Positions 1 through 64,000 of a stretch of DNA of 64,000 nucleotides are shown one piece after another. The stretch is from the NCBI RefSeq assembly GCF_000378225.1, contig NZ_KB905141.1, forward strand, positions 1-64,000, in the 5' to 3' direction. The stretch comes from Methylophilus methylotrophus DSM 46235 = ATCC 53528 (GTDB lineage Bacteria > Pseudomonadota > Gammaproteobacteria > Burkholderiales > Methylophilaceae). The number at the start of each line of letters is the position of its first letter. Position 1 is the first letter of the stretch. The notes below the pieces were generated by a model. That model ran no database searches, had not been told where the DNA came from, and saw only the letters and a list, made by a program, of their open reading frames with translations. Position numbers and translations under genes: made by a program.

Positions 1-3000
1 TGACTTACAGCCTGGACCTGACCCCACCGAAAGCGGAGATTGCTTTGGATGCTAACTTTGGTGGTGATGGTATCATCAACATAGCTGAATCACGTCCAGG
101 TGTAAATCAGCCAGTGACCGGTACTGTAGGTGGAGATGCCAAGTTGGGTGATCCTGTGGTGGTGACGATCAACGGTAAAGACTACAACACCGTAGTGATC
201 ACCCGTACTGATGGCAAGCTTGGCTTCACTGTCAGCGTGCCTGGTTCGGAACTGGTTGCAGATGCAGATAAAACAATTGATGCACGTGTAACTGTGACTG
301 ACCTGGCAGGCAACACCGCTAGCCAGTCAACACAACTCACTTACACGGTTGACTTGACCCCGCCAGTGGCAACGATTGCGCTTGATGCCAATTTTGGTGG
401 CGACGGTATTATCAATATTGCGGAATCTCAACCTGGCGTTAACCAGCCTATCACCGGTACCGTTGGTGGAGAGGCTAAACTGGGTGATCCAGTGGTAGTG
501 ACGATCAACGGTAAAGACTACAACACGGTAGTGATTACGCGTACTGATGGCAAGCTTGGCTTCACTGTCAGTGTGCCTGGTTCAGAGTTGGTTGCGGACT
601 CAGATAAAACGATTGACGCGAAAGTGTCAACAACTGATCTGGCTGGCAACGTCGGTGTCGCTACTACGCAGTTAACTTACACTGTTGATGTGATTGCACC
701 TAACAAACCAACTATCGATAACATTTATGATGACTTCGGTACACAAAAAGGCGATGTGGCAAATGGTGGCGTGGCTGATGATGCGACACCAACTTTAACG
801 GGTAGGGCAGAAGCCGGCAGCACAGTGACTCTCTACGATGGCTCTACCAAAATTGGTACGACAGTCACTGATAAAGACGGTAAATGGACATTCACGCCCA
901 CTTCAGATATCAGCAAGGGCTTGCATAACTATACTGTGACTGCTACGGACAATGCCGGTAACATCAGTGTTCCTAGCGATAATTATGCTTATACATTGAA
1001 TCAGTCGCCTGTATTTGTAACTTTGAATGCGACAGCAAGTGTATCGGAAGATGGTCTGCCAAATGGCCTGATTGATAGTGGTGATCAGAATGTAATTGCT
1101 ACCGGCTCTATGGGTATCTCCGATCCTAATGGTGATCTGCAGAGCGTAACCCTGGCTGCACCAACGACAAACTACACTTCAGGCGGCGTGACTATTACAT
1201 GGTCTGGTAACAATACAGGCACATTGATTGGTTCTGCAAACGGCCAGGAAGTAATTCGCGTCACGATTGATAGTAAAGGTGACTATGCAGTTCGTCTGTC
1301 AGGCCCGATTGATCATCCTGCGCCAGGTGAAGATTCACTGGCACTGAAGTTTACTGTTAACGCAAAAGATGCTGATACCACAACGAGCGGTTCTATCACA
1401 GTAAACGTATCTGATGACGCGCCAGTGGCTACTAACAAGTCAATTACAGCAACCGGTGACAAAGGTGCCAACATTATGTTGACGCTTGATGTCTCAGGGA
1501 GTATGGCAACCCGTGACGGTGTCAATGGCACTTCACGGTTAGAAAGCCAAGTTGCATCGATCAATACACTGCTTAACCAATATGCCGCTTTGGGAGGTGA
1601 TGTACGTGTCATGATTGTTACCTTCTCTGACGGCTACTATCAGAAAACTCCTACTTGGGTAACTATTGCGGAGGCTAAAACTGTTCTGGCATCGCTGCAG
1701 ACCCTATCAGGTACCAACTACGATGCAGCATTGGATGGTAGCAAGATCGCCTTCAATTCTGCTGGCAAAATTGCTGGTGCACAGAATGTAGGTTACTTCT
1801 TCTCTGATGGGGAACCTAATACTGGCCGTGAAATTGGCGATGCAGATAAACAAGCTTGGGAAGCGTTCCTAAAAGCGAATGATATTAACGAGTATGCAAT
1901 TGCTGTAGGTAACAGTGTTTCAGCGACACAAGTTGCTAACAGCATGAACCAGATTGCTTACAATGGTGCAACTGAAGTGGATACTAATGCAATCCAAGTC
2001 ACTAACTTTGCGCAACTGGATGCCGTTCTGAGTCAGACTGTGGCAACCCCAGTTTCAGGTTCACTGACTGATGGCGGCGGTTTCGGTGCTGATGGCGGCG
2101 GTTTCGGTGCTGATGGCGGTTATGTGAAATCGCTTGTTATTGAAGGTACGACTTATACCTTTGATGCGAAAACAGGTACGGTTACAGTGACAGGCACGAA
2201 TAACAGTACTTACAACTCCAGCACACATGAGCTGACTGTGAAAACTGCTTCAGGTAACTTTGTGGTTGATATGGACAATGGTAAGTACACATTTACGCCA
2301 GGTCAGACCAAAATCACCTTGGTTGACACAACATTTAATGCGAATGGCAACGGGCAATATACTGACCTGCCTGCAGGCTGGTTTACGAATAACCCAAGCG
2401 GCAAGATTGAAGTTAACCCAAGTACTACTTATGGCTTGTCAAGCAGCTACGGCAACGTGCTTGAGCTTGAGAATTTCAGAGGTGATAGCAATATCTATAC
2501 GCTGATTAATCCTGGAAAAAATGAAACTGTTATCTTGAGTTTTGATTACGCAGCACGCTCAGGCTACACTTCAGGTACTGACTCTGCGATCCAGGTGCTT
2601 GTAGACGGTAAAGTGATTGACACAGTCAACACTAAAAACCTGACGATGAGTAATTTCTCATACACCTTCACAGGTACAGGTAACCAGATGCGTATTGAAT
2701 TCAAGTCTGTAGATACAAACAGTACTGGTGGGTTGTTAGATAACATCAAGATTACAACTTCCAGCACTACACAGCCTGTAGACAGCACCAAAGTGACTTA
2801 TACGTTAAGTGACAATGATGGCGATACCAGCATCGCTGATTTGACATTGAATGTTGCGAAAAACAACACTTATGTACCAACTCCGCAAGTAGCTCCAGAT
2901 GTTTCAACAGCGGTTGGCGCGGCTGGTTTGATCACCTTGCCAGGATTGTTGAACGTTGATTTGCTGAACTTCTCCAGCCGGCAAAGCTTCACCGCCAGTG

Positions 3001-3995
3001 ATGCAAACAACAATATCACTAACGTCAATATCGCATTTAATGCGGGGATTGGTATTGTGATTGGCTCTGCATTGATGACATATTCGCAAGCGGTTGCCAG
3101 TGAGTTGGGTCTGAGAGTTAATTACACTGAAAGCAGTGGTTTCCTGGGCTTGATAGGCGCAAATGGTAAGATGGTAATCACAGCTGCCGATGGTGGCACC
3201 ATTGATAACCTTGCTCTAAACGAGTTCCTCTCAACTGTGAAAGTGAATCAGCAATTACTGGGCGTGAATGTACTGGAAAGCTTCAAGATTACTGCCACCG
3301 ATAGTACTGGTCTTCAAGACAGTGCTACGGCAAGCAACCTGATTAACATTGATCTTTTGAGTGTTAATAATACGACACCAATACTGGGTCAAGGCTCTGG
3401 TGATGATACAGTCAATGGCACTTCAGGTAATGACATCATTTACGGCTATGCCGGAAATGATACTTTGAATGGCAATGATGGTAACGACATCCTTCGTGGC
3501 GGTGCTGGTGATGATAGACTGAACGGTGGTAATGGCAACGACATCCTGATTGGTGGTAAAGGTAACGACATCCTGATTGGTGGTAAAGGTAACGATACGC
3601 TGACCGGGGGTGCCGGTGTAGATGTCTTCAAATGGGATAGCGGTGATGAAGGTGTTGCTGGCAATCCTGCGCGTGACACGATTACCGACTTTAACAAGGC
3701 GACAGTCGCACAGGGTGGTGATGTACTGGATATTCGTGATTTGCTACAAGGCGAAAATCCAAACAATCTGCAAAACTACATGCACTTTGAGAAATCTGGT
3801 AGCGATACTATCATTCATATCAGTTCCAATGGTGGCTTTGCGAATGATGCCCACAATGTGTCTGGTAGCTTTAGTAGTGGAAACACAACCCAGCAGATCG
3901 TGTTGAGCGGTGTGGATCTGACTTCTGGTCAGAGCACTGATGCCGCAATCATCAATAATCTGTTGTCACAACAAAAACTGATTGTTGATCAATAA
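1..3995 (+). CDS. Giant RTX/VWA adhesin, type I secreted (5' end outside window)
   Basis: The reading frame is open from the window edge (first full codon at position 3), so the N-terminus is missing. Visible parts in order: two near-identical Ig-like repeats of 112 residues, a different Ig-like domain with a TVTLYDG-type strand, a spacer, and a von Willebrand A domain at about residues 488-680 of the visible part with a complete MIDAS (DVSGS, the Thr of SGTNYDA, and FSDGEP). A Gly-rich linker, further beta-rich domains, and GGxGND-type RTX calcium-binding repeats at about 1133-1206 follow. The last ~120 residues resemble the C-terminal secretion signal of type I-exported RTX adhesins. The family acts outside the cell in attachment and biofilm formation. 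No ABC exporter or membrane-fusion gene follows, so the transport genes would lie upstream. Confident for the class; ligand unknown. Confidence 0.9.
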   Translation, partial: TYSLDLTPPKAEIALDANFGGDGIINIAESRPGVNQPVTGTVGGDAKLGDPVVVTINGKDYNTVVITRTDGKLGFTVSVPGSELVADADKTIDARVTVTDLAGNTASQSTQLTYTVDLTPPVATIALDANFGGDGIINIAESQPGVNQPITGTVGGEAKLGDPVVVTINGKDYNTVVITRTDGKLGFTVSVPGSELVADSDKTIDAKVSTTDLAGNVGVATTQLTYTVDVIAPNKPTIDNIYDDFGTQKGDVANGGVADDATPTLTGRAEAGSTVTLYDGSTKIGTTVTDKDGKWTFTPTSDISKGLHNYTVTATDNAGNISVPSDNYAYTLNQSPVFVTLNATASVSEDGLPNGLIDSGDQNVIATGSMGISDPNGDLQSVTLAAPTTNYTSGGVTITWSGNNTGTLIGSANGQEVIRVTIDSKGDYAVRLSGPIDHPAPGEDSLALKFTVNAKDADTTTSGSITVNVSDDAPVATNKSITATGDKGANIMLTLDVSGSMATRDGVNGTSRLESQVASINTLLNQYAALGGDVRVMIVTFSDGYYQKTPTWVTIAEAKTVLASLQTLSGTNYDAALDGSKIAFNSAGKIAGAQNVGYFFSDGEPNTGREIGDADKQAWEAFLKANDINEYAIAVGNSVSATQVANSMNQIAYNGATEVDTNAIQVTNFAQLDAVLSQTVATPVSGSLTDGGGFGADGGGFGADGGYVKSLVIEGTTYTFDAKTGTVTVTGTNNSTYNSSTHELTVKTASGNFVVDMDNGKYTFTPGQTKITLVDTTFNANGNGQYTDLPAGWFTNNPSGKIEVNPSTTYGLSSSYGNVLELENFRGDSNIYTLINPGKNETVILSFDYAARSGYTSGTDSAIQVLVDGKVIDTVNTKNLTMSNFSYTFTGTGNQMRIEFKSVDTNSTGGLLDNIKITTSSTTQPVDSTKVTYTLSDNDGDTSIADLTLNVAKNNTYVPTPQVAPDVSTAVGAAGLITLPGLLNVDLLNFSSRQSFTASDANNNITNVNIAFNAGIGIVIGSALMTYSQAVASELGLRVNYTESSGFLGLIGANGKMVITAADGGTIDNLALNEFLSTVKVNQQLLGVNVLESFKITATDSTGLQDSATASNLINIDLLSVNNTTPILGQGSGDDTVNGTSGNDIIYGYAGNDTLNGNDGNDILRGGAGDDRLNGGNGNDILIGGKGNDILIGGKGNDTLTGGAGVDVFKWDSGDEGVAGNPARDTITDFNKATVAQGGDVLDIRDLLQGENPNNLQNYMHFEKSGSDTIIHISSNGGFANDAHNVSGSFSSGNTTQQIVLSGVDLTSGQSTDAAIINNLLSQQKLIVDQ
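48..700 (+). repeat. 336-bp coding tandem repeat (Ig-like units)
   Basis: Two consecutive units begin with a DANFGGDG segment, at 48 and 384, exactly 336 bp apart, and stay nearly identical for most of their length. The array probably continues upstream of the window. Such low divergence suggests recent duplication or gene conversion, which would let repeat number vary between strains. Confidence 0.85.
2070..2120 (+). repeat. 21-bp tandem repeat, Gly-rich linker
   Basis: A 21-bp unit encoding DGGGFGA occurs twice in full (2070-2090, 2091-2111) plus a partial third copy. It lies right after the VWA domain and encodes a flexible glycine-rich linker. Confidence 0.85.
3403..3611 (+). repeat. RTX nonapeptide repeats
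   Basis: Repeated GGxGNDxxx-type nonapeptides, including an exact 27-bp duplication encoding NDILIGGKG at about 3538-3591. These form the calcium-binding beta-roll typical of type I-secreted proteins, which folds once outside the cell. Confidence 0.85.
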
Positions 3996-4011
3996 TCAAT
4001 ATGTTGATTTG

Positions 4012-4040
4012 AAAAAAGCGACCTTCGGGTCGCTTTTTTT
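4012..4040. terminator. Bidirectional Rho-independent terminator
   Basis: Stem GCGACC/GGTCGC (4018-4023, 4028-4033) with a TTCG tetraloop, preceded by six A and followed by seven T. It ends the adhesin gene 17 bp after its stop codon and could also act on minus-strand transcripts. Confidence 0.9.
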
Positions 4041-4077
4041 ATGCTCATAAATGGGCTGGTCAAGATTCAACCCAATC

Positions 4078-4100
4078 AAAAGGGCGCTTGAATGCGCCCC
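4078..4100 (-). terminator. Terminator after prpD
   Basis: Read on the minus strand: stem GGGCGC/GCGCCC (4099-4094, 4087-4082) with a six-base loop, followed by a run of four T. It lies about 27 bp beyond the prpD stop and should end the methylcitrate-cluster transcript. Confidence 0.7.
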
Positions 4101-4126
4101 TTCGGATGACGTCTAGCTGGATGATT

Positions 4127-5587
4127 TTAGACGGTGAGCATATCGACAAACTGGTTGACTGCGGTGGCTTCAAGTTTGGTCTGATCCTGGCATAAAGCCA
4201 GAATCTCTGCTTGCTTGGTTGTATCAAAGCGGCGGGCCAAATTGACTTTGAATTTTTTGACCAGCTCCGGGATGCCTTCACCACGGCGGCGGCGATGGCC
4301 AATTGGGTATTCCACAGCAATATTGCTAGATTGCGTACCATCTTTAAAGAAGATCTGGATGGCATTAGCAATGGAGCGTTTTTCCGGATCCAGGTAATCC
4401 CGCGTGTATTCAGCTTTTTCGACACAGGTCATTTTTTCGCGCAAGGCATCAATGCGTGGGTCTGCGGCCGCTTCATCCTCGTAATCCAGTGCGGTCAGAT
4501 TGCCTTTGAGCAGGCCGACAGCAGCCATATATTGAATACAGTGATCGCGGTCCGCCGGGTTATTCATTGGACCGGTTTTATCAATAATGCGGATCGCTGA
4601 TTCGTGAGTAGTGATGACAATCTTCTCAATATTAGCGATGTCGTCGAGTGATTGCAGACGGTTGCCCACTTCTTTATTGAGCTGAAATGCACACTCTACC
4701 GCGGTCTGCGCATGAAACTCGGCCGGGAAAGAAATTTTAAACAACACCTGTTCCATCACATAGCTGCCGTAAGGGCGCTGGAACTTGAAAGCATTGCCCT
4801 TGAACAGGACATCATAAAAACCCCAAGTTTTGGCTGTCAGTGCACTGGGATAACCCATTTCACCTTGCAAGGTCATCCAGGCCAAGCGGACAGCACGTGA
4901 AGTTGCATCACCTGCTGCCCAGGATTTACGCGAACCTGTATTGGGGCTATGGCGATAAGTGCGGAGGCTTTGGCCATCGACAAATGCGTTAGACACGGCG
5001 TTGATAATATCTTGCTTATTGCCACCCAGTAATTTGGTGACGACCGCAGTTGAGGCGATCTTCACCAGAATCACGTGGTCCAGGCCCACACGGTTAAAGC
5101 TATTCTCCAGTGCAAGCACGCCCTGAATTTCATGTGCCTTGATCATGGCGGTCAGCACATCTTTCATGGTCAGCGGGGCCTTGCCTTCAGCCACATTTTT
5201 GCGCGAAATATAGTCGGCCGAGGCCAGGATGCCACCGAGGTTGTCAGAAGGATGTCCCCATTCTGCTGCCAGCCAGGTGTCATTAAAGTCCAGCCAGCGA
5301 ATCATGGCGCCGATGTTAAAGGCCGCGAGTATTGGGTCCAGCTGGTAAGAGGTGCCAGGTACTTTGGCGCCATTGGGCACGATGGTACCGGCAATGACTG
5401 GCCCCAGTAATTTGGTGCAGGCTGGATAATCCAAGGCCTCGAAACCACAGCCCAAGGTATCCATCAGGCAGTTGCGGGCCGTGTCATAAGCCTCATCGGA
5501 CTTGATTTCAAAATCTGCTACGTAATTGGCAATATCCACAATCACCTGATCGGGATCAGGGCGGACGTTAGAAATATGGGCTGACAT
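4127..5587 (-). CDS. prpD: 2-methylcitrate dehydratase PrpD
   Basis: 486 residues from the ATG at 5587, close to the roughly 483 of known PrpD. An in-frame TTG 18 bp upstream is a less likely start because the AAAGGT ribosome site sits just before the ATG. The sequence is MmgE/PrpD family throughout (for example [19 protein letters not shown] near residues 97-115). In the methylcitrate cycle PrpD removes water from 2-methylcitrate to give 2-methyl-cis-aconitate in the cytoplasm. It is the last gene of the cluster, 143 bp after prpC. There is no acnD/prpF pair, so this is the PrpD-type version of the pathway, with rehydration probably done by AcnB, encoded at 21927 in this window. Confidence 0.95.
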
Positions 5588-5730
5588 GGTTGTTACCTTT
5601 ATCAATAGGTTAAAAAGTAATTACTGTGTTTTCAAAACTCATTCATTGCTGAATTTAGGCGCACCTTGCTCTTGATATTTGCCATTGCAAAGCATGGTTG
5701 AGCAAGTGTGGTACGATTAAATTCAGTAGG

Positions 5731-6900
5731 TTAGCGCTGAGTGATGGGCACAAACGCTCTGTTGTCCGGGCCATTATATTCTGCGTTAGGCCGGATGATC
5801 TTGTTGTCTATACGCTGCTCAATGGCATGCGCGACCCAACCGGTGGTGCGGGAAATCACAAAAATCGGCGTGAACATACCAGTTGGAATGCCCATCATGT
5901 GATAGCTTGATGCACTGTACCAATCCAGGTTAGGGAACATCTTTTTCTCGTTCCACATGATTTCTTCAATACGGGCGGAGATATTAAACAGCTTCATATT
6001 GCCTGCATCTTCACACAGTGACTTGCTGACAGCTTTAATCGATTCATTACGCGGGTCGGCAATCGTGTACACCGGATGACCAAAACCTATAATGATTTCC
6101 TTGCGTGCCATGCGGGCCTTGATATCGGCTTCAGCTTCATCCGGATTCTGGTAGCGTTCGATAATTTCCATCGCTGCTTCATTGGCGCCACCGTGTTTGG
6201 GGCCACGCAAGGCACCAATCGCGCCGGTGATGCAGGAATACAGGTCCGACAAGGTGCCCGCAATCACGCGTGAGGTAAAGGTCGAGGCATTAAACTCATG
6301 CTCGGCATATAACACTAGCGAGGTGTTCATGGCCTTGATATGCAATTCTGAAGGCTTTTTGCCATGCAGAATATGCAGGAAGTGCGCCGCAATCGAGTCG
6401 TCGTCGGTTTCGACTTCAATGCGTACACCACGGTGGCTAAAGTGGTACCAATAAATGAGGATGGACCCAAAGCAGGCAATCAGGCGATCACCCAATGCCT
6501 GTGCGCCCGCGGTATTACGGTCAACGGCTTCTGGTTCCAGTGTCCCCAACATTGAACAACCCGTGCGCATCACATCCATAGGATGCGCATTGGCAGGAAT
6601 CTGTTCCAGTACGGCTTTAAGTGCACTGGGCAGGCCGCGCAGCTTTTTGAGCTTTTGATGATAAGCGGTGAGTTGTGGTTGGGTGGGCAACTCGCCGTGT
6701 ATCAGCAAATAAGCGACTTCTTCGAATGTGGCATGTTTAGCCAGCTCGATGATATCGTAACCACGGTAATGCAGGTCATTACCGCTATGGCCCACAGTAC
6801 AGATGGCCGTGGTGCCGGCAGCCACGCCTGCCAGCGCCACGCCTTTTTTGCGTTTGGGGGCGTCGGTGGCAGGAATAGTGGGATCAGTGGTGGTATTCAT
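5731..6900 (-). CDS. prpC: 2-methylcitrate synthase PrpC
   Basis: 389 residues, the usual length. It condenses propionyl-CoA with oxaloacetate to give 2-methylcitrate. Citrate-synthase-fold motifs are all present: KHGGANE near residue 233, GFGHPVY near 271 and the catalytic Asp of [10 protein letters not shown] near 322. The first ~20 residues are a poorly conserved Lys- and Thr-rich leader. The start is supported by a strong AAGGAGG site five bases upstream of the ATG. The gene follows prpB by 38 bp in the same transcript. Separation from true citrate synthase rests on length, overall similarity to PrpC and the prpB/prpD context. Confidence 0.95.
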
Positions 6901-6938
6901 AAAAACCTCCTTAAATCACTCAATCTTGTAGTACGGAT

Positions 6939-7817
6939 CTATTTCTTATAAAGCGCGTCTAGTTTCTGTTCAAAGGCGTGATAGCCCAGGTGCTCATACA
7001 AATCGGCACGTGTCTGCATCAGGTCTAATACATTCTTCTGGGTGCCATCCTTGCGCACGCCCTGGTAGACTTTGAGTGCGGCCTGGTTCATGGCACGGAA
7101 TGCAGACAATGGATACAGCACCATGCCTACGCCAGCGGTGGCGAGTTCGTCTACCGTGAATAAAGGCGTGGAGCCGAACTCTGTGATATTGGCCAGTACG
7201 GGGACTTTAACTGCATCCACAAACTGCTGATACATGCCTAATTCCGTCATCGCTTCCGGGAAAATCATGTCGGCCCCGGCTTCCACACAGGCACAGGCGC
7301 GGTCGATGGCGGATTGCAAACCTTCTACCGCCAGTGCATCGGTGCGAGCCATCACGACAAAATCATCATAGGGCTTGGCATCCACCGCCGCTTTGACGCG
7401 GTCTACCATTTCGTCCAGGCTGACAATTGCCTTGTTGGGGCGGTGACCACAGCGCTTGGCACTGACCTGGTCTTCAATATGTACGGCCGCTGCACCTGCC
7501 TTGGCGACACTTTTAATGGTGCGCGCAATATTGAATGCGCCACCAAAACCGGTATCAATATCGACCAGCAATGGGGTGTCCACGGCATCAGTAATGCGGC
7601 GGACGTCTACAAGCACATCTTCCAGGCCAGAAATGCCGAGGTCAGGCAGGCCTAAGGAGCCCGCAGCCACACCGCCACCAGACAGGTAGATGGCTTTAAA
7701 CCCGGATTGAGTGGCCAGCATGGCGTGATAGGCATTAATCGCACCGATAATTTGTAGCGGTTTTTCTGCTGCCAGCGCAGCGCGGAAACGTCCGCCAGGG
7801 GTATTGGATTGCTGCAT
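6939..7817 (-). CDS. prpB: 2-methylisocitrate lyase PrpB
   Basis: 292 residues of the isocitrate lyase/PEP mutase superfamily. The catalytic loop KRCGH lies at about residues 120-124, as in known PrpB. DIDTGFGG, which binds metal and substrate, and HIEDQ come just before it. The enzyme splits 2-methylisocitrate into pyruvate and succinate. The succinate would feed the succinate dehydrogenase encoded 6 kb away. A 134-bp gap separates it from the preceding CitE-like gene, so it may have its own promoter there. A short AAAGG ribosome site precedes the ATG. Confidence 0.95.
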
Positions 7818-7951
7818 GATGAACCTTTGTAAAATTAAATTCTATTTAACTGTCGATAAATGCAGATGCATGCCGATAAGCTTTAAAAGTGCAATTGGCT
7901 AACAATCTTTAGTATCGGCGTTAATTTGCGTTTATCGGTCAGTCAATCACC
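7818..7951. promoter_or_regulatory. Intergenic region with repeated CGATAA/TTATCG motifs
   Basis: The gap between prpB and the upstream lyase gene holds four copies of a CGATA-type hexamer: CGATAA near 7854 and 7873, and TATCG/TTATCG near 7913 and 7931. Two of them form an inverted repeat GCCGATA...TATCGGC (7872-7878, 7913-7919). The region could carry a regulated promoter for prpBCD. No experimental motif is known to me for this arrangement. Confidence 0.3.
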
Positions 7952-8950
7952 TCAAAAGAAAGCGTGTTCAGCGTCTTCTGGCATGGCTACACCGGTTTGC
8001 TTGGCTTTTTGCAACACTTCCCAGAAGTAACGGTAAGTAGCACGGTCATGCAGTTCACCCGCATACTGAATCGGGCCCCAATCGGCTGTTTGGGCTGCCA
8101 GCAAAATATTGGCGGCGTCTGTCACTTCGTCATAGTTGGGTTTCATGGCATCGACGATGGCCTGAATCTGGGTTGGGTAGATACTCCACATGCGCATAAA
8201 ACCAAACTCATTGCGTGCGCGTGAGGCATCACTGTAGGTCACTTCCACGTTTTTCAGGTCCAGGGTGACGTTGTGCGCGGGGACTACGCCGTTGGCCAGC
8301 GCGGCAGAGACAACCTCGGCTTTGGCGCGTGCCAGCAAGCGGTGGTCAAACTGCCCAGGGCTACGCATGGCGGTAGCGGGGATGGCGCCATGGTGGGCAC
8401 TGACAAAGTCCATCAGGCCAAAATCGAGCACTTGTAACCAGGGCAATTGTGCGATTTCGTGCACTTGTCTTAGTGCCCCGTGGGTTTCAATCAGGATATG
8501 CACCGGAATTTCGCGGCTGATACCATGTTGTTTGGCGACTTGCTGAATATAGGCAATCATCTCGCGCGCTTGCGCGATATCCGTACATTTGGGAATCGTG
8601 AGATAGCTCAGCACCTCGCCAGCGCCACCGACCAGGATATCAATATCCTTTTTCCAGTGTGGGTGGGTATAGTCGTGAATACGCGCTCCGGCCATCCGGT
8701 ATTTGTTGGCTTCAGAATTCAGCACCCGCACAATCATTTCGGCATGCGCCTGTTCCTGTCCGCTGGCCGCACCGTCTTCGCAATCACAGGTAATGTCGAA
8801 TACCGGGCCTACACCATTAGGTGTGGCCGCGTCTTGCAATGACAAGGCTTTCAGGATCAGCTTTTCGCTGCCGGCAAAATGCTCGCATGCCGGAATCACC
8901 GGAAACGGTTTTTCTCCGCCAAAAAGGGCCTGATTTGGATGAACAGCCAT
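7952..8950 (-). CDS. HpcH/CitE-family C-C lyase
   Basis: 332 residues of the HpcH/HpaI aldolase-citrate lyase beta fold. The acidic motif CDCEDGAA (about residues 54-61) and likely metal ligands Glu (ILIETHG) and Asp (FGLMDFVSAHHG) are retained. Family members cleave or form malyl-CoA, beta-methylmalyl-CoA or citramalyl-CoA. The start lies 2 bp after the stop of mesaconyl-CoA hydratase, with an AAAGGAAA site inside that gene's last codons, so the two are translationally coupled. Coupling to the hydratase makes beta-methylmalyl-CoA (giving propionyl-CoA plus glyoxylate) the best guess for its substrate, but the branch is distant from the well-studied Mcl enzymes and the exact reaction is unsettled. 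Confidence 0.75.
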   Translation of the reverse strand: MAVHPNQALFGGEKPFPVIPACEHFAGSEKLILKALSLQDAATPNGVGPVFDITCDCEDGAASGQEQAHAEMIVRVLNSEANKYRMAGARIHDYTHPHWKKDIDILVGGAGEVLSYLTIPKCTDIAQAREMIAYIQQVAKQHGISREIPVHILIETHGALRQVHEIAQLPWLQVLDFGLMDFVSAHHGAIPATAMRSPGQFDHRLLARAKAEVVSAALANGVVPAHNVTLDLKNVEVTYSDASRARNEFGFMRMWSIYPTQIQAIVDAMKPNYDEVTDAANILLAAQTADWGPIQYAGELHDRATYRYFWEVLQKAKQTGVAMPEDAEHAFF

Positions 8951-8952
8951 GT

Positions 8953-10011
8953 TTATTTTCCTTTGCGTGGAATAAGAACGGTATAGTCGAGATCAAGTAC
9001 CACATGCGGGTGGTAACCCTGCGTGGTTTTGATGTTTTCAAGGGTGGCAGGCGGCATATTCTTGACGCCCACCATACGTAAACGTAGTGCGCCCAGGTCC
9101 GGGTGGGGCAGGGACCATTTGTCCAGTACCTTGGTCATGCAATAAATAGTGTCACCTGAGTAACTCGGGTTGGCATGGGTGCCACCATTAATGGCCACAA
9201 TTGCAATCGCATTTTCCAGGCCTTCATAGCTCAGCGCACGGCAAGCCGAGATGACTACGCCGCCGTATACTAAGCATTGACCTTGGGGTGTACTTTGCAT
9301 CAGATGGGCATCAAAATGCAGGCGCGCATTATTCTGGTATAAATGTGTGGCCATGGTGTGGTCACTTTCATTAATCGTCAGGCCAGACGGGTGGCGCATG
9401 CATTCACCCACTTCGTAGTCCTCCCACCAGTATTGGCCACCTGTAGCCTTAGCCAGGCTGCTATCCAGCTTGAAGTGGGGAGGGATGGCTAATGATTCAG
9501 TGCTCACAAACTCGGGTAACTCGGGAATGACGGTTTCTGGCGCTGGTGTATCCAGATTTTTCTTGTGCACCATGACCCAACGAACCCAGCTCAGCACAGG
9601 TTGCTGTTGCTGGTTGACCGTGGTTGAGCGTACCCAGACGACGCCACTTTTGCCGCTAGAGTTCTGTTTAAGGCCAATAACTTCGCTGGACGTGGTGAGC
9701 GTGTCGCCCACGTATACGGGCTGGATAAACCGGACATCCGCATAACCCAGGTTGGCCACCGCATTGACCGAAATATCTGGCACGGTTTTGCCAAAGGCAA
9801 TATGAAACGCCAGCAGGTCATCCACCGGGGTTGTGTGATAGCCTAAAGCCTGCGCCAGTGGCTCGCTACAGTGCAACGGATTGCGTGCGCCAGTCAATGC
9901 GATATAGAGCGAACAATCGCCCGCGGTGATTGTTCGCGGCGTGGCATGCTGGATCACTTCGTGTAGTTTGAAGTCCTCGAAGAAACGTCCTGCATGAATC
10001 TTAGTCTGCAT
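8953..10011 (-). CDS. mch: Mesaconyl-CoA hydratase (beta-methylmalyl-CoA dehydratase)
   Basis: 352 residues made of two MaoC-like hot-dog halves. It matches, as I recall the family, the mesaconyl-C1-CoA hydratase of Chloroflexus and ethylmalonyl-CoA-pathway bacteria over its whole length: GRFFEDF at the start, ATPRTITAGD, FGKTVPDISVNAVANLGYA, VRWVMV, and LDLDYTVLIPR at the end. It interconverts mesaconyl-CoA and beta-methylmalyl-CoA. A strong AGGAGG site precedes the ATG. It sits between two CitE-like genes and directly upstream of prpBCD, so the propionyl-CoA released by the next step could enter the methylcitrate cycle. None of the earlier ethylmalonyl-CoA genes (ccr, ecm, msd) is in the window. 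Confidence 0.9.
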   Translation of the reverse strand: MQTKIHAGRFFEDFKLHEVIQHATPRTITAGDCSLYIALTGARNPLHCSEPLAQALGYHTTPVDDLLAFHIAFGKTVPDISVNAVANLGYADVRFIQPVYVGDTLTTSSEVIGLKQNSSGKSGVVWVRSTTVNQQQQPVLSWVRWVMVHKKNLDTPAPETVIPELPEFVSTESLAIPPHFKLDSSLAKATGGQYWWEDYEVGECMRHPSGLTINESDHTMATHLYQNNARLHFDAHLMQSTPQGQCLVYGGVVISACRALSYEGLENAIAIVAINGGTHANPSYSGDTIYCMTKVLDKWSLPHPDLGALRLRMVGVKNMPPATLENIKTTQGYHPHVVLDLDYTVLIPRKGK

Positions 10012-10051
10012 GGTGTCCTCCTGTGTGGCGTCTCAATAGTGTCATGATGGT

Positions 10052-10933
10052 TTATATAAATTCTTCTTCCAGTTCGCTGATGGCTTCTGCCAGCTGTATC
10101 AACCGTTGTGCTGCTTTGATGTGGTGATGCTCTACCAGCTTGTCATTGACAACGACCGTGCCACGACCGGCCTCATTTGCCTCTTTCAGGGCCTTGATGA
10201 TCAATCTGGCATGCTCAACCTCAGCACGTTGAGGCGTGTAGGCATCATTGCAATAAGCAATTTGAGCCGGATGCACCAGTGATTTGCCATCCATGCCAAT
10301 ATCACGCCCCAGACGGCAGGCATATTCAAACGAATGCATATTCTTGAAGTCGGAGGTGATGCCATCAATCACGCCTTTGCCATAAGCGCGTGCCGCCAGG
10401 ATCACCAGTGATAAAGAAGTCAGGATGGCGGAACGCTCATGTGTGACGCGGGCATGCAATTGCGAAATCAGGTCAGAGGTCGCCATCACCATACAGATCA
10501 CGCGCTCGGATGCAGCGGCAATTTCCTTGGCATTCAATACCGCGAGCGGACTTTCTATCATGACCATCATGGGGACGTTTTTGCCGCCGGCCTCATCCAG
10601 TAACTGTTGCGCCTGCAACACATCTTCGCGCGATTCTATATTAGGGAAAAGAATGGCATCTGCACCAATGTTCGCCACGGCCTGAATATCGTCATGGCCC
10701 CAGATGGAATGCAGGTCATTTACACGTATGACCACTTCTCTTTTTCCGTAACCGCCTTGTTTCACTGCATTGACTACATTGTGGCGTGACTGAATCTTGG
10801 CGTCGACCAAAATAGGGTCGCCCAGGTCAAGGATGACGGAGTCCGCTGCAAGCGTGCGTGCACGTTCCAGGTAGTGCTGATTGCAACCGGGAACATATAG
10901 CATCGAGCGCCTTGGTCTGAGTGCATATGACAT
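10052..10933 (-). CDS. CitE/Mcl-like lyase with altered LED motif
   Basis: 293 residues from the ATG at 10933, chosen for its AAAGGA site. An upstream in-frame start adds 12 unlike residues. It is the classic CitE/malyl-CoA lyase type: RSMLYVPG, VVIRVND, metal-ligand Glu in MIESP and Asp in ATSDL, and GKSLVHPAQI near residue 218. Family members split L-malyl-CoA, beta-methylmalyl-CoA or citramalyl-CoA. Oddity: the usual LDLEDAV segment reads LDLGDPI here, replacing a normally conserved active-site Glu with Gly. This may mean a shifted activity. It is the first gene of the minus-strand cluster, next to the divergent GntR regulator. Confidence 0.8.
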   Translation of the reverse strand: MSYALRPRRSMLYVPGCNQHYLERARTLAADSVILDLGDPILVDAKIQSRHNVVNAVKQGGYGKREVVIRVNDLHSIWGHDDIQAVANIGADAILFPNIESREDVLQAQQLLDEAGGKNVPMMVMIESPLAVLNAKEIAAASERVICMVMATSDLISQLHARVTHERSAILTSLSLVILAARAYGKGVIDGITSDFKNMHSFEYACRLGRDIGMDGKSLVHPAQIAYCNDAYTPQRAEVEHARLIIKALKEANEAGRGTVVVNDKLVEHHHIKAAQRLIQLAEAISELEEEFI

Positions 10934-11001
10934 AGGGTTTCCTTTGTTACGGCAAGAAATTAGATTCATTATTCATGAATAAAAAAACTCTGTCAACAAA
11001 T

Positions 11002-11022
11002 ATCTTATGTCTTATATAAGAT
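11002..11022. promoter_or_regulatory. Palindromic operator candidate in divergent promoter
   Basis: The 185-bp gap between the lyase gene and the GntR gene is AT-rich. It holds a perfect 12-bp palindrome TCTTATATAAGA (11010-11021), overlapping an inverted repeat ATCTTAT...ATAAGAT (11002-11008, 11016-11022). AT-rich palindromes between divergent genes are typical of GntR/HutC operators, so self-regulation and control of the mch-prp cluster are likely but inferred. Confidence 0.5.
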
Positions 11023-11118
11023 ATAAAATAGTGGACAACAGAAAAGCGCTATGATATAAATTAAAAAACTTACTCAGATGCGAAATAAATGGTGTCATTC
11101 ATGAACGGAGTCGAATCA

Positions 11119-11853
11119 ATGGATAAACAGTTAGGATCACCGAGTTACCGGCCGCTGTATGACCAGATCAAAGTGCTGATTACGCAAAGCCTGATCGGCG
11201 GGGAATGGCGTCCCGGAGACATGATTCCGAGTGAGATTGATCTTGCGCAAAGATATAAGGTCAGCCAGGGCACAGTACGCAAGGCGATTGATAGCCTTGC
11301 CACAGAAAATATCCTGATCCGCCGCCAGGGCAAGGGTACTTTTGTTGCGACGCACAACCAGGACGATGTCAAGCTGCGCTTTTTGCGCCTGACCGCAGAA
11401 AATGGCCAGAAAGAAATGTTGCAGAACGAATTTCTTTCCTGCGTTAAAAGCAAGGCCAGTGTGCATATTGGCAAGGTACTGGAAATGAAAGCGGGCGCGA
11501 CGACGATAGACGTAAAGCGCTTGCTAACTTTTTCCGGCCGTCCCCTGATTTATGACCATATCATCGTGCCAGCTGCTCCCTTTAAGGGCTTGAATAGAGC
11601 CAAGGTGGAGGAGAGCAATGGCTCCATGTACAGCATGTATGAGTCACAGTTTGGTATCCGCATGATACGCGCGGAAGAACGTATCAAGGCGGTGGCTGCC
11701 GACGCTGAAGTCGCCAAGGCGCTGGGTTTGAAAGAAGGCTACCCGCTGCTGAGTATAGAGCGTGTGTCGTTTACTTATGGCGATAAGCCCATGGAGTGGC
11801 GTTTGGGCTTGTGTCTTACGGACGATCACCACTACATGAGCGAATTGGAATGA
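11119..11853 (+). CDS. GntR/HutC-family transcription regulator
   Basis: 244 residues from the ATG at 11119, chosen because GGAG lies 10 bp upstream and the HTH begins at once. ATGs at 11089 and 11101 are alternatives. The N-terminal winged helix-turn-helix (about residues 7-73) has the typical PLYDQIK, GDMIPSE, VSQGTVRKAIDSL and GKGTFV segments. The C-terminal part (about 95-244) is a UTRA ligand-binding domain of HutC type, which senses small carboxylates or sugars. Its position, divergent from the mch-prpBCD cluster and upstream of the malic enzyme-sdh genes, suggests control of one or both in response to a pathway acid or CoA ester. The ligand cannot be read from sequence. Confidence 0.9.
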   Translation: MDKQLGSPSYRPLYDQIKVLITQSLIGGEWRPGDMIPSEIDLAQRYKVSQGTVRKAIDSLATENILIRRQGKGTFVATHNQDDVKLRFLRLTAENGQKEMLQNEFLSCVKSKASVHIGKVLEMKAGATTIDVKRLLTFSGRPLIYDHIIVPAAPFKGLNRAKVEESNGSMYSMYESQFGIRMIRAEERIKAVAADAEVAKALGLKEGYPLLSIERVSFTYGDKPMEWRLGLCLTDDHHYMSELE

Positions 11854-11977
11854 TCGAAAACGCTTCATCAGCAGCGTTGGACTTCGCTTGCCGTGCCATC
11901 TGCACTGTCTGCGCTTGTCCGCCTTGCTGCTGAAGTTTTTGAATTATTCAAAAAAATAGAAAACCCAAGGAGAAGTC

Positions 11978-13180
11978 ATGGACGATTTAAAGCAACGCGC
12001 GCTGGATTACCACCAGTTTCCCAAGCCAGGCAAACTGAGCGTGGAGTCGTCCAAGCCTTGTGCGACACAGCAGGATTTATCGCTGGCCTATACGCCTGGC
12101 GTAGCGGAGCCGGTACGTGAAATTGAGGTCGACCCGGCAAATGCCTATAAATACACCAATAAAGGTAACCTGGTGGCGGTGATCACTGACGGTACTGCGG
12201 TGCTGGGCTTGGGGAATGTAGGTGCCTTGGCAGGCAAACCCGTCATGGAGGGCAAGGGCGTATTGTTTAAACGCTTTGCCGACATTGATGTGTTTGATAT
12301 TGAAGTCAATGCAGCTACGCCGGATGAGTTTATCCAGACCGTAGTGAACATAGCGCCGACATTTGGCGGCATTAACCTGGAAGATATTGCCGCGCCGCAC
12401 TGTTTTTATATTGAAAGCGAACTGAAAAAACGCCTGGATATCCCGGTGTTCCATGACGACCAGCATGGCACGGCTGTGATTGTGGCAGCAGCCTTGTTGA
12501 ATGCGCTTGAGCTCCAGGGCAAAACATTGCCTCGTGCAAAAATCGTGTTTTTAGGCGCGGGAGCGGCAGGTTGCTCTTGTGCCAAGCTGCTTAAATTAAT
12601 GGGTGCAACCGATATCACCATGGTTGATCGTAAAGGCGTGGTCGATACGAGCCGTGATGATTTACATGACAACAACCGTGAGCTTGCCATTGCACCTGGC
12701 AAAGTCAGCACACTCGCGGAGGCCATGCAGGGTGCCGATGTATTTATTGGGGTGTCTGCAAAAAATGGCCTGGCGCCAGAACTGGTGACCACCATGGCAG
12801 CTAAGCCGGTGATTTTTGCCCTGGCCAATCCTGATCCTGAAATTTTGCCCGACCAGGTGTTTGCCTTGCGTGATGACGTGATTATGGCCACCGGCCGCAG
12901 TGATTTCCCTAACCAGGTGAATAATGCTTTGTGTTTCCCTTATTTGTTCCGTGGTGCATTGGATGCCCAGGCCAAACAGATTACCGAGCAGATGAAAGTA
13001 GCTGCCGCCAAGGCCCTGAGCCAACTGGCGCGCGAGCCTGTGCCGCCGCAAGTGCTAGAGGCCTATCAGCTACCGTCTTTGTCGTTTGGTAAAAACTACA
13101 TTATTCCCAAGCCATTTGATCCACGGTTGATGGAATACGTGGCAGGTGCAGTGGCACGTGCGGCCAAAGCTGGTGAGTAA
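11978..13180 (+). CDS. Malic enzyme, short form
   Basis: 400 residues: malic N-domain (SLAYTPGVAEP, VITDGTAVLGLGNVG, FHDDQHGTA) followed by the NAD(P)-binding domain with GAGAAG near residue 195 and ATGRSDFPNQVNN near 305. It decarboxylates malate to pyruvate, or runs in reverse. It lacks the C-terminal phosphotransacetylase domain of MaeB-type enzymes. AAGGAG lies just before the start. It precedes sdhC by 11 bp and so heads an operon with succinate dehydrogenase, placing malate removal beside succinate oxidation. Cofactor preference cannot be fixed by eye. Confidence 0.93.
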   Translation: MDDLKQRALDYHQFPKPGKLSVESSKPCATQQDLSLAYTPGVAEPVREIEVDPANAYKYTNKGNLVAVITDGTAVLGLGNVGALAGKPVMEGKGVLFKRFADIDVFDIEVNAATPDEFIQTVVNIAPTFGGINLEDIAAPHCFYIESELKKRLDIPVFHDDQHGTAVIVAAALLNALELQGKTLPRAKIVFLGAGAAGCSCAKLLKLMGATDITMVDRKGVVDTSRDDLHDNNRELAIAPGKVSTLAEAMQGADVFIGVSAKNGLAPELVTTMAAKPVIFALANPDPEILPDQVFALRDDVIMATGRSDFPNQVNNALCFPYLFRGALDAQAKQITEQMKVAAAKALSQLAREPVPPQVLEAYQLPSLSFGKNYIIPKPFDPRLMEYVAGAVARAAKAGE

Positions 13181-13191
13181 GAGCATTTAGC

Positions 13192-13581
13192 ATGATTCTA
13201 AAAAAACAAAAAAAGCAGCGCCCAAAAAACCTGAATTTGTTCACGATCAGGTTGCCGGTCAACGCTGTGGTGTCGATCATGCACCGTGCCAGCGGCGTCG
13301 TGCTATTCCTCATCCAGCCCGTATTGCTTTGGGTATTGTACCTGTCGCTGTCGGGTGAGCAAGGTTATACAACCGTTGCCACCATGGTTGATCAATGGCC
13401 TGCCAAATTGCTCATTACCGGCCTGGCTGCGGCATTTTTGCATCATTTTTACGCCGGAATACGTCATTTGGCCATGGATGTGCACTGGATGACCACCTTG
13501 CAGAAAGCACGCTTCTCCAGCCGGGTAGTGTTGTGGCTGGTCGCGGTCACCATGCTGTTTGTGATCCGGGTGATTTGGTAG
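13192..13581 (+). CDS. sdhC: Succinate dehydrogenase cytochrome b556 subunit SdhC
   Basis: 129 residues with three predicted membrane helices (about 30-50, 66-90 and 108-128). The N-terminal RPKNLNLFTIRLPVNAVVSI with HRASG matches the quinone-site segment of SdhC, and LHHFYAGIRHLAMD carries the candidate heme ligand His. It anchors SdhAB in the inner membrane and takes part in quinone reduction. It is followed by sdhD after 10 bp. Confidence 0.92.
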   Translation: MILKKQKKQRPKNLNLFTIRLPVNAVVSIMHRASGVVLFLIQPVLLWVLYLSLSGEQGYTTVATMVDQWPAKLLITGLAAAFLHHFYAGIRHLAMDVHWMTTLQKARFSSRVVLWLVAVTMLFVIRVIW

Positions 13582-13591
13582 AAAGGCCGTT

Positions 13592-13945
13592 ATGTTGCTT
13601 GAGTTACTCACGGCCAAATATCCTGGAATGCGTCGCTGGTTGACACAGCGCCTGTGTGCCGTGTCCATGGCTTTGGTGTTGGTGCTGTTTTGGATCAGGG
13701 TGGTTTGGCTGTCACCGCAGGGGTATAACGATTGGCTGGCAGTGTTTGCACCACTCTGGTGGCGCCTGCTCATGGTGTGGTTTTTTGTTTGCATGCTGCT
13801 GCATGCCTGGTTGGGAGTGCGCGATGTGCTGCGTGATTACGTGCCGCAGCTGGGAGTGAGGGCAGGGTTGCAATGGCTGGTGAATCTTGCCGTCTGGGGG
13901 AATGCATTGGCTGTGGTCTGGATTTTATTTGGAATGGATTTTTAA
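13592..13945 (+). CDS. sdhD: Succinate dehydrogenase membrane anchor SdhD
   Basis: 117 residues with three membrane helices. RLCAVSMAL after the first basic segment and [16 protein letters not shown], with the likely heme-ligand His and quinone-site residues, are typical of the SdhD hydrophobic anchor. It pairs with SdhC to hold heme b and the quinone pocket. The gene lies 10 bp after sdhC and 10 bp before the chosen sdhA start. Confidence 0.9.
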
Positions 13946-13955
13946 GGTGAGTGGC

Positions 13956-15743
13956 ATGGCTGATTCTCAAATGACAGGTGCAACCAATATTCAGCATCAT
14001 CAGGTAGATGCCGTCATCGTCGGTGGTGGTGGCGCAGGTTTGCGTGCCGCGCTGCAACTGGCTGAATCCGGTGCAGATGTGGCTGTGCTGTCCAAGGTGT
14101 TCCCAACCCGCTCACATACCGTCGCGGCACAAGGCGGTATCGCCGCAGCGCTGGGGAATGTGTCGGATGACAACTGGTTATGGCATATGTATGACACCAT
14201 TAAAGGGTCGGACTACCTGGGTGACCAGGATGCCATTGAGTTTATGTGCCGCAATGCCGCCAAGGCGATTATCGAGCTGGAGCATTTTGGCATGCCGTTT
14301 GACCGCCTGGAAAATGGCCGTATTTTCCAGCGCCCCTTTGGCGGCATGACCCGCAATTTTGGTGAAACCCCGATCTCCCGTACCTGTGCCGTGGCCGACC
14401 GTACCGGGCATGCCATGTTGCATACGCTGTATCAGCGCAATGTAAAAGCCAATACCCAGTTTCTGATTGAATGGTTCGCACTCGATTTGATTCGTGATGC
14501 TGATGGCGATGTTTTGGGCGTGATTGCGCTCGAAATTGAAACCGGCGATATCCACGTGATACACGCCAAAGCCACCATGCTGGCGACTGGCGGTGGTGGC
14601 CGTATTTTTCAGGCCAGTACCAATGCCTATATCAATACTGGTGATGGCCTGGGCATGGCAGCACGCGCGGGCTTGCCTTTGCAAGACATGGAGTTCTGGC
14701 AGTTTCACCCCACTGGCGTATTGAATGCCGGGGTGTTGATTACCGAAGGCGTGCGTGGTGAAGGCGGATATCTCGTCAACAGCGATGGTGAGCGTTTTAT
14801 GGAACGCTATGCCCCGAGCGCAAAAGATTTAGCCAGCCGCGATGTGGTCTCGCGTGCGATGGCGACTGAAATTAAAGAAGGCCGAGGCATAGGCAAACAC
14901 AAAGACGCGGTCTACCTCAAGCTGGACCATTTGGGTGAAGACATTATCAGCAAACGTCTGCCTGGCATCCGGGAAATCGCCAAAACCTTTGCCGGTGTGG
15001 ACCCGATTAATGACCCGATTCCTGTGGTACCGACAGCGCATTACATGATGGGCGGCATCCCGACCAATCTTGATGGCCAGGTGGTTGTCCACGATGGTCA
15101 ATCTGAACGTGTCGTAAACGGGTTGTATGCGGTAGGCGAGTGTGCTTGTGTTTCCGTACACGGAGCTAATCGTCTGGGTTCCAACTCCCTGCTGGACCTG
15201 GTGGTATTTGGCAAGGCCGCAGGTGACAAAATGGCGGCAGACATTGCAGCCAATAAAGCACACAAACCGTTACCTGCCAATGTGGCGGATGCCACGCTGG
15301 CACGTGTTGACCGTCTAGAAAGCCCCAGTGATGGCGAGAAGGTGGCGGAAGTTGGCCTGGCGATGCGTCAAACCATGCAAAAGCATTGTGGCGTGTTCCG
15401 TTTCCCTGACTTGCTGGAAGATGGCGTCGATGCCATTACACAAGTCGCCCAGCGCGCCCAGCACTTAAGAATTACCGATAAAAGCAAAGTGTTTAATACC
15501 GCCCGTGTCGAAGCGCTGGAGCTGGATAACCTTATGCAAGTCGCATTGGCGACCATGCAGGCTGCACATGCCCGGCAGGAGAGCCGCGGCGCGCATGCCC
15601 GTGAAGATTATCCCGAGCGGGACGATTCAAAGTGGCTCAGCCATTCACTATATTTTGCCAACGGTCAAAAGCTGGCTTACAAGCCTGTGCGCCTGAAGCC
15701 ATTGACTGTAGAACCATTTGAGTTGAAGAAAAGGGTGTATTGA
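13956..15743 (+). CDS. sdhA: Succinate dehydrogenase flavoprotein SdhA
   Basis: 595 residues from the ATG at 13956. An upstream in-frame ATG at 13887 would overlap sdhD and adds unlike sequence, and TAAGGTGAG supports the later start. FAD-binding [11 protein letters not shown] is near residue 24, the His of [10 protein letters not shown] that carries covalent FAD is near 51, and the substrate-binding segment [14 protein letters not shown] is near 405. It oxidises succinate to fumarate and passes electrons to SdhB. In this window it would receive succinate made by PrpB. Confidence 0.95.
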
Positions 15744-15744
15744 T

Positions 15745-16491
15745 ATGCGTTTCTCCATTTACAGGTTCAACCCCGACGTAGACAAAAAGCCCTATATGCA
15801 GGACTACGATGTCCAGCTGGAAGACAGTGACCAGATGTTGCTGGATGCGCTAATGCGCATTAAAGAGTTGGACGAAACGCTGAGTATGCGTAAGTCTTGC
15901 CGTGAAGGGGTGTGTGGCAGCGATGCCATGAATATCAATGGCAAGAATGGCCTGGCCTGCATTACCAAACTCAGTGATTTGCAAGAGCCGGTAGTATTGC
16001 GGCCCATGCCCGGTTTGCCGGTGATCCGCGACCTGGTGGTCGACATGACGCAGTTCTTTGATAACTACCACTCGGTCATGCCTTATTTGCAAAATCACGA
16101 TGCGCCGCCCGAAACCGAGCGCCTGCAAAGTCCAGAAGACCGAGCGAAGCTTGATGGCTTGTATGAATGTATTTTATGTGGTGCTTGTACCACCTCTTGC
16201 CCTAGTTTCTGGTGGAACCCGGACAAATTTGTTGGCCCGGCAGGCCTCATGCAAGCCTACCGGTTTATTGCCGACAGCCGTGACCAGGAGCAGGACGCGC
16301 GCCTGGAAAACCTGGAAGACCCTTACCGTTTGTATCGTTGCCACAACATCATGAACTGTACGGATGTGTGCCCAAAAAAACTCAATCCAAACGCAGCCAT
16401 TGCGGCGATTAAAGACCTTAAGATTGAAAAAGCCAAGGCGCATAGCGAAACTAAACCGGGTAAGAAAATATTTGGTATCAAGGTGTTATAG
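15745..16491 (+). CDS. sdhB: Succinate dehydrogenase iron-sulfur subunit SdhB
   Basis: 248 residues; the ATG starts one base after the sdhA stop. Cluster ligands are in order: 2Fe-2S (SCREGVCGSDAM, about residues 51-62, with a later C), then CILCGACTTSCP and CHNIMNCTDVCPK for the 4Fe-4S and 3Fe-4S centres. It carries electrons from FAD in SdhA to quinone at SdhCD. Confidence 0.95.
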   Translation: MRFSIYRFNPDVDKKPYMQDYDVQLEDSDQMLLDALMRIKELDETLSMRKSCREGVCGSDAMNINGKNGLACITKLSDLQEPVVLRPMPGLPVIRDLVVDMTQFFDNYHSVMPYLQNHDAPPETERLQSPEDRAKLDGLYECILCGACTTSCPSFWWNPDKFVGPAGLMQAYRFIADSRDQEQDARLENLEDPYRLYRCHNIMNCTDVCPKKLNPNAAIAAIKDLKIEKAKAHSETKPGKKIFGIKVL

Positions 16492-16500
16492 GAGCAGACG

Positions 16501-16788
16501 ATGTTGAATGCTGAAATTTTACGTGAAGCAGAACAGCGGCGCCTGGCATGGCGTTGCCGCCGGGGCATGCTGGAACTGGACATTGTGTTGCAACGCTTTG
16601 TGAACGAACACTTTAGCGGCCTGACGCTGGCCGAAATGGAACAGCTAGATGCCTTGCTGGAGCTGCCAGACAATGTGTTCTGGGATTTGATTCAGGGAGT
16701 GAATCCACAAGCTGAGATGGCACGGTCTGGTGTCATCCTTGAAAAATTAAGAGCAAGCCGACCAACGGCAGAACAGGAAACCGCATGA
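16501..16788 (+). CDS. sdhE: SdhE, FAD assembly factor for succinate dehydrogenase
   Basis: 95 residues of the SdhE/YgfY family, with the signature RRGMLELD (RGxxE motif, about residues 20-27) needed for covalent flavinylation of SdhA. A GGAG site precedes the start, 9 bp after sdhB. In many beta- and gammaproteobacteria the next gene is citrate synthase; here it is a CitE-family gene whose ATG overlaps the sdhE stop. Confidence 0.92.
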   Translation: MLNAEILREAEQRRLAWRCRRGMLELDIVLQRFVNEHFSGLTLAEMEQLDALLELPDNVFWDLIQGVNPQAEMARSGVILEKLRASRPTAEQETA

Positions 16789-17915
16789 GTCAGCATATGG
16801 GAGAAGAACCAATTGCTCTGGATGCCAGGGCATTGGGCGATTACTGGCCAGGGATACAGCTATATTACCCCCCTGTGAAATATGCGCCCAGCCTGGGCAT
16901 TTATGAGGACATGGAGCAGGCGGCCAACCGCATGGTCAAGCATGCGCATTTTACCAATGCGCATACGCTTATTTTTGACCTGGAAGATGGCTGCCGTCAG
17001 AAGGAAATGAGCCGTACCTTGCTGCGCCAGGAGCTACCCAAGCTGCGCAAGGTCAATGAACGCGTCACCATTGCCATCCGGGCTAATTCTTTCCGTACCG
17101 ATGAGTACGAAGAAGACATGAAACTGGTGCGTGACATGGGCGAATATATCGATGTGGTCATGCTGGCCAAGGCGGGCGAATCGTATGGTGCAGCTGAGGT
17201 GCGTGATTTATCCAGTTTTTTGCTCAGTATCAATCCGCATATCACCATACAGCCGATCATTGAGCATCCGAAGTCGCTCAAGATTGCGCCGGATTTAATG
17301 CAATACGACACCGTGAAGCATGTGGTGTTTGGTATCCACGATTTTTCCAAAGCCTTGGGCATTCATATCACGCCCGAGCACTGGATTGAAGAGTTATTCT
17401 ACTTTATCAACCAGCTGATTTTTGAGGCGAGGATTGCCGGTAAAGGTGTGATCGGCGGCGTGGAAACGCTGATAGGCAGCAATATCATGCCCGATAAATT
17501 TGTTGAGCCGCACGATGTGCGCCGCTGGCTGGATTTGCATGGTGATAATGAGTCGCGTGTGGTGTACAAGCACGCTTGCCAGGAAGCGGCCATGGGCCTG
17601 ACCGGCAAGCAGGTGATTCACCCTGGGCATATTCACCTGTGTAAAACTGCTTATACACCGTCACCCACTGAAATCAACCAGAAAGTGGCAATCCTGAAAG
17701 CAGCGATTGAAGCGGACGCGCTGCTGGGTGGGGCGATCAAGTTTGAGGGCGAGATGCTCGATCCGCCTATGTTTGGTAAGGCGTTGCAGACTTTGTTGCG
17801 GGCACACGCATTACGCGCACTCAAAGTGAGCGACATGGAGTTTGCCCTGCATGTATTGCAGTTGATGCCGGCGCAGGTAGTTCGCCAAAACTGGCCCTAC
17901 GGCATTCTGCTTTAA
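16785..17915 (+). CDS. CitE/HpcH-family lyase, long form
   Basis: 376 residues, longer than typical CitE (about 290). It retains FDLEDGCRQ (about residues 64-72), likely metal-ligand Glu in IIEHPKS and Asp in GIHDFSKALG, and GKQVIHPGHI near 273. The ATG overlaps the sdhE stop (ATGA), so it is translationally coupled to the sdh operon. Possible activities are malyl-CoA lyase, citramalyl-CoA lyase or a malyl-CoA thioesterase (malate-synthase-like) role; sequence alone does not decide. Its place in the sdh operon, where citrate synthase is often found, argues for a central role in C4/C5-acid metabolism. Confidence 0.75.
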   Translation: MSQHMGEEPIALDARALGDYWPGIQLYYPPVKYAPSLGIYEDMEQAANRMVKHAHFTNAHTLIFDLEDGCRQKEMSRTLLRQELPKLRKVNERVTIAIRANSFRTDEYEEDMKLVRDMGEYIDVVMLAKAGESYGAAEVRDLSSFLLSINPHITIQPIIEHPKSLKIAPDLMQYDTVKHVVFGIHDFSKALGIHITPEHWIEELFYFINQLIFEARIAGKGVIGGVETLIGSNIMPDKFVEPHDVRRWLDLHGDNESRVVYKHACQEAAMGLTGKQVIHPGHIHLCKTAYTPSPTEINQKVAILKAAIEADALLGGAIKFEGEMLDPPMFGKALQTLLRAHALRALKVSDMEFALHVLQLMPAQVVRQNWPYGILL

Positions 17916-17916
17916 G

Positions 17917-18034
17917 AAATTCATTTTTAGCGCGAATTGCGTTGTTGCGCAGTGCTCGAAATGCTCATGTACTTTAAGTACATTCCGCTTTCTGCGCGCT
18001 GTGCGCCTAGCACTTCATCGCTAAATTCTGAATT
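17917..18034. repeat. Palindromic intergenic element
   Basis: This gap between the CitE-like gene and the acyl-CoA synthetase is one large imperfect inverted repeat. The outer arms are AAATTCATTTTTAGCG on the left and the complement of CGCTAAATTCTGAATTT on the right. The inner arms are GCGCAGTGCTCGAAA against TTTCTGCGCGCTGTGCGC, and the centre is the palindrome ATGTACTTTAAGTACAT (17967-17983). It looks like a short dispersed extragenic repeat and may form an mRNA hairpin that separates the two genes. A weaker relative may lie at about 35925-36040. Confidence 0.6.
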
Positions 18035-18134
18035 TAAGCGTATTGATAGGTTTGAAAAAAGCATTTTCAAAAGAAATGCATATAACAGCATCGCATCAAC
18101 CATGCGTGCATAGAGTAATTGGAAAGGTTTGAAC

Positions 18135-19784
18135 ATGACACAGTTAGCCCCTTATCCACAATGGCAATGGGAAATCCCTGAATTTTTCAATATCGGGGTG
18201 GCGTGCAGTGACCGTCATTTGGGCACGCAAAAAGCCGACGAAATTGCGATGATTGTGGAGGATGATACGTTTGGCACCAGTACCATCACCTTTGCCGAGC
18301 TGGCGGAGAGAACTGATCGGTTTGCCCAGGTGTTGCGTGACTTGGGGGTGAAGCCTGGTGACCGTGTTCTCATCCGCTTGCCTAACAGCCTGGATTATCC
18401 GACTGCCTTTTTAGGCACCATGAAAACCGGTGCGATTTCTGTGCCGACTTCCACGTTGCTGACCGCAGAAGAAGTCGCTTATCTGGCAAAAGATTCGGGT
18501 GCGGTGGTGATGGTCACCGATGCCGCTGCCTGGGCAGGGATGTCGGCCAAAATGCAACAGAATATTAGCCAGACGCCTAACCTCAAACACATTCTACTCA
18601 CGCAGTTAACGGGTGAAATTGTGCCTGTCGATGGGTTCAACGTATTGTCGCTTGAAGCCGCACTGGCCGCCGTACAACACTTAGCACCAGCTTATGCGAC
18701 GCGTGGTGACGATCCAGCATATCTGGTCTATACCTCAGGTACAACAGGTTATCCTAAAGGTGTTTTGCATGCGCACCGTGCTTTGCTGGGTCGGCAGCCA
18801 GCTGCGCAATACTGGTTTAATTATAGTGAGACTGTACAAGACCGTATCATGCACTCCGGCAAGTTTAACTGGACCTATGTTTTGGGTACTGGCCTCATGG
18901 ATCCGCTTTACCTGGGTAAAACAGTGATTGTGCATGAGGGTAAAAATGACGCACAAAAATGGCTGGAGCTGATTGCCAAACATAGTGCAACCATTTTCAT
19001 TGGTGTGCCGACGATTTACCGCCAGTTGCTGCAGAAAACCACGGCCACACAGGCTGATATTCCCAGTGTGCGCCATTTTATGAGCGCAGGTGAGCATTTG
19101 TCCGACGAAGTGCTGACGCAATGGCGTGAACGCTTTGGGCTAGATATTTATGAAGCGGTGGGAATGAGTGAGTTTTCTTATTACCTGTCGCAAAGTATTT
19201 TACGGCCGATCCGTGCTGGCTCGGCGGGATTCCCGCAGCCTGGTCATGCGATTGTCTTGCTGAATCCCGAAACGCGCGAGCCTGTGGCAGAAGGTGAGGA
19301 GGGGATGATTTGCGTGCCAGATAATGACCCAGGCTTGTTCCTGAGTTACTGGAACCTGCCGGAAGAAACCGCTAAATACAAACACGATGGCTATTTCTTT
19401 ACCGGGGATTATGCAAAATACGACGCTGATGGTTATCTGTGGTTCCTGGGCCGCAAGGATGACATTATCAAGAGCTTCGGCTACCGCGTGTCGCCCTATG
19501 AAATTGAACGTGTATACAAAGGTCATCCTGCCGTGGCTGATTGTGCGGCGGTGGGCGAAGAGATCGAAAAAGACAAGTTGCTGGTGGTGATTTATGTGAT
19601 CCCTAAACCTGATACTGAAATCGCACCAGAGGAGCTGATGTCCTTTGGTAAACAGCACCTGGCGGCTTATAAAGCTCCTAAAACGGTTTACCTGGCCAAG
19701 GAGTTTCCACGGACCAAAAATGGTAAAATCTTGCGTAAAGATGTGAGTCCTGCCATTGCCTATCAGAAAAGCAATGCCCGTTGA
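18135..19784 (+). CDS. AMP-forming acyl-CoA synthetase
   Basis: 549 residues from the ATG at 18135, seven bases after GGAAAGG; a TTG two codons earlier is less likely. ANL-superfamily motifs are in order: phosphate loop YTSGTTGYPKG near residue 197, FTGDYAKYD near 420, GRKDDIIKSFGYRVSP near 440, and catalytic Lys in NGKILRKD near 530. It activates a carboxylic acid to its CoA thioester with ATP. The substrate is not evident. The location, 25 bp upstream of class I fumarase and downstream of CitE and mesaconyl-CoA genes, suggests a short branched or dicarboxylic acid such as propionate, mesaconate or citramalate. That is inference. Confidence 0.85.
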   Translation: MTQLAPYPQWQWEIPEFFNIGVACSDRHLGTQKADEIAMIVEDDTFGTSTITFAELAERTDRFAQVLRDLGVKPGDRVLIRLPNSLDYPTAFLGTMKTGAISVPTSTLLTAEEVAYLAKDSGAVVMVTDAAAWAGMSAKMQQNISQTPNLKHILLTQLTGEIVPVDGFNVLSLEAALAAVQHLAPAYATRGDDPAYLVYTSGTTGYPKGVLHAHRALLGRQPAAQYWFNYSETVQDRIMHSGKFNWTYVLGTGLMDPLYLGKTVIVHEGKNDAQKWLELIAKHSATIFIGVPTIYRQLLQKTTATQADIPSVRHFMSAGEHLSDEVLTQWRERFGLDIYEAVGMSEFSYYLSQSILRPIRAGSAGFPQPGHAIVLLNPETREPVAEGEEGMICVPDNDPGLFLSYWNLPEETAKYKHDGYFFTGDYAKYDADGYLWFLGRKDDIIKSFGYRVSPYEIERVYKGHPAVADCAAVGEEIEKDKLLVVIYVIPKPDTEIAPEELMSFGKQHLAAYKAPKTVYLAKEFPRTKNGKILRKDVSPAIAYQKSNAR

Positions 19785-19809
19785 AATGCCCGTCTGAAAG
19801 ACACAGAAA

Positions 19810-21315
19810 ATGGCCCTGATTAAAACCCAAGATTTTATCGAGAGTGTTGCCGATGCCTTGCAATACATCTCTTATTACCACCCGGAAGACTATATCCGGG
19901 CGTTGGCAGCGGCGTATGAAAAAGAGGCCTCACCTGCCGCCAGGGACGCCATTGCGCAGATTTTGACCAATTCCCGTATGTGCGCCGAAGGCAAGCGCCC
20001 CTTGTGCCAGGATACCGGCATTGTGGTGGCATTTGTCAAAATAGGCATGCAGGCGCAATTTGAGGGCGACATGACCATCGAACAAATGGTCAATGAAGGC
20101 GTTCGCCGTGCTTACCTGCATCCCGACAATACGCTGCGTGCGTCTATCGTGAATGACCCCGCCGGGACACGTAAAAACACTAAAGACAATACGCCCGCGA
20201 TTACGCATATTGAAATGGTGGCTGGTGATATTGTTGAGGTGCAGGTGGCAGCCAAAGGCGGCGGCTCGGAAAATAAATCCAAACTGGTCATGCTCAACCC
20301 TAACGAAAGCATTGTCGACTGGGTGCTAGAAGTGGTGCCAAAGATGGGCGCAGGCTGGTGCCCGCCAGGTATGCTGGGCATAGGCATAGGCGGCAGTGCT
20401 GAAAAAGCCATGCTGCTGGCCAAGGAGTCATTGATGGCGCCGATTGATATCCAGGAGTTGCAGGCCCGTGGTGCGCAAAATCGCATCGAAGAATTGCGCC
20501 TGGAGCTGTATGAAAAGGTTAATCAGCTAGGGATAGGCGCACAAGGCCTGGGTGGCTTGACCACGGTATTGGATGTGAAAATCCTGGATTATCCAACCCA
20601 TGCAGCTAGTTTGCCCGTGGCCATTATTCCTAATTGCGCAGCGACACGTCATGTGCACTTTACGCTGGATGGGTCCGGTGTGGCTGAGTTAACGCCACCG
20701 AGTGCAGATGTTTACCCGGATGTGCATTGGGCACCCAGCCCGCAAGCGAAACGCGTGAACCTGGAAACGGTGACACGTGAGGAAACACAAACCTGGAAAA
20801 CCGGGGATACCTTGTTGCTTACCGGTAAAATCCTGACGGGGCGTGATGCTGCGCATAAACGCATCCAGACAATGCTGGCCAAGGGTGAGCCGCTACCCGT
20901 GGATTTTACCAATAAGTTTATTTATTACGTCGGTCCGGTCGATGCCGTGCGTGACGAAGCCGTGGGGCCTGCAGGTCCGACCACGGCGACGCGCATGGAT
21001 AGCTATACCGATATGATGCTGAATACCGGATTGCTGGGTTCGATTGGCAAAGCCGAACGTGGCAAAGAGGCCCTGGCCGAAATTGCCAAACACAAGTCGG
21101 TGTACTTGATGGCGGTGGGTGGTGCCGCTTATCTGGTCAGCAAGGCGATTAAAAAATCCCGCGTGTTGGCTTTTGCAGACTTGGGTATGGAAGCCATCTA
21201 TGAATTTGAAGTGGTGGATATGCCAGTGACGGTGGCAGTGAGTGCGGATGGTGAGTCCGTACACCAGACCGGCCCGGCACAATGGAAAAAAACTATCGCG
21301 TTGCAAGCGGTATAA
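19810..21315 (+). CDS. Class I (iron-sulfur) fumarate hydratase
   Basis: 501 residues of the single-chain class I fumarase family. Three conserved Cys (CQDTG near 67, GWCPPG near 184, NCAATRH near 276) have the spacing of the 4Fe-4S ligands in E. coli FumA. The C-terminal half has the FTNKFIYYVGPVD and GPTTATRMD segments. It converts fumarate to malate, continuing from succinate dehydrogenase. Some class I fumarases also hydrate mesaconate to citramalate, which fits the mesaconyl-CoA genes nearby but is not shown here. It lies 25 bp after the acyl-CoA synthetase, probably in one transcript. Confidence 0.93.
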   Translation: MALIKTQDFIESVADALQYISYYHPEDYIRALAAAYEKEASPAARDAIAQILTNSRMCAEGKRPLCQDTGIVVAFVKIGMQAQFEGDMTIEQMVNEGVRRAYLHPDNTLRASIVNDPAGTRKNTKDNTPAITHIEMVAGDIVEVQVAAKGGGSENKSKLVMLNPNESIVDWVLEVVPKMGAGWCPPGMLGIGIGGSAEKAMLLAKESLMAPIDIQELQARGAQNRIEELRLELYEKVNQLGIGAQGLGGLTTVLDVKILDYPTHAASLPVAIIPNCAATRHVHFTLDGSGVAELTPPSADVYPDVHWAPSPQAKRVNLETVTREETQTWKTGDTLLLTGKILTGRDAAHKRIQTMLAKGEPLPVDFTNKFIYYVGPVDAVRDEAVGPAGPTTATRMDSYTDMMLNTGLLGSIGKAERGKEALAEIAKHKSVYLMAVGGAAYLVSKAIKKSRVLAFADLGMEAIYEFEVVDMPVTVAVSADGESVHQTGPAQWKKTIALQAV

Positions 21316-21406
21316 GTTGCTACCGATAATGTGAGTGCAATCACAGAGACCAGGCACGAATTGGTGAAAGATACGTCATACTACTAAGCGTCATCATGGA
21401 GTGAGT

Positions 21407-21730
21407 ATGATAAAAATGAATACTGGGGTAATTGGATTTGCAGTTGGCTTGGCCATAGGGTTGAGTTTGCCTGTGCATGCCGAATCTGCGCTGGAATACT
21501 TCACCGATAGTACAGGCCGTTACAGTGGCCCTAGTCTGGAAGATCAGGTGGCCATGATGGACACTGATCACAACGGTTTTGCCGATGTGTTTGAGGTGCG
21601 TGCCTATCTTGAGAAACAGCATGGCAAAGGCTATCAAAAAGAATTGCTGGATAAATGGGAATCTTCCGCCTACGGCAAGAGCTGTAGTACCCCATTTGCC
21701 AAAGAGTTATATGGAGACAGTACCCGCTGA
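21407..21730 (+). CDS. Small exported EF-hand protein
   Basis: 107 residues from the ATG at 21407, supported by GGAG five bases upstream; a GTG at 21401 is also in frame. The N-terminus is a signal peptide ending near VHAES (about residues 23-25), so the product should be periplasmic or secreted. Near residue 50 the 12-residue loop DTDHNGFADVFE has the spacing and acidic residues of an EF-hand calcium site. No catalytic domain is visible. It sits between fumarase and acnB but has no clear functional link to them. Confidence 0.75.
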   Translation: MIKMNTGVIGFAVGLAIGLSLPVHAESALEYFTDSTGRYSGPSLEDQVAMMDTDHNGFADVFEVRAYLEKQHGKGYQKELLDKWESSAYGKSCSTPFAKELYGDSTR

Positions 21731-21781
21731 CTGTAGTGTTGTTTTGTTGCTGTCGGCGGCTGTCATTTGCATCAATTGCCG

Positions 21782-21828
21782 GAATGTTACAAGCAGTTAA
21801 CATTCTGGCCTATGGACTGGATTATAAT
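21782..21828 (+). promoter_or_regulatory. acnB promoter with inverted repeat
   Basis: A TATAAT -10 box lies at 21823-21828. Just upstream is an 8-bp perfect inverted repeat GAATGTTA/TAACATTC (21782-21789, 21798-21805) that covers the expected -35 area, so a bound repressor could block RNA polymerase. The -35 itself is weak. The leader to the acnB ATG would be about 90 bases. Confidence 0.45.
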
Positions 21829-21926
21829 CAAGCAAGAAGAAATCCTCGCGGTCAGCCTCTGGTCATGTCGTTACAGATAAGCGCTGGCCCATCCCCCGAC
21901 TTTGTTTTATTGATAGAGCCTACATC

Positions 21927-24506
21927 ATGTTACAAGCATACGAAACCCACGTAAAAGAACGCGCCGCGCAAAATCTACCTCCTTTACCACTCAATGCGGA
22001 ACAAGTCGCTGCCTTGGTCGAGTTATTAAAATCTCCTCCCGCGGGGCAGGAAGCCTTGCTGTTAAATCTGCTGGAAAACCGTATTCCTGCAGGTGTTGAC
22101 CAGGCGGCCTATGTGAAAGCTGCTTTTCTGGCAGATGTTGCAAATGGCACTGCGATTTCACCTTTAGTCAGTGCAGAAAGAGCCGTACAGCTGTTAGGTA
22201 CCATGCTGGGAGGTTACAACGTCCAGGCACTGGTTGCTTTGCTGGATACCCCAATGGCCGCGAATGCTGTCAAGGCCTTGTCTACAACCATCCTCATGTT
22301 TGACGCTTTCCATGATGTTGACGCCAAAATGAAGGCAGGTAACCCGCATGCCAAGGCTTTGATGACGGCTTGGGCCAATGCCGAATGGTTTACCAGCAAG
22401 CCGGCTTTGGCTGAAGAAATCAAACTGGTGGTATTCAAGCTGGATGGTGAAACCAATACTGATGACCTGAGCCCGGCGCAAGATGCATGGAGCCGTCCGG
22501 ATATCCCTCTGCATGCCAAGGCCATGTTGATTAACCGCATGGCGGGTGGTCTGACGACTATCGAAGCGCTGAAGCAAAAAGGCTTGCCGCTGGCTTATGT
22601 TGGCGACGTGGTCGGGACAGGTTCTTCCCGTAAATCTGCTATCAACTCCGTACAATGGTGGATGGGTGACGATATTCCCTATATCCCCAACAAGCGCACA
22701 GGTGGGGTGGTGATTGGTAGCAAGATTGCACCGATTTTCTTTAACACGGCAGAAGACTCAGGCGCTTTGCCTATCCAGTGTGATGTTTCTAAACTGAACA
22801 CTGGTGACGTGATTGTGATCAAGCCATTTGAAGGCAAAGTATTGTCTGAGGCAGGTGAAGTATTGGCCACATTTGAAATGAACCCAATCACCTTGCCGGA
22901 TGAAGTGCGTGCAGGTGGCCGTATTCCATTGATTATTGGCCGTGGCCTGACTGCCAATGCACGTAAAGCACTGGGCTTGGGTGACACGGATACCTTTATT
23001 AAATCCATCCCTGCCAAAGATACTGGTAAAGGCTACACCTTGGCGCAAAAAATGGTGGGTCGTGCCTGTGGTTTGCCAGAAGGCATGGGCGTGCGCCCAG
23101 GCACCTATTGCGAACCTAAAGCAACCACTGTGGGTTCACAAGACACCACGGGTGGTATGACACGTGATGAGCTAAAAGAGTTGGCTTGCCTGGGTTTTAG
23201 TGCCGACCTGGTCATGCAGAGTTTCTGCCATACTGCGGCTTACCCGAAACCAGTCGATATCAAATTGCAGCATGAGCTGCCAGAATTTATGTCCAGCCGT
23301 GGCGGCGTCAGCTTGCGCGCGGGTGATGGCGTGATCCACTCCTGGCTCAACCGCTTGATCCTGCCGGATACCGTGGGTACTGGCGGTGACTCGCATACCC
23401 GGTTCCCGATTGGCATCAGCTTTCCGGCGGGTTCTGGCCTGGTGGCCTTTGCCGCTGCAACCGGCGCCATGCCACTCGATATGCCTGAGTCAGTGCTGGT
23501 ACGCTTTAAAGGCGAAATGCAGCCAGGCATCACCTTGCGTGACTTGGTGAATGCGATTCCTTACGCAGCCATCCAGGAAGGCACATTGACCGTTGGCAAG
23601 CAGGGCAAGAAAAACGTATTCAACGGCCGCGTGCTGGAAATCGAAGGATTGCCCGACCTGAAGGTGGAGCAAGCGTTTGAGCTGGCTGATGCTTCGGCTG
23701 AGCGTTCTGCCAACGGTTGTACTGTGCTGTTGAATAAAGAGCCGGTGATTGAATTCCTCAATTCCAATATCGTGCTCATGCAGAACATGATAGAAAATGG
23801 CTACCAGGATGCACGCACGCTGGAGCGCCGCATTGCCAGCATGAAAGCATGGTTGGAAAAACCGGAACTGCTGCAACCAGATGCTGATGCCGAATATGCA
23901 CATGTGATTGAAATTGACCTCAGTGAGATTAAAGAACCACTGGTGGCTTGCCCGAATGATCCTGACGATATCAAGCCCTTGTCTGCAGTTGTTGGTGACA
24001 AGATTGACGAAGTGTTTATTGGCAGCTGCATGACCAATATTGGTCACTACCGCGCGGCCGGGAAAGTGCTGGAGGGCGCGGGCGGTATCCCGACCCGCTT
24101 GTGGATTGCACCGCCGACCCGTATGGATGAAGCACAATTGCGGGCCGAAGGCGTGTATTCCACATTTGGCGTCGCTGGCGCGCGTACTGAGGTGCCAGGC
24201 TGCTCGCTGTGTATGGGTAACCAGGCGCGTGTGGCTGATAAGGCGACCGTGTTCTCGACCTCTACGCGTAACTTTGATAACCGTATGGGTAAAGATGCCC
24301 GCGTTTACCTGGGCTCTGCTGAACTGGCAGCGGTTTGTGCCAAACTGGGACGTATCCCAACCATGCAAGAGTACCTGGATACCTTGGGCAGCAAGCTGAC
24401 CAACACGGCAGAGATTTACAAATACCTCAACTTTAACCAGATGACCCAATATGCGGGCTCGCTAGAAAATGTGAAGAAAATCATTCCAATTAAAGAAACG
24501 GCGTAG
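21927..24506 (+). CDS. acnB: Aconitase B / 2-methylisocitrate dehydratase
   Basis: 859 residues, the usual AcnB length, with the N-terminal HEAT-like domain ([13 protein letters not shown]), the swivel domain, then the catalytic domains. The 4Fe-4S cysteines are visible in GSCMTN near residue 700 and CSLCMGN near 758-761. AcnB interconverts citrate and isocitrate and also hydrates 2-methyl-cis-aconitate, completing the methylcitrate cycle with PrpCDB in this window. No strong ribosome site is seen before the ATG. In related bacteria AcnB can bind RNA when iron is lost. Confidence 0.96.
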
Positions 24507-24529
24507 CTGTTTGTATTGAAGGCATGATC

Positions 24530-24558
24530 AAAGGGAGCGTGAGCTCCCTTTGTTGTTT
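24530..24558 (+). terminator. Terminator after acnB
   Basis: A perfect 9-bp stem AAAGGGAGC/GCTCCCTTT (24530-24538, 24543-24551) with a GTGA loop, followed by a T-rich tail. It lies 24 bp after the acnB stop. Confidence 0.9.
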
Positions 24559-24712
24559 TTACGGCGGGAAATATCCTTGCAACTGTAAATCCTGAGAACT
24601 CTCCTGACGGCACAGTTCTGTTTTGATTATGATGTATTGGCTGACGTCTATGATGCATATACGTCAATACCTCTGATGAAACTCAACATTGTCAATGCCC
24701 AAGGAGAAACTC

Positions 24713-25684
24713 ATGAAACCGTTCGAACAAGGCCTGGTTAATTATCAACAACGTTTACAGTCGCATGATTACGGTCAGGTCTTTTGCCGTTTTGATGCTG
24801 AACGCCAAGCACTGTGGAGTTATTTGCATCAACCTCAGCGTATTCCCTGCATTAATCATGATTTATTGATGAATCTGCATGAGCACCATGCCGATATCCA
24901 GCGCAGCGGCGGCTATGTGCAGACGGATGCGGAGACGATATTGCCAATCCGCTATTCTGTTTTTGCATCGGCGACCCCAGGCTATTTCAATATGGGCGGC
25001 GATTTGCAAAAAATGGCTGCGGCTATCCGCCAGCAAGACAGGGCGCAATTACAAGCCTATGCCAAACTCAGTATTGATGTGGTGGCACAACGCGCATTTC
25101 GTTTCCAGCTGGATCATGTGACAAAAATCTCCCTGCTGCAAGGCGAAGTGTTAGGCGCTGGCATAGAAGCAGCCCTCACCAGTGACGTGCTGATTGCCGA
25201 AAAACAAGCGGTATTTTGCTTTCCTGAGTTGTTCTTTAACATGATTCCGGGTATGGGGGCATATAGCTTTATTGCACGCAAGGCTGGTATGGCTGTCGCA
25301 GACAAGATGATTCTGGGATGCGAGCGCTATACTGCAGAAGAGTGCCTGGAAATGGGGTTGATTGATATCGTTGTCGAGGATGGTGAGGGCGAGCAGGCTG
25401 TGCATGAGTTTATCCATAAGAATAACAAGCGCGCAGAAGGCTTTTTATCTGCGCAAAAAGCCAAGGCCAGGATCAGTCCTTTAAGCTATGACGAACTCAA
25501 GGATATCGTGGAGGTGTGGGTTGAGAATGCCTTGCGGTTGACCGAGCGCGATCTGAAGGTAATGGACAGGTTCTACCGCGCCCAGTCACGCCTTTTCCCT
25601 GTCAATCAAGAAAGTACAATTGCTAGTACCAGTGAAGCTGAGCCCATGCCAAATGCGCCGCAGCCCCAGGTAGTGAATCAATAG
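24713..25684 (+). CDS. rpfF: DSF synthase-like enoyl-CoA hydratase/thioesterase (RpfF family)
   Basis: 323 residues from the ATG at 24713, preceded by AAGGAG. It is crotonase fold but follows the RpfF branch: NMGGDL near residue 95, GIEAAL with Glu near 152, FPELFFNMIPGMGAYSF with Glu near 172, and MDRFYRAQSRL near the end. The two Glu keep the 20-residue spacing of the catalytic pair in Xanthomonas RpfF. Such enzymes make diffusible signal factor, a cis-2-unsaturated fatty acid, from acyl-ACP. The C-terminal ~20 residues are a low-complexity tail. It is convergent with an RpfC-like sensor gene only 27 bp away, which strongly supports the assignment. Confidence 0.88.
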   Translation: MKPFEQGLVNYQQRLQSHDYGQVFCRFDAERQALWSYLHQPQRIPCINHDLLMNLHEHHADIQRSGGYVQTDAETILPIRYSVFASATPGYFNMGGDLQKMAAAIRQQDRAQLQAYAKLSIDVVAQRAFRFQLDHVTKISLLQGEVLGAGIEAALTSDVLIAEKQAVFCFPELFFNMIPGMGAYSFIARKAGMAVADKMILGCERYTAEECLEMGLIDIVVEDGEGEQAVHEFIHKNNKRAEGFLSAQKAKARISPLSYDELKDIVEVWVENALRLTERDLKVMDRFYRAQSRLFPVNQESTIASTSEAEPMPNAPQPQVVNQ

Positions 25685-25711
25685 TGAGTGAAAATGGTGA
25701 AGGTGCCCGGC

Positions 25712-27934
25712 TTATTTGTTGGAGCGTTTGGGTGAGAGCTTGCTACGATGTAGTTGCAACTGTACGCGTGTCTCATCATAGCAATCTGCCACGGCTTGAT
25801 ATAGGACGGAAATGGTCTGGGCATCTTCCATGCTTAACCCCAGCAGGCGACGACTGTGTTTACTCAAAGGAATCAGGCCCATATTGGCAGATTCGCCTGC
25901 CAATATGTGTGCCAGCTTATGCACTTGTTCAAAGTTAAGGTCCATGCAATGCGTGCCCAGTGAACGCATCAATTCATCGGTAGTCTCTAAAAACTCTGTA
26001 ATCAATTTGTGGAGAAAAGCTTCACTGCCACCCAGCTTGAGCAAATGAGCCATGCGCTCATCGTCCAGCAATGGTTCAACAGTGGGGGTAAGGCTGGCAA
26101 TGTGGGGAGCAGATTTAGGCTTTAAAGACCTCATGGGTGAGTCAGGAGATCTGGCGTCCACAAAATTTTGATCTGCGATAGCGGACGCAGCCCGCGTTTC
26201 TGCCGGTTTGGATTTTTTGCGGCGGACGGGCGTGGTTTGTGCGGATTGCTCAGTGTCTATCGTGCTGGCAATCGCTTCTATCAAGGTCTGGATTTGCCGC
26301 GAGACGACTGGTTTGGTCAGCACCTGGTATACGCCTGCACGCAAACAGCGCTCTTGCGTCGTTTTTGTGGCGTCTGCGGTGAGAATCACTGTTCTCAACG
26401 GTTTGCTGCCCGGTAGCGCATGGTAAATGTTAAACACTTCCAGGCCGTTCATTTCCGGCATGTTGTAATCGAGTATCATCAGGTCAAACTGGTGATGCTC
26501 CAACGCATCCAGGGCATCATCGCCATTCTCAACGGCCTTGACGATACAGTGCATTTTTTGCAAGGTTTCATTCAGGATCAACCGGTTGACTACATTGTCA
26601 TCTGCAATCAGTACGCGAATTTTCTTGCGAAACTTGTTATGGCTACTCAGCGGCACCACATTTGACTGGCTATCCAGATTGATTTCGTCTTTGACAGGCT
26701 GTGCCGGTGCTGCTGCGTGCATGAGCGGCAAACTGACCACAAAAGTCGTCCCCACATTGACCTGGCTGGAAACCTCGATATTGCCACCCATCACCTCAAC
26801 CAGCTGTTTGGCAATCGAAGTGCCTAAACCAGTCCCACCGTAACGTCGGGTGATGCTGCTATCTGCCTGGGTGAAGCTGTCAAAGATCATCGGCAATACT
26901 TCTGCTTTAATGCCTATGCCAGTATCACGAATGCGGAAAGTCAGCTGGTTGGTATCACTGACCGTCACATCAATACCGCCATGCTGTGTAAACTTGATGG
27001 CATTGGCAATCAGGTTGACCAGTACTTGCTCGATATGGTGCAGGCTACCTACATAGTGGCGTTCTGTTTCGGGGCCAAGATCAAATCTTAGCCATAACTG
27101 TTTTCGCTCCACCTCAAGCTGGAACATCAGCTGTAATCGCTGAACCAGGTCTGGCAGAAAGAAAGTGATATCTTCCAGCTCTACTTTGCCTTTTTCTATC
27201 TTGCTGATATCCAGCACATCGTTAATCAGCTTTTTGAGGCTGGAGGCTGAGGTGCCTACCATTTTTAACAGTTCGGATTGCTTGCCATCCAGTTTGGTTT
27301 GCGCTAGTAACTCGCTGGCACCAATAATCCCGTTTAGCGGCGTGCGCATTTCATGGCTGATGTTGGAAACGAAGTTGGTCTTGGCTTCATTAGCCTGACC
27401 AGCTTCCTTGGTAGCTTTTTCCAGGCTGATTTGCAGACGCAAGGTATGTGGTGGGATCAGCAGCAGGGTGAGGAAGAAGCCATACGCCAAATGCTGGTGC
27501 TCCATCCAATAAGGGTTGAGGTAAAGCGTAACGCCAAAACCAATCAGGCTAAACAAATAGCAGCCTTTAAAAAACTTGGTGCCATAGCGCAAGCCATAAC
27601 CAATAATCAGCCACAGGTAAACGCCAATAAACACGCCTGCCATGGCGCCTGAAATCATTTGTTCCAATGACGTGGCCGTGATATCCATAATCATGGCTGT
27701 CCATTGGCGCTTTTCATTTTTCTGCGGATCCTTCAAGATGTTGTATAACATCAGGAAGCCAAAGCATAAATAAATCAGGCACAGCAATATCGGTTCATAA
27801 CTGCTGTGATTGAAGAAAAGGTAGAGCGTGATAAAACTGACGAAAACAACACGGATTAAAGCCTGTTCAGTTTCATTACTGACAGACTTTATCTCTGTGA
27901 CTTTCTGTTTTAACTGTCTGATTAAATCTCGCAT
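25712..27934 (-). CDS. rpfC: RpfC-like hybrid sensor histidine kinase
   Basis: 740 residues. Order: about five membrane helices (residues 28-165), HisKA with phospho-acceptor His194 in NISHEMRTPLNG, an ATPase domain with DTGIGI and GGTGLG, a receiver domain with Asp in MILDYNMPEMNG (about 485), and a C-terminal HPt domain with His676 in KLAHILAGESANMG. Length, membrane input domain and the HisKA-ATPase-REC-HPt order match RpfC, the DSF receptor. It probably autophosphorylates and relays phosphate to a response regulator such as the HD-GYP protein RpfG, which is not in this window. Tail-to-tail with rpfF; its own promoter lies in 27935-28154. Confidence 0.88.
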   Translation of the reverse strand: MRDLIRQLKQKVTEIKSVSNETEQALIRVVFVSFITLYLFFNHSSYEPILLCLIYLCFGFLMLYNILKDPQKNEKRQWTAMIMDITATSLEQMISGAMAGVFIGVYLWLIIGYGLRYGTKFFKGCYLFSLIGFGVTLYLNPYWMEHQHLAYGFFLTLLLIPPHTLRLQISLEKATKEAGQANEAKTNFVSNISHEMRTPLNGIIGASELLAQTKLDGKQSELLKMVGTSASSLKKLINDVLDISKIEKGKVELEDITFFLPDLVQRLQLMFQLEVERKQLWLRFDLGPETERHYVGSLHHIEQVLVNLIANAIKFTQHGGIDVTVSDTNQLTFRIRDTGIGIKAEVLPMIFDSFTQADSSITRRYGGTGLGTSIAKQLVEVMGGNIEVSSQVNVGTTFVVSLPLMHAAAPAQPVKDEINLDSQSNVVPLSSHNKFRKKIRVLIADDNVVNRLILNETLQKMHCIVKAVENGDDALDALEHHQFDLMILDYNMPEMNGLEVFNIYHALPGSKPLRTVILTADATKTTQERCLRAGVYQVLTKPVVSRQIQTLIEAIASTIDTEQSAQTTPVRRKKSKPAETRAASAIADQNFVDARSPDSPMRSLKPKSAPHIASLTPTVEPLLDDERMAHLLKLGGSEAFLHKLITEFLETTDELMRSLGTHCMDLNFEQVHKLAHILAGESANMGLIPLSKHSRRLLGLSMEDAQTISVLYQAVADCYDETRVQLQLHRSKLSPKRSNK

Positions 27935-28154
27935 GCTTGATAATCGATGAGGGGTTGCCGCTAGCTAGCGTTTCGCAAAGCGAAATCTAACCTATATTGA
28001 TAGTTAACGGACTTTTCTTAAGATAATTTAAAGTTTAACAGGCTAAATTTGATTATCAAAGAAAGTTTACTTTTTAGGGTGCAAAATACTATTGTAGTTG
28101 GCGTTATCTATGATAAAAATGCCGACGTCCTGTATTCCATAGCGATCTATCTGC

Positions 28155-29270
28155 ATGACCATTTCTGATAATTCATCCCCAGGCAGGCTGTCACGTTTGC
28201 TGGCGCGTAGCCGGATGATATTGCCCATCTCATTTTTTGTGGGTGGCTTTGTCTGGGATGCCATTACCATCGGCAAAAAGGTAGCCATGTCTGATATGGT
28301 GATCTTTGCCTTGTATTTGTTGGTGGCTGCACTGCTCATGCACCAGCTGGCTGAACCCTATTCTTCAGTCAGGCGGTTGGGAGAGCGGCTATTAAACTGG
28401 CAGTGGCTGCAAAACCGTGTTTCCGGCTGGCCAGTCCAGGATTGGCCATACTGGATATTACAGTTTTTGTTTGGCAGCCTGTTGAGCGCCTTGTTTATTC
28501 TTTATTTCAAGAGTTCAAGTTATGGCCTGGCCTGGGTCGTTACATTGGTATTAGGGGTATTGCTGGTTGCCAATGAATTCATGGAAGGCGAATACCGCCG
28601 GTTCAGCCTATGCTGGAGCATGTTTGGTCTGTGCTCAATCCTTTGGTGCAATTTTGCCTTTCCGTTTGTATTTGGCAGCGTACATGCCATCTGGTTTTAT
28701 TTGAGTACCTTGCTCGGCGCGATGGTCACCTATGTGTTATACCAGCGTGCACCGCGTCATGTCGGGCGTATCTGGCCAGTATGGCTGATCGCAGGGATGC
28801 TCATGCTTGCTTATCGTGCCGACATGATCCCCCCCGTGCCGCTGGTGAAACAGGCAGTGGTCATTGCTTATGAGCTGGAAAAAACACCGGAAGGCTACTG
28901 GATGACGGTTGAAAAATCTCCCTGGTGGCAATTCTGGCGTGTCGATAGCGATCATTTTTATCTGCAACCAGGCCAAAAACTGGTGTGCTTCTCGGCGGTG
29001 TTTGCTCCACAGGGCTTGCAGACCAAATTGTTACATGACTGGCAGAAGAAAATCGGCGAGGAGTGGGTTAGTGTTTCTACGCCAGGGTTTTCATTGACAG
29101 GCGGGCGGGATAGCGGCTACAGGGGATACACCTATAAGAGCAACGTGACAGCTGGCGAATGGCGCGTGCGTATACAAACTTCGACCCGGCAAACCATCGC
29201 TGTCCACGCCTTCACGGTTTCTTTAGGCACTGAGCTGGATTTGCAGCATAGGGCCAGAATCCGCTATTAA
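28155..29270 (+). CDS. Membrane protein with C-terminal DUF2914-like domain
   Basis: 371 residues. About residues 20-230 form seven or so membrane helices. The C-terminal ~110 residues are soluble, ending in GEWRVRIQTSTRQTIAVHAFTVSL, which resembles the DUF2914 signature. Function unknown. No clear ribosome site supports the chosen ATG. Its stop codon overlaps the stop codon of the convergent rlmJ (shared TTAA, 29267-29270), so the two mRNAs overlap at their 3' ends. Next to the sensor kinase rpfC but divergent from it. Confidence 0.7.
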   Translation: MTISDNSSPGRLSRLLARSRMILPISFFVGGFVWDAITIGKKVAMSDMVIFALYLLVAALLMHQLAEPYSSVRRLGERLLNWQWLQNRVSGWPVQDWPYWILQFLFGSLLSALFILYFKSSSYGLAWVVTLVLGVLLVANEFMEGEYRRFSLCWSMFGLCSILWCNFAFPFVFGSVHAIWFYLSTLLGAMVTYVLYQRAPRHVGRIWPVWLIAGMLMLAYRADMIPPVPLVKQAVVIAYELEKTPEGYWMTVEKSPWWQFWRVDSDHFYLQPGQKLVCFSAVFAPQGLQTKLLHDWQKKIGEEWVSVSTPGFSLTGGRDSGYRGYTYKSNVTAGEWRVRIQTSTRQTIAVHAFTVSLGTELDLQHRARIRY

Positions 29271-30103
29271 CGCTGGCGACCCTCGCAATGTGCACGGGCT
29301 GTTGCATCTTGCGCAAGAGTCTTGGCCAGCCAGTCCAGATGCGGCTCTATGGATTGACGCAGTGTCCACGGCGGGTTAATCACCCACATGCCGCTGCCGT
29401 GCATGCCAAAACCATCGGCGGCGGGTTTCTGAACATCCAGCGTGACATGCAAGTAATCGGTATCCAGGCTACGCAGTCTGTCTATCATTTGTTGCGGCTC
29501 AGGCCTTTGCAGGCGAGGGTACCATATCAGGTAAGTTCCGGTAGCAAAGCGCTTCAGGCTGTCCTTAATACAGTTGACCACGCGTGAGTAATCGTCTTTG
29601 ACCTCATATGGCGGGTCAATCAATACAATACCGCGTTTAGTCGGCGGTGGTAAGCAGGCTTTGATGCCATCAAAGCCATCTTTCTGCTGAATAGCGATTT
29701 GCCGCTTTTGCGCTGCAAATTGCTGTTCTAGCAAAGCCGCATCGGCCGGATGCAACTCAAATAAGCGTAATTTATCCACCGGGTTAATCAAATGACTAGC
29801 CAGCCAGGGAGAACCCGGGTAGAGCTTGGTATGGTCTTGATTTGCCGCCGCCACAGCCTCCAGATAGACCTGAAACGGCTCAGGCGCCTGGCTTTGCTGC
29901 AAACGCAAAATGCCATCCACGTATTCCGCCGTTTTATTCGCCACGCTGCTATCCAGGCGATACAACCCGGCCCCCGCATGGGTATCAACCACCCAGTAGG
30001 GCTTATCCTTCTGGTTAAAATAATCCAGCACCAGGCTGAAAATCCAGTGTTTTAAAACGTCGGCATGGTTGCCAGCATGAAAGGCGTGTCTGTAACTTAA
30101 CAT
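29267..30103 (-). CDS. rlmJ: 23S rRNA (adenine-2030-N6)-methyltransferase RlmJ
   Basis: 278 residues, standard for RlmJ (YhiR). The start MLSYRHAFHAGNHADVLKH is the family hallmark, VVDTHAGAGLY near residue 38 binds S-adenosylmethionine, and DPPYEVKDDY near 163 is the N6-adenine methyltransferase catalytic motif. It methylates A2030 (E. coli numbering) in 23S rRNA. Confidence 0.95.
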   Translation of the reverse strand: MLSYRHAFHAGNHADVLKHWIFSLVLDYFNQKDKPYWVVDTHAGAGLYRLDSSVANKTAEYVDGILRLQQSQAPEPFQVYLEAVAAANQDHTKLYPGSPWLASHLINPVDKLRLFELHPADAALLEQQFAAQKRQIAIQQKDGFDGIKACLPPPTKRGIVLIDPPYEVKDDYSRVVNCIKDSLKRFATGTYLIWYPRLQRPEPQQMIDRLRSLDTDYLHVTLDVQKPAADGFGMHGSGMWVINPPWTLRQSIEPHLDWLAKTLAQDATARAHCEGRQR

Positions 30104-30172
30104 GGTGATTTTCTCTACAAGCCAGCATTATCCCAGATTTTTCATTAGAGACTGTTTTATGTCAGAAAGTCG

Positions 30173-30358
30173 ATAGGGTGCTTTTATAAAATCAAGTTAT
30201 TAAGCTAGACAAGGCGCGATTAAAAAAATCTGACGCAGCATATAAGTAATATGTAAGGAAGAGTTTTTGCGAGCATTCGTTTTGCGAATTGCCTGCTTAA
30301 CCCACTATATGAGCAACGCCGTATCGCGACGTAAATTGAATTTATAGAAGTGCCCTAT
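30173..30358. mobile_element. MITE-like element with terminal inverted repeats, copy 1
   Basis: A 186-bp non-coding segment bounded by about 26-bp imperfect inverted repeats (30173-30198 and 30333-30358). Both outer ends read ATAGGG followed by a CACTT/TGCTT-type segment and TATAAA. Its complement shares long blocks with 34102-34258: CACTTCTAT, AATTCAATTT, ATACGGCGTTGC, TAAGCAGGCAAT and TTTTTTAATCGCGCCTTG. No transposase is encoded, so if mobile it would be non-autonomous. It fills the whole gap between rlmJ and the CDF exporter gene. No target duplication is evident. Confidence 0.65.
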
Positions 30359-30393
30359 TGTGAAAAGCAGCTAATTTGCATTAGCATGCCATC

Positions 30394-31125
30394 ATGAAAC
30401 CTAGCCATACACCTCACGAACATTCTCACTCAACTGGCCGCTGCCCTTATGGTCACGATCACGCAGATAATCACGGTCATGATCACAATCATGAACACGC
30501 ACATAGCCACGATGATCACGAGCACGGCAACCCTTTCTCGCTGCCATTTCTAGCGATTTCCATCTTTACCATGGTCGAGTTTGTTGGCGGCTGGTGGACA
30601 CAATCGCTAGCCTTGCTCAGCGACGCCTGGCATATGCTGTTTGATGTGCTGGCCCTTGGCCTTGCCATGTGGGCAGCCCATCAGGCGCGCAGCGGGCATC
30701 CGGCCTCCAATAAAACTGAGCGTCGCGTTTCCATGATTAACGCCCTCTCCATGCTGCTGGTCACTGGCTGGATTGTCTACGAAGCGATTGAGCGCCTGCA
30801 AAATCCGCGGCCAGTCGCAGGCGGCTATGTCAGCATTATTGCGCTGGTAGGCTTACTGGTTAACCTTGTTGTTGCCAAACACATGCACCATCAACATGAA
30901 CATCATGGTGGCGATGCAAACTTAAATCACCGCGCCGCTTTTTTGCATGTGCTGGGTGACTTGCTCGGTTCAGTCACCGCCGTGGTCGCCGGGGTAGTCA
31001 TCTACTTTACCGGCTGGATGAGCATAGACCCCATTTTGTCTATCCTTATTTCAGTATTGCTGCTGGTGGTCACGCTCAATCTTATCCGCGATATTCTCCG
31101 CGGTGGCGCAGGTCATCACCACTAG
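30394..31125 (+). CDS. Cation diffusion facilitator, likely Zn2+/Co2+/Cd2+ exporter without C-terminal domain
   Basis: 243 residues. The first ~47 are very His- and Asp-rich (HDHADNHGHDHNHEH), a likely metal-collecting tail. Six membrane helices follow, with the site-A pairs SDAWHMLFD in helix 2 (near residue 75) and HVLGDLLGS in helix 5 (near 187), and a His-rich loop between helices 4 and 5. This is the ZitB/CzcD-type inner-membrane proton/metal antiporter. The protein stops right after helix 6 and a GGAGHHH end, so the usual cytoplasmic dimerisation domain of about 80 residues is missing. It precedes a tautomerase gene by 39 bp. Confidence 0.9.
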   Translation: MKPSHTPHEHSHSTGRCPYGHDHADNHGHDHNHEHAHSHDDHEHGNPFSLPFLAISIFTMVEFVGGWWTQSLALLSDAWHMLFDVLALGLAMWAAHQARSGHPASNKTERRVSMINALSMLLVTGWIVYEAIERLQNPRPVAGGYVSIIALVGLLVNLVVAKHMHHQHEHHGGDANLNHRAAFLHVLGDLLGSVTAVVAGVVIYFTGWMSIDPILSILISVLLLVVTLNLIRDILRGGAGHHH

Positions 31126-31164
31126 TTTAAAGATCATTTAACTACCCACAGAAGGAGCGTCAAT

Positions 31165-31344
31165 ATGCCTTATGTCAATGTGAAACTAGCAGGCTCTGTC
31201 ACCAAAGAGCAGAAAAAACAAATTGCCAAAGAGATCACTGAAACGCTGCAAAAGCACGCGCATAAACCTGCTAACTACACCTATATCGTGTTTGAAGAGG
31301 TGGAGTATGAGGATTGGGCGATTGGTGGTGAGTTATTGGGATGA
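31165..31344 (+). CDS. 4-oxalocrotonate tautomerase-family small protein
   Basis: 59 residues, MPYVNVKLAG to WAIGGELLG. After removal of Met, Pro is N-terminal, which is the catalytic base of this family. VKLAGSVTKEQKKQIAKEITE and the YIVFEEVEYEDWAIGGE end match the 4-oxalocrotonate tautomerase fold and length (about 60). GAAGGAG lies 9 bp before the ATG. It probably acts as a tautomerase or isomerase on an unknown small keto acid, as a hexamer. Likely co-transcribed with the CDF exporter. Confidence 0.85.
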   Translation: MPYVNVKLAGSVTKEQKKQIAKEITETLQKHAHKPANYTYIVFEEVEYEDWAIGGELLG

Positions 31345-31497
31345 GTATTTCTAGTTTTGTTTTATTTAGGGACTATTTTAGTCTCGCAAATGTTAAGTAG
31401 TTACCAAAACGAATTTAAAAAGCTAAGTGTAATAATTGTGTTCAAGTAAGTGAAAATCAATTTAATCTGCATGCATTAGGTTTTAGCCGCTGACTAA

Positions 31498-31653
31498 GTT
31501 AAAGGGGAAAACAATGGTAAATGGCTCAAAGATATCGGAGATAAATCCGCTCATAGTCGAAGGTTTAATGCAGTGCGCAATGACATAGATAAAATATCTT
31601 CTGATTTGCGCGTTGTGGTGCAAGAGCTTGTTTACCTGGCTGGACTCAAATAG
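31498..31653 (+). pseudogene. Remnant of a protein C-terminus (possibly DUF4145/HEPN-like)
   Basis: The 344-bp gap before uvrC has no intact gene. One frame, open from the stop codon before 31498 to the TAG at 31651-31653, encodes about 51 residues without a usable start: NGKWLKDIGDKSAHSRRF, then NAVRNDIDKISSDLRVVVQEL and VYLAGLK. Composition and pattern are protein-like and recall the C-terminal ends of HEPN-type proteins with a nearby HSRRF segment. It is best read as the tail of a decayed gene. The family guess is weak; the coding-like character is what is seen. Confidence 0.4.
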
Positions 31654-31688
31654 TAAAGCTAAGCAGTAGTTCCTGCTAAAATGCCGTC

Positions 31689-33488
31689 ATGTTTGACCCT
31701 AAGCTCATCCTTAAAAACCTGCCTAATCTGCCTGGTGTTTACCGTATGCTCAATGCGGAAAATACTGTGATCTATGTCGGTAAGGCCAAAGATTTAAAAA
31801 AGCGGGTTTCCAGTTACTTTAACAAGAATCTGGCCAGTCCGCGCACCAAAATGATGGTGTCTCAGATTAACAATATTGAGACGACGGTGACGCGTTCTGA
31901 GGCTGAAGCGTTATTGCTGGAAAACAATCTGATCAAGGGCTTGATGCCGCGTTACAATGTGTTGTTTCGCGATGATAAGTCTTATCCCTATATTAGCCTG
32001 ACGGGCGATGCGTTTCCGCGGCTGGCGTTTCACCGCGGCACTCAGCGCAAGGGGCATCAGTATTTTGGGCCATTCCCTAGCTCGCCAGCGGTGCGCGAGA
32101 GCATCCAGTTGCTACAAAAGGTGTTTAAGCTACGCACCTGTGAAAATACGGTATTTGCCAACCGATCACGACCTTGTTTGCAGTATCAGATTGCGCGGTG
32201 TACGGCGCCGTGCGTGAACCTGATTTCCCAAGAAGATTATGCGAGTGATGTGCGCCACGCGGCGCTATTTTTGCTGGGCAAAACCAGTGAGGTGATGGAT
32301 TCTTTGGCTGATGGGATGAATGCCGCAGCCGAGGCCATGGAGTATGAGCAGGCGGCGGTGTTGCGTGACCGTATTCAAGCCTTGCGTCAGGTGCAGGCCA
32401 AGCAGTTTGTGAGTGACTTTAGCGTGAGTGATGCGGATGTGATTGCCTGCGCCGAGATTGAAGGCCAGCACTGCATTAATTTGGTGATGATCCGTGGTGG
32501 GCGCCATTTAGGCGATAAGAGCTTTTTCCCCAAAAACGCGCAGGATGCCGAGCTGGTAGAAACGGTAGAGGCGTTTATTACCCAGTATTATGTGGCGCAA
32601 AACACGCCGCCTTTGCTGGTGTGTGGGGCGGAGATTGACAAAACCGAGTTCGAAACCATGCTCAGTGAGCAGGCCGAGCGCAAAATCCGCGTGCTGACCA
32701 ATGCGATTGGCGATAAAAAAGTCTGGCTCAAAATGGCGCAGACGAATGCCGAGTTGGCGCTACAACAACGGCTGGCGACTTCAGCCAACCAGCAGGCGCG
32801 TTTGCTCTCTTTGCGTGAGGCGCTTAACCTGGCCGAGAACACCGAACGCATTGAATGCTTTGATATCAGCCATACCATGGGCGAGGCTACGGTTGGCAGT
32901 TGCGTGGTGTTTGATCGTGGTGATATGCAAAACAGTGAATACCGCCGCTATAACGTCACCGGCATCACCCCAGGCGATGATTATGCGGCCATGCGCGATG
33001 TGCTGACGCGGCGTTATAAAAAAGTCGCGGCAGGTGAGGGCAAGCGCCCAGACCTGATTTTTATTGACGGTGGCAAAGGCCAGTTGGGCGTGGCGATGGA
33101 AGTCATGCAGGAAGTTGGTCTTGACGATATTTTGCTGATTGGTATTGCAAAGGGCGAAGAGCGCAAGCCTGGCCTGGAAACCATGATTTTCTCGGATACC
33201 GGCGAAATGCTGAATTTACCCGTGGACAACCCAGGCTTGCACCTGCTACAACAAATCCGCGATGAGGCACACCGGTTTGCCATTACCGGTCACCGCGCCA
33301 AACGTGCCAAAGCCCGCATCACCTCTAGCCTGGAAGAGATTGAAGGGGTAGGGGCCAAGCGCCGCAAAGCTTTGTTGACGCGATTTGGTGGCCTGGATGC
33401 AATAAAAAGTGCTAGCATAGACGAGATTGCACAAGTGGAAGGCATTAGCCTGGCCCTGGCACAAACCATTTACGAGCGATTGCATTAA
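31689..33488 (+). CDS. uvrC: Excinuclease ABC subunit C UvrC
   Basis: 599 residues. The N-terminal GIY-YIG nuclease (GVYRMLNAENTVIYVGKAKDLKKR, residues 16-39) makes the 3' cut, the UVR motif (about 200-235) contacts UvrB, the RNase H-like nuclease domain (ECFDISHTMGEATVGSCVVFD, IDGGKGQLG) makes the 5' cut, and tandem helix-hairpin-helix motifs close the protein. It performs dual incision in nucleotide excision repair. It precedes pgsA by 29 bp, a pairing common in proteobacteria. Confidence 0.96.
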   Translation: MFDPKLILKNLPNLPGVYRMLNAENTVIYVGKAKDLKKRVSSYFNKNLASPRTKMMVSQINNIETTVTRSEAEALLLENNLIKGLMPRYNVLFRDDKSYPYISLTGDAFPRLAFHRGTQRKGHQYFGPFPSSPAVRESIQLLQKVFKLRTCENTVFANRSRPCLQYQIARCTAPCVNLISQEDYASDVRHAALFLLGKTSEVMDSLADGMNAAAEAMEYEQAAVLRDRIQALRQVQAKQFVSDFSVSDADVIACAEIEGQHCINLVMIRGGRHLGDKSFFPKNAQDAELVETVEAFITQYYVAQNTPPLLVCGAEIDKTEFETMLSEQAERKIRVLTNAIGDKKVWLKMAQTNAELALQQRLATSANQQARLLSLREALNLAENTERIECFDISHTMGEATVGSCVVFDRGDMQNSEYRRYNVTGITPGDDYAAMRDVLTRRYKKVAAGEGKRPDLIFIDGGKGQLGVAMEVMQEVGLDDILLIGIAKGEERKPGLETMIFSDTGEMLNLPVDNPGLHLLQQIRDEAHRFAITGHRAKRAKARITSSLEEIEGVGAKRRKALLTRFGGLDAIKSASIDEIAQVEGISLALAQTIYERLH

Positions 33489-33517
33489 GTCCTTAGTATT
33501 CAGCCATCAAAAATAAC

Positions 33518-34099
33518 ATGTGGAATATCCCGAATATACTTACCCTGTTGCGCATTGCCATGATTCCGGTGTTTGTTGGCATCTTTTACCTGCCAGCGAA
33601 TGCTGTGACGCCTGATGCAATGCCCGCACATTGGGTGAATTTAACTGCTGCCAGCGTGTTTATCCTGGCGGCACTGACTGACTGGTTGGATGGATACTGG
33701 GCGCGCAAGTATCACCAGATGTCCAAGTTTGGCGCCTTTCTTGACCCGGTCGCAGACAAACTAATGGTGGCCGCCGCCCTGATTGTACTGGTTGAATTGC
33801 ATCGGGTGGGCGCAGTGGTGGCGCTGATTATTATTGGCCGTGAAATTGCCATCAGTGCCTTACGCGAATGGATGGCCAGCATAGGTAAAAGTGCCAATGT
33901 CGCCGTGGCTATGGTCGGTAAAATCAAAACCGCCGCACAAATGGTTGCCATTATTTTGCTGCTCTGGTACGACCCGCTGTTTGGGGTGAATATACAATGG
34001 CTGGGCGAATGGTTGATCGTGATTGCCGCTTTGCTGACCCTGGTTTCTATGGGGTATTACCTGCGTGCAGCGTGGCCGGCAATACGCGAAACCATCTAA
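33518..34099 (+). CDS. pgsA: CDP-diacylglycerol-glycerol-3-phosphate 3-phosphatidyltransferase
   Basis: 193 residues with four or more membrane helices and the full CDP-alcohol phosphotransferase motif: DWLDGYWAR followed by GAFLDPVADK (about residues 52-85). It makes phosphatidylglycerol phosphate at the inner membrane, the committed step to acidic phospholipids. It follows uvrC closely and is probably co-transcribed. Confidence 0.94.
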   Translation: MWNIPNILTLLRIAMIPVFVGIFYLPANAVTPDAMPAHWVNLTAASVFILAALTDWLDGYWARKYHQMSKFGAFLDPVADKLMVAAALIVLVELHRVGAVVALIIIGREIAISALREWMASIGKSANVAVAMVGKIKTAAQMVAIILLLWYDPLFGVNIQWLGEWLIVIAALLTLVSMGYYLRAAWPAIRETI

Positions 34100-34101
34100 A
34101 C

Positions 34102-34258
34102 AGCACTTCTATCAATTCAATTTTTGCCGCAATACGGCGTTGCCCATATCATGGGGTAAGCAGGCAATGCCTGTATCCCGTGCGCGCAAAATTTTTTAAT
34201 CGCGCCTTGCCTGGCACACGAGTAAAAAAGATGGGTAACTTGAATTGTTAGAAGCGCT
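34102..34258. mobile_element. MITE-like element with terminal inverted repeats, copy 2
   Basis: A 157-bp segment starting 2 bp after pgsA. The ends are inverted repeats: AGCACTTCTATCAATTCAAT on the left and, on the complement of the right end, AGCGCTTCTAACAATTCAAG. The internal blocks match copy 1 at 30173-30358 in the opposite orientation, but the centre is about 30 bp shorter. No coding capacity. Confidence 0.65.
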
Positions 34259-34301
34259 TAAAAAGCAAGTATAAAAAGAAACATTATTTTCAAAATCTTC
34301 C

Positions 34302-34329
34302 TTGACACCGGTCTTAAAATCATTAAAAT
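34302..34329 (+). promoter_or_regulatory. Sigma-70 promoter of the tRNA cluster
   Basis: Perfect -35 TTGACA (34302-34307), a 16-bp spacer and -10 TAAAAT (34324-34329), 36 bp before the first tRNA. Strong stable-RNA promoters look like this. Confidence 0.8.
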
Positions 34330-34365
34330 GCCAGCTTCCTTACGACGCATGACGCAAGGAAATAC

Positions 34366-34441
34366 GCGGGAATAGCTCAGTTGGTAGAGCGCAACCTTGC
34401 CAAGGTTGAGGTCGCGAGTTCGAGACTCGTTTCCCGCTCCA
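34366..34441 (+). tRNA. tRNA-Gly (GCC), copy 1
   Basis: 76 bases including encoded CCA. It folds as a cloverleaf with acceptor stem GCGGGAA/TTCCCGC, T-loop TTCGAGA and anticodon loop TTGCCAA, giving anticodon GCC. Identical to the copy at 34582-34657. Confidence 0.97.
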
Positions 34442-34448
34442 AATTCTG

Positions 34449-34472
34449 GGGAAAGCGCAGCTTTCCCTTTTT
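34449..34472 (+). terminator. Terminator-like hairpin between tRNA-Gly and tRNA-Cys
   Basis: An 8-bp perfect stem GGGAAAGC/GCTTTCCC (34449-34456, 34460-34467) with a 3-base loop, followed by five T. It would end part of the transcripts after the first tRNA-Gly. Confidence 0.7.
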
Positions 34473-34502
34473 AACATAAGTTGTTTTTATGTTGTTGGTT
34501 CT

Positions 34503-34576
34503 GGCGCGATAGCAAAGCGGTTATGCCGCGGCCTGCAAAGCCGTTTAGGCCGGTTCGACTCCGGCTCGCGCCTCCA
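34503..34576 (+). tRNA. tRNA-Cys (GCA)
   Basis: 74 bases including encoded CCA. Acceptor stem GGCGCGA/TCGCGCC and anticodon loop CTGCAAA, giving anticodon GCA. Located between the two tRNA-Gly copies. Confidence 0.96.
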
Positions 34577-34581
34577 GATAT

Positions 34582-34657
34582 GCGGGAATAGCTCAGTTGG
34601 TAGAGCGCAACCTTGCCAAGGTTGAGGTCGCGAGTTCGAGACTCGTTTCCCGCTCCA
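34582..34657 (+). tRNA. tRNA-Gly (GCC), copy 2
   Basis: 76 bases, identical to the copy at 34366-34441, including the encoded CCA end. Separated from tRNA-Cys by five bases, so processed from the same precursor. Confidence 0.97.
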
Positions 34658-34726
34658 TATTCCTCTTTAAACACCAATGCTATGCAAAGCTGATCAGGTG
34701 TTAGAATACAAAACTTGTCAGACTTC

Positions 34727-34813
34727 GCCCGGATGGTGAAACTGGTAGACACAAGGGACTTAAAATCCCTCGGCTTAACGGCTGTGCCGGTTCGATTCCG
34801 GCTCCGGGCACCA
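34727..34813 (+). tRNA. tRNA-Leu (TAA)
   Basis: 87 bases including CCA. Acceptor stem GCCCGGA/TCCGGGC, a long variable arm typical of class II tRNAs, and anticodon loop CTTAAAA giving anticodon TAA, which reads UUA and UUG. Confidence 0.96.
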
Positions 34814-34816
34814 GTA

Positions 34817-34852
34817 TCAAAAAGGACTTAGAGTTTTTCTAAGTCCTTTTTT
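34817..34852 (+). terminator. Terminator after tRNA-Leu
   Basis: A 12-bp stem AAAGGACTTAGA/TCTAAGTCCTTT (34821-34832, 34838-34849) with a short loop, followed by T. It ends the tRNA operon. Confidence 0.9.
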
Positions 34853-34988
34853 CTTTTCCCAGCCTGCCAGTTTAAAAAATTAGACCTCTCGTCAGCCCTT
34901 TCTGACATGTCAGCGCGGTATGAACTGATGCACATCATCCTCAGAATTTACTATCCTTGAGCTATTTGCAAAGCATTAGCCACTCAAG

Positions 34989-35867
34989 ATGGACAAGGTA
35001 ATGAAAAACGTTTCTGGCATGTCGATTAAACAAATCTGGCTTCTTTTTAAAACGGCCTTTAGTGCATGGCGTGACGATTACGCGCAAAGCATGGGTGCTG
35101 CGCTGGCTTATTACACGCTATTTTCCATTGCGCCGCTGTTATTGATTGTGATTTCAATTGCAGGCCTGGTGTTTGGCCAGGACGCGGCACGTGGCGAGAT
35201 TATCGGCCAATTGCATAGCCTGATGGGGCAACGCGGGGCGATGGCGATACAAACCCTGCTGGAGAGCGTGAGTCATCCCACCGAAGGGATCGCTGCAACG
35301 GTGATTGGTGTGGTCTTGTTACTGGTGGGGGCGACTTCTGTGTTTGGCGAATTGCAGGATTCGCTGGACCGTATCTGGAAAGCGCCTGTGCGCGAAGGGA
35401 GTGGCTTGTGGCACTTATTGCGTGCGCGACTGCTATCGTTTGGCATGATTCTGGGGATAGGGTTTTTACTAATGGTGTCATTGGTATTTAGTGCCGGGCT
35501 GGCCGCCATTAGCAAATGGTGGTCGCCCCTGTTTACGGGCTGGATGTTGATTGCGGGCGTGCTAAATACCTTATTCAGTTTTGCGTTGACCACCGGCATG
35601 TTTGCCATGATTTACAAAACCATGCCACGCGCCCACATTGCATGGGAAGAAGTGTGGATAGGCGCTGTGATGACGGCGGTCTTGTTTACCATCGGCAAGT
35701 GGTTGATCGGCATCTACATCGGTAACAGTGCCTTCTCTAGTGCTTACGGGGCGGCTGGATCTATTTTAGTGCTATTGATCTGGGTCTATTACTCAGCGCA
35801 GATATTCTTGATGGGCGCGGAACTGACGCGTGCCTATTCGCAAGTATTGGGTACGGGCAAACGTTAA
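34989..35867 (+). CDS. YihY/BrkB-family inner-membrane protein
   Basis: 292 residues, six membrane helices. ALAYYTLFSIAPLLLI near residue 36, GATSVFGELQDSLDRIW near 115 and YGAAGSILVLLIWVYYSAQIFLMGAELT near the end are the family landmarks (UPF0761). Function is not firmly known; it was once named ribonuclease BN in error. Other in-frame ATGs at 35001 and 35019 are possible starts; ACAAGG lies just before the one at 35001. It stands alone after the tRNA cluster. Confidence 0.85.
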   Translation: MDKVMKNVSGMSIKQIWLLFKTAFSAWRDDYAQSMGAALAYYTLFSIAPLLLIVISIAGLVFGQDAARGEIIGQLHSLMGQRGAMAIQTLLESVSHPTEGIAATVIGVVLLLVGATSVFGELQDSLDRIWKAPVREGSGLWHLLRARLLSFGMILGIGFLLMVSLVFSAGLAAISKWWSPLFTGWMLIAGVLNTLFSFALTTGMFAMIYKTMPRAHIAWEEVWIGAVMTAVLFTIGKWLIGIYIGNSAFSSAYGAAGSILVLLIWVYYSAQIFLMGAELTRAYSQVLGTGKR

Positions 35868-36325
35868 TTTTAGCCTTTAAAAATGCATCCGATTAAAGCG
35901 TGTAAAGGATTCACGGAATAAGTCGTTGAGCGAGATGAAGTGCAAGCCGCACGGAACGCAGAAACCGAGATAGTATGTGATATACGAGGTTGCGACAACT
36001 AACGAAGTGTTGCGGTGTAGGCTAACTTTTAGGTGATGCCGAAACCAAAAAACCGCGCAACGAAGCAATTTGCTCGCGCAGACACTTATTCCTCAAATCC
36101 TAAAGTCATTCTCTATAGGATGAACCAAATCAGCAGGACATGCGTCATTTCACTCATCACCAACACTTTATAAAATTGTATAATGTAGGTCATCCTCAGG
36201 TCATTGCGTTTTTGAGGAGGGATTGATATTGGTCAATCTCCAGCATCTATACGTCAGCTAAACTTTACCCAAGTTTAGCAAAGCGATAGTAAAACGCGAA
36301 CAATCAAAAGTTGTCAGGAAGTTGT
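35868..36325. other. 458-bp intergenic region, no supported gene
   Basis: No convincing reading frame; the longest, on the minus strand at 35877-36068, lacks protein-like composition. The stretch at about 35925-36040 (around GATGAAGTGCAAGCCGCACGG) loosely resembles one arm of the palindromic element at 17917-18034 and may be a worn copy. The remainder is AT-rich and presumably carries the promoter of the small HTH gene. Confidence 0.4.
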
Positions 36326-36574
36326 GTGATTTACGTAGAGTTAAAGACCGTTATTTTAAAAAAACAATTGGAGTGGGGCAGAACCATCACCATTACCGAA
36401 ATTGCAGATGCCAGCGGGATCAGCCGCATGACATTACATCGAATGTTAAAAGACCAGACCTACAATGCCAGCACCGACCATTTGAATAAGCTGTGTGCTT
36501 ATTTGCAATGTGATCTGTATACATTGGTGCGCTGGGAGCCTGATATTCCAGTGCCGCAAGAGCAGGTCGCCTAG
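36326..36574 (+). CDS. Small Cro/C1-type helix-turn-helix regulator
   Basis: 82 residues from the GTG at 36326, five bases after AGGAA; a TTG at 36311 is in frame but would sit upstream of that site. ITEIADASGISRMTLHRMLKD (about residues 22-42) is a clear helix-turn-helix, followed by a HLNKLCAYLQCDLYTLV segment typical of compact HTH_26-like proteins. There is no ligand domain. Its targets are unknown. It is a single-gene unit with its own terminator. Confidence 0.8.
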   Translation: MIYVELKTVILKKQLEWGRTITITEIADASGISRMTLHRMLKDQTYNASTDHLNKLCAYLQCDLYTLVRWEPDIPVPQEQVA

Positions 36575-36581
36575 GTCCTAT

Positions 36582-36611
36582 AAAACCTCCGATGTCTTCG
36601 GAGGTTTTTTT
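36582..36611 (+). terminator. Terminator after HTH gene
   Basis: Stem AAACCTCCGA/TCGGAGGTTT (36583-36592, 36598-36607) followed by T, 8 bp after the stop codon. Confidence 0.9.
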
Positions 36612-36850
36612 ATGCTGGCCAATATTTACGGTGGATTCCATCTTTTCTTGAATAATCTTTTTTTGCATCAATCACAGCCTAACTTCCTTTTTTGCCCATG
36701 GGGCCACTATCCATATGGCTTAGCGGGCAATACCACTCAAGTACGCATCAGGCGAACAGTGAAGATAACTGGTTTTTTCCGCTTTTTTTAAGCGATGCAT
36801 CTGCCTCAGAGTTTTGAATAATAAGAGAAAATTTTTGGAATTCTCTTTAT

Positions 36851-39800
36851 ATGAAACACTCGCCAGGCCATTTGCAATCCGCCGCTGCCGCAACTGCGCA
36901 GGATTGCAGCCATTGGATGCAAGCGCTGATGCAAGCCTGGAAAGAGGGCGAGTGGGTGCAGTGCCTGACGCTGGCGCAAAAGATTACGCGTGAGTTTCCT
37001 GAAGAAGGCCTGGCCTGGAAGTTACTGGGCAGCCTGTATCAACAACAAGATCATTTAACGGCAGCCGCTGAGGCTTTTTTGCAGGCAAGCAAGTACCTGA
37101 AAAAGGATGCCGAAGTCCTTTATAACCTGGCCAATGTCTATGCACAACTGCAAGACGATGCACAAGCCATCAAATATTATCGCCAGACACTCAAGTTAAA
37201 CCCCGCTTTCAGCCAGGCCTATGCTAACTGGGCTAGCGTGCTGAAACAGACCGGGAAGTTGAAAGAGGCAGAAAAAGTGTTGCGCCGCGGCCTGAATATT
37301 CATCAGCAGGATGGCCGTGTCAATTTTGAACTGGCGACCTTGCTGCATGAAGCAGAAAAGCCATTGGAAGCAATTCAATATTATCGTGAAGCGGTGGAGA
37401 TTGAACCCGATAATGCCGTCATCTTTTTCAATATGGCGGTGGCCCTGGAGCAATTGGGCAATACCACAGAAGCGATTGATGCTTTTCAGCAGACAATAGC
37501 TCTCCAACGCGACTATGTACAGGCTTATAGCCATCTGGGTGCGCTGTATTTGCAACATGGTGATACAGAAGAAGCTGAACAGTGGTTATTGGCTGGCCTG
37601 GCATTGGATCCTGCCGAGTTATCATTATTGAAAAACCTGGCCAAACTTTATCGCGCAACCCACCGCATGCGGGAATACCAGGCTTATATTGACCAGATCA
37701 TGCTGAAACAGGATTTCAGTGCTGAGGCACTCAATAACCTGGCCACTGAAATGTTCAACCAGCATTTATATGCTGAGGCTGAAGCTTATTGCCACAAAGC
37801 GTTGCAAGCTGATCCAGATAACCCTTATGTACAAGCCAACCTGGGCCTGATTGAGAATGCCAGGAATGCCTTCGACAAAGCTTGCCAGTACTTTGAAAAA
37901 GCCCTGGAGCAGTTGCCGGACTCTGAGAGTGTATTGAGTAATTATGGCATCAGCCTGCGTATGCTGGGCCGCTACACAGAAGCGATTGCTAAACTAGAAC
38001 AAGCCTTGCAGATTCATCCTGAATTTATGGCGGGTTACATCAACCTGGCCAATGTTTACCTGGATATGGGGCAGATTGAGACCACCATCCGTACCCTGCA
38101 AAAAGCACTCCTCATCGAACCTGGCCATATGATGGCACTTAGAAACCTGCTGTTTGCCAACAGTTACAGCAATACCTTGCCGCTCAATGAGAGCCTGGAT
38201 TACGCCCATAGACTCGGCGCGGCCATGATGAAGGAAGTGACGCCTTATGATAGCTGGCACGTCCATGCCCAGGAGCAACGCATCCGTATTGGCCTGGTTT
38301 CTGCCGATTTACGTAAACACCCTGTTGGCTATTTCCTGCACCAGTGGTTGCAGACATTTGATGCCAGCCGACTGGAGATTTATGGATATTCCACAGATGG
38401 TCGTGAAGATGCGTTCTCGCACGAACTCAAAGACTTATGTAACCAGTGGCGTTCGCTGGCTGGCCTGACCGATGTCCAGGCAGCCAAGCACATCCGTGAA
38501 GACGGTATCCATATCCTGCTGGATTTGTCTGGTTTATCTGGTGGTACACGGTTGCCTATTTTTGCCTATAAACCTGCCCCGGTACAGGCGACATGGCTGG
38601 GATACTGGGGGACAACTGGTTTGCCGGTCATGGACTATGTGATTGCCGATCCAGTCAGTATCAATGCCGAGGTAGCCAAACAATTTACCGAGCAGGTGGT
38701 GCACCTGCCACACACACGCATGTGTTTCACTGCGCCGCCGTTTGAGATTGAAGTGAGTCCCTTACCAGCACTGAGTACCGGTGCCGTCAGCTTTGGTTGT
38801 TTTCAGAACTACAGCAAAGTCAGCGATGAGGTATTGGCCTGCTGGGGCGAAATCCTGCAAGCACTGCCCAACGCCCGATTGTTTTGGCAAACCAAGGCTT
38901 TCAGCGATCAATTGATCTGCGAACAGGCCCTGGCAAGATTGGCAAAATATGGCATTGCAGCCACACGCTGCACCTTGTACGGGATGGTGGCAAGGGAAGA
39001 ATACTTGCGTAATCATCACCAAATTGATGTGATCCTGGATACATTCCCGTTTACGGGCGGTACGACCACCTGCGAAGCGTTGTGGATGGGTGTGCCTACC
39101 GTGACTTTATCAGGTGATACCTTGATTGCCCGCCAAGGCGCCAGTTTCATGCATTGTGCCGGTTTGCCGGATTGGATTGCCAACACACGTGAAGAATATG
39201 TGCACAAGGCGATTACTTTCGCCAGTGATCTGGATGCCTTGTCCTTACTACGGGCACAGTTGCGCGCACAGGTGTTGGCCTCACCATTAATGAATGCACA
39301 ACAGTTTGCGCAGGATTTTGAGCAATTACTGTTTGACCTGTGGCAACAGGTGCTGCCTACCTTAAAGCCACAGCAATTGTTGGCAAAGGCACCAGTGCAT
39401 GAAGCTTTTTCCGGCAGTGAGCTCGTCTGGGTGGTCAGTGCCACACGCATGACAGAAGCCGATTTCTGGTGTGATTCTGCCTTGGGCCGTTCACTCAAGC
39501 GCCATATGCAGCAGGATAAGCGCCTGGTGCCAGTGGTTGCCTATGAAAATACCCGCGGCTTATCCGAAGTGTTTAATGAAGCCATCGCAGCTGCGCCAGA
39601 GAATGCACTGCTGGTCTTGATCCACGACGATGTCTGGCTTGATGAAAATACTTTTGTACACACCATACAACGTGGGCTCACACACTATGATGTGATCGGT
39701 GTGGCTGGTAACGCACGCATACAACCTGGCCAGCCTGGCTGGTGCTTTATTGATTTGCAGTTTACCTGGGACGATGCCAAATACCTGCGCGGTGCAGTCA

Positions 39801-42800
39801 GCCATGGCATGCACGCGTTTGGGCCGTCTTCCAGTTATGGCGATGCTGCTGGGGAATGTCAGCTCATGGACGGTGTGTTCCTTGCGGCGCACAAGAAAAC
39901 ACTATTAGAAAGTGGCGTACGGTTTGATCCCCAATTCGAATTTCATTTCTATGATCTGGATTTTTGCCGTACGGCTACCCGTGCCGGTTTGAAGCTCGGT
40001 GTGTGGCCTGTGCGTATGACCCACCAAAGTGGCGGCGCGTTTGGTAGCGCACGCTGGCGTGAAACTTACCTGAGCTATCGTCAAAAATGGGAGCCTGTAC
40101 AGGTTGAGCAACCGGCTTCTAGCGCCTTGCAAGACTCCATGGCAGAAGTGTTCGACTTGGCCTCAGCCGCACAGCAACAGGGGGATTTAAATACAGCCAG
40201 ACAGCTTTACCAGGAAATTCTGGCGGTGGATGCCCAGCATGCGCTAGCGATGCATAACCTGGGCCTGATTGAATGGCATACAGGCCAGCAGACACAAGCT
40301 ATTGCACACTTTGCCCAAGCATATGCTCTGGCGCCTGCACAATGGCAATTGTTGAGCAGCTATCTCACAGCCTTACACGCTACTCATGAACAGCATGCGC
40401 TGCAGCAAGTCGTGGTACAAGCCATGCGGAATGGCCAGCATGTGCAAGCATTGCAAGCCCTGATGCAGGAGTGGCAGATCGCTCTGCCGGAAGCTGCAAC
40501 AAACACACAACCTTCAAACCAGCAACAAGAGGCGGTGCTCAAGCTGTTTGAACAACAGGATTACGCACAGATGGAGCAAGTCTTGCAGGCTTTGCTGCAA
40601 GAGTATCCTGCATGGCTTGGTGGCTGGAAAATGCTGGCTGATGTGCTGATGATCCAGAAAAAGGATGCGCGTGACGCCGCGGCACAAGCACTGTTGCTGA
40701 ATGCCGGGGATGCAGAGGAGCATTGCTATTATGGCCTGGTGCTCAAAGCGCAGAATGATCTTGCAGCTGCAGCTGAAGCTTTCAGAAATGCCATCCAGCT
40801 TAAGCCTGACTATGCAGCGGCCTATAACAATTTGGGTATTGTGCTCAAAGATCTTGGTGAAGTCGAACAAGCGATGCGGCAATTCAAGCAGGCTTTGTTG
40901 ATGAAGCCTGAGTATGCGGACTGTTTCAGTAACCTGCTATTTTGCATGACCCATGCTGAAAGCGTAGATATTGCCGCCTTGCAGCAAGCACATGCCGCCT
41001 ATGCCGAGTTATACGAAGCCCCTTTGAAAGCACATTGGCAGCCACACGCCAATTCGCGGGATGCGCAACGTCCATTGCGTGTAGGATTTGTCTCTGCAGA
41101 TTTACGGGCACACTCAGTGGCGCATTTCCTGCTGCCTTTACTGCCGACACTGGCACAAGATAACACACTGGTATTGTTTGCTTACGCCAATTACACGCTC
41201 GAAGATGAATTCACAGCCGAGATGCGGCCTTATTTTAAACAGTGGCGCGTCGTTGCAGATTTATCTGATGAAGCGCTGGCAGACTGCATCCGTGCAGATG
41301 GCATTGATATCCTGATTGATTTGTCTGGCCATACGTCAGGCAACCGTTTACTTACTTTTGCCAGAAAACCGGCACCTGTACAGGCCAGCTGGCTGGGTTA
41401 CCTCAATAGTACAGGCCTGACCGCTATCGATTATTACCTGGCCGATAGCGCCTTGTTGCCGCCTGGTCAGTTTGATCAGCAGTTCAGCGAGAAGCTGGTA
41501 CAGCTGCCAGTGAATGCGCCCTTTGAGCCGCATCCGCAAGCACCGGCAGTGAATGACTTGCCTGCATTAACTAATGGATATTTAACCTTTGGTTGCTTTA
41601 ACCGTCCGAACAAAATTACCCGCAGCGCGGTTCAGCATTGGGCCACATTGATGCAAGCTTATCCTGGTAGCCGCATGGTGCTGGGCGGCATGGGGGAAGC
41701 GGACAGTTATCTACATCTGCAAGACTGGTTTGCGCAGGCAGGGATTACGTCAGACCGCTTGTCGTTTTACCCACGCACAGACATGGTGAGTTATCTGCAG
41801 CAATACCACCTTGTGGATGTCTGCCTGGATACATTCCCTTCCAATGGCGTGACTACAACCGCGCATGCCTTATGGATGGGCGTACCAACCCTATGCGTGG
41901 CGGGTGACCGTCTGGCCAGCCGGGGTGCCATGGCCCTGATGCAGCATCTGGGTTTAAAGGACTGGGTGGCCGACCAGCCGCAGCAACTGCTGCAACAAGC
42001 ACACCATGTACTTTCTGATTTACAGGCGTTGGCAGCCTTGCGTGCAGCGCTACGCACACGCTTTGCCGATTCGCCGGTGGCAAAACCTGGCCCGTTGGCG
42101 CGCGCATTATCACAAGCGCTACGCCATATGTGGCAAGCCTGGTGCCAAGGCCAAGCGGCTACCCCATTTGCAATTTCTTTGAACTCTCCTGTCACAACAG
42201 TGACTGAAACCCCTGATAAAGGTCATTCTATGAACACAACACTCAACCAAGCGCCTCCAGCAAACGCACTACAGGATTCTATTGCAGAGGTATTTACACT
42301 GGCAGTTCAAATGCAGGAGAAAGGCGAGTTTGCACAGGCGATGGGCTTGTATCAGGAAATTTTGCGCATTGATGCCAAGCATGCGGCGACCTATTTCCAG
42401 CTGGGCCTGCTGGCGCAGCAGTCAGGCAAGGCAGAGGAAACCCTGCCTTTGCTTGAACAGGCCGTGATCCTGGCGCCACAACAGCCTGCTTACTGGCGTG
42501 CTTATGTTGAAGTGTTATCGCTGACCGCCCCTAACAATGAAGTGCTGGATGTGATCACTTTTGCCCGCCAGAATGGCCTGGCTGCCGCCGAAGCTGATGC
42601 CTTGCAACAACAGTATAGCCAGCAAGCTGAAGCGGCAACGGCGGTCCGCAAAGGCCCTTATATTTACCGTGCAGAAGATAATTTCTACCAACGTGCGCAG
42701 ACAGAGTCGTTTGGTTACCAGGATGTAGGCAATGCCGAACAGCGCCTGTATGACATGATCCGCCAGTCTCGCGACAAGAGCGTATTCTCTACTGAATTGT

Positions 42801-44332
42801 CAGCCAAAGCGACGGATTGGCCGAGTTACTATCATTTGACGTCACAGCGTGCCAACCTGTTACGCCCGTTTGCTGACAAGATTGCCAACGGAAAGGTGCT
42901 CGAACTGGGTGCCGGTTGCGGTGCGATTACGCGCTTCCTGGGGGAGCTGGGTGGAGAGGTGGTTGCGCTGGAAGGAAGCCCGAATCGTGCCCGTGTCATT
43001 GGTCAGCGTTGTGCAGATCTCAACAATGTGACCATTTATTCTGACCTGATCCAGTCATTTGAAACCGACGAGAAATTTGATGTGGTGACGTTGATCGGCG
43101 TGCTTGAATATGCCCAGGTGTATGTCAAAGAGGCAGATCCTTTGCGCTTCCTGCTTCAAACAGCAAAGTCTTTCCTGAAGGAAGACGGCATGCTGATTGT
43201 CGCGATTGAGAACCAGCTGGGCCTGAAGTATTTCTGCGGCGCACCAGAAGACCATATGGGGCAGGCCATGTATGGTATCAATGATTCTTACAGCACCACC
43301 AGCCCGATTACCTTTGGCCGCGTGGAGCTGGATGCATTGATCCGCAGTGCCGGTTTTGAAACCACTGAATTGTATGTGCCGTTGCCTGACTACAAAACCC
43401 CGGTCAGCGTGATTTACCCTGAAGGTTTTAACCAGGCACACCGTGAGGCTGGCTGGGATGTCGGTGCTTTGGCAGCAGGCTCTGTGGTGCATGACAGGCA
43501 ATCCCCACGCCATCCTACGTTTTCACTGGAAAATGCCTGGCAGGTGATTGCGCGAAATAATCTGGTGGAAGATGTGGCCAACTCATTTATGTTTGTGGCT
43601 TACCCGCAACGCCAGAGTGGCAAATTACACCCTGATATTTTGGCAGCCCATTACGGCAGCCAGCGCCAGGCAGTGTTTAGCAAGGAAACCCAGTTTGTGC
43701 ATGATGGGCAGGGTGTGGTGACACGCACACGTAATACCGGCGACACTGCACAACTGTTGCAGGCCGCCTGGGAGCAGGCGCCTTATCATGGTGGACAGCT
43801 GTGGATGGATAAATTGACACAGCTCATGAATCGTCCTGGCTGGCGTGTAGAAGACCTGGCCGCTTGGGCTTCGCCTTGGCTGAAAGGCCTGGAAGCTGCC
43901 ACCCTCACTGCTGGCAAAACCTTGCCTGAGTTTGCGGGGTATTCAGCGTTATTGCCTTCGCAGTATTTTGATGCCACACCGACTAACTTTGTCATGGACA
44001 AGAGCGGGCAGGGACATTTCTTTGACCTGGAGTGGGATTTTGCGATTCCTTTGCCTGTGGCATTTGTGGCATTGCGTGGTTTGTTCCTCACCTTGCATCG
44101 CGTTCGCAGTTGTGCCAAACCACATGCCAGCACGCCAAGCAATATTGGCAGCCTGACGCTGGCGGTGCTGGAACTCAATGGCTACCACTATAGGGATGAC
44201 CAGTTGCAGGCCTTTATCAGCGTGTTTAACCGCCTGCAAAATATGACGCAAGGTGCCCCTGAGCATCAGGTGAATGGTTTAACCGCCGAGTTTACGCGTG
44301 CAGAGTTGCCTGTACGTCAATTGTTTACTTAA
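36851..44332 (+). CDS. Giant TPR protein with two GT41, one GT2-like and one methyltransferase domain
   Basis: 2,493 residues, one unbroken frame. Order: many TPRs (about 30-450); GT41 domain 1 (about 477-836; IGLVSADLRKHPVGYF, LDTFPFTGGTTTCEALWMGVP); GT2/StrF-like domain (about 857-1080; LIHDDVWLD, MDGVFLA); TPRs; GT41 domain 2 (about 1406-1766; VGFVSADLRAHSVAHF, LDTFPSNGVTTTAHALWMGVP); a short TPR block; a class I methyltransferase domain with VLELGAGCGAITRFLG near 2014, and a ~400-residue end. GT41 enzymes (O-GlcNAc transferase, SPINDLY) transfer sugars to Ser/Thr of proteins in the cytoplasm. The block starting SALQDSMAEVF/NALQDSIAEVF recurs, showing internal duplication. Upstream of the phosphonate operon and flagellin, so flagellin is a likely acceptor, by inference. 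Confidence 0.85.
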   Translation: MKHSPGHLQSAAAATAQDCSHWMQALMQAWKEGEWVQCLTLAQKITREFPEEGLAWKLLGSLYQQQDHLTAAAEAFLQASKYLKKDAEVLYNLANVYAQLQDDAQAIKYYRQTLKLNPAFSQAYANWASVLKQTGKLKEAEKVLRRGLNIHQQDGRVNFELATLLHEAEKPLEAIQYYREAVEIEPDNAVIFFNMAVALEQLGNTTEAIDAFQQTIALQRDYVQAYSHLGALYLQHGDTEEAEQWLLAGLALDPAELSLLKNLAKLYRATHRMREYQAYIDQIMLKQDFSAEALNNLATEMFNQHLYAEAEAYCHKALQADPDNPYVQANLGLIENARNAFDKACQYFEKALEQLPDSESVLSNYGISLRMLGRYTEAIAKLEQALQIHPEFMAGYINLANVYLDMGQIETTIRTLQKALLIEPGHMMALRNLLFANSYSNTLPLNESLDYAHRLGAAMMKEVTPYDSWHVHAQEQRIRIGLVSADLRKHPVGYFLHQWLQTFDASRLEIYGYSTDGREDAFSHELKDLCNQWRSLAGLTDVQAAKHIREDGIHILLDLSGLSGGTRLPIFAYKPAPVQATWLGYWGTTGLPVMDYVIADPVSINAEVAKQFTEQVVHLPHTRMCFTAPPFEIEVSPLPALSTGAVSFGCFQNYSKVSDEVLACWGEILQALPNARLFWQTKAFSDQLICEQALARLAKYGIAATRCTLYGMVAREEYLRNHHQIDVILDTFPFTGGTTTCEALWMGVPTVTLSGDTLIARQGASFMHCAGLPDWIANTREEYVHKAITFASDLDALSLLRAQLRAQVLASPLMNAQQFAQDFEQLLFDLWQQVLPTLKPQQLLAKAPVHEAFSGSELVWVVSATRMTEADFWCDSALGRSLKRHMQQDKRLVPVVAYENTRGLSEVFNEAIAAAPENALLVLIHDDVWLDENTFVHTIQRGLTHYDVIGVAGNARIQPGQPGWCFIDLQFTWDDAKYLRGAVSHGMHAFGPSSSYGDAAGECQLMDGVFLAAHKKTLLESGVRFDPQFEFHFYDLDFCRTATRAGLKLGVWPVRMTHQSGGAFGSARWRETYLSYRQKWEPVQVEQPASSALQDSMAEVFDLASAAQQQGDLNTARQLYQEILAVDAQHALAMHNLGLIEWHTGQQTQAIAHFAQAYALAPAQWQLLSSYLTALHATHEQHALQQVVVQAMRNGQHVQALQALMQEWQIALPEAATNTQPSNQQQEAVLKLFEQQDYAQMEQVLQALLQEYPAWLGGWKMLADVLMIQKKDARDAAAQALLLNAGDAEEHCYYGLVLKAQNDLAAAAEAFRNAIQLKPDYAAAYNNLGIVLKDLGEVEQAMRQFKQALLMKPEYADCFSNLLFCMTHAESVDIAALQQAHAAYAELYEAPLKAHWQPHANSRDAQRPLRVGFVSADLRAHSVAHFLLPLLPTLAQDNTLVLFAYANYTLEDEFTAEMRPYFKQWRVVADLSDEALADCIRADGIDILIDLSGHTSGNRLLTFARKPAPVQASWLGYLNSTGLTAIDYYLADSALLPPGQFDQQFSEKLVQLPVNAPFEPHPQAPAVNDLPALTNGYLTFGCFNRPNKITRSAVQHWATLMQAYPGSRMVLGGMGEADSYLHLQDWFAQAGITSDRLSFYPRTDMVSYLQQYHLVDVCLDTFPSNGVTTTAHALWMGVPTLCVAGDRLASRGAMALMQHLGLKDWVADQPQQLLQQAHHVLSDLQALAALRAALRTRFADSPVAKPGPLARALSQALRHMWQAWCQGQAATPFAISLNSPVTTVTETPDKGHSMNTTLNQAPPANALQDSIAEVFTLAVQMQEKGEFAQAMGLYQEILRIDAKHAATYFQLGLLAQQSGKAEETLPLLEQAVILAPQQPAYWRAYVEVLSLTAPNNEVLDVITFARQNGLAAAEADALQQQYSQQAEAATAVRKGPYIYRAEDNFYQRAQTESFGYQDVGNAEQRLYDMIRQSRDKSVFSTELSAKATDWPSYYHLTSQRANLLRPFADKIANGKVLELGAGCGAITRFLGELGGEVVALEGSPNRARVIGQRCADLNNVTIYSDLIQSFETDEKFDVVTLIGVLEYAQVYVKEADPLRFLLQTAKSFLKEDGMLIVAIENQLGLKYFCGAPEDHMGQAMYGINDSYSTTSPITFGRVELDALIRSAGFETTELYVPLPDYKTPVSVIYPEGFNQAHREAGWDVGALAAGSVVHDRQSPRHPTFSLENAWQVIARNNLVEDVANSFMFVAYPQRQSGKLHPDILAAHYGSQRQAVFSKETQFVHDGQGVVTRTRNTGDTAQLLQAAWEQAPYHGGQLWMDKLTQLMNRPGWRVEDLAAWASPWLKGLEAATLTAGKTLPEFAGYSALLPSQYFDATPTNFVMDKSGQGHFFDLEWDFAIPLPVAFVALRGLFLTLHRVRSCAKPHASTPSNIGSLTLAVLELNGYHYRDDQLQAFISVFNRLQNMTQGAPEHQVNGLTAEFTRAELPVRQLFT

Positions 44333-44350
44333 TCCTGACCAACATTGATA

Positions 44351-44383
44351 AAAAGCATGCGCAGTGATGTGCATGCTTTTTTT
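44351..44383 (+). terminator. Terminator after giant glycosyltransferase
   Basis: A 10-bp stem AAAAGCATGC/GCATGCTTTT (44351-44360, 44371-44380) with a 10-base loop and trailing T. Confidence 0.85.
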
Positions 44384-44410
44384 GTATAGAAATCAGAACG
44401 CAAGACCATA

Positions 44411-44437
44411 AAAAATCCGGCACGAGGCCGGATTTTT
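44411..44437 (-). terminator. Terminator of the phosphonate operon
   Basis: A 10-bp stem AAAAATCCGG/CCGGATTTTT (44411-44420, 44428-44437). It is symmetrical, so on the minus strand it has a T-run and ends the operon 18 bp after its last stop codon; it could also act on the plus strand. Confidence 0.85.
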
Positions 44438-44454
44438 TAATGAGTGATGTCAGC

Positions 44455-45846
44455 CTAAAACATGGTTTCCATGCAACGGCGGATATGCGGGATAGAGCCG
44501 CCCGGATTAGGCGTATATTTACTGAGCTTGGCCAGGGTAGCTAATGCTTTGTCTGCCTTTTGTTGCAGGCAGTAGACTTCGGTCAGGTTGCTTAAGGGAA
44601 TAGCAGGATTCTCTTGTGCCAGTAATACCGCTTTTTCGAGTAGCAGTTCAGCATCTTCCAGTTGCCCTTGATTTACCAGCAGGGTGCCCAGGTCGTTATA
44701 TGGTTCCCAGCAGCAGCTATCTTTCTTGATCAATTCCAGCATCAACTGGGTCGATAACTTCAAATCACCTTCTGCAGCCAATTTTTCGGCATGCTGGTAG
44801 GTGATGCGGTCGATATCGACTTGCGCCTTGATAGCTGGCGTCGGTAATTCAGTTTCACCAGACAAGGCTGCTTCGATATTATCTGCAATCAAGGTGGCAC
44901 TTTGTCCTAAATGGGCAAACTGGTGCTGTTTATTGAAGGCGATTTGCTGCTGGTACTCCGCAGAGTGCTGCAGCACGTGTTCTACGGTTTTGCGCAAGTC
45001 TGCTCTCACTGTTTTAATCACGTAATCATAGGGCACACTGGCGTGGCGCGGTGGGTTGGTATCCGGGATCAGCCAGTCGGTCACGGCAATGCCCGGCACA
45101 TCCAGTAGCAAGGCTTCGGTCAGTACGCTGGACTCATCCGAGACCATCACATCGGCCAGGCCCAAGCAGTACATGATGCTGATTTCACGGTCTATCACAT
45201 ACACGTTGTCTGCGCAGTTTCTGTGCAAGGCATCCATCTCGTCAATATTGTTTAATACCCAGCGGTATTTTTCTGACCAGGGGGCCTGTTTTAGCAATAG
45301 GTTGACCGGTAGGTCCTTCAGGCTTTGCACAAACTCGTCCTGCTTGCCGTGGTTTTCCCATGAAGGGGCATAGAGGATGGAATGCTCGTATTTGAGCCCC
45401 AGTTGTTCGCGCAATTTCTGTGCTTCCTGCTTGAATGTCTCCTGGTTACGGTACACCAGGTCTGCTTTGGGCCAGCCCAGATCAAACATCCCCAGCTTGG
45501 GACGTGCTTGGTTGAAGTTGGCTTGTGTTTGCCAACGCTCTACCCAGGCTGGTCCTGGCAAGATACCCATGTCAAAGGCGGTCCAGGGTTCGTAATGCCA
45601 GAAGTGTGGCCAGATATCGTGACGCTGCGCCAGGTCATGCAGTAACACGACTGAGAAACCGGCGTTGGGTTTACAGGCGTGCTCGCAATACACACCGACT
45701 TCGGCATATTGCTTGGAGTCCATGCTCCATTGTACCGGGTAACCGCGGTTGGCTATTTCATCGGCCACAGGCGCTAATGCCTGGCGCTCACAATTGTCGG
45801 TATAAAAGAAGGTGAACACGGGACGACGTGAATTTGTATTCGTCAT
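44455..45846 (-). CDS. CDP-glycerol phosphotransferase-like protein with C-terminal TPRs
   Basis: 463 residues. About 1-330 match the TagB/TagF type of CDP-alcohol transferase: ILYAPSWENHGK near 155 and VSDESSVLTEALLLDVPG near 240. The last ~110 residues hold TPR-like helices (CWEPYNDLGTLLVNQGQLEDAE). Known relatives transfer glycerol phosphate from CDP-glycerol to wall or capsule polymers. Here the upstream genes are expected to make CMP-aminoethylphosphonate rather than CDP-glycerol, so this may be the transferase that places phosphonate, with release of CMP, on a glycan. That is inference. It is the last gene of the operon, 6 bp after the methyltransferase. Confidence 0.75.
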   Translation of the reverse strand: MTNTNSRRPVFTFFYTDNCERQALAPVADEIANRGYPVQWSMDSKQYAEVGVYCEHACKPNAGFSVVLLHDLAQRHDIWPHFWHYEPWTAFDMGILPGPAWVERWQTQANFNQARPKLGMFDLGWPKADLVYRNQETFKQEAQKLREQLGLKYEHSILYAPSWENHGKQDEFVQSLKDLPVNLLLKQAPWSEKYRWVLNNIDEMDALHRNCADNVYVIDREISIMYCLGLADVMVSDESSVLTEALLLDVPGIAVTDWLIPDTNPPRHASVPYDYVIKTVRADLRKTVEHVLQHSAEYQQQIAFNKQHQFAHLGQSATLIADNIEAALSGETELPTPAIKAQVDIDRITYQHAEKLAAEGDLKLSTQLMLELIKKDSCCWEPYNDLGTLLVNQGQLEDAELLLEKAVLLAQENPAIPLSNLTEVYCLQQKADKALATLAKLSKYTPNPGGSIPHIRRCMETMF

Positions 45847-45852
45847 GATGGT

Positions 45853-46551
45853 TTATCCATGCAAGCGTTTTGAGAAAATGACACTGAAACGATATTGGCT
45901 TTGTGCATAATTAGGCACGCAGCTTTCAAATACTTGGTGAGGTTTGCCAGGCAATTGATTGGCAAACCAGTCAGGGCTGTAATAGGTATGGTGCAAGCCG
46001 CGGTATTTTTCTTCATATTCCGCCTCGCTCAGTGCATCGCGGCGGGCACGTTCACATTCTTCTTTAGTCGCGGCATGTGGGATATCCAGTATGGCAACGC
46101 CAACCTTGGCTTTTTGCCACATGGCATGGAACACTTCGGCGGCCATCGCTTCGTCAAAATAATGAAATACGCTATTGGCGATGACAAAATCGTATTTAGG
46201 ATCGATGGCCATGGTTTGTGCCGATTGTGCACTGAAGTCGCCATCCGGCATGGCTTGTTGAGCCGCTTCAATCAATCCGGCTGCATAATCCAGCCCGCCT
46301 ACTTTAAGGGGATATTGCTGACGCAAAGCATATAAAAATGCACCGGCACCGCAACCGACCTCAAAGACAGAATCACCGGACTGCATGCCCAGTTTTTCGC
46401 TGATGCGGCGGGTGTATTCCTGCCAGTCAGGCAGGGCGATTTTGCCTGCACCGCTATCAAAGCCGTCCAGTGCAATCAGCGTATCCAGCGTGATGGCATG
46501 TTGCGGTTGCAAGCTGCGTTTTTCCCAAATGTTTTGCCAAAGGTTACTCAT
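45853..46551 (-). CDS. Class I SAM-dependent methyltransferase
   Basis: 232 residues. VFEVGCGAGAFLYAL near residue 62 is the S-adenosylmethionine motif I, with GLDYAAG after it and NSVFHYF as motif IV. The C-terminal part is more variable (YYSPDWFANQLPG). The substrate is not evident. In this operon the N of aminoethylphosphonate, a nucleotide-bound form of it, or a sugar would make sense. The start overlaps the previous gene's stop by four bases (ATGA). Confidence 0.8.
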   Translation of the reverse strand: MSNLWQNIWEKRSLQPQHAITLDTLIALDGFDSGAGKIALPDWQEYTRRISEKLGMQSGDSVFEVGCGAGAFLYALRQQYPLKVGGLDYAAGLIEAAQQAMPDGDFSAQSAQTMAIDPKYDFVIANSVFHYFDEAMAAEVFHAMWQKAKVGVAILDIPHAATKEECERARRDALSEAEYEEKYRGLHHTYYSPDWFANQLPGKPHQVFESCVPNYAQSQYRFSVIFSKRLHG

Positions 46552-46961
46552 GAGTTCGCTTCCATTTTTTGACTGACTGCCTTGAGCACGCGGGCACGCA
46601 GCTGCGTGCTGCTGATGCCCTCGGTTCTCGGCAGGATATGTAATTTGTCGGCTGCAATCGGGTTGCTGTTATCGTGACCGTGTACCAGTAAATCAATCTG
46701 GTGCAACGCTAAAAAAGCATCGTCTAGCAGCCATGGGCTGGGCACCACTTCGTCCACATCACGCATGGCCAACAGTACTTCTGCGCGCGCAGCATAATTG
46801 AGTTCGGGCTCGTATCCCTTTTTACTACGAATCTCTTCATCGGTGGTCAGGGCGACCACCACATGACCCAATTTCTTGGCGGCTTTTAAGAGGCGCACAT
46901 GGCCATGGTGGATCAGTGTGGCTGACATATCGACCATAATGCGTTTTTGTGGTGACGTCAT
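46548..46961 (-). CDS. Cytidylyltransferase, PntC/TagD-like
   Basis: 137 residues, the full length of small cytidylyltransferases. It carries HHGH (HxGH motif, residues 18-21) and RTEGISST (about 112-119), the two CTP-binding signatures. TagD-type enzymes activate glycerol-3-phosphate; PntC-type enzymes activate 2-aminoethylphosphonate to CMP-AEP. Placed directly after the phosphonate aminotransferase with a four-base overlap, the PntC role is the better fit. Confidence 0.82.
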   Translation of the reverse strand: MTSPQKRIMVDMSATLIHHGHVRLLKAAKKLGHVVVALTTDEEIRSKKGYEPELNYAARAEVLLAMRDVDEVVPSPWLLDDAFLALHQIDLLVHGHDNSNPIAADKLHILPRTEGISSTQLRARVLKAVSQKMEANS

Positions 46962-47947
46962 GGCTGTAACTCCAGTAAATCAAGAATTTCGCCGCGTGCC
47001 TGGCTGCCCAGGTGTGCCTCTCCCAAATGACAGACCACGCTACCACGGCTGATGCCGCGAGGTTGGTATAGCACTGCACGTGCATCCTGGCTGGTTACCT
47101 TGGCATCGACCCAGGTACATAAGGTGGGTTGGTAGTGCATTGGATGCGTGGCATAAGATACAATCTTTTTCAGCATCCTGGCCTTGTTGATAAACACAGC
47201 CTCGCGTAAATCAGCATGTTTAGGTAGCACCTCATATAAAGAGGCGATGGCGTGGTAGGGACCCGTCATGCGCCGATCGAGGTGTGTGGCCAGGCTGAGG
47301 TAAAACGAATCGATTTCGTTTTTAGGTAATTGGTTAAAAGCAATAAATGAGGCGCCTGTCAGGCCAAATAGCCCTTTGCAAGAACTGTAGGCAATGACCT
47401 CTGCCAACCCGTGATCAGATTCCAGACCGATAGAGGCAGTCGCGTCCAGCATTAACTGGGCCCTCACACGGTCTGCCAGGGCGCGCAAATCGCCTATGGG
47501 TAACAATAATCCGGCACTGGTTTCTGTATAGCAAGCCACTACCCAGTCGTAGTTGCCACTGATGGTGGTGATTTCTTGCCAGTCACAGACCGTTACAGAT
47601 GACACCTGGCCGACATGACGCTGTGCCATTTGTGCAAAGCTGACCAGGCGCTGTGCGTAATAGCCGCTGTCTACAACCAATACCTTGCCATACAGAAAGT
47701 TAAGGCTGGCAATTTCAAGCGCCAGGCTGGCAGAACCTTGCAAACGCGCAATTTGGGCGTGGCCGGTCATGGTTTTCAATGCTGAGAGCACAGCCTCATC
47801 TACCTGGCTGTAATCCTGGTCACCACGGCCAAAACAGGGCCGCAGACCGAGCAGGTTTTCCTCCAGCAAACTGGCTGGCCCCGCTGTGAACAGCGCTTTG
47901 CGTGCATTTTGCGAATAGACATGGCTATGAATGGTGACTTCAGGCAT
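46958..47947 (-). CDS. Phosphonate-pathway aminotransferase (2-aminoethylphosphonate-forming, PhnW-like)
   Basis: 329 residues of PLP fold type I, class V. The LFTAGPASLLEENLLG opening is that of the PhnW/serine-glyoxylate aminotransferase group, and SSCKGLFGLTGA near residue 150 contains the candidate PLP Lys. It should convert phosphonoacetaldehyde to 2-aminoethylphosphonate, using an amino donor. It is shorter than classic PhnW (about 365). Starts 8 bp inside the end of the decarboxylase gene. Confidence 0.82.
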   Translation of the reverse strand: MPEVTIHSHVYSQNARKALFTAGPASLLEENLLGLRPCFGRGDQDYSQVDEAVLSALKTMTGHAQIARLQGSASLALEIASLNFLYGKVLVVDSGYYAQRLVSFAQMAQRHVGQVSSVTVCDWQEITTISGNYDWVVACYTETSAGLLLPIGDLRALADRVRAQLMLDATASIGLESDHGLAEVIAYSSCKGLFGLTGASFIAFNQLPKNEIDSFYLSLATHLDRRMTGPYHAIASLYEVLPKHADLREAVFINKARMLKKIVSYATHPMHYQPTLCTWVDAKVTSQDARAVLYQPRGISRGSVVCHLGEAHLGSQARGEILDLLELQP

Positions 47948-49115
47948 ATTCCACCTCGTTTAAAAACTGCATGAAGTCTTGTTTGTTTTGTGTTGGGGTG
48001 CGCGTTGGACGGCCCAAATCTGCACGTGCGCCTTTACGGCACAGCACTTCTATAAAGCTGCTTTTTCCACTGTGCACTGCCTGTTGCAAGACAGTTTTTA
48101 GATCTTCTGTCCTAGAAACACTGAAAACCTGTGCATAACCCGCAGCACTGGCAATCTCAGCCAATGGTAATTGTGCGGCGATGGTAGGCTGTCCACCGAC
48201 GGAATCATGGGCACCATTGTTTAATACGATATGCAGCAGATTAGATTGCTGTGCACTGATGGTCAGGCTGCCCATATGCATGAGCATAGCGCCATCGCCA
48301 TCAATACAAATGACTTGTCGGTCTGGCTGCGCCAGGGCAATGCCGCAGGCAATCTGTGAAGCATGCCCCATGCCGCCTACCGTGAGGAAGTCACGGCTAT
48401 GTCCGGCCTGCTGGGATTTACGGTATTCAAATAGCTCACGTGAGGCCATGCCGGTGGTGGCTACCACTGCCGCCTCTGCTGGTAATGCCGACACAATCTG
48501 CTGGATCATGTGTTCGCGGCTTTCCAGTGTAGGCAATTTGTCAGCCAGTGTGGCGACCGTTTCAGGTTTTGTTTCTGCTTTTTTGTAGGGCGCAAAGCTC
48601 TGTTTGCGTACCACCAGGGCAACCGGGCCTTGACGCTCAATCGCCTGATTCAATAATGCCTGAATTTGTGCATGGGCAGTCTGGATATCGCTGGTCATGA
48701 CCTGGTATGGAATATCCATGACGTCCAGCTGAGACAGCGTGATCTGGCCTTGTTTGACATGCTGGGGTTCGTCGTGGATCTGCTGGCCATGCTCATCGAG
48801 TTCGCCACGCCAGCCGATGACCAGTAACATAGGAATACCGTAGACTTGTGGATCTGCCAATGACGCAATCGGATTAACGATATTGCCGAGGCCGGAATTT
48901 TGCATATAGACCAAGGCTGGTTGTCTGGTTGCGAGGTATTGACCGATGGCTAACCCGATGGCGCCACCTTCATTGGCTGCGATCACATGCTGGCCTGCGG
49001 CCAGTTTGTCTGAAAAGCAGGCGCATAGCTCTTTGAGTAACGAGTCAGGGACGCCTGCAAAGAACTGCACCTGTTCGGCTTGCAACGCGCTTAAAAAGTC
49101 CTCGGCATGTATCAT
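47940..49115 (-). CDS. Phosphonopyruvate decarboxylase
   Basis: 391 residues, thiamine-diphosphate dependent. GVPDSLLKELC near 20, NEGGAIGLAIG near 45 with the cofactor-activating Glu, QNSGLGNIVNP near 72, and GDGAMLMHMG...NNGAHDSVGG for the Mg-diphosphate site (about 274-312) follow the pattern of phosphonopyruvate and sulfopyruvate decarboxylases. It makes phosphonoacetaldehyde, pulling the unfavourable PEP mutase reaction forward. 26 bp after the PEP mutase gene. Confidence 0.92.
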   Translation of the reverse strand: MIHAEDFLSALQAEQVQFFAGVPDSLLKELCACFSDKLAAGQHVIAANEGGAIGLAIGQYLATRQPALVYMQNSGLGNIVNPIASLADPQVYGIPMLLVIGWRGELDEHGQQIHDEPQHVKQGQITLSQLDVMDIPYQVMTSDIQTAHAQIQALLNQAIERQGPVALVVRKQSFAPYKKAETKPETVATLADKLPTLESREHMIQQIVSALPAEAAVVATTGMASRELFEYRKSQQAGHSRDFLTVGGMGHASQIACGIALAQPDRQVICIDGDGAMLMHMGSLTISAQQSNLLHIVLNNGAHDSVGGQPTIAAQLPLAEIASAAGYAQVFSVSRTEDLKTVLQQAVHSGKSSFIEVLCRKGARADLGRPTRTPTQNKQDFMQFLNEVEYA

Positions 49116-49141
49116 GTTGGTCTCCGCTTATTTGGTGACGC

Positions 49142-50440
49142 CTATTTAGTGCCTGGGATCAGTTCCAGTACATCGTTAATCGACATCAGGCTGGACTCAA
49201 TTTCTGCGGTCCTGCCGTTTTTAAGGATTTCCATGGCCGCATTTTGCATGGCCGGATAGGCCGCACGCATCATGTGGTTGGCATAAATGACCAGATTGAA
49301 ACCGCGCAAGGCCAGTTCTTCTTCCGTCACGGTGTTGTAACTGGTGGGCACACACACTAAAGGTGTCGTTGGGAACTCTGATTTGAAAATCTTGGCGAAT
49401 TCAAAGACTTCGTCTGGCGTTTTCTGGCGGCTGTGAATCATGATGCCGTCTACACCCGCACCGACGTAGGCTTGTGCGCGTTGCACGGCATCGGCAATGC
49501 CTTTTTCCAGAATCAGGCTCTCGATACGCGCAATCACCATAAAATCATCGCTGACGCGTGCAGCGCGCCCAGCAGCGATTTTTTCGCAGAAAGGCTCGAT
49601 CTCGTCCTGCAATTGCGGTACTTCATTACCAAACAATGAATTCTTTTTGAGGCCGATCTTGTCTTCGATGATGGTGGCAGAAATACCCAGGCGTTCCATG
49701 CTGCGCACATTGAGTTCAAAATGCTCCAGTTTGCCGCCGGTATCGGCGTCCATAATTAAAGGTTTGGTGGTGACATCAAAGATGTCATTGATATTGGATA
49801 AGCGGCTATTGATCTCGACCGCTTCAATATCAGGTTTGCCACGCGCGGTAGAGTCTGTGAGTGAACTGGACCAGAACCCGTCAAACTGGCAGGTTTTGCC
49901 ATTGCGTTGTGCGGTGACGTGTTCGGCAATCAATGCCGAGATCGGGTTATGCGCTTCAATAAAGCGTGAAAGCGGTTTAACCGTCAGCAAACGTTTCAAG
50001 GTGCGGCGGCGGATATCCGGTGTGGTACCGAGGGCCTGGATCTGGCTCAGCATTTCATTGGAAGACACACCGCGTGTATAAGGAATCTCAATCAGGTGGC
50101 CGCCGTATTCCGCCAGCGCTGCACGGGCGCGGTCACGGTAGGGGACTAATGGCCCTTCCAGCCAGTCGTCGCCATGCACCATGATGTCAGGTTTGTATTT
50201 AAGCAGGTTGGGGGCGTAATCCCATTCTTCCTGTGGCACGACATTCACCACACCGCGGATATTGCTGACGATCTGTTTGCGCTGTTCGTAGGTCAGGTAG
50301 GGCAGGCGTTTATGATCTGCCACCGCTGCGTCTGACAATAGGCCAATGGTCACGTCGCCATACTTCCTCGCCTGCTCAATAATATTGATATGGCCATGGT
50401 GCAGAATATCTACGGTCATACCTACATAAACGGATGCCAT
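49142..50440 (-). CDS. pepM: Cytidylyltransferase-PEP mutase fusion
   Basis: 432 residues from the ATG at 50440, chosen for AAGGAG six bases before it. Residues 1-140 are a cytidylyltransferase domain with HHGH (about 14-17) and YTRGVSSNEM (about 123-132). Residues ~160-432 are PEP mutase, with DADTGG and the diagnostic EDKIGLKKNS (about 258-267) that marks mutases rather than lyases. PEP mutase forms the C-P bond, phosphoenolpyruvate to phosphonopyruvate, and is the marker of phosphonate synthesis. It is the first gene of the operon. Such fusions are known in other bacteria. Confidence 0.95.
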   Translation of the reverse strand: MASVYVGMTVDILHHGHINIIEQARKYGDVTIGLLSDAAVADHKRLPYLTYEQRKQIVSNIRGVVNVVPQEEWDYAPNLLKYKPDIMVHGDDWLEGPLVPYRDRARAALAEYGGHLIEIPYTRGVSSNEMLSQIQALGTTPDIRRRTLKRLLTVKPLSRFIEAHNPISALIAEHVTAQRNGKTCQFDGFWSSSLTDSTARGKPDIEAVEINSRLSNINDIFDVTTKPLIMDADTGGKLEHFELNVRSMERLGISATIIEDKIGLKKNSLFGNEVPQLQDEIEPFCEKIAAGRAARVSDDFMVIARIESLILEKGIADAVQRAQAYVGAGVDGIMIHSRQKTPDEVFEFAKIFKSEFPTTPLVCVPTSYNTVTEEELALRGFNLVIYANHMMRAAYPAMQNAAMEILKNGRTAEIESSLMSINDVLELIPGTK

Positions 50441-50941
50441 GCAAAACTCCTTCATAATCTTTGCTACCTAAATATAAAGGCATATATAAGGTATGCGAAA
50501 TGGATAGCCTGATTATGGATGGCTTTGTTGTGGAATGATTTGTAGATAAGCGCGGAAAAGGGGCCTTAAATCTTATGAGAGATGGGTGGCATGAATGCTT
50601 GTTGGCTAAGGGTGTCTTTAAAAGCCGAATTAAGACTGATTCTCTGTTTAGCTCGGTTAATAGTGATGGCGTTTCTTTTTATAGAATGCATTGGTATTAA
50701 CAATTTTGTGCAGTTTTTGATTAAAGGCTAAAGATTTTGGTGGAGGGGTCGTAAATAGTTTCAAGTGCATGATTGATCGAAAAAGAAATTTGCAACAAGT
50801 ATTAAAGAAATTTCGCAAGCGGTCGATAACACAACTAACAACGCTAGATAGCAAACATTAAGTGGTAAATAGCGATCAACGTTGAAAGTAACATGACGAT
50901 TTGACACTTAACTGGATATACGACTCTAAAGGAGATTTAAC
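50441..50941. other. 501-bp divergent intergenic region, pepM and fliC
   Basis: Separates the divergently read pepM and flagellin genes. It contains the sigma-28 promoter of fliC, a ~110-base fliC leader ending in AAAGGAG, and must hold the promoter of the phosphonate operon, for which I see no clear consensus. A minus-strand frame at 50657-50854 does not look coding. Confidence 0.6.
50803..50829 (+). promoter_or_regulatory. Sigma-28 (FliA) promoter of fliC
   Basis: TAAAGAAA (50803-50810), exactly 11 bases, then GTCGATAA (50822-50829), one mismatch from the sigma-28 -10 consensus GCCGATAA. Late flagellar genes are read from such promoters after hook completion. The leader is about 105 bases. 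Confidence 0.85.
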
Positions 50942-51739
50942 ATGGCTTCAGTAATTAACACCAACCTGGCTTCATTGAACGCACAACGTAACCTGACTGC
51001 TAACCAGTCAAGCCTGAATACTTCTATTCAACGCTTGTCTTCTGGTCTGCGTATTAACAGCGCTAAAGACGACGCGGCTGGTATGGCGATTGCAACCCGT
51101 ATGGACTCACAAGTTCGCGGTATGGAAGTTGCAACACGTAACGCAAACGACGCGATTTCTTTCCTGCAAACTGCAGAAGGTGGTTTGGCAAGTGCAACCG
51201 ATGCATTGCAACGTATGCGTGAACTGGCTGTACAGGCTGCTAACGGTTCCTACAGTTCAGGTGACCGTGCAAACCTGAATACAGAATTCTCACAACTGAA
51301 GTCAGAACTGACTCGTTTGGGTACAGCAACCAAATTTAACGGCCAGGCAGCCTTTGGTACAGGTTATAGCTTCCAGATTGGTGCTGACAGCGGGGATACC
51401 ATCAGCGTGGCTTCTGTTGCAGCGGCTTCCCTCAGTGGTTCCTTGTCTACAGCATCAGCAGCTTCAGCCGCAATTACTGCGATTGACGCACAGTTGACAA
51501 CTTTGAACACTAACCGTGCGACTTTGGGTGCTTACCAGAACCGTTTCGCTTCCGTAGTGAACAACCTGGGTGTGGCTGGTGAGAACATGGCAGCTGCCAA
51601 GTCCCGTATCACTGACGCTGACTTTGCTGCAGAAACCGCCAAGATGACACGTGCACAGATTCTGCAACAAGCTGGTACTGCGATGTTGGCACAAGCGAAC
51701 CAGTTACCTAACAACGTGATGTCATTACTGAGAGGTTAA
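50942..51739 (+). CDS. fliC: Flagellin
   Basis: 265 residues, unusually compact: the conserved N-terminal D0/D1 (MASVINTNLASLNAQRNL, LSSGLRINSAKDDAAGMAIA) and C-terminal D1/D0 (AAKSRITDADFAAETAKMT, ending VMSLLRG) with only a short centre and no D2/D3. The middle (about residues 150-182) is rich in Ser, Thr and Ala, offering candidate O-glycosylation sites. It polymerises into the flagellar filament. AAAGGAG precedes the ATG. Confidence 0.97.
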   Translation: MASVINTNLASLNAQRNLTANQSSLNTSIQRLSSGLRINSAKDDAAGMAIATRMDSQVRGMEVATRNANDAISFLQTAEGGLASATDALQRMRELAVQAANGSYSSGDRANLNTEFSQLKSELTRLGTATKFNGQAAFGTGYSFQIGADSGDTISVASVAAASLSGSLSTASAASAAITAIDAQLTTLNTNRATLGAYQNRFASVVNNLGVAGENMAAAKSRITDADFAAETAKMTRAQILQQAGTAMLAQANQLPNNVMSLLRG

Positions 51740-51759
51740 TTCATCCGATGGTAATGCTA

Positions 51760-51786
51760 AATCCACAGGCCTAGCTCCTGTGGATT
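51760..51786 (+). terminator. Hairpin between fliC and flaG
   Basis: A perfect 10-bp stem AATCCACAGG/CCTGTGGATT (51760-51769, 51777-51786) with a 7-base loop but only a short T tail. It may act as a partial terminator or as an mRNA 3' stabiliser, allowing more flagellin than FlaG/FliD to be made. Confidence 0.65.
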
Positions 51787-51811
51787 TGGCCTAGGTAAAA
51801 GGAGCAGCATC

Positions 51812-52156
51812 ATGAGTGATTCAACAGTCAGTGGTGTCGGTGGTGGTTTACAGGGAATCCGGGCAACCAGCAGTTTGAAGCTGGTTAAATATGCTGAGGC
51901 TTCCTCTGAAGGCGCTGCCGTAGATGTGAATGATAAAGCTGCACTGAGTGGTGCAGTGAAGAAGTTAAATGAGTATGTAGCCCCGGCGTTACAAACGATA
52001 GAGTTTTCTATCGATGAGGATACCGACCGTATCATTGTGAAAGTGGTGGATACCGAAACACAACAGGTATTGCGCCAGATTCCCAATGAAGAAGTGTTGG
52101 CTATCAGTAAAACGCTGGATAAATTACGTGGGCTGGTGGTGAGACAAACAGCCTGA
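51812..52156 (+). CDS. flaG: Flagellar protein FlaG
   Basis: 114 residues. The C-terminal half has the FlaG pattern LQTIEFSIDEDTDRIIVKVVD followed by VLRQIPNEEVL. FlaG affects filament length in several bacteria. AAAGGAG is near the start. It lies between fliC and fliD as is usual. Confidence 0.88.
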   Translation: MSDSTVSGVGGGLQGIRATSSLKLVKYAEASSEGAAVDVNDKAALSGAVKKLNEYVAPALQTIEFSIDEDTDRIIVKVVDTETQQVLRQIPNEEVLAISKTLDKLRGLVVRQTA

Positions 52157-52190
52157 TATCGCGTTTAAATAAAAGGTTGGGAGATTAAAA

Positions 52191-53870
52191 ATGGCATCAA
52201 TTGTATCCTCTACAGGCGCATCTGGCCTGCCGATTGATTCGTTGGTCACAGCTCAAATGCAGATTGAGCAGCAGCCTCTCACCGCTATTAAAACCAAGAT
52301 ATCCTCTTACAACACCAAACTCTCCGCTTACAGTACGCTTAAAAGCGGATTAAGTACTTTTCAGACTGCGGTAGACAAGTTAGCCACAGCAGCTAAATTC
52401 AATGCCCAGACAGTGACTGCCTCTGATAGCAATACCATCAGTGCGACTGCTGATGGGACTGCAGTCAAGGGCAGCTATAATGTGAGCGTCACGCAATTGG
52501 CGACCTCGCAGAAGCTTGCATCTGCCGCTTACAGTAGCACCACAGACATTATCGGTACAGGAAAGCTGACGATCTCTTTTGGCACCTACACCGCCGCAGA
52601 CGGCGGTACGCCAGCCTCATTCACAGCCAATGGCAGCAAATCCGATATCGAGATTGACATCACTTCCAGCAACAATACGCTGGCAGGGATACGCGATGCG
52701 ATTAATGCCAAAAATGCTTCTGTCACCGCTTCCATCGTCAATGATGGCAGTGGCAACCGCCTGGTGATTACCTCCAAGGATACCGGGGAGGTCAATAGCC
52801 TGAAGATTTCGGTGACGGATAATGATGGTAATAATACCGATAGCAACGGCCTGTCTGCTTTGGCCTATGATCCGCTTGCCACCAGCAATAACATGACCCA
52901 GCTGGTCGCGGCAAAGAATGCATTGCTTACTGTAGACGGCTTGAACATCAGCAAGTCAAGCAATACCATTTCTGATGTCATCCAGGGCGTGACTCTGACC
53001 TTGAAAGGTGTCACATCCACGGCTAATGCACTGAGCGTCGATACAGATACGACGACGATACAGAGTTCGGTACAGAGTTTCGTAGATGCCTATAATTCGC
53101 TGAATACCAGCATGCGTAACCTCACCAAGTTTGTGTCGGCAGGTTCGAGCGCCAATGGCGTGTTACTCGGCGACTCTACCGCACGCAATATGATGGTGAA
53201 GCTTAAGTCCATGCTATCTGCCTCCTCGCCCACAGCGACGACTTATAAAACCTTGTCGGATATCGGGGTGAGTATGGGCTCGGATGGCTCATTATCGCTA
53301 GACAGTACCAAATTACAAAAAGCTATCACCAATAATGTGAGTGACGTGGCCAAGCTGTTTTCACCGTCTGCTACGACGACTGACCCACAGGTCACGTTTA
53401 TGGGCAGTAAAGCCGCTACGCAGTCAGGCACCTATGCGGTCAACATCACACAGCTAGGTGGAAATGGCGTCAACGCGATCGGTACCATTAATGGTGTGAC
53501 GGCGAATACCACTGGGTCGGTGCTGACAGGCGCGGGCGGAAATGCCAGCTATGGCTTGCAAATCAGTGTGACAGGCACAGCGACAGGTAGCCGCGGCACA
53601 ATTACGTTCAGCAAAGGCCTGGCAGGTGAGCTCAGCAGCGTATTGGGAGAGTGGCTGAAATCTGATGGTCCATTGACCACAAAAACAGACGGATTGAACT
53701 CTTCGATTAAAGATTTGAATAAAAAGGCCGATGATATTAATGCCAAGCTGCCTTCTATTGAAGCACGTTACCGCGCCCAGTATGCAAAGCTGGATGCCCT
53801 GCTCAGTAGTTTGCAAACCACAAGTACTAACCTGACTTCACAACTGGCTGCCATCGGCGCCAACAGTTAG
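52191..53870 (+). CDS. fliD: Flagellar filament cap FliD
   Basis: 559 residues. The N-terminal D0 region (GLPIDSLVTAQMQIEQQPL) and the repeated Thr/Ser-rich central domains (SVTQLATSQKLAS, TTTIQSSVQSFVDAYNSLN) and C-terminal coiled segment are typical of FliD. It caps the filament and folds incoming flagellin. It is secreted through the flagellar export system. GGGAG before the ATG. Confidence 0.93.
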   Translation: MASIVSSTGASGLPIDSLVTAQMQIEQQPLTAIKTKISSYNTKLSAYSTLKSGLSTFQTAVDKLATAAKFNAQTVTASDSNTISATADGTAVKGSYNVSVTQLATSQKLASAAYSSTTDIIGTGKLTISFGTYTAADGGTPASFTANGSKSDIEIDITSSNNTLAGIRDAINAKNASVTASIVNDGSGNRLVITSKDTGEVNSLKISVTDNDGNNTDSNGLSALAYDPLATSNNMTQLVAAKNALLTVDGLNISKSSNTISDVIQGVTLTLKGVTSTANALSVDTDTTTIQSSVQSFVDAYNSLNTSMRNLTKFVSAGSSANGVLLGDSTARNMMVKLKSMLSASSPTATTYKTLSDIGVSMGSDGSLSLDSTKLQKAITNNVSDVAKLFSPSATTTDPQVTFMGSKAATQSGTYAVNITQLGGNGVNAIGTINGVTANTTGSVLTGAGGNASYGLQISVTGTATGSRGTITFSKGLAGELSSVLGEWLKSDGPLTTKTDGLNSSIKDLNKKADDINAKLPSIEARYRAQYAKLDALLSSLQTTSTNLTSQLAAIGANS

Positions 53871-53949
53871 TCAGCTCGGTAGTTGTCTGCAGGGAGCGAT
53901 TGGCAATTGATATTAACCATGCGCTTTTAAGCAGAATACGGAGTAAAAA

Positions 53950-54453
53950 ATGTTTGGGATGAAAAAATCAGGTGTCAATGCTTATGCCAGCGTAGGGTTG
54001 GAAACCGGTGTGGTGGATGCCAGCCCATTGAAGTTGATTGTGATGTTATATGATGGCGCGATTACTGCCTGTATTCATGCTAAACAAGCCATGGCGCAGC
54101 ATGATATTGCGAAAAAAGGCCAATACCTGACCCAGGCGGTAACCATTGTAGACAGCGGTTTACGTGCCTGCCTGGACAAGCGTGCAGGCGGTGATATTGC
54201 TCAAAAACTGGATGAGCTTTACCAATATATGACACGTAGCCTGATGGAAGCCAGCGTGCGCCAGGACGTGAAAAAAGTACAGGAAATCCAGCAATTGCTC
54301 ATGGAATTAAAAGGGGCCTGGGAAGCGCTGGAGAAAACAGCCATTACCAGACCAGCCCAGGCAGACATGGCGTTAAGCCAGATGGTTGCCCAGAAAACAC
54401 ACGAATTAAAACATATGGGGCAAGCCAGCCGTCTGGCCACTGCCGGAGCTTAA
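53950..54453 (+). CDS. fliS: Flagellin chaperone FliS
   Basis: 167 residues; NAYASVGLETGVVDASPLKLIVMLYDGAI at the start and the four-helix pattern up to about residue 125 are FliS. It binds the C-terminus of flagellin in the cytoplasm and stops early polymerisation. It is 30-40 residues longer than usual, with a helical tail (KTHELKHMGQASRL) not needed in other species. Confidence 0.9.
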   Translation: MFGMKKSGVNAYASVGLETGVVDASPLKLIVMLYDGAITACIHAKQAMAQHDIAKKGQYLTQAVTIVDSGLRACLDKRAGGDIAQKLDELYQYMTRSLMEASVRQDVKKVQEIQQLLMELKGAWEALEKTAITRPAQADMALSQMVAQKTHELKHMGQASRLATAGA

Positions 54454-54454
54454 G

Positions 54455-54787
54455 ATGTCACAGGCACTGATTAATACGTATGAATCCGCTGCGAAACTGA
54501 TGGAGCAGATGCTCATTGCGGCCAGACAAAATGCCTGGGAAAAGGTGACTGAACTGGAACAATCTTACATGCTTAAGATTGAGGTAGTGAAGACACTGGA
54601 GCAGAACATGCGTCTGGCGTCTGAAAGTCTTGCACCGGAATATCATGCCCGTAAGCAAGTGCTGGTACAGAAGATCCTGGCGGATGATGCAGAAATCCGC
54701 AATCTACTGTATCCAGTGATGCACCGGATTACCGATATGATCTTTGACGCGCAGTTGCACGCGCGTATCCCACCGGATGTGACCTAG
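54455..54787 (+). CDS. fliT: FliT-like flagellar chaperone
   Basis: 110 residues, all helical, beginning one base after the fliS stop. Size, position and the LMEQMLIAARQNAWEKVTELEQSYM segment agree with FliT, the chaperone of FliD. Sequence conservation in this family is low, so context carries much of the weight. Confidence 0.75.
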   Translation: MSQALINTYESAAKLMEQMLIAARQNAWEKVTELEQSYMLKIEVVKTLEQNMRLASESLAPEYHARKQVLVQKILADDAEIRNLLYPVMHRITDMIFDAQLHARIPPDVT

Positions 54788-55921
54788 ATGCTACCCATCC
54801 CGCAAGTGATCACTCAACGTTTCATTACCAATGAAGCAGAGAACTTGCGTGCTGTTTCTTCGATTCTGCCGGTAGAAGGTACCCAATCCGAAGCGCCTTT
54901 GTGGGAGCGCATGCGCCCCGGCATGCAATTTACCGGACTGATCGTACAAAAAGAGGCCGGTGCAGGCAAGGCCGCTGAACTGGCACAATTCAAAGTTCAA
55001 ATCCAGCTTCCCAATCAACCGCCTGCGCTGGTGCAAATGCAGTTGCCCGCACATCTGGTACAACAGCAGACCTTGCAAATGCAGTTTCTGGGCCTGGCAC
55101 AGCAAAACGCAGGTAAAGAGGCATTACCACAGGTAAAGTGGGGGTTGCAGCCTAATCATCCCCACAGCGGCCCAGTAAACCTGGGTCAAACAGCGCTGTT
55201 AACTGATATGTCGCAGGCCGATCATGGCGAGCATTTGCAGGACATGGCAAAAAACGCTGCCGGGCAAGCCAGTCTGGTGGAGCTGAGCAGTCCGGCCAAG
55301 TATTTACAGCGCTGGCTAAATTCGTCGGCGTTTGATCATCAAACCTCAGCGCTGCAAGCGCAAACCGTGGTTAGTCATAGCCCGCAGAAGCCACAGGTGT
55401 TGGCACAGGATCTCAAGCACGCCATGGATCATTCCGGCCTGTTTTATGAGTCCCATTTAAAAGAAGCGACTTTAGGTAGCCGTCCCTGGCACCAATTGCT
55501 GCAAGAGCCACAAAACAAACCGCATTTCGCCCCACCGGAAATGGTGGCGCAGCAACTGCAAGTCCTCGAGCAGCAACGCGTGATCTGGCATGGAGAGGTG
55601 TGGCCTGGCCAAACCATGAAATGGCAAGTCAACGAGCAGGAAAGTTCTCCGCAATCTTCAGATGAGCCTGTATTGAATAGCCTGCAAAGCGACCTGACCT
55701 TGCATTTGCCCAACCTGGGAGAAGTGACTGTTAATATTGCCATGGTCAACGGACGTTTCAATATACGTGTGCAGCCTAGTGATTCGCAGGCACTTGGCAC
55801 CATGCAGGCCAGTCGCAGCCAGTTAGCCATGAATTTACAGTCTGCCGGTTTAAAACTGGAGGCATTGCAGATTCTTGGGGATGAGACAAAAGCACAAAGG
55901 CGGCGATATGCAGCGGGATAA
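54788..55921 (+). CDS. FliK-like protein
   Basis: 377 residues, starting right at the fliT stop. The first ~290 are Gln- and Ala-rich and poorly conserved; the last ~80 (LTLHLPNLGEVTVNIAMVNGRFNIRVQ) look like the C-terminal domain of hook-length control protein FliK. A second, more typical FliK is encoded at 62382. Pairing with the FlhB-tail gene that follows suggests a role in export switching. Confidence 0.7.
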   Translation: MLPIPQVITQRFITNEAENLRAVSSILPVEGTQSEAPLWERMRPGMQFTGLIVQKEAGAGKAAELAQFKVQIQLPNQPPALVQMQLPAHLVQQQTLQMQFLGLAQQNAGKEALPQVKWGLQPNHPHSGPVNLGQTALLTDMSQADHGEHLQDMAKNAAGQASLVELSSPAKYLQRWLNSSAFDHQTSALQAQTVVSHSPQKPQVLAQDLKHAMDHSGLFYESHLKEATLGSRPWHQLLQEPQNKPHFAPPEMVAQQLQVLEQQRVIWHGEVWPGQTMKWQVNEQESSPQSSDEPVLNSLQSDLTLHLPNLGEVTVNIAMVNGRFNIRVQPSDSQALGTMQASRSQLAMNLQSAGLKLEALQILGDETKAQRRRYAAG

Positions 55922-56198
55922 AGCCTATACCCAGTCTGCAGTGGCCCTGGCTTATGAAGCTGGTGACCTGGCGCCACGTGTGGTGGCAAAAGGGAACGGT
56001 TTACTGGCTGAACGGATTATTGCCATTGCCAAAGAGCATGAGGTTTATGTGCATGAGTCGCAAGCCTTGTTAAGCCTGTTGATGCAGGTGGAACTGGATA
56101 CCCATATCCCGCCACAGTTATACCAGGCAATCGCTGAAATACTGGCCTGGTTGTATCAACTGGAACAAGGAGAAATGCGGGAGCCACCTGCGGTTTGA
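55908..56198 (+). CDS. FlhB C-terminal-domain homologue (FlhX type)
   Basis: 96 residues from the ATG at 55908, which overlaps the end of the FliK-like gene by 14 bases. SAVALAYEAGDLAPRVVAKGNG with AERIIAIAKEHEVYVHES matches the cytoplasmic domain of FlhB, without its membrane part and without an NPTH cleavage motif. Stand-alone FlhB tails can substitute for part of FlhB or modify the substrate switch. Confidence 0.8.
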   Translation: MQRDKAYTQSAVALAYEAGDLAPRVVAKGNGLLAERIIAIAKEHEVYVHESQALLSLLMQVELDTHIPPQLYQAIAEILAWLYQLEQGEMREPPAV

Positions 56199-56255
56199 GT
56201 GAGCCAAATTGAGATCTGGATCCAATTGCATAGATGAAGCATAAGTGAAGTAGGT

Positions 56256-56621
56256 TTACACCTGCATATTCATCATGTCTTGATAGGCTGAAACCAGTTT
56301 ATTACGCACCTGAACGGTTGCCTGAAAAGCAATATTGGCTTTCTGGCCTGAAATCATGACATCAGACAGGCTGACGCTGTCATCACCCATGGCAAAATCT
56401 TTGCCCAGTTTTTCGGATTGCAGTTGCATATTGTTGACCTGGTCCAGTGAGGCCTTGAGGGCATCACTGAAGCTGACCTGACTGGTCGGGCTGGCTACAT
56501 TGGTTTTCTGGACAGGGGTGGCAATTGCGCTGTTACCCAGGCCTTCAGGTTTTTGTGCTGCTGCACGTAATTGTGCCAGCATGGACGTGATGCGTTGTGC
56601 ATCAATACCGCCTGCGTTCAT
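56256..56621 (-). CDS. fliE: Flagellar hook-basal body protein FliE
   Basis: 121 residues. SFSDALKASLDQVNNMQ and the conserved C-terminus VMISGQKANIAFQATVQVRNKLVSAYQDMMNMQV identify FliE, which joins the MS ring to the rod. It is on the opposite strand from fliF and all other flagellar genes here, with a 263-bp divergent promoter region between. Confidence 0.92.
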   Translation of the reverse strand: MNAGGIDAQRITSMLAQLRAAAQKPEGLGNSAIATPVQKTNVASPTSQVSFSDALKASLDQVNNMQLQSEKLGKDFAMGDDSVSLSDVMISGQKANIAFQATVQVRNKLVSAYQDMMNMQV

Positions 56622-56884
56622 GGTGGTCTCCTTTCATTATCAGGCCAGACATGGCCCTTAATCATCATGGTATACACTTTAGCATTCCACTATCGGGACT
56701 GCTCTGAAAAATAGGCAACATTAATCCGTCTTATTTGGCAATTTGAAAATAGTGAGTCAGCGCATAATGTGATCCATGTGAGTTGTCCTTAACAGGTGCT
56801 CAAGTTCCGGAAAGTGTTTCTGGCCTGGCAATCCCGCAGTGGATGAAGGCCAGAATACCAATAGTAGTAAACATGGAGGTTTAG

Positions 56885-58594
56885 ATGGCTGCTGATGCTG
56901 CCTTACTTACGACAAATGATGAGTCCAACAGTACACCGAATATGTTCGGTCAACTGGGGCAGAAGCTGTTGCTGGTCGCAGGGATTGCTGCGATCGTGGC
57001 CGTCATGATCGTCTTCTGGTTGTGGAGCCAGAAACCGGATTACCGCGTATTGTTTTCGAATTTTGCCGATAAAGATGGCGGAGCCATTGTCGCTGAACTC
57101 GAGAAGCTGAATATTCCCTACCAGTTTGCTGAAGGCGGCAACGCCATTCTGGTCCCTGCCGACCAAGTACATCAGGCGCGCCTGAAGTTGGCTGCTCAAG
57201 GATTGCCCAAAGGCGGCAATATCGGTTTTGAATTGCTTGAAAACCAAAAGTTTGGGGTCTCGCAGTTCGTCGAGCAGGTGAACTTCCAGCGTGGCCTCGA
57301 AGGTGAACTGGAGCGCAGTATCCAGTCTATTTCAGCTGTACAGGCTGCGCGCATCCACCTGGCGATTCCCAAACCTAGTGTATTTGTGCGTGAACAACAA
57401 TACCCAACCGCTTCAGTCTTGCTTAACTTGCATAATGCCCGCCGCCTGGATGCACAGCAAGTCGCCGCCGTGGTACACCTGGTTGCCAGCAGTGTGCCTA
57501 ATCTGTCTGCCGACCATGTCACCGTGGTAGACCAGAACGGCAATCTACTGTCTGACAATGCCAATAAGATCAAGCAGAACGGTTTGGACCCAGAGCAGAT
57601 GGCGTATGTGGAAAGCATGCAAAACAGCATTGCGCGCCGCGTTGAGGCCATCATCACGCCTATCGTAGGTGCCAGAAATGTCCATGCGGAAACCAGTGCG
57701 GAAATTGATTTTTCCATGACCGAGCAGGCCAACGAGTCTTATAAACCCAACACCAAGCCTGATGACATGGCGATTCGTAGTGCGCAAAGCCGTGAATCTC
57801 AAAGCGTCAGCGGTAACAATGGTGCTGTGCCAGGTGCGCTCTCTAACCAGCCCCCAGGTGAGTCTACAGCACCGATTAATGCTCCGGGTGCCCAGGCGCC
57901 AGGCGAAGAGGGTGCTGCGCCGACTGCACCACCGGCACCGCCACAAAACACACAAAAAGACACGACAACCAACTATGAGCTGGATAAGACTGTCAGCTAT
58001 GTCCAGCAGCCCAAGGGCGGTATCAAGCGCTTGCATGTGGCTGTGGTGGTCAACCATATTCCGGTCGTGGACAGCACAGGCAAAACCACTTACCGCGCCT
58101 TGAATGCTGCCGAGAAGCAGCAGGTCACCGACCTGGCAATGCAGGCAATGGGGTTCAATAAAGAGCGTGGTGACAGCATCTCTGTGGTCAACACGCCCTT
58201 TATTGCCGAAGCCCAGGAAAAATTGGCAGAGCCTCCATTGTGGAAAGATCCACTCGCCATCGAATATGGCAAAGATGCCTTGCGGTTTATCGCTGGCCTG
58301 ATTGTGCTGATGATGATTTACAAAAAGTTGCTTAAGCCCATGGCGAATAAGTTGACAGGCGCAGATAAGAAACAGCTGGCATTAGCAGGCACTGCCGCAT
58401 TGGGTGGCCCTGATGGAGCAGCCGCTGCGGGCGCCGGAGCTGATGGCGAGGATGCCTTGGTCACCTTGAGTGGCGATGCCACTGCTTTGCCTAGCAGCCT
58501 AGACCAAACACTAGAAGCCGCCAAGCAGGTAGCTAAAGAAAATCCACGCATGGTAGCCCAAGTGGTTTCCAGCTGGACTTCGGCGGAGAAATAG
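56885..58594 (+). CDS. fliF: Flagellar MS-ring protein FliF
   Basis: 569 residues. A membrane helix at about 28-48, the YscJ/FliF ring domains (DGGAIVAELEKLNIPYQF, QVNFQRGLEGELERSI, ARIHLAIPKPSVF), a Pro-rich loop near 330-360, and a second membrane helix near 460-480. The C-terminal ~30 residues (NPRMVAQVVSSWTSAE) bind FliG. It builds the MS ring in the inner membrane and heads the fliFGHIJK operon. Confidence 0.96.
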   Translation: MAADAALLTTNDESNSTPNMFGQLGQKLLLVAGIAAIVAVMIVFWLWSQKPDYRVLFSNFADKDGGAIVAELEKLNIPYQFAEGGNAILVPADQVHQARLKLAAQGLPKGGNIGFELLENQKFGVSQFVEQVNFQRGLEGELERSIQSISAVQAARIHLAIPKPSVFVREQQYPTASVLLNLHNARRLDAQQVAAVVHLVASSVPNLSADHVTVVDQNGNLLSDNANKIKQNGLDPEQMAYVESMQNSIARRVEAIITPIVGARNVHAETSAEIDFSMTEQANESYKPNTKPDDMAIRSAQSRESQSVSGNNGAVPGALSNQPPGESTAPINAPGAQAPGEEGAAPTAPPAPPQNTQKDTTTNYELDKTVSYVQQPKGGIKRLHVAVVVNHIPVVDSTGKTTYRALNAAEKQQVTDLAMQAMGFNKERGDSISVVNTPFIAEAQEKLAEPPLWKDPLAIEYGKDALRFIAGLIVLMMIYKKLLKPMANKLTGADKKQLALAGTAALGGPDGAAAAGAGADGEDALVTLSGDATALPSSLDQTLEAAKQVAKENPRMVAQVVSSWTSAEK

Positions 58595-58597
58595 CGC

Positions 58598-59596
58598 ATG
58601 AGCGACCAGGGATTAACCAGAAGTGCAATTTTAATGCTGGCGCTCGGTGAAGATGAAGCCGCCGAGGTCATGAAGCATTTGACGCCTAAAGAGGTACAAC
58701 GCTTGGGCATCGTCATGGCCTCCATGAAGCCCGTGCCTCGCGAAGAAGTAGAAGAGGTGCTGGAGAAGTTCATGCTGGACTTTGCCAGCAGCAGCGATTT
58801 TGGCCTGGATTCAGACAGCTATATCCGCTCGGTACTGATTAAAGCCTTTGGCGATGACAAAGCCTCTAATTTGTTGAACCGTATTCCGCAATCGCAGGAT
58901 GCAGCCGGTATTGAAAGCCTGAAATGGATGGATGCGTTCAGTGTGGCGGATTTTATCAAGAATGAGCATCCGCAGATTATCGCGACCATCCTGTCACACC
59001 TGGAACCTGAACAGTCTGCAGAAATTCTGGGACATTTTACCGAGCGTTTGCGCCAGGACGTGATTTTACGTATCGCCACCCTGGATAGTATCAAGCCGAC
59101 AGCCTTGCGCGAGCTCAATGAAGGCATGCTCAAAATGCTTGCAGGGAATGACAATATCAAGCGCCAGGCCATTGGCGGCGTGAAAACAGCGGCCGAGATC
59201 ATGAACTACATCAGTGGCGAACATGAAGCCAAGTTAATGGATGGCCTCAAAAGCTACGATGATGGCATGGCCCAGCAAATCATGGACCAGATGTTTGTGT
59301 TTGACAACATCATGGAAATTGACGACAGAGGCATACAGGTGCTGTTGCGTGAAGTACAGTCCGACATGTTGATTGTGGCTTTGAAAGGCACATCAGACGA
59401 GATGAAGGAAAAATTCTTCCGCAATATGTCTTCCCGTGCGGCTGACATGATGCGTGAAGACCTCGAAAGCCGTGGCCCGGTCAAGCTGTCAGAAGTCGAA
59501 GGCCAACAAAAACAGATTCTGCAAATTGTTCGTCGCCTCGCTGATGAAGGCCAGATCATGCTGGCAGGCAAAGGTGACAGCGAGCAATATGTTTAA
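58598..59596 (+). CDS. fliG: Flagellar motor switch protein FliG
   Basis: 332 residues, normal length. The middle domain has the EHPQ motif (NEHPQIIATILSHLEPEQSAEIL, about 125-147) and the C-terminal domain the charged helix MEIDDRGIQVLLREV that meets MotA. It couples stator force to rotor turning. Three bases separate it from fliF. Confidence 0.96.
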   Translation: MSDQGLTRSAILMLALGEDEAAEVMKHLTPKEVQRLGIVMASMKPVPREEVEEVLEKFMLDFASSSDFGLDSDSYIRSVLIKAFGDDKASNLLNRIPQSQDAAGIESLKWMDAFSVADFIKNEHPQIIATILSHLEPEQSAEILGHFTERLRQDVILRIATLDSIKPTALRELNEGMLKMLAGNDNIKRQAIGGVKTAAEIMNYISGEHEAKLMDGLKSYDDGMAQQIMDQMFVFDNIMEIDDRGIQVLLREVQSDMLIVALKGTSDEMKEKFFRNMSSRAADMMREDLESRGPVKLSEVEGQQKQILQIVRRLADEGQIMLAGKGDSEQYV

Positions 59597-59620
59597 AACA
59601 TTCAGTCAGGAAAGTGTCAT

Positions 59621-60289
59621 ATGGTAGCTTCTGCAATTCCAAAAGAGCAAATGAGTGCTTACCAGCGCTGGGAGATGGCCAGCTTTGATGACTCTGATTC
59701 CAGTGAACGTGTTAAACGCGATCGTGCACAGGCAGAGGAAAATGCGCGCACAGTCAGTCAGATTCTCAAGCAAGTCCGTCAGGAAGCTTATGAAGAAGGC
59801 TTTAAAACCGGTTATGTCGATGGCATGGGGCGCGCTGAAAAGCAATTAGACGCAGAGCGGACACAGCTGTTGCAAATGTCAGCCAGTTTCCAGCAGGCCC
59901 TGGCCATGCAGGATGTGAATATTGCTGAATCTGTCTTAAGCCTGGCCTTGGATCTGGCCAAGGCCATGATGAAAACCAAACTGCAGGCAGACCCGCAAGC
60001 TGTCATTCCTGTCGTACTGGATGCCATGCATTACCTGCCACAGGTAAAACAGCCTGCCAGAATTATTGTGAATCACGAAGATGCCAAAGTATTGCGCAGC
60101 CATATCGGTGAAGAGTTGAGGGAGCAGGGTTGGCAATTGGTGGAAGATGCGCAGATTGAACGTGGTGGCTGTCTGGTAGAAACCGCAGAGAACCAGATTG
60201 ATGCGACGAATGAGATGCGATGGAAACGTCTGGTGCAAGGCTTATCGCGTTTTGATGACTGGCACAAACCATTGAATAGCACTGAGTAG
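59621..60289 (+). CDS. fliH: Flagellar assembly protein FliH
   Basis: 222 residues. A charged N-terminal part with EEGFKTGYVDGMGRAEKQLDAE (a GxxxG-type stretch typical of FliH) leads into the C-terminal FliH/V-ATPase-E-like domain with GGCLVETAENQIDAT. It regulates the export ATPase FliI. Position between fliG and fliI supports the call. Confidence 0.9.
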   Translation: MVASAIPKEQMSAYQRWEMASFDDSDSSERVKRDRAQAEENARTVSQILKQVRQEAYEEGFKTGYVDGMGRAEKQLDAERTQLLQMSASFQQALAMQDVNIAESVLSLALDLAKAMMKTKLQADPQAVIPVVLDAMHYLPQVKQPARIIVNHEDAKVLRSHIGEELREQGWQLVEDAQIERGGCLVETAENQIDATNEMRWKRLVQGLSRFDDWHKPLNSTE

Positions 60290-60342
60290 TCGAGATCACC
60301 CAGAATCACGCCAGAGAGTCAGAATAGCGATTGATCCAAGTT

Positions 60343-61893
60343 ATGACATCAACTACCGAACAAGATATCAGTAATACCCTCAACCAAGCACGCGGTGACG
60401 ATGTCACGGCATTGGTTGACGATGAGCCACAGCCAACGACAGAAGCCGTGATAGATTTAGCTCAGGTGCAGATGGCCCAGGCTAAACGCGTTGCGCAGGA
60501 CAATATACATAACCAGCGTTGGCAAAGTTACCTTAAAGACTGTACCGAGCTGATTAACCTGGTGGAACCCCTGGAAGTGGCCGGACGTATCGTGAAAGTT
60601 ACTGGCCTGGTGATGGTGGCAACCGGCATTAAGATGCCGATTGGCGGAGCTTGTTATATTCCTTTGCAAGATGGTGGGCGTGTAGAAGCCGAGGTGGTTG
60701 GTTTTGACGGTGAAAACTTGTTGCTCATGCCACAAACGGCCGTCGATGGCGTGGTGCCAGGTGCCAAAGTATTCAGCATGGAAGTCACCGAAACCTTGCC
60801 CAAACCCCAGTTTGGTCGTCCGCCACGTCGACGAGCCCAAGACCGTGCCCGCCATTTTCCGGTGGGAGATGGTTTGCTTGGCCGGGTGGTAGACGCTGCT
60901 GGCAACCCGCTTGATAGCCTGGGCCCGATTTCAACCGAAGTGACCGCGCCATTGAATGGCCGCGTGATTAATCCTCTTATGCGTGCCCCAATCGAAGATA
61001 CTTTAGATGTGGGCGTGCGTGCGATCAATGCCATGCTCACCGTTGGCCGTGGCCAGCGTCTTGGCTTGTTTGCCGGTTCCGGTGTAGGTAAGAGCGTATT
61101 GCTGGGCATGATGGCCCGCTATACGACGGCGGATGTGATTGTGGTGGGCCTGATTGGTGAACGAGGCCGTGAAGTCCAGGAGTTTATTGAACAGATTTTG
61201 GGGCCTGAAGGCCTGGCTAGATCCGTGGTGGTGGCTGCCCCGGCAGATGTGTCTGCATTGATGCGTTTGCAGGGAGCTAATTACGCGACGGCGATTGCTG
61301 AACGTTTCCGCCAGCAGGGTAAAAACGTATTGCTGATTATGGATTCTTTAACCCGTTATGCCATGGCACAACGTGAAATTGCCCTGGCGATTGGCGAGCC
61401 GCCAGCGACCAAAGGTTATCCTCCATCAGTCTTTGCCAAATTGCCGGCACTGGTTGAACGTACCGGGAACGGCGCCAGGGGCGAGGGATCTATTACCGCT
61501 TTTTATACCGTGCTGACAGAAGGCGATGACCAGCAGGATCCGATTGCCGATTCGGCGCGTGCGATCCTGGATGGTCATATTGTACTGAATCGTAACCTGG
61601 CAGAAAGTGGACATTATCCCGCGATTGATATTGAGCAATCGATCAGCCGCGCCATGCACAATATCACCAGTAAAGAGCATCAGCAGGCGGCGCGCTTGCT
61701 CAAACAGCTTTATTCGCGCTATTTACGCAACCAGGATTTAATTGCTGTCGGGGCTTACCAGCCAGGGTCTGATCCGATGCTGGATATCGCCATTAACAAG
61801 CGCGACCAGATCAATGCGTTTTTACAGCAAGATATTGATGAGTGTGCCTATATGCAAGAAAGTTTGCAGCAACTGGCCAACACAATTGCCTAG
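60343..61893 (+). CDS. fliI: Flagellar export ATPase FliI
   Basis: 516 residues from the ATG at 60343; a TTG four codons earlier is possible. Walker A GSGVGKS near 247, [13 protein letters not shown], and [25 protein letters not shown] identify the F1-beta-like export ATPase. It powers unfolding and delivery of flagellar proteins. The ~60 residues before the first conserved beta barrel are an extra, acidic and Gln/Thr-rich extension compared with E. coli FliI (457). Confidence 0.95.
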
Positions 61894-61910
61894 CGTGACC
61901 TGAGTATTTT

Positions 61911-62357
61911 ATGGCAAAACAGTCTACCCAAACGCTGGCTTTGCTTAACCAGCTGGCTGCAGATGAAGTGGAAACGGCCATGCAAATATTGGCACATGCC
62001 ATGCAGCAGCTGGAGCAGGCTGAGCAGCAGCGTACCATGCTGGAACAATATCAGCAGGAATACCAGCAACAATGGCAGTTGGCCGCACAAAAAGGACTCA
62101 AAGCAGATTTATACCGCAATTTTCAGGGCTTTTTCTCGCAATTGGAATTGGCGGTAAGGAGTCAAAATGCTCAAATCGAACAGTGCCAGGCGAATGTGCA
62201 GCACAAACGACAGCTATTGCAGGAAAAACAGCGCAAGCAAAAATCTTTTGAAGTACTGATCACGCGTGCAGAAACCTTGCAGGCGAAAGCTGAAAACAAG
62301 CGTGACCAGAAAATGATGGATGAGTTTGCCAGTCGTGCCAAACGGTCACGTCTGTAA
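61911..62357 (+). CDS. fliJ: Flagellar export protein FliJ
   Basis: 148 residues forming a two-helix coiled coil (QLEQAEQQRTMLEQYQQEY; KRQLLQEKQRKQKSFEVLI), the size and form of FliJ. It links FliI to the export gate and escorts chaperones. 17 bp after fliI. Confidence 0.88.
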   Translation: MAKQSTQTLALLNQLAADEVETAMQILAHAMQQLEQAEQQRTMLEQYQQEYQQQWQLAAQKGLKADLYRNFQGFFSQLELAVRSQNAQIEQCQANVQHKRQLLQEKQRKQKSFEVLITRAETLQAKAENKRDQKMMDEFASRAKRSRL

Positions 62358-62381
62358 ACAGAGAGAGTCCGGGAGAGTCAT

Positions 62382-63776
62382 ATGGCGTTTTTAAATTCAG
62401 CCGCTTTACTGAATACAGGGGCAGATGCCGTCAAAAGCGCATCTGCCAGCCAGACATTACAGGAACCACAAAATAGTGGCTCCGATGAGTTTGCACAGGC
62501 GTTACGCAAGCAGATGCAGCAAACCAGCAAACCAGCCATCCCGGTTTCTAGCAAAGCGGAAACTCCCAAAGCGACTGCAGCAGACAAAACACCACCATCC
62601 TCCCAGCCATCCAACAATAGTCATACTGTCAAGAACGACGCGGATACCCCAAAAGCATCCTCTAGTAAACAGGACGAGCAAAAGCCTGCTGAAACAGCAG
62701 CCACGACCGAGAGTGTTCCGGCACAGACAGAAACCGAGGTATTGAAAGATACCGCGGCCGTGACTGAAACACCGCAGGAACGCAAGAAACGCTTGCTGGC
62801 AGAGCTGGCTGCTAATGACCAGACCCCAGCCGGCATTTCGCCGTGGATGCAAACCATGATTGCCATGCGTCCATCTGCGCCAGCGGAGACACAACCAAAG
62901 GTAGCATTGGTAGATGATGCCGCAGCAGAAGTTGCTGGTGTGGCTACGATTGACAAGCAACTGCTCCCTGAGACGGTCACCACCAACCCTTTGCCACAGA
63001 CTGCTGAGTTTATGGAAAAAGCATCCACAACCCCTCTGCCTGCCGGACCTGCCGTGCCCACCACAGCAGAGGATAAAGGGATGGATTTCAAGCAGGTGTT
63101 GACTGATACGCCACAGGCTTCTGCAGGAAAAGACGCTGTTTTGCCAGAAACCTTGGTGAATGCCAAGTTGATGGCTGACACTAGCCGGGAAACCGGCGCT
63201 GCGGCCTTTGCAATCAAAGAAGGACGTGGTACGGAGGTGTCGGCAGACCTTTTGAATCTGGCATCACAACCAGTGACGCAAGCGTTACCTAATAGTCCAT
63301 GGTTGAATGCGGCGGGTATTGCCCAAACCACGCAGGTAGTCATGTCGCAAATGGCCATTCCATTTGGCAATGAGCGTTGGCAAACGGCCATGAATCAGCA
63401 TGTCATGAATATGGTAGGCAGTGGCGATGATGTGGCCAGCCTGACCTTGTCTCCCCCTGACCTGGGACCTATCCAGGTAGTGCTTAAAGTGGATAACCAG
63501 TCCGTTAACACCAGTTTTATTACTGATAATCCATTAGTGCGTCAGGCGCTTGAAGATGGCATGCAGGATTTACGTGACCGCATGCAGTCACAAGGCTTGC
63601 AGTTAGGCCAAACCTTTGTTGGTGATGGTCAACAGGCACAGCAGCATTTTGAGCAGCAAACCACGCGCCAGGGCGGCCCGTCGTCTTTAGACGCCACGGC
63701 TGAGTCTGACAGTGCAGCCCCTCAAGCAGCTGTGAAAACGACGGTTGCACGTGGCCTGGTTGATACTTTCGTCTAA
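62382..63776 (+). CDS. fliK: Hook-length control protein FliK
   Basis: 464 residues. The first ~310 are low-complexity, rich in Ala, Thr, Pro and Lys, as expected for a molecular ruler. The C-terminal domain has LTLSPPDLGPIQVVLKVDNQSVNTSFITDN and LEDGMQDLRDRMQSQGLQLGQ, the conserved FliK core. It measures the hook and triggers the export switch at FlhB. AGAGAG-type weak ribosome site before the ATG. Confidence 0.92.
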   Translation: MAFLNSAALLNTGADAVKSASASQTLQEPQNSGSDEFAQALRKQMQQTSKPAIPVSSKAETPKATAADKTPPSSQPSNNSHTVKNDADTPKASSSKQDEQKPAETAATTESVPAQTETEVLKDTAAVTETPQERKKRLLAELAANDQTPAGISPWMQTMIAMRPSAPAETQPKVALVDDAAAEVAGVATIDKQLLPETVTTNPLPQTAEFMEKASTTPLPAGPAVPTTAEDKGMDFKQVLTDTPQASAGKDAVLPETLVNAKLMADTSRETGAAAFAIKEGRGTEVSADLLNLASQPVTQALPNSPWLNAAGIAQTTQVVMSQMAIPFGNERWQTAMNQHVMNMVGSGDDVASLTLSPPDLGPIQVVLKVDNQSVNTSFITDNPLVRQALEDGMQDLRDRMQSQGLQLGQTFVGDGQQAQQHFEQQTTRQGGPSSLDATAESDSAAPQAAVKTTVARGLVDTFV

Positions 63777-63942
63777 CGCACCCCATCAAATACCCAGGGT
63801 CGGCAAGCGTATCGCAGGCCGGCCTGCCATAAATCCCGATTAAGCGTCGATTTAACCCTTTTATCTGGCAATCTCCACACCGCAGTTTTGCGCATAATGT
63901 CATCATAAACACTTAAAGTTTTACGTAAGAAAGGTTTGTGTC

Positions 63943-64000
63943 ATGGCTCAAGAACCAGCAAAAGCAGAAGCAGAAGGCGCAGCAGAGGCGGCGCCCAAAT
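63943..64000 (+). CDS. fliL: Start of fliL (cut by window end)
   Basis: Only the first 19 codons are present (MAQEPAKAEAEGAAEAAPK), a charged Ala/Glu-rich N-terminus like that before the membrane helix of FliL. The assignment rests on the usual fliK-fliL order; AAGAAAGG lies upstream. Confidence 0.6.
   Translation, partial: MAQEPAKAEAEGAAEAAPK

Follow-up and report, generated by a model that had tools for sequence, protein, structure and literature searches.

The window, by which we mean the whole 64,000-nucleotide stretch of Methylophilus methylotrophus DNA that was analyzed, contains a giant gene, a six-gene phosphonate operon, and the flagellin gene fliC, with the operon positioned between the other two. 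The features of this region are as follows:

36851..44332, forward strand: giant gene (ORF list), encoding a 2493-aa protein ordered TPR, GT41, GT2-like, TPR, GT41, TPR, and methyltransferase with an unnamed C-terminal domain
38258-39316, forward strand: first GT41 domain (Pfam; PDB match)
about 39401-40240, forward strand: GT2-like part, placed from the Methylotenera homologue (57% identical there; PF13712)
40934-42076, forward strand: second GT41 domain (Pfam)
about 42653-44329, forward strand: methyltransferase and unnamed C-terminal domain (Pfam)
44455..50455, reverse strand: six-gene phosphonate operon (ORF list)
44455..45846, reverse strand: TagF-like phosphotransferase (463 aa) with a C-terminal TPR tail, proposed CMP-phosphonate transferase (PF04464, TPR_19)
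45853..46551, reverse strand: SAM methyltransferase (232 aa), proposed to N-methylate 2-aminoethylphosphonate (AEP) (Methyltransf_25)
46548..46961, reverse strand: second putative cytidylyltransferase (137 aa; PF01467, HHGH and TEGISS motifs)
46958..47947, reverse strand: PLP transaminase (329 aa), proposed to convert phosphonoacetaldehyde to AEP (TIGR03301, PDB)
47940..49115, reverse strand: phosphonopyruvate decarboxylase, Ppd (391 aa; TIGR03297)
49142..50455, reverse strand: cytidylyltransferase–PEP mutase (PepM) fusion (437 aa; TIGR02320, motifs, PDB 5x3d)
50803..50829, forward strand: sigma-28-like promoter box upstream of fliC, TAAAGAAA-N11-GTCGATAA
50942..51739, forward strand: FliC flagellin (265 aa), proposed acceptor (PF00669 and PF00700, Pfam)
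51812..53870, forward strand: flaG and fliD, as context (Pfam/NCBIfam profiles)

The list of open reading frames confirms the places that a first-pass annotation had assigned to the giant gene, the operon, and fliC, as well as the tail-to-tail orientation of the first two and the divergence of pepM and fliC. The distances require correction: the giant gene and the operon are separated by 122 bases rather than 123, and the first ATGs of pepM and fliC by 486 rather than 501 (the larger figure agrees with a start at an internal ATG, 15 bases later). Neighboring operon genes overlap or are spaced 6 to 26 bases apart, in the order cytidylyltransferase–PEP mutase fusion, phosphonopyruvate decarboxylase, PLP transaminase, second cytidylyltransferase, methyltransferase, and TagF-like phosphotransferase with its TPR tail, and fliC is followed downstream by flaG, fliD, and fliS. 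Genome-wide, PF00669 has two matches, namely, fliC and a much weaker one at 69059-69475 that we judge to be FlgL-like. The sigma-28 promoter annotated ahead of fliC was found as a sigma-28-like box, kept in all 11 aligned Methylophilus intergenic regions; because the box also precedes fliC in a relative without pepM at that place (L044), it counts as evidence for fliC but says nothing for the operon. We rejected the idea that sigma-28 controls the operon or the giant gene, as the best 8 sites per locus in the 20 sources scanned include no conserved box upstream of either pepM or the giant.

The operon holds a gene set of the phosphonyl tailoring (Pnt) type, consisting of PepM, Ppd, a nucleotidyltransferase, and a surface transferase (TagF-like, not LicD-like). 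PepM passes its NCBIfam cut-off (TIGR02320, 409.1 versus 319.55 bits) and has the EDKxxxxxNS motif, as EDKIGLKKNS at residue 264; the fusion also has an HHGH motif, and its N-terminal part matches PDB 5x3d, which we take to be the cytidylyltransferase domain of Fom1. Ppd passes as well (TIGR03297, 482.7 versus 312.5 bits; NCBIfam). The PLP transaminase has TIGR03301 (PhnW-AepZ) as its best profile and fails it (63.8 versus 360.8 bits), is below the cut-off of PF00266 (16.7 versus 21.5 bits), and finds PhnW-type enzymes among PDB entries (best E value, 2e-10): it resembles the PhnW/AepZ family from outside its cut-off, and since that cut-off is failed, “AEP transaminase” is a label of resemblance and context. 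For the small methyltransferase, a plant phosphoethanolamine N-methyltransferase, whose substrate is AEP-like, is the third-best PDB match (E value, 3e-05) and offers only a hint of the enzyme's role, because the two better matches are other methyltransferases. The TagF-like protein passes PF04464 (Glyphos_transf; 29.6 versus 22.1 bits), is the sole match to this family in the genome, and has the TagF-like polymerase Cps3D as its best non-TPR match in the PDB; its predicted model has a pLDDT under 50 for most of residues 141-285.

The giant protein passes PF13844 (GT41) with 355.1 bits against a cut-off of 25, over four stretches. Its first GT41 domain matches solved GT41 structures in the PDB with a best E value of 1e-73, with 5djs (named only as a TPR protein) about level with SPINDLY and human OGT as a weaker match. 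A fold search with the predicted model of its methyltransferase part (mean pLDDT, 76.3; pTM, 0.78) returned general SAM methyltransferases, and at least 8 phosphoethanolamine methyltransferases among the 50 matches listed (13 to 17% identity) may serve as a weak hint. For the last 250 residues, Pfam gave no match up to an E value of 1. A second GT41 gene of the genome is located at 233 kb on the contig.

Among 187 Methylophilaceae genomes, PepM exceeds its cut-off in 15, comprising 11 from the window's genus, three Methylotenera, and G045, a genome 48% complete that has no flagellin match. The co-occurrence in other Methylophilaceae that the annotation had offered as a check is borne out within the genus, where the PepM match is 928 to 965 bp (about 0.95 kb) from the FliC match in all 11 pepM-positive genomes, although these represent one inherited arrangement and not 11 events. 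It is borne out in part within Methylotenera: two of the three pepM-positive genomes have fliC-linked phosphonate genes together with GT41 (G145 and G146, with 8.1 and 7.2 kb from PepM to the flagellin match), whereas the distance in G141 is 28.8 kb. In total, PepM lies within 10 kb of flagellin in 13 of the 14 pepM-positive Methylophilaceae that have a flagellin match. When 370 genomes from the class were sampled, a strong PepM match turned up in 31 further genomes, 29 of them above the cut-off; 16 of these 31 have a flagellin match, and in none does it lie on the pepM contig at a distance of 10 kb or less. The two genes share a contig in four of these 16 (G578, G665, G766, and G794), where 96 kb to 1.5 Mb separates them; the remaining 12 have them on separate contigs, and in some of these pepM is close to where its contig starts, such that links could have been missed. 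Fisher's test of 13/14 versus 0/16 gives 1.2e-7, a figure to which we attach no weight, related genomes not being independent. The linkage of phosphonate genes to flagellin is real, and the arrangement is more than chance because it is common to all 11 pepM-positive genomes of the genus and because fliC-linked versions with other gene orders exist in Methylotenera and in Andreprevotia. The TagF-like protein is found in 17 of the 187 family genomes (13 of the 22 from the genus; the short contigs that carry it in G076 and G079 stop ahead of pepM and fliC), in only the window's own genome among 300 sampled genomes of the order (E values up to 1e-20), and in no viral contigs or plasmids.

In the Methylotenera loci L033 and L034, the order is a GT41-GT2-GT41 gene, cytidylyltransferase-PepM, Ppd, transaminase, cytidylyltransferase, methyltransferase, TagF-like gene, giant-type methyltransferase, and fliC-flaG-fliD, all on the same strand, with an extra 334-aa gene of no known family ahead of fliC in L034. 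The giant thus corresponds to two Methylotenera genes, since in G145 and G146 a GT41-GT2-GT41 gene and a methyltransferase gene flank the phosphonate cassette upstream of fliC-flaG-fliD. Another Methylotenera genome (G143) still has the GT41 and methyltransferase genes, with a cassette decayed to pieces of the second cytidylyltransferase and the TagF tail. The locus of Andreprevotia sp. IGB-42 (L070, order Neisseriales) has a fusion of PepM with a MobA-like transferase, followed by Ppd, a transaminase, a second MobA-like transferase, a methyltransferase, one protein of 2061 aa that combines TagF, giant-type methyltransferase, RgpF, and GT2 parts, and, directly thereafter, fliC-flaG-fliD. Identities to the window are 50% for the methyltransferase, 60% for the TagF part, and 38% for the giant-type methyltransferase part. 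The flagellin beside this cassette has 539 aa, and the genome has three further flagellin-domain matches; among 43 genomes of its family, only Andreprevotia itself has a TagF relative.

For comparison, we hand-picked 20 fliC loci from 83 genomes that have a flagellin match, none with PepM over the cut-off. GT41 genes adjoin fliC in five of them (L038, L044, L047, L048, and L049), and the other 15 have none within the stretch compared (that of G061 mirrors G060 and stops short of the place). Beside fliC, L038 has a DegT aminotransferase, FdtA, and a formyltransferase; L047 has a DegT aminotransferase and an acetyltransferase; and L049 has FdtA, DegT, a GT61-PF04464 protein, an asparagine-synthase-like protein, and a cytidylyltransferase. 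The set in L049 looks like it serves another CDP-activated group at the same place, and because a PF04464 domain and a cytidylyltransferase occur there without pepM, the activated group seems to be exchangeable. Given that GT41 is accompanied by varied sugar or cytidylyltransferase genes in several of these pepM-less loci, the fliC locus has the look of an island for decorating flagellin whose parts can be exchanged.

From the gene content, the family membership of most of the enzymes, and the linkage to fliC in several arrangements, all of which are observed directly, we infer a route, including all of its substrates, the sugar, the methyl group, the acceptor, and the order of steps. We regard it as probable that the island makes AEP, likely N-methylated, and attaches it, in the cytoplasm and prior to export, to sugars carried by FliC. 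PepM would convert PEP to phosphonopyruvate, Ppd would convert this to phosphonoacetaldehyde, and the PLP enzyme would form AEP, which the methyltransferase may turn into N-methyl-AEP; one of the two putative cytidylyltransferases would then yield the CMP-phosphonate. The GT41 domains of the giant would put a sugar on Ser or Thr of FliC, to which the TagF-like protein would move the phosphonate from CMP-phosphonate, with the TPRs of both proteins perhaps holding the flagellin. Weighing against this route are the failed PhnW/AepZ cut-off of the transaminase, the 28.8 kb to flagellin in G141, the single inheritance behind the 11 Methylophilus cases, the lack of a conserved sigma-28 box among the best sites ahead of pepM and the giant gene, the second GT41 gene at 233 kb, and the polysaccharide-like setting of the relatives in L071 and L072 described below. 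A phosphonate-bearing glycan on flagellin, as first annotated, is still the best reading and has gained comparative support, but two parts of that annotation do not hold. The Ser/Thr-rich center of FliC is no clue, as its Ser/Thr share is 0.27 to 0.32 in eight flagellins from pepM genomes and 0.27 to 0.31 in six from genomes without pepM, and Ser/Thr content was rejected as a marker accordingly. Moreover, the statement that no phosphonate-modified flagellin had been described is wrong, since 2-AEP on GlcNAc of Clostridioides difficile FliC was shown by mass spectrometry in 2022 (PMC8861647), a precedent that itself speaks for the reading.

An unlikely alternative, though the best placed of those considered, is that the operon decorates a surface polysaccharide, LPS, or lipid and that its position near fliC is incidental. 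It draws on two loci, L071 (a Pseudomonadota MAG) and L072 (Candidatus Accumulibacter contiguus), in which PepM, Ppd, a TagF relative (52 to 56% identical to the window's), and a giant-type methyltransferase (33 to 46%) are found beside glycosyltransferases and near WbsX; flagellin-domain genes are present in both genomes, but elsewhere. Both loci contain MobA-like transferases, of which the one separate from PepM was scanned only for L071. An apparent methyltransferase-TagF fusion in L071 was ruled out, as the two matches are in different frames. By reading of sequence rather than by Pfam, neighboring genes look like an ABC-2 polysaccharide exporter. In addition, the capsule of Bacteroides fragilis bears AEP, as stated in PMC8861647. 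Against this alternative, no exporter, polymerase, or flippase was found by Pfam among the proteins scanned from the island (36851-50455), and the linkage to fliC recurs in differing gene orders. Since the L071 and L072 relatives reside in a polysaccharide-like locus, we view the chemistry of the cassette as a general means of tailoring surfaces, for which flagellin is one likely target. The TPR tail of TagF is absent from L071, L072, and Andreprevotia; because the last of these is fliC-linked, the tail accompanies GT41 and not flagellin as such.

It seems decidedly improbable that two separate systems adjoin each other here, with the giant GT41 protein glycosylating flagellin and the phosphonate operon serving something else. 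The five GT41-bearing loci without pepM and the opposite strands of giant and operon in Methylophilus would suit such a division, but Methylotenera has the cassette directly between the GT41 gene and the methyltransferase gene on one strand, and the giant-type methyltransferase is fused to GT41 in Methylophilus, is fused to TagF in Andreprevotia, and lies beside TagF without GT41 in L071 and L072. We give almost no credence to a diffusible, antibiotic-like phosphonate natural product, which the Fom1-like fusion with its 5x3d-matching N-terminal domain could suggest, given that the operon's scanned genes include no further tailoring or export gene and that fusions of this kind are widespread, with 23.6% of 1485 Ppm proteins joined to a PF01467 domain (PMC6697681).

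Returning to the phosphonylation of FliC, we hold belief and doubt in equal measure as to a stronger version, in which the route is dedicated to the flagellum and self-contained, with direct cytosolic transfer from CMP-phosphonate to a sugar already on flagellin and the giant TPR/GT41 protein acting as the assembly bench. On this version, the module would have been assembled beside flagellin at least twice (in Methylophilaceae and in Andreprevotia), with different nucleotidyl- and glycosyltransferases, and swapped there with other sugar cassettes.

Several known systems bear comparison. In the revised type A model of C. difficile (CD0240-CD0244), FliC receives GlcNAc through a glycosyltransferase, CDP-threonine is formed by a nucleotidyltransferase, CD0244 transfers phosphothreonine to the GlcNAc, and a methyltransferase methylates (PMC10714395); the b-type system of Pseudomonas aeruginosa (PA1088-PA1091) follows the same plan (PMC11833859). 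Like these, our island lies beside fliC and, by domain class only, combines a glycosyltransferase, a cytidylyltransferase-type protein, a methyltransferase, and a phosphotransferase (PMC10714395, PMC11833859, PMC4441256). Unlike them, it has GT41 domains and TPR stretches where type A has a GT2 enzyme, and Pfam and NCBIfam scans found no CD0241-type phosphothreonine-forming gene among the operon genes, which include PepM, Ppd, and the transaminase instead. The best explanation, comparing domain classes, is that the island would work in a type A-like manner with phosphonate replacing phosphothreonine; as no CD0241-type gene was found and the other proteins were compared by domain class only, we do not consider it a member of type A. 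The 2-AEP glycan of C. difficile likewise carries on a flagellin sugar, where it was measured, the group proposed here; there, 2-AEP is a minor variant in a genome reported as negative for pepM, leaving the origin of AEP open (PMC8861647), whereas here a full pepM operon sits beside fliC.

CMP-AEP formation has been shown in other bacteria, whose phosphonate cytidylyltransferases are of another family (PMC6697681). Pnt pathways share with the island PepM, Ppd, a PepM-fused cytidylyltransferase, and another cytidylyltransferase close by, but have LicC-type PntC and LicD-like transferases or glycosyltransferases in place of its PF01467-type cytidylyltransferases and TagF-like transferase; the paper on these clusters makes no mention of flagella (PMC6697681). 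Flagellin glycosylation islands with GT41-methyltransferase proteins, similar in this respect to the giant, are described from Enterobacteriaceae in a paper with no occurrence of “phosphon” (PMC4875605). The giant also recalls Caulobacter FlmG, a TPR and GT-B protein whose TPR part binds flagellin and which acts in the cytoplasm, before export; the sugar there is pseudaminic acid, with no phosphonate (PMC7591256). In Prochlorococcus, phosphonate occurs in the protein fraction and a protein-linked phosphonate glycan has been proposed, but with lipid-linked assembly by PglC/Wzx/PglL-type genes and not on flagellin (PMC8931226). Among the titles and abstract openings listed by searches of an open-access library, no paper ties a pepM operon to flagellin modification.

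The published background to the island is 2-AEP of unknown source on one flagellin (PMC8861647) and the protein-bound phosphonate proposed for Prochlorococcus (PMC8931226). The pairing of one main flagellin with an adjoining complete pepM operon would make protein phosphonylation genetically testable. The island would extend the logic of type A from phosphothreonine to C-P compounds, and it would provide an end point for the phosphonate that methylotrophs make.

Within the C-terminal 250 aa of the giant glycosyltransferase-methyltransferase gene (window 43580-44329), a Pfam search up to E 1 returned no match. Two stretches, D-A-T-P-T-N and F-F-D-L-E-W, are conserved within this region, and we take them to bear a faint resemblance to a sugar- or choline-kinase loop. 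In Candidatus Accumulibacter contiguus, a split relative of the giant's methyltransferase is shared between two frames (L072:11068-12511).

Among the Methylotenera islands, that of G143 carries a decayed phosphonate cassette (L035:7896-14320), of which only pieces of the second cytidylyltransferase and the TagF tail remain, flanked by intact GT41-GT2-GT41 and methyltransferase genes. In two others, the methyltransferase gene is adjoined by a gene of 334 or 335 aa (L034:12371-13375 and L032:12767-13774) that is without a Pfam match. Upstream of the island in the window lie four tRNA genes (Gly, Cys, Gly, and Leu; 34366-34813), a stretch that perhaps forms one edge of an exchangeable segment.

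The genome of the window carries a second GT41 gene (594-aa frame; G000:C1:232570-233616) outside the window and away from fliC. A member of the PepM/isocitrate-lyase superfamily, encoded at window 6939-7817, scores 117.7 bits, under the PepM cut-off (TIGR02320, 319.55 bits), and is probably a methylisocitrate lyase; matches as strong as this one are common across the Methylophilaceae. A further member of the family, G045, has a different pepM cluster (L037), with a cytidylyltransferase-PepM (63%) and a 491-aa cytidylyltransferase-transaminase frame; its genome, which is 48% complete, yielded no flagellin match.

Before fliC in the window, a weaker second sigma-28-like box (50729-50755) lies 74 bases ahead of the main box, and its -35 part is conserved in all 11 aligned Methylophilus loci. 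Two Methylophilus loci (L038 and L039, from G060 and G061) hold fliC in three copies, with a DegT aminotransferase gene beside or among them, joined in L038 by FdtA, formyltransferase-ankyrin, and 2OG-oxygenase genes (the underlying domain scan covered the L038 genes only). In Methylotenera G108, the fliC-side cassette (L049:2-9312) lacks pepM and encodes a GT61-PF04464 protein, an asparagine-synthase-like protein, a cytidylyltransferase, FdtA, and a DegT aminotransferase; its product is perhaps another CDP-activated group placed on flagellin.
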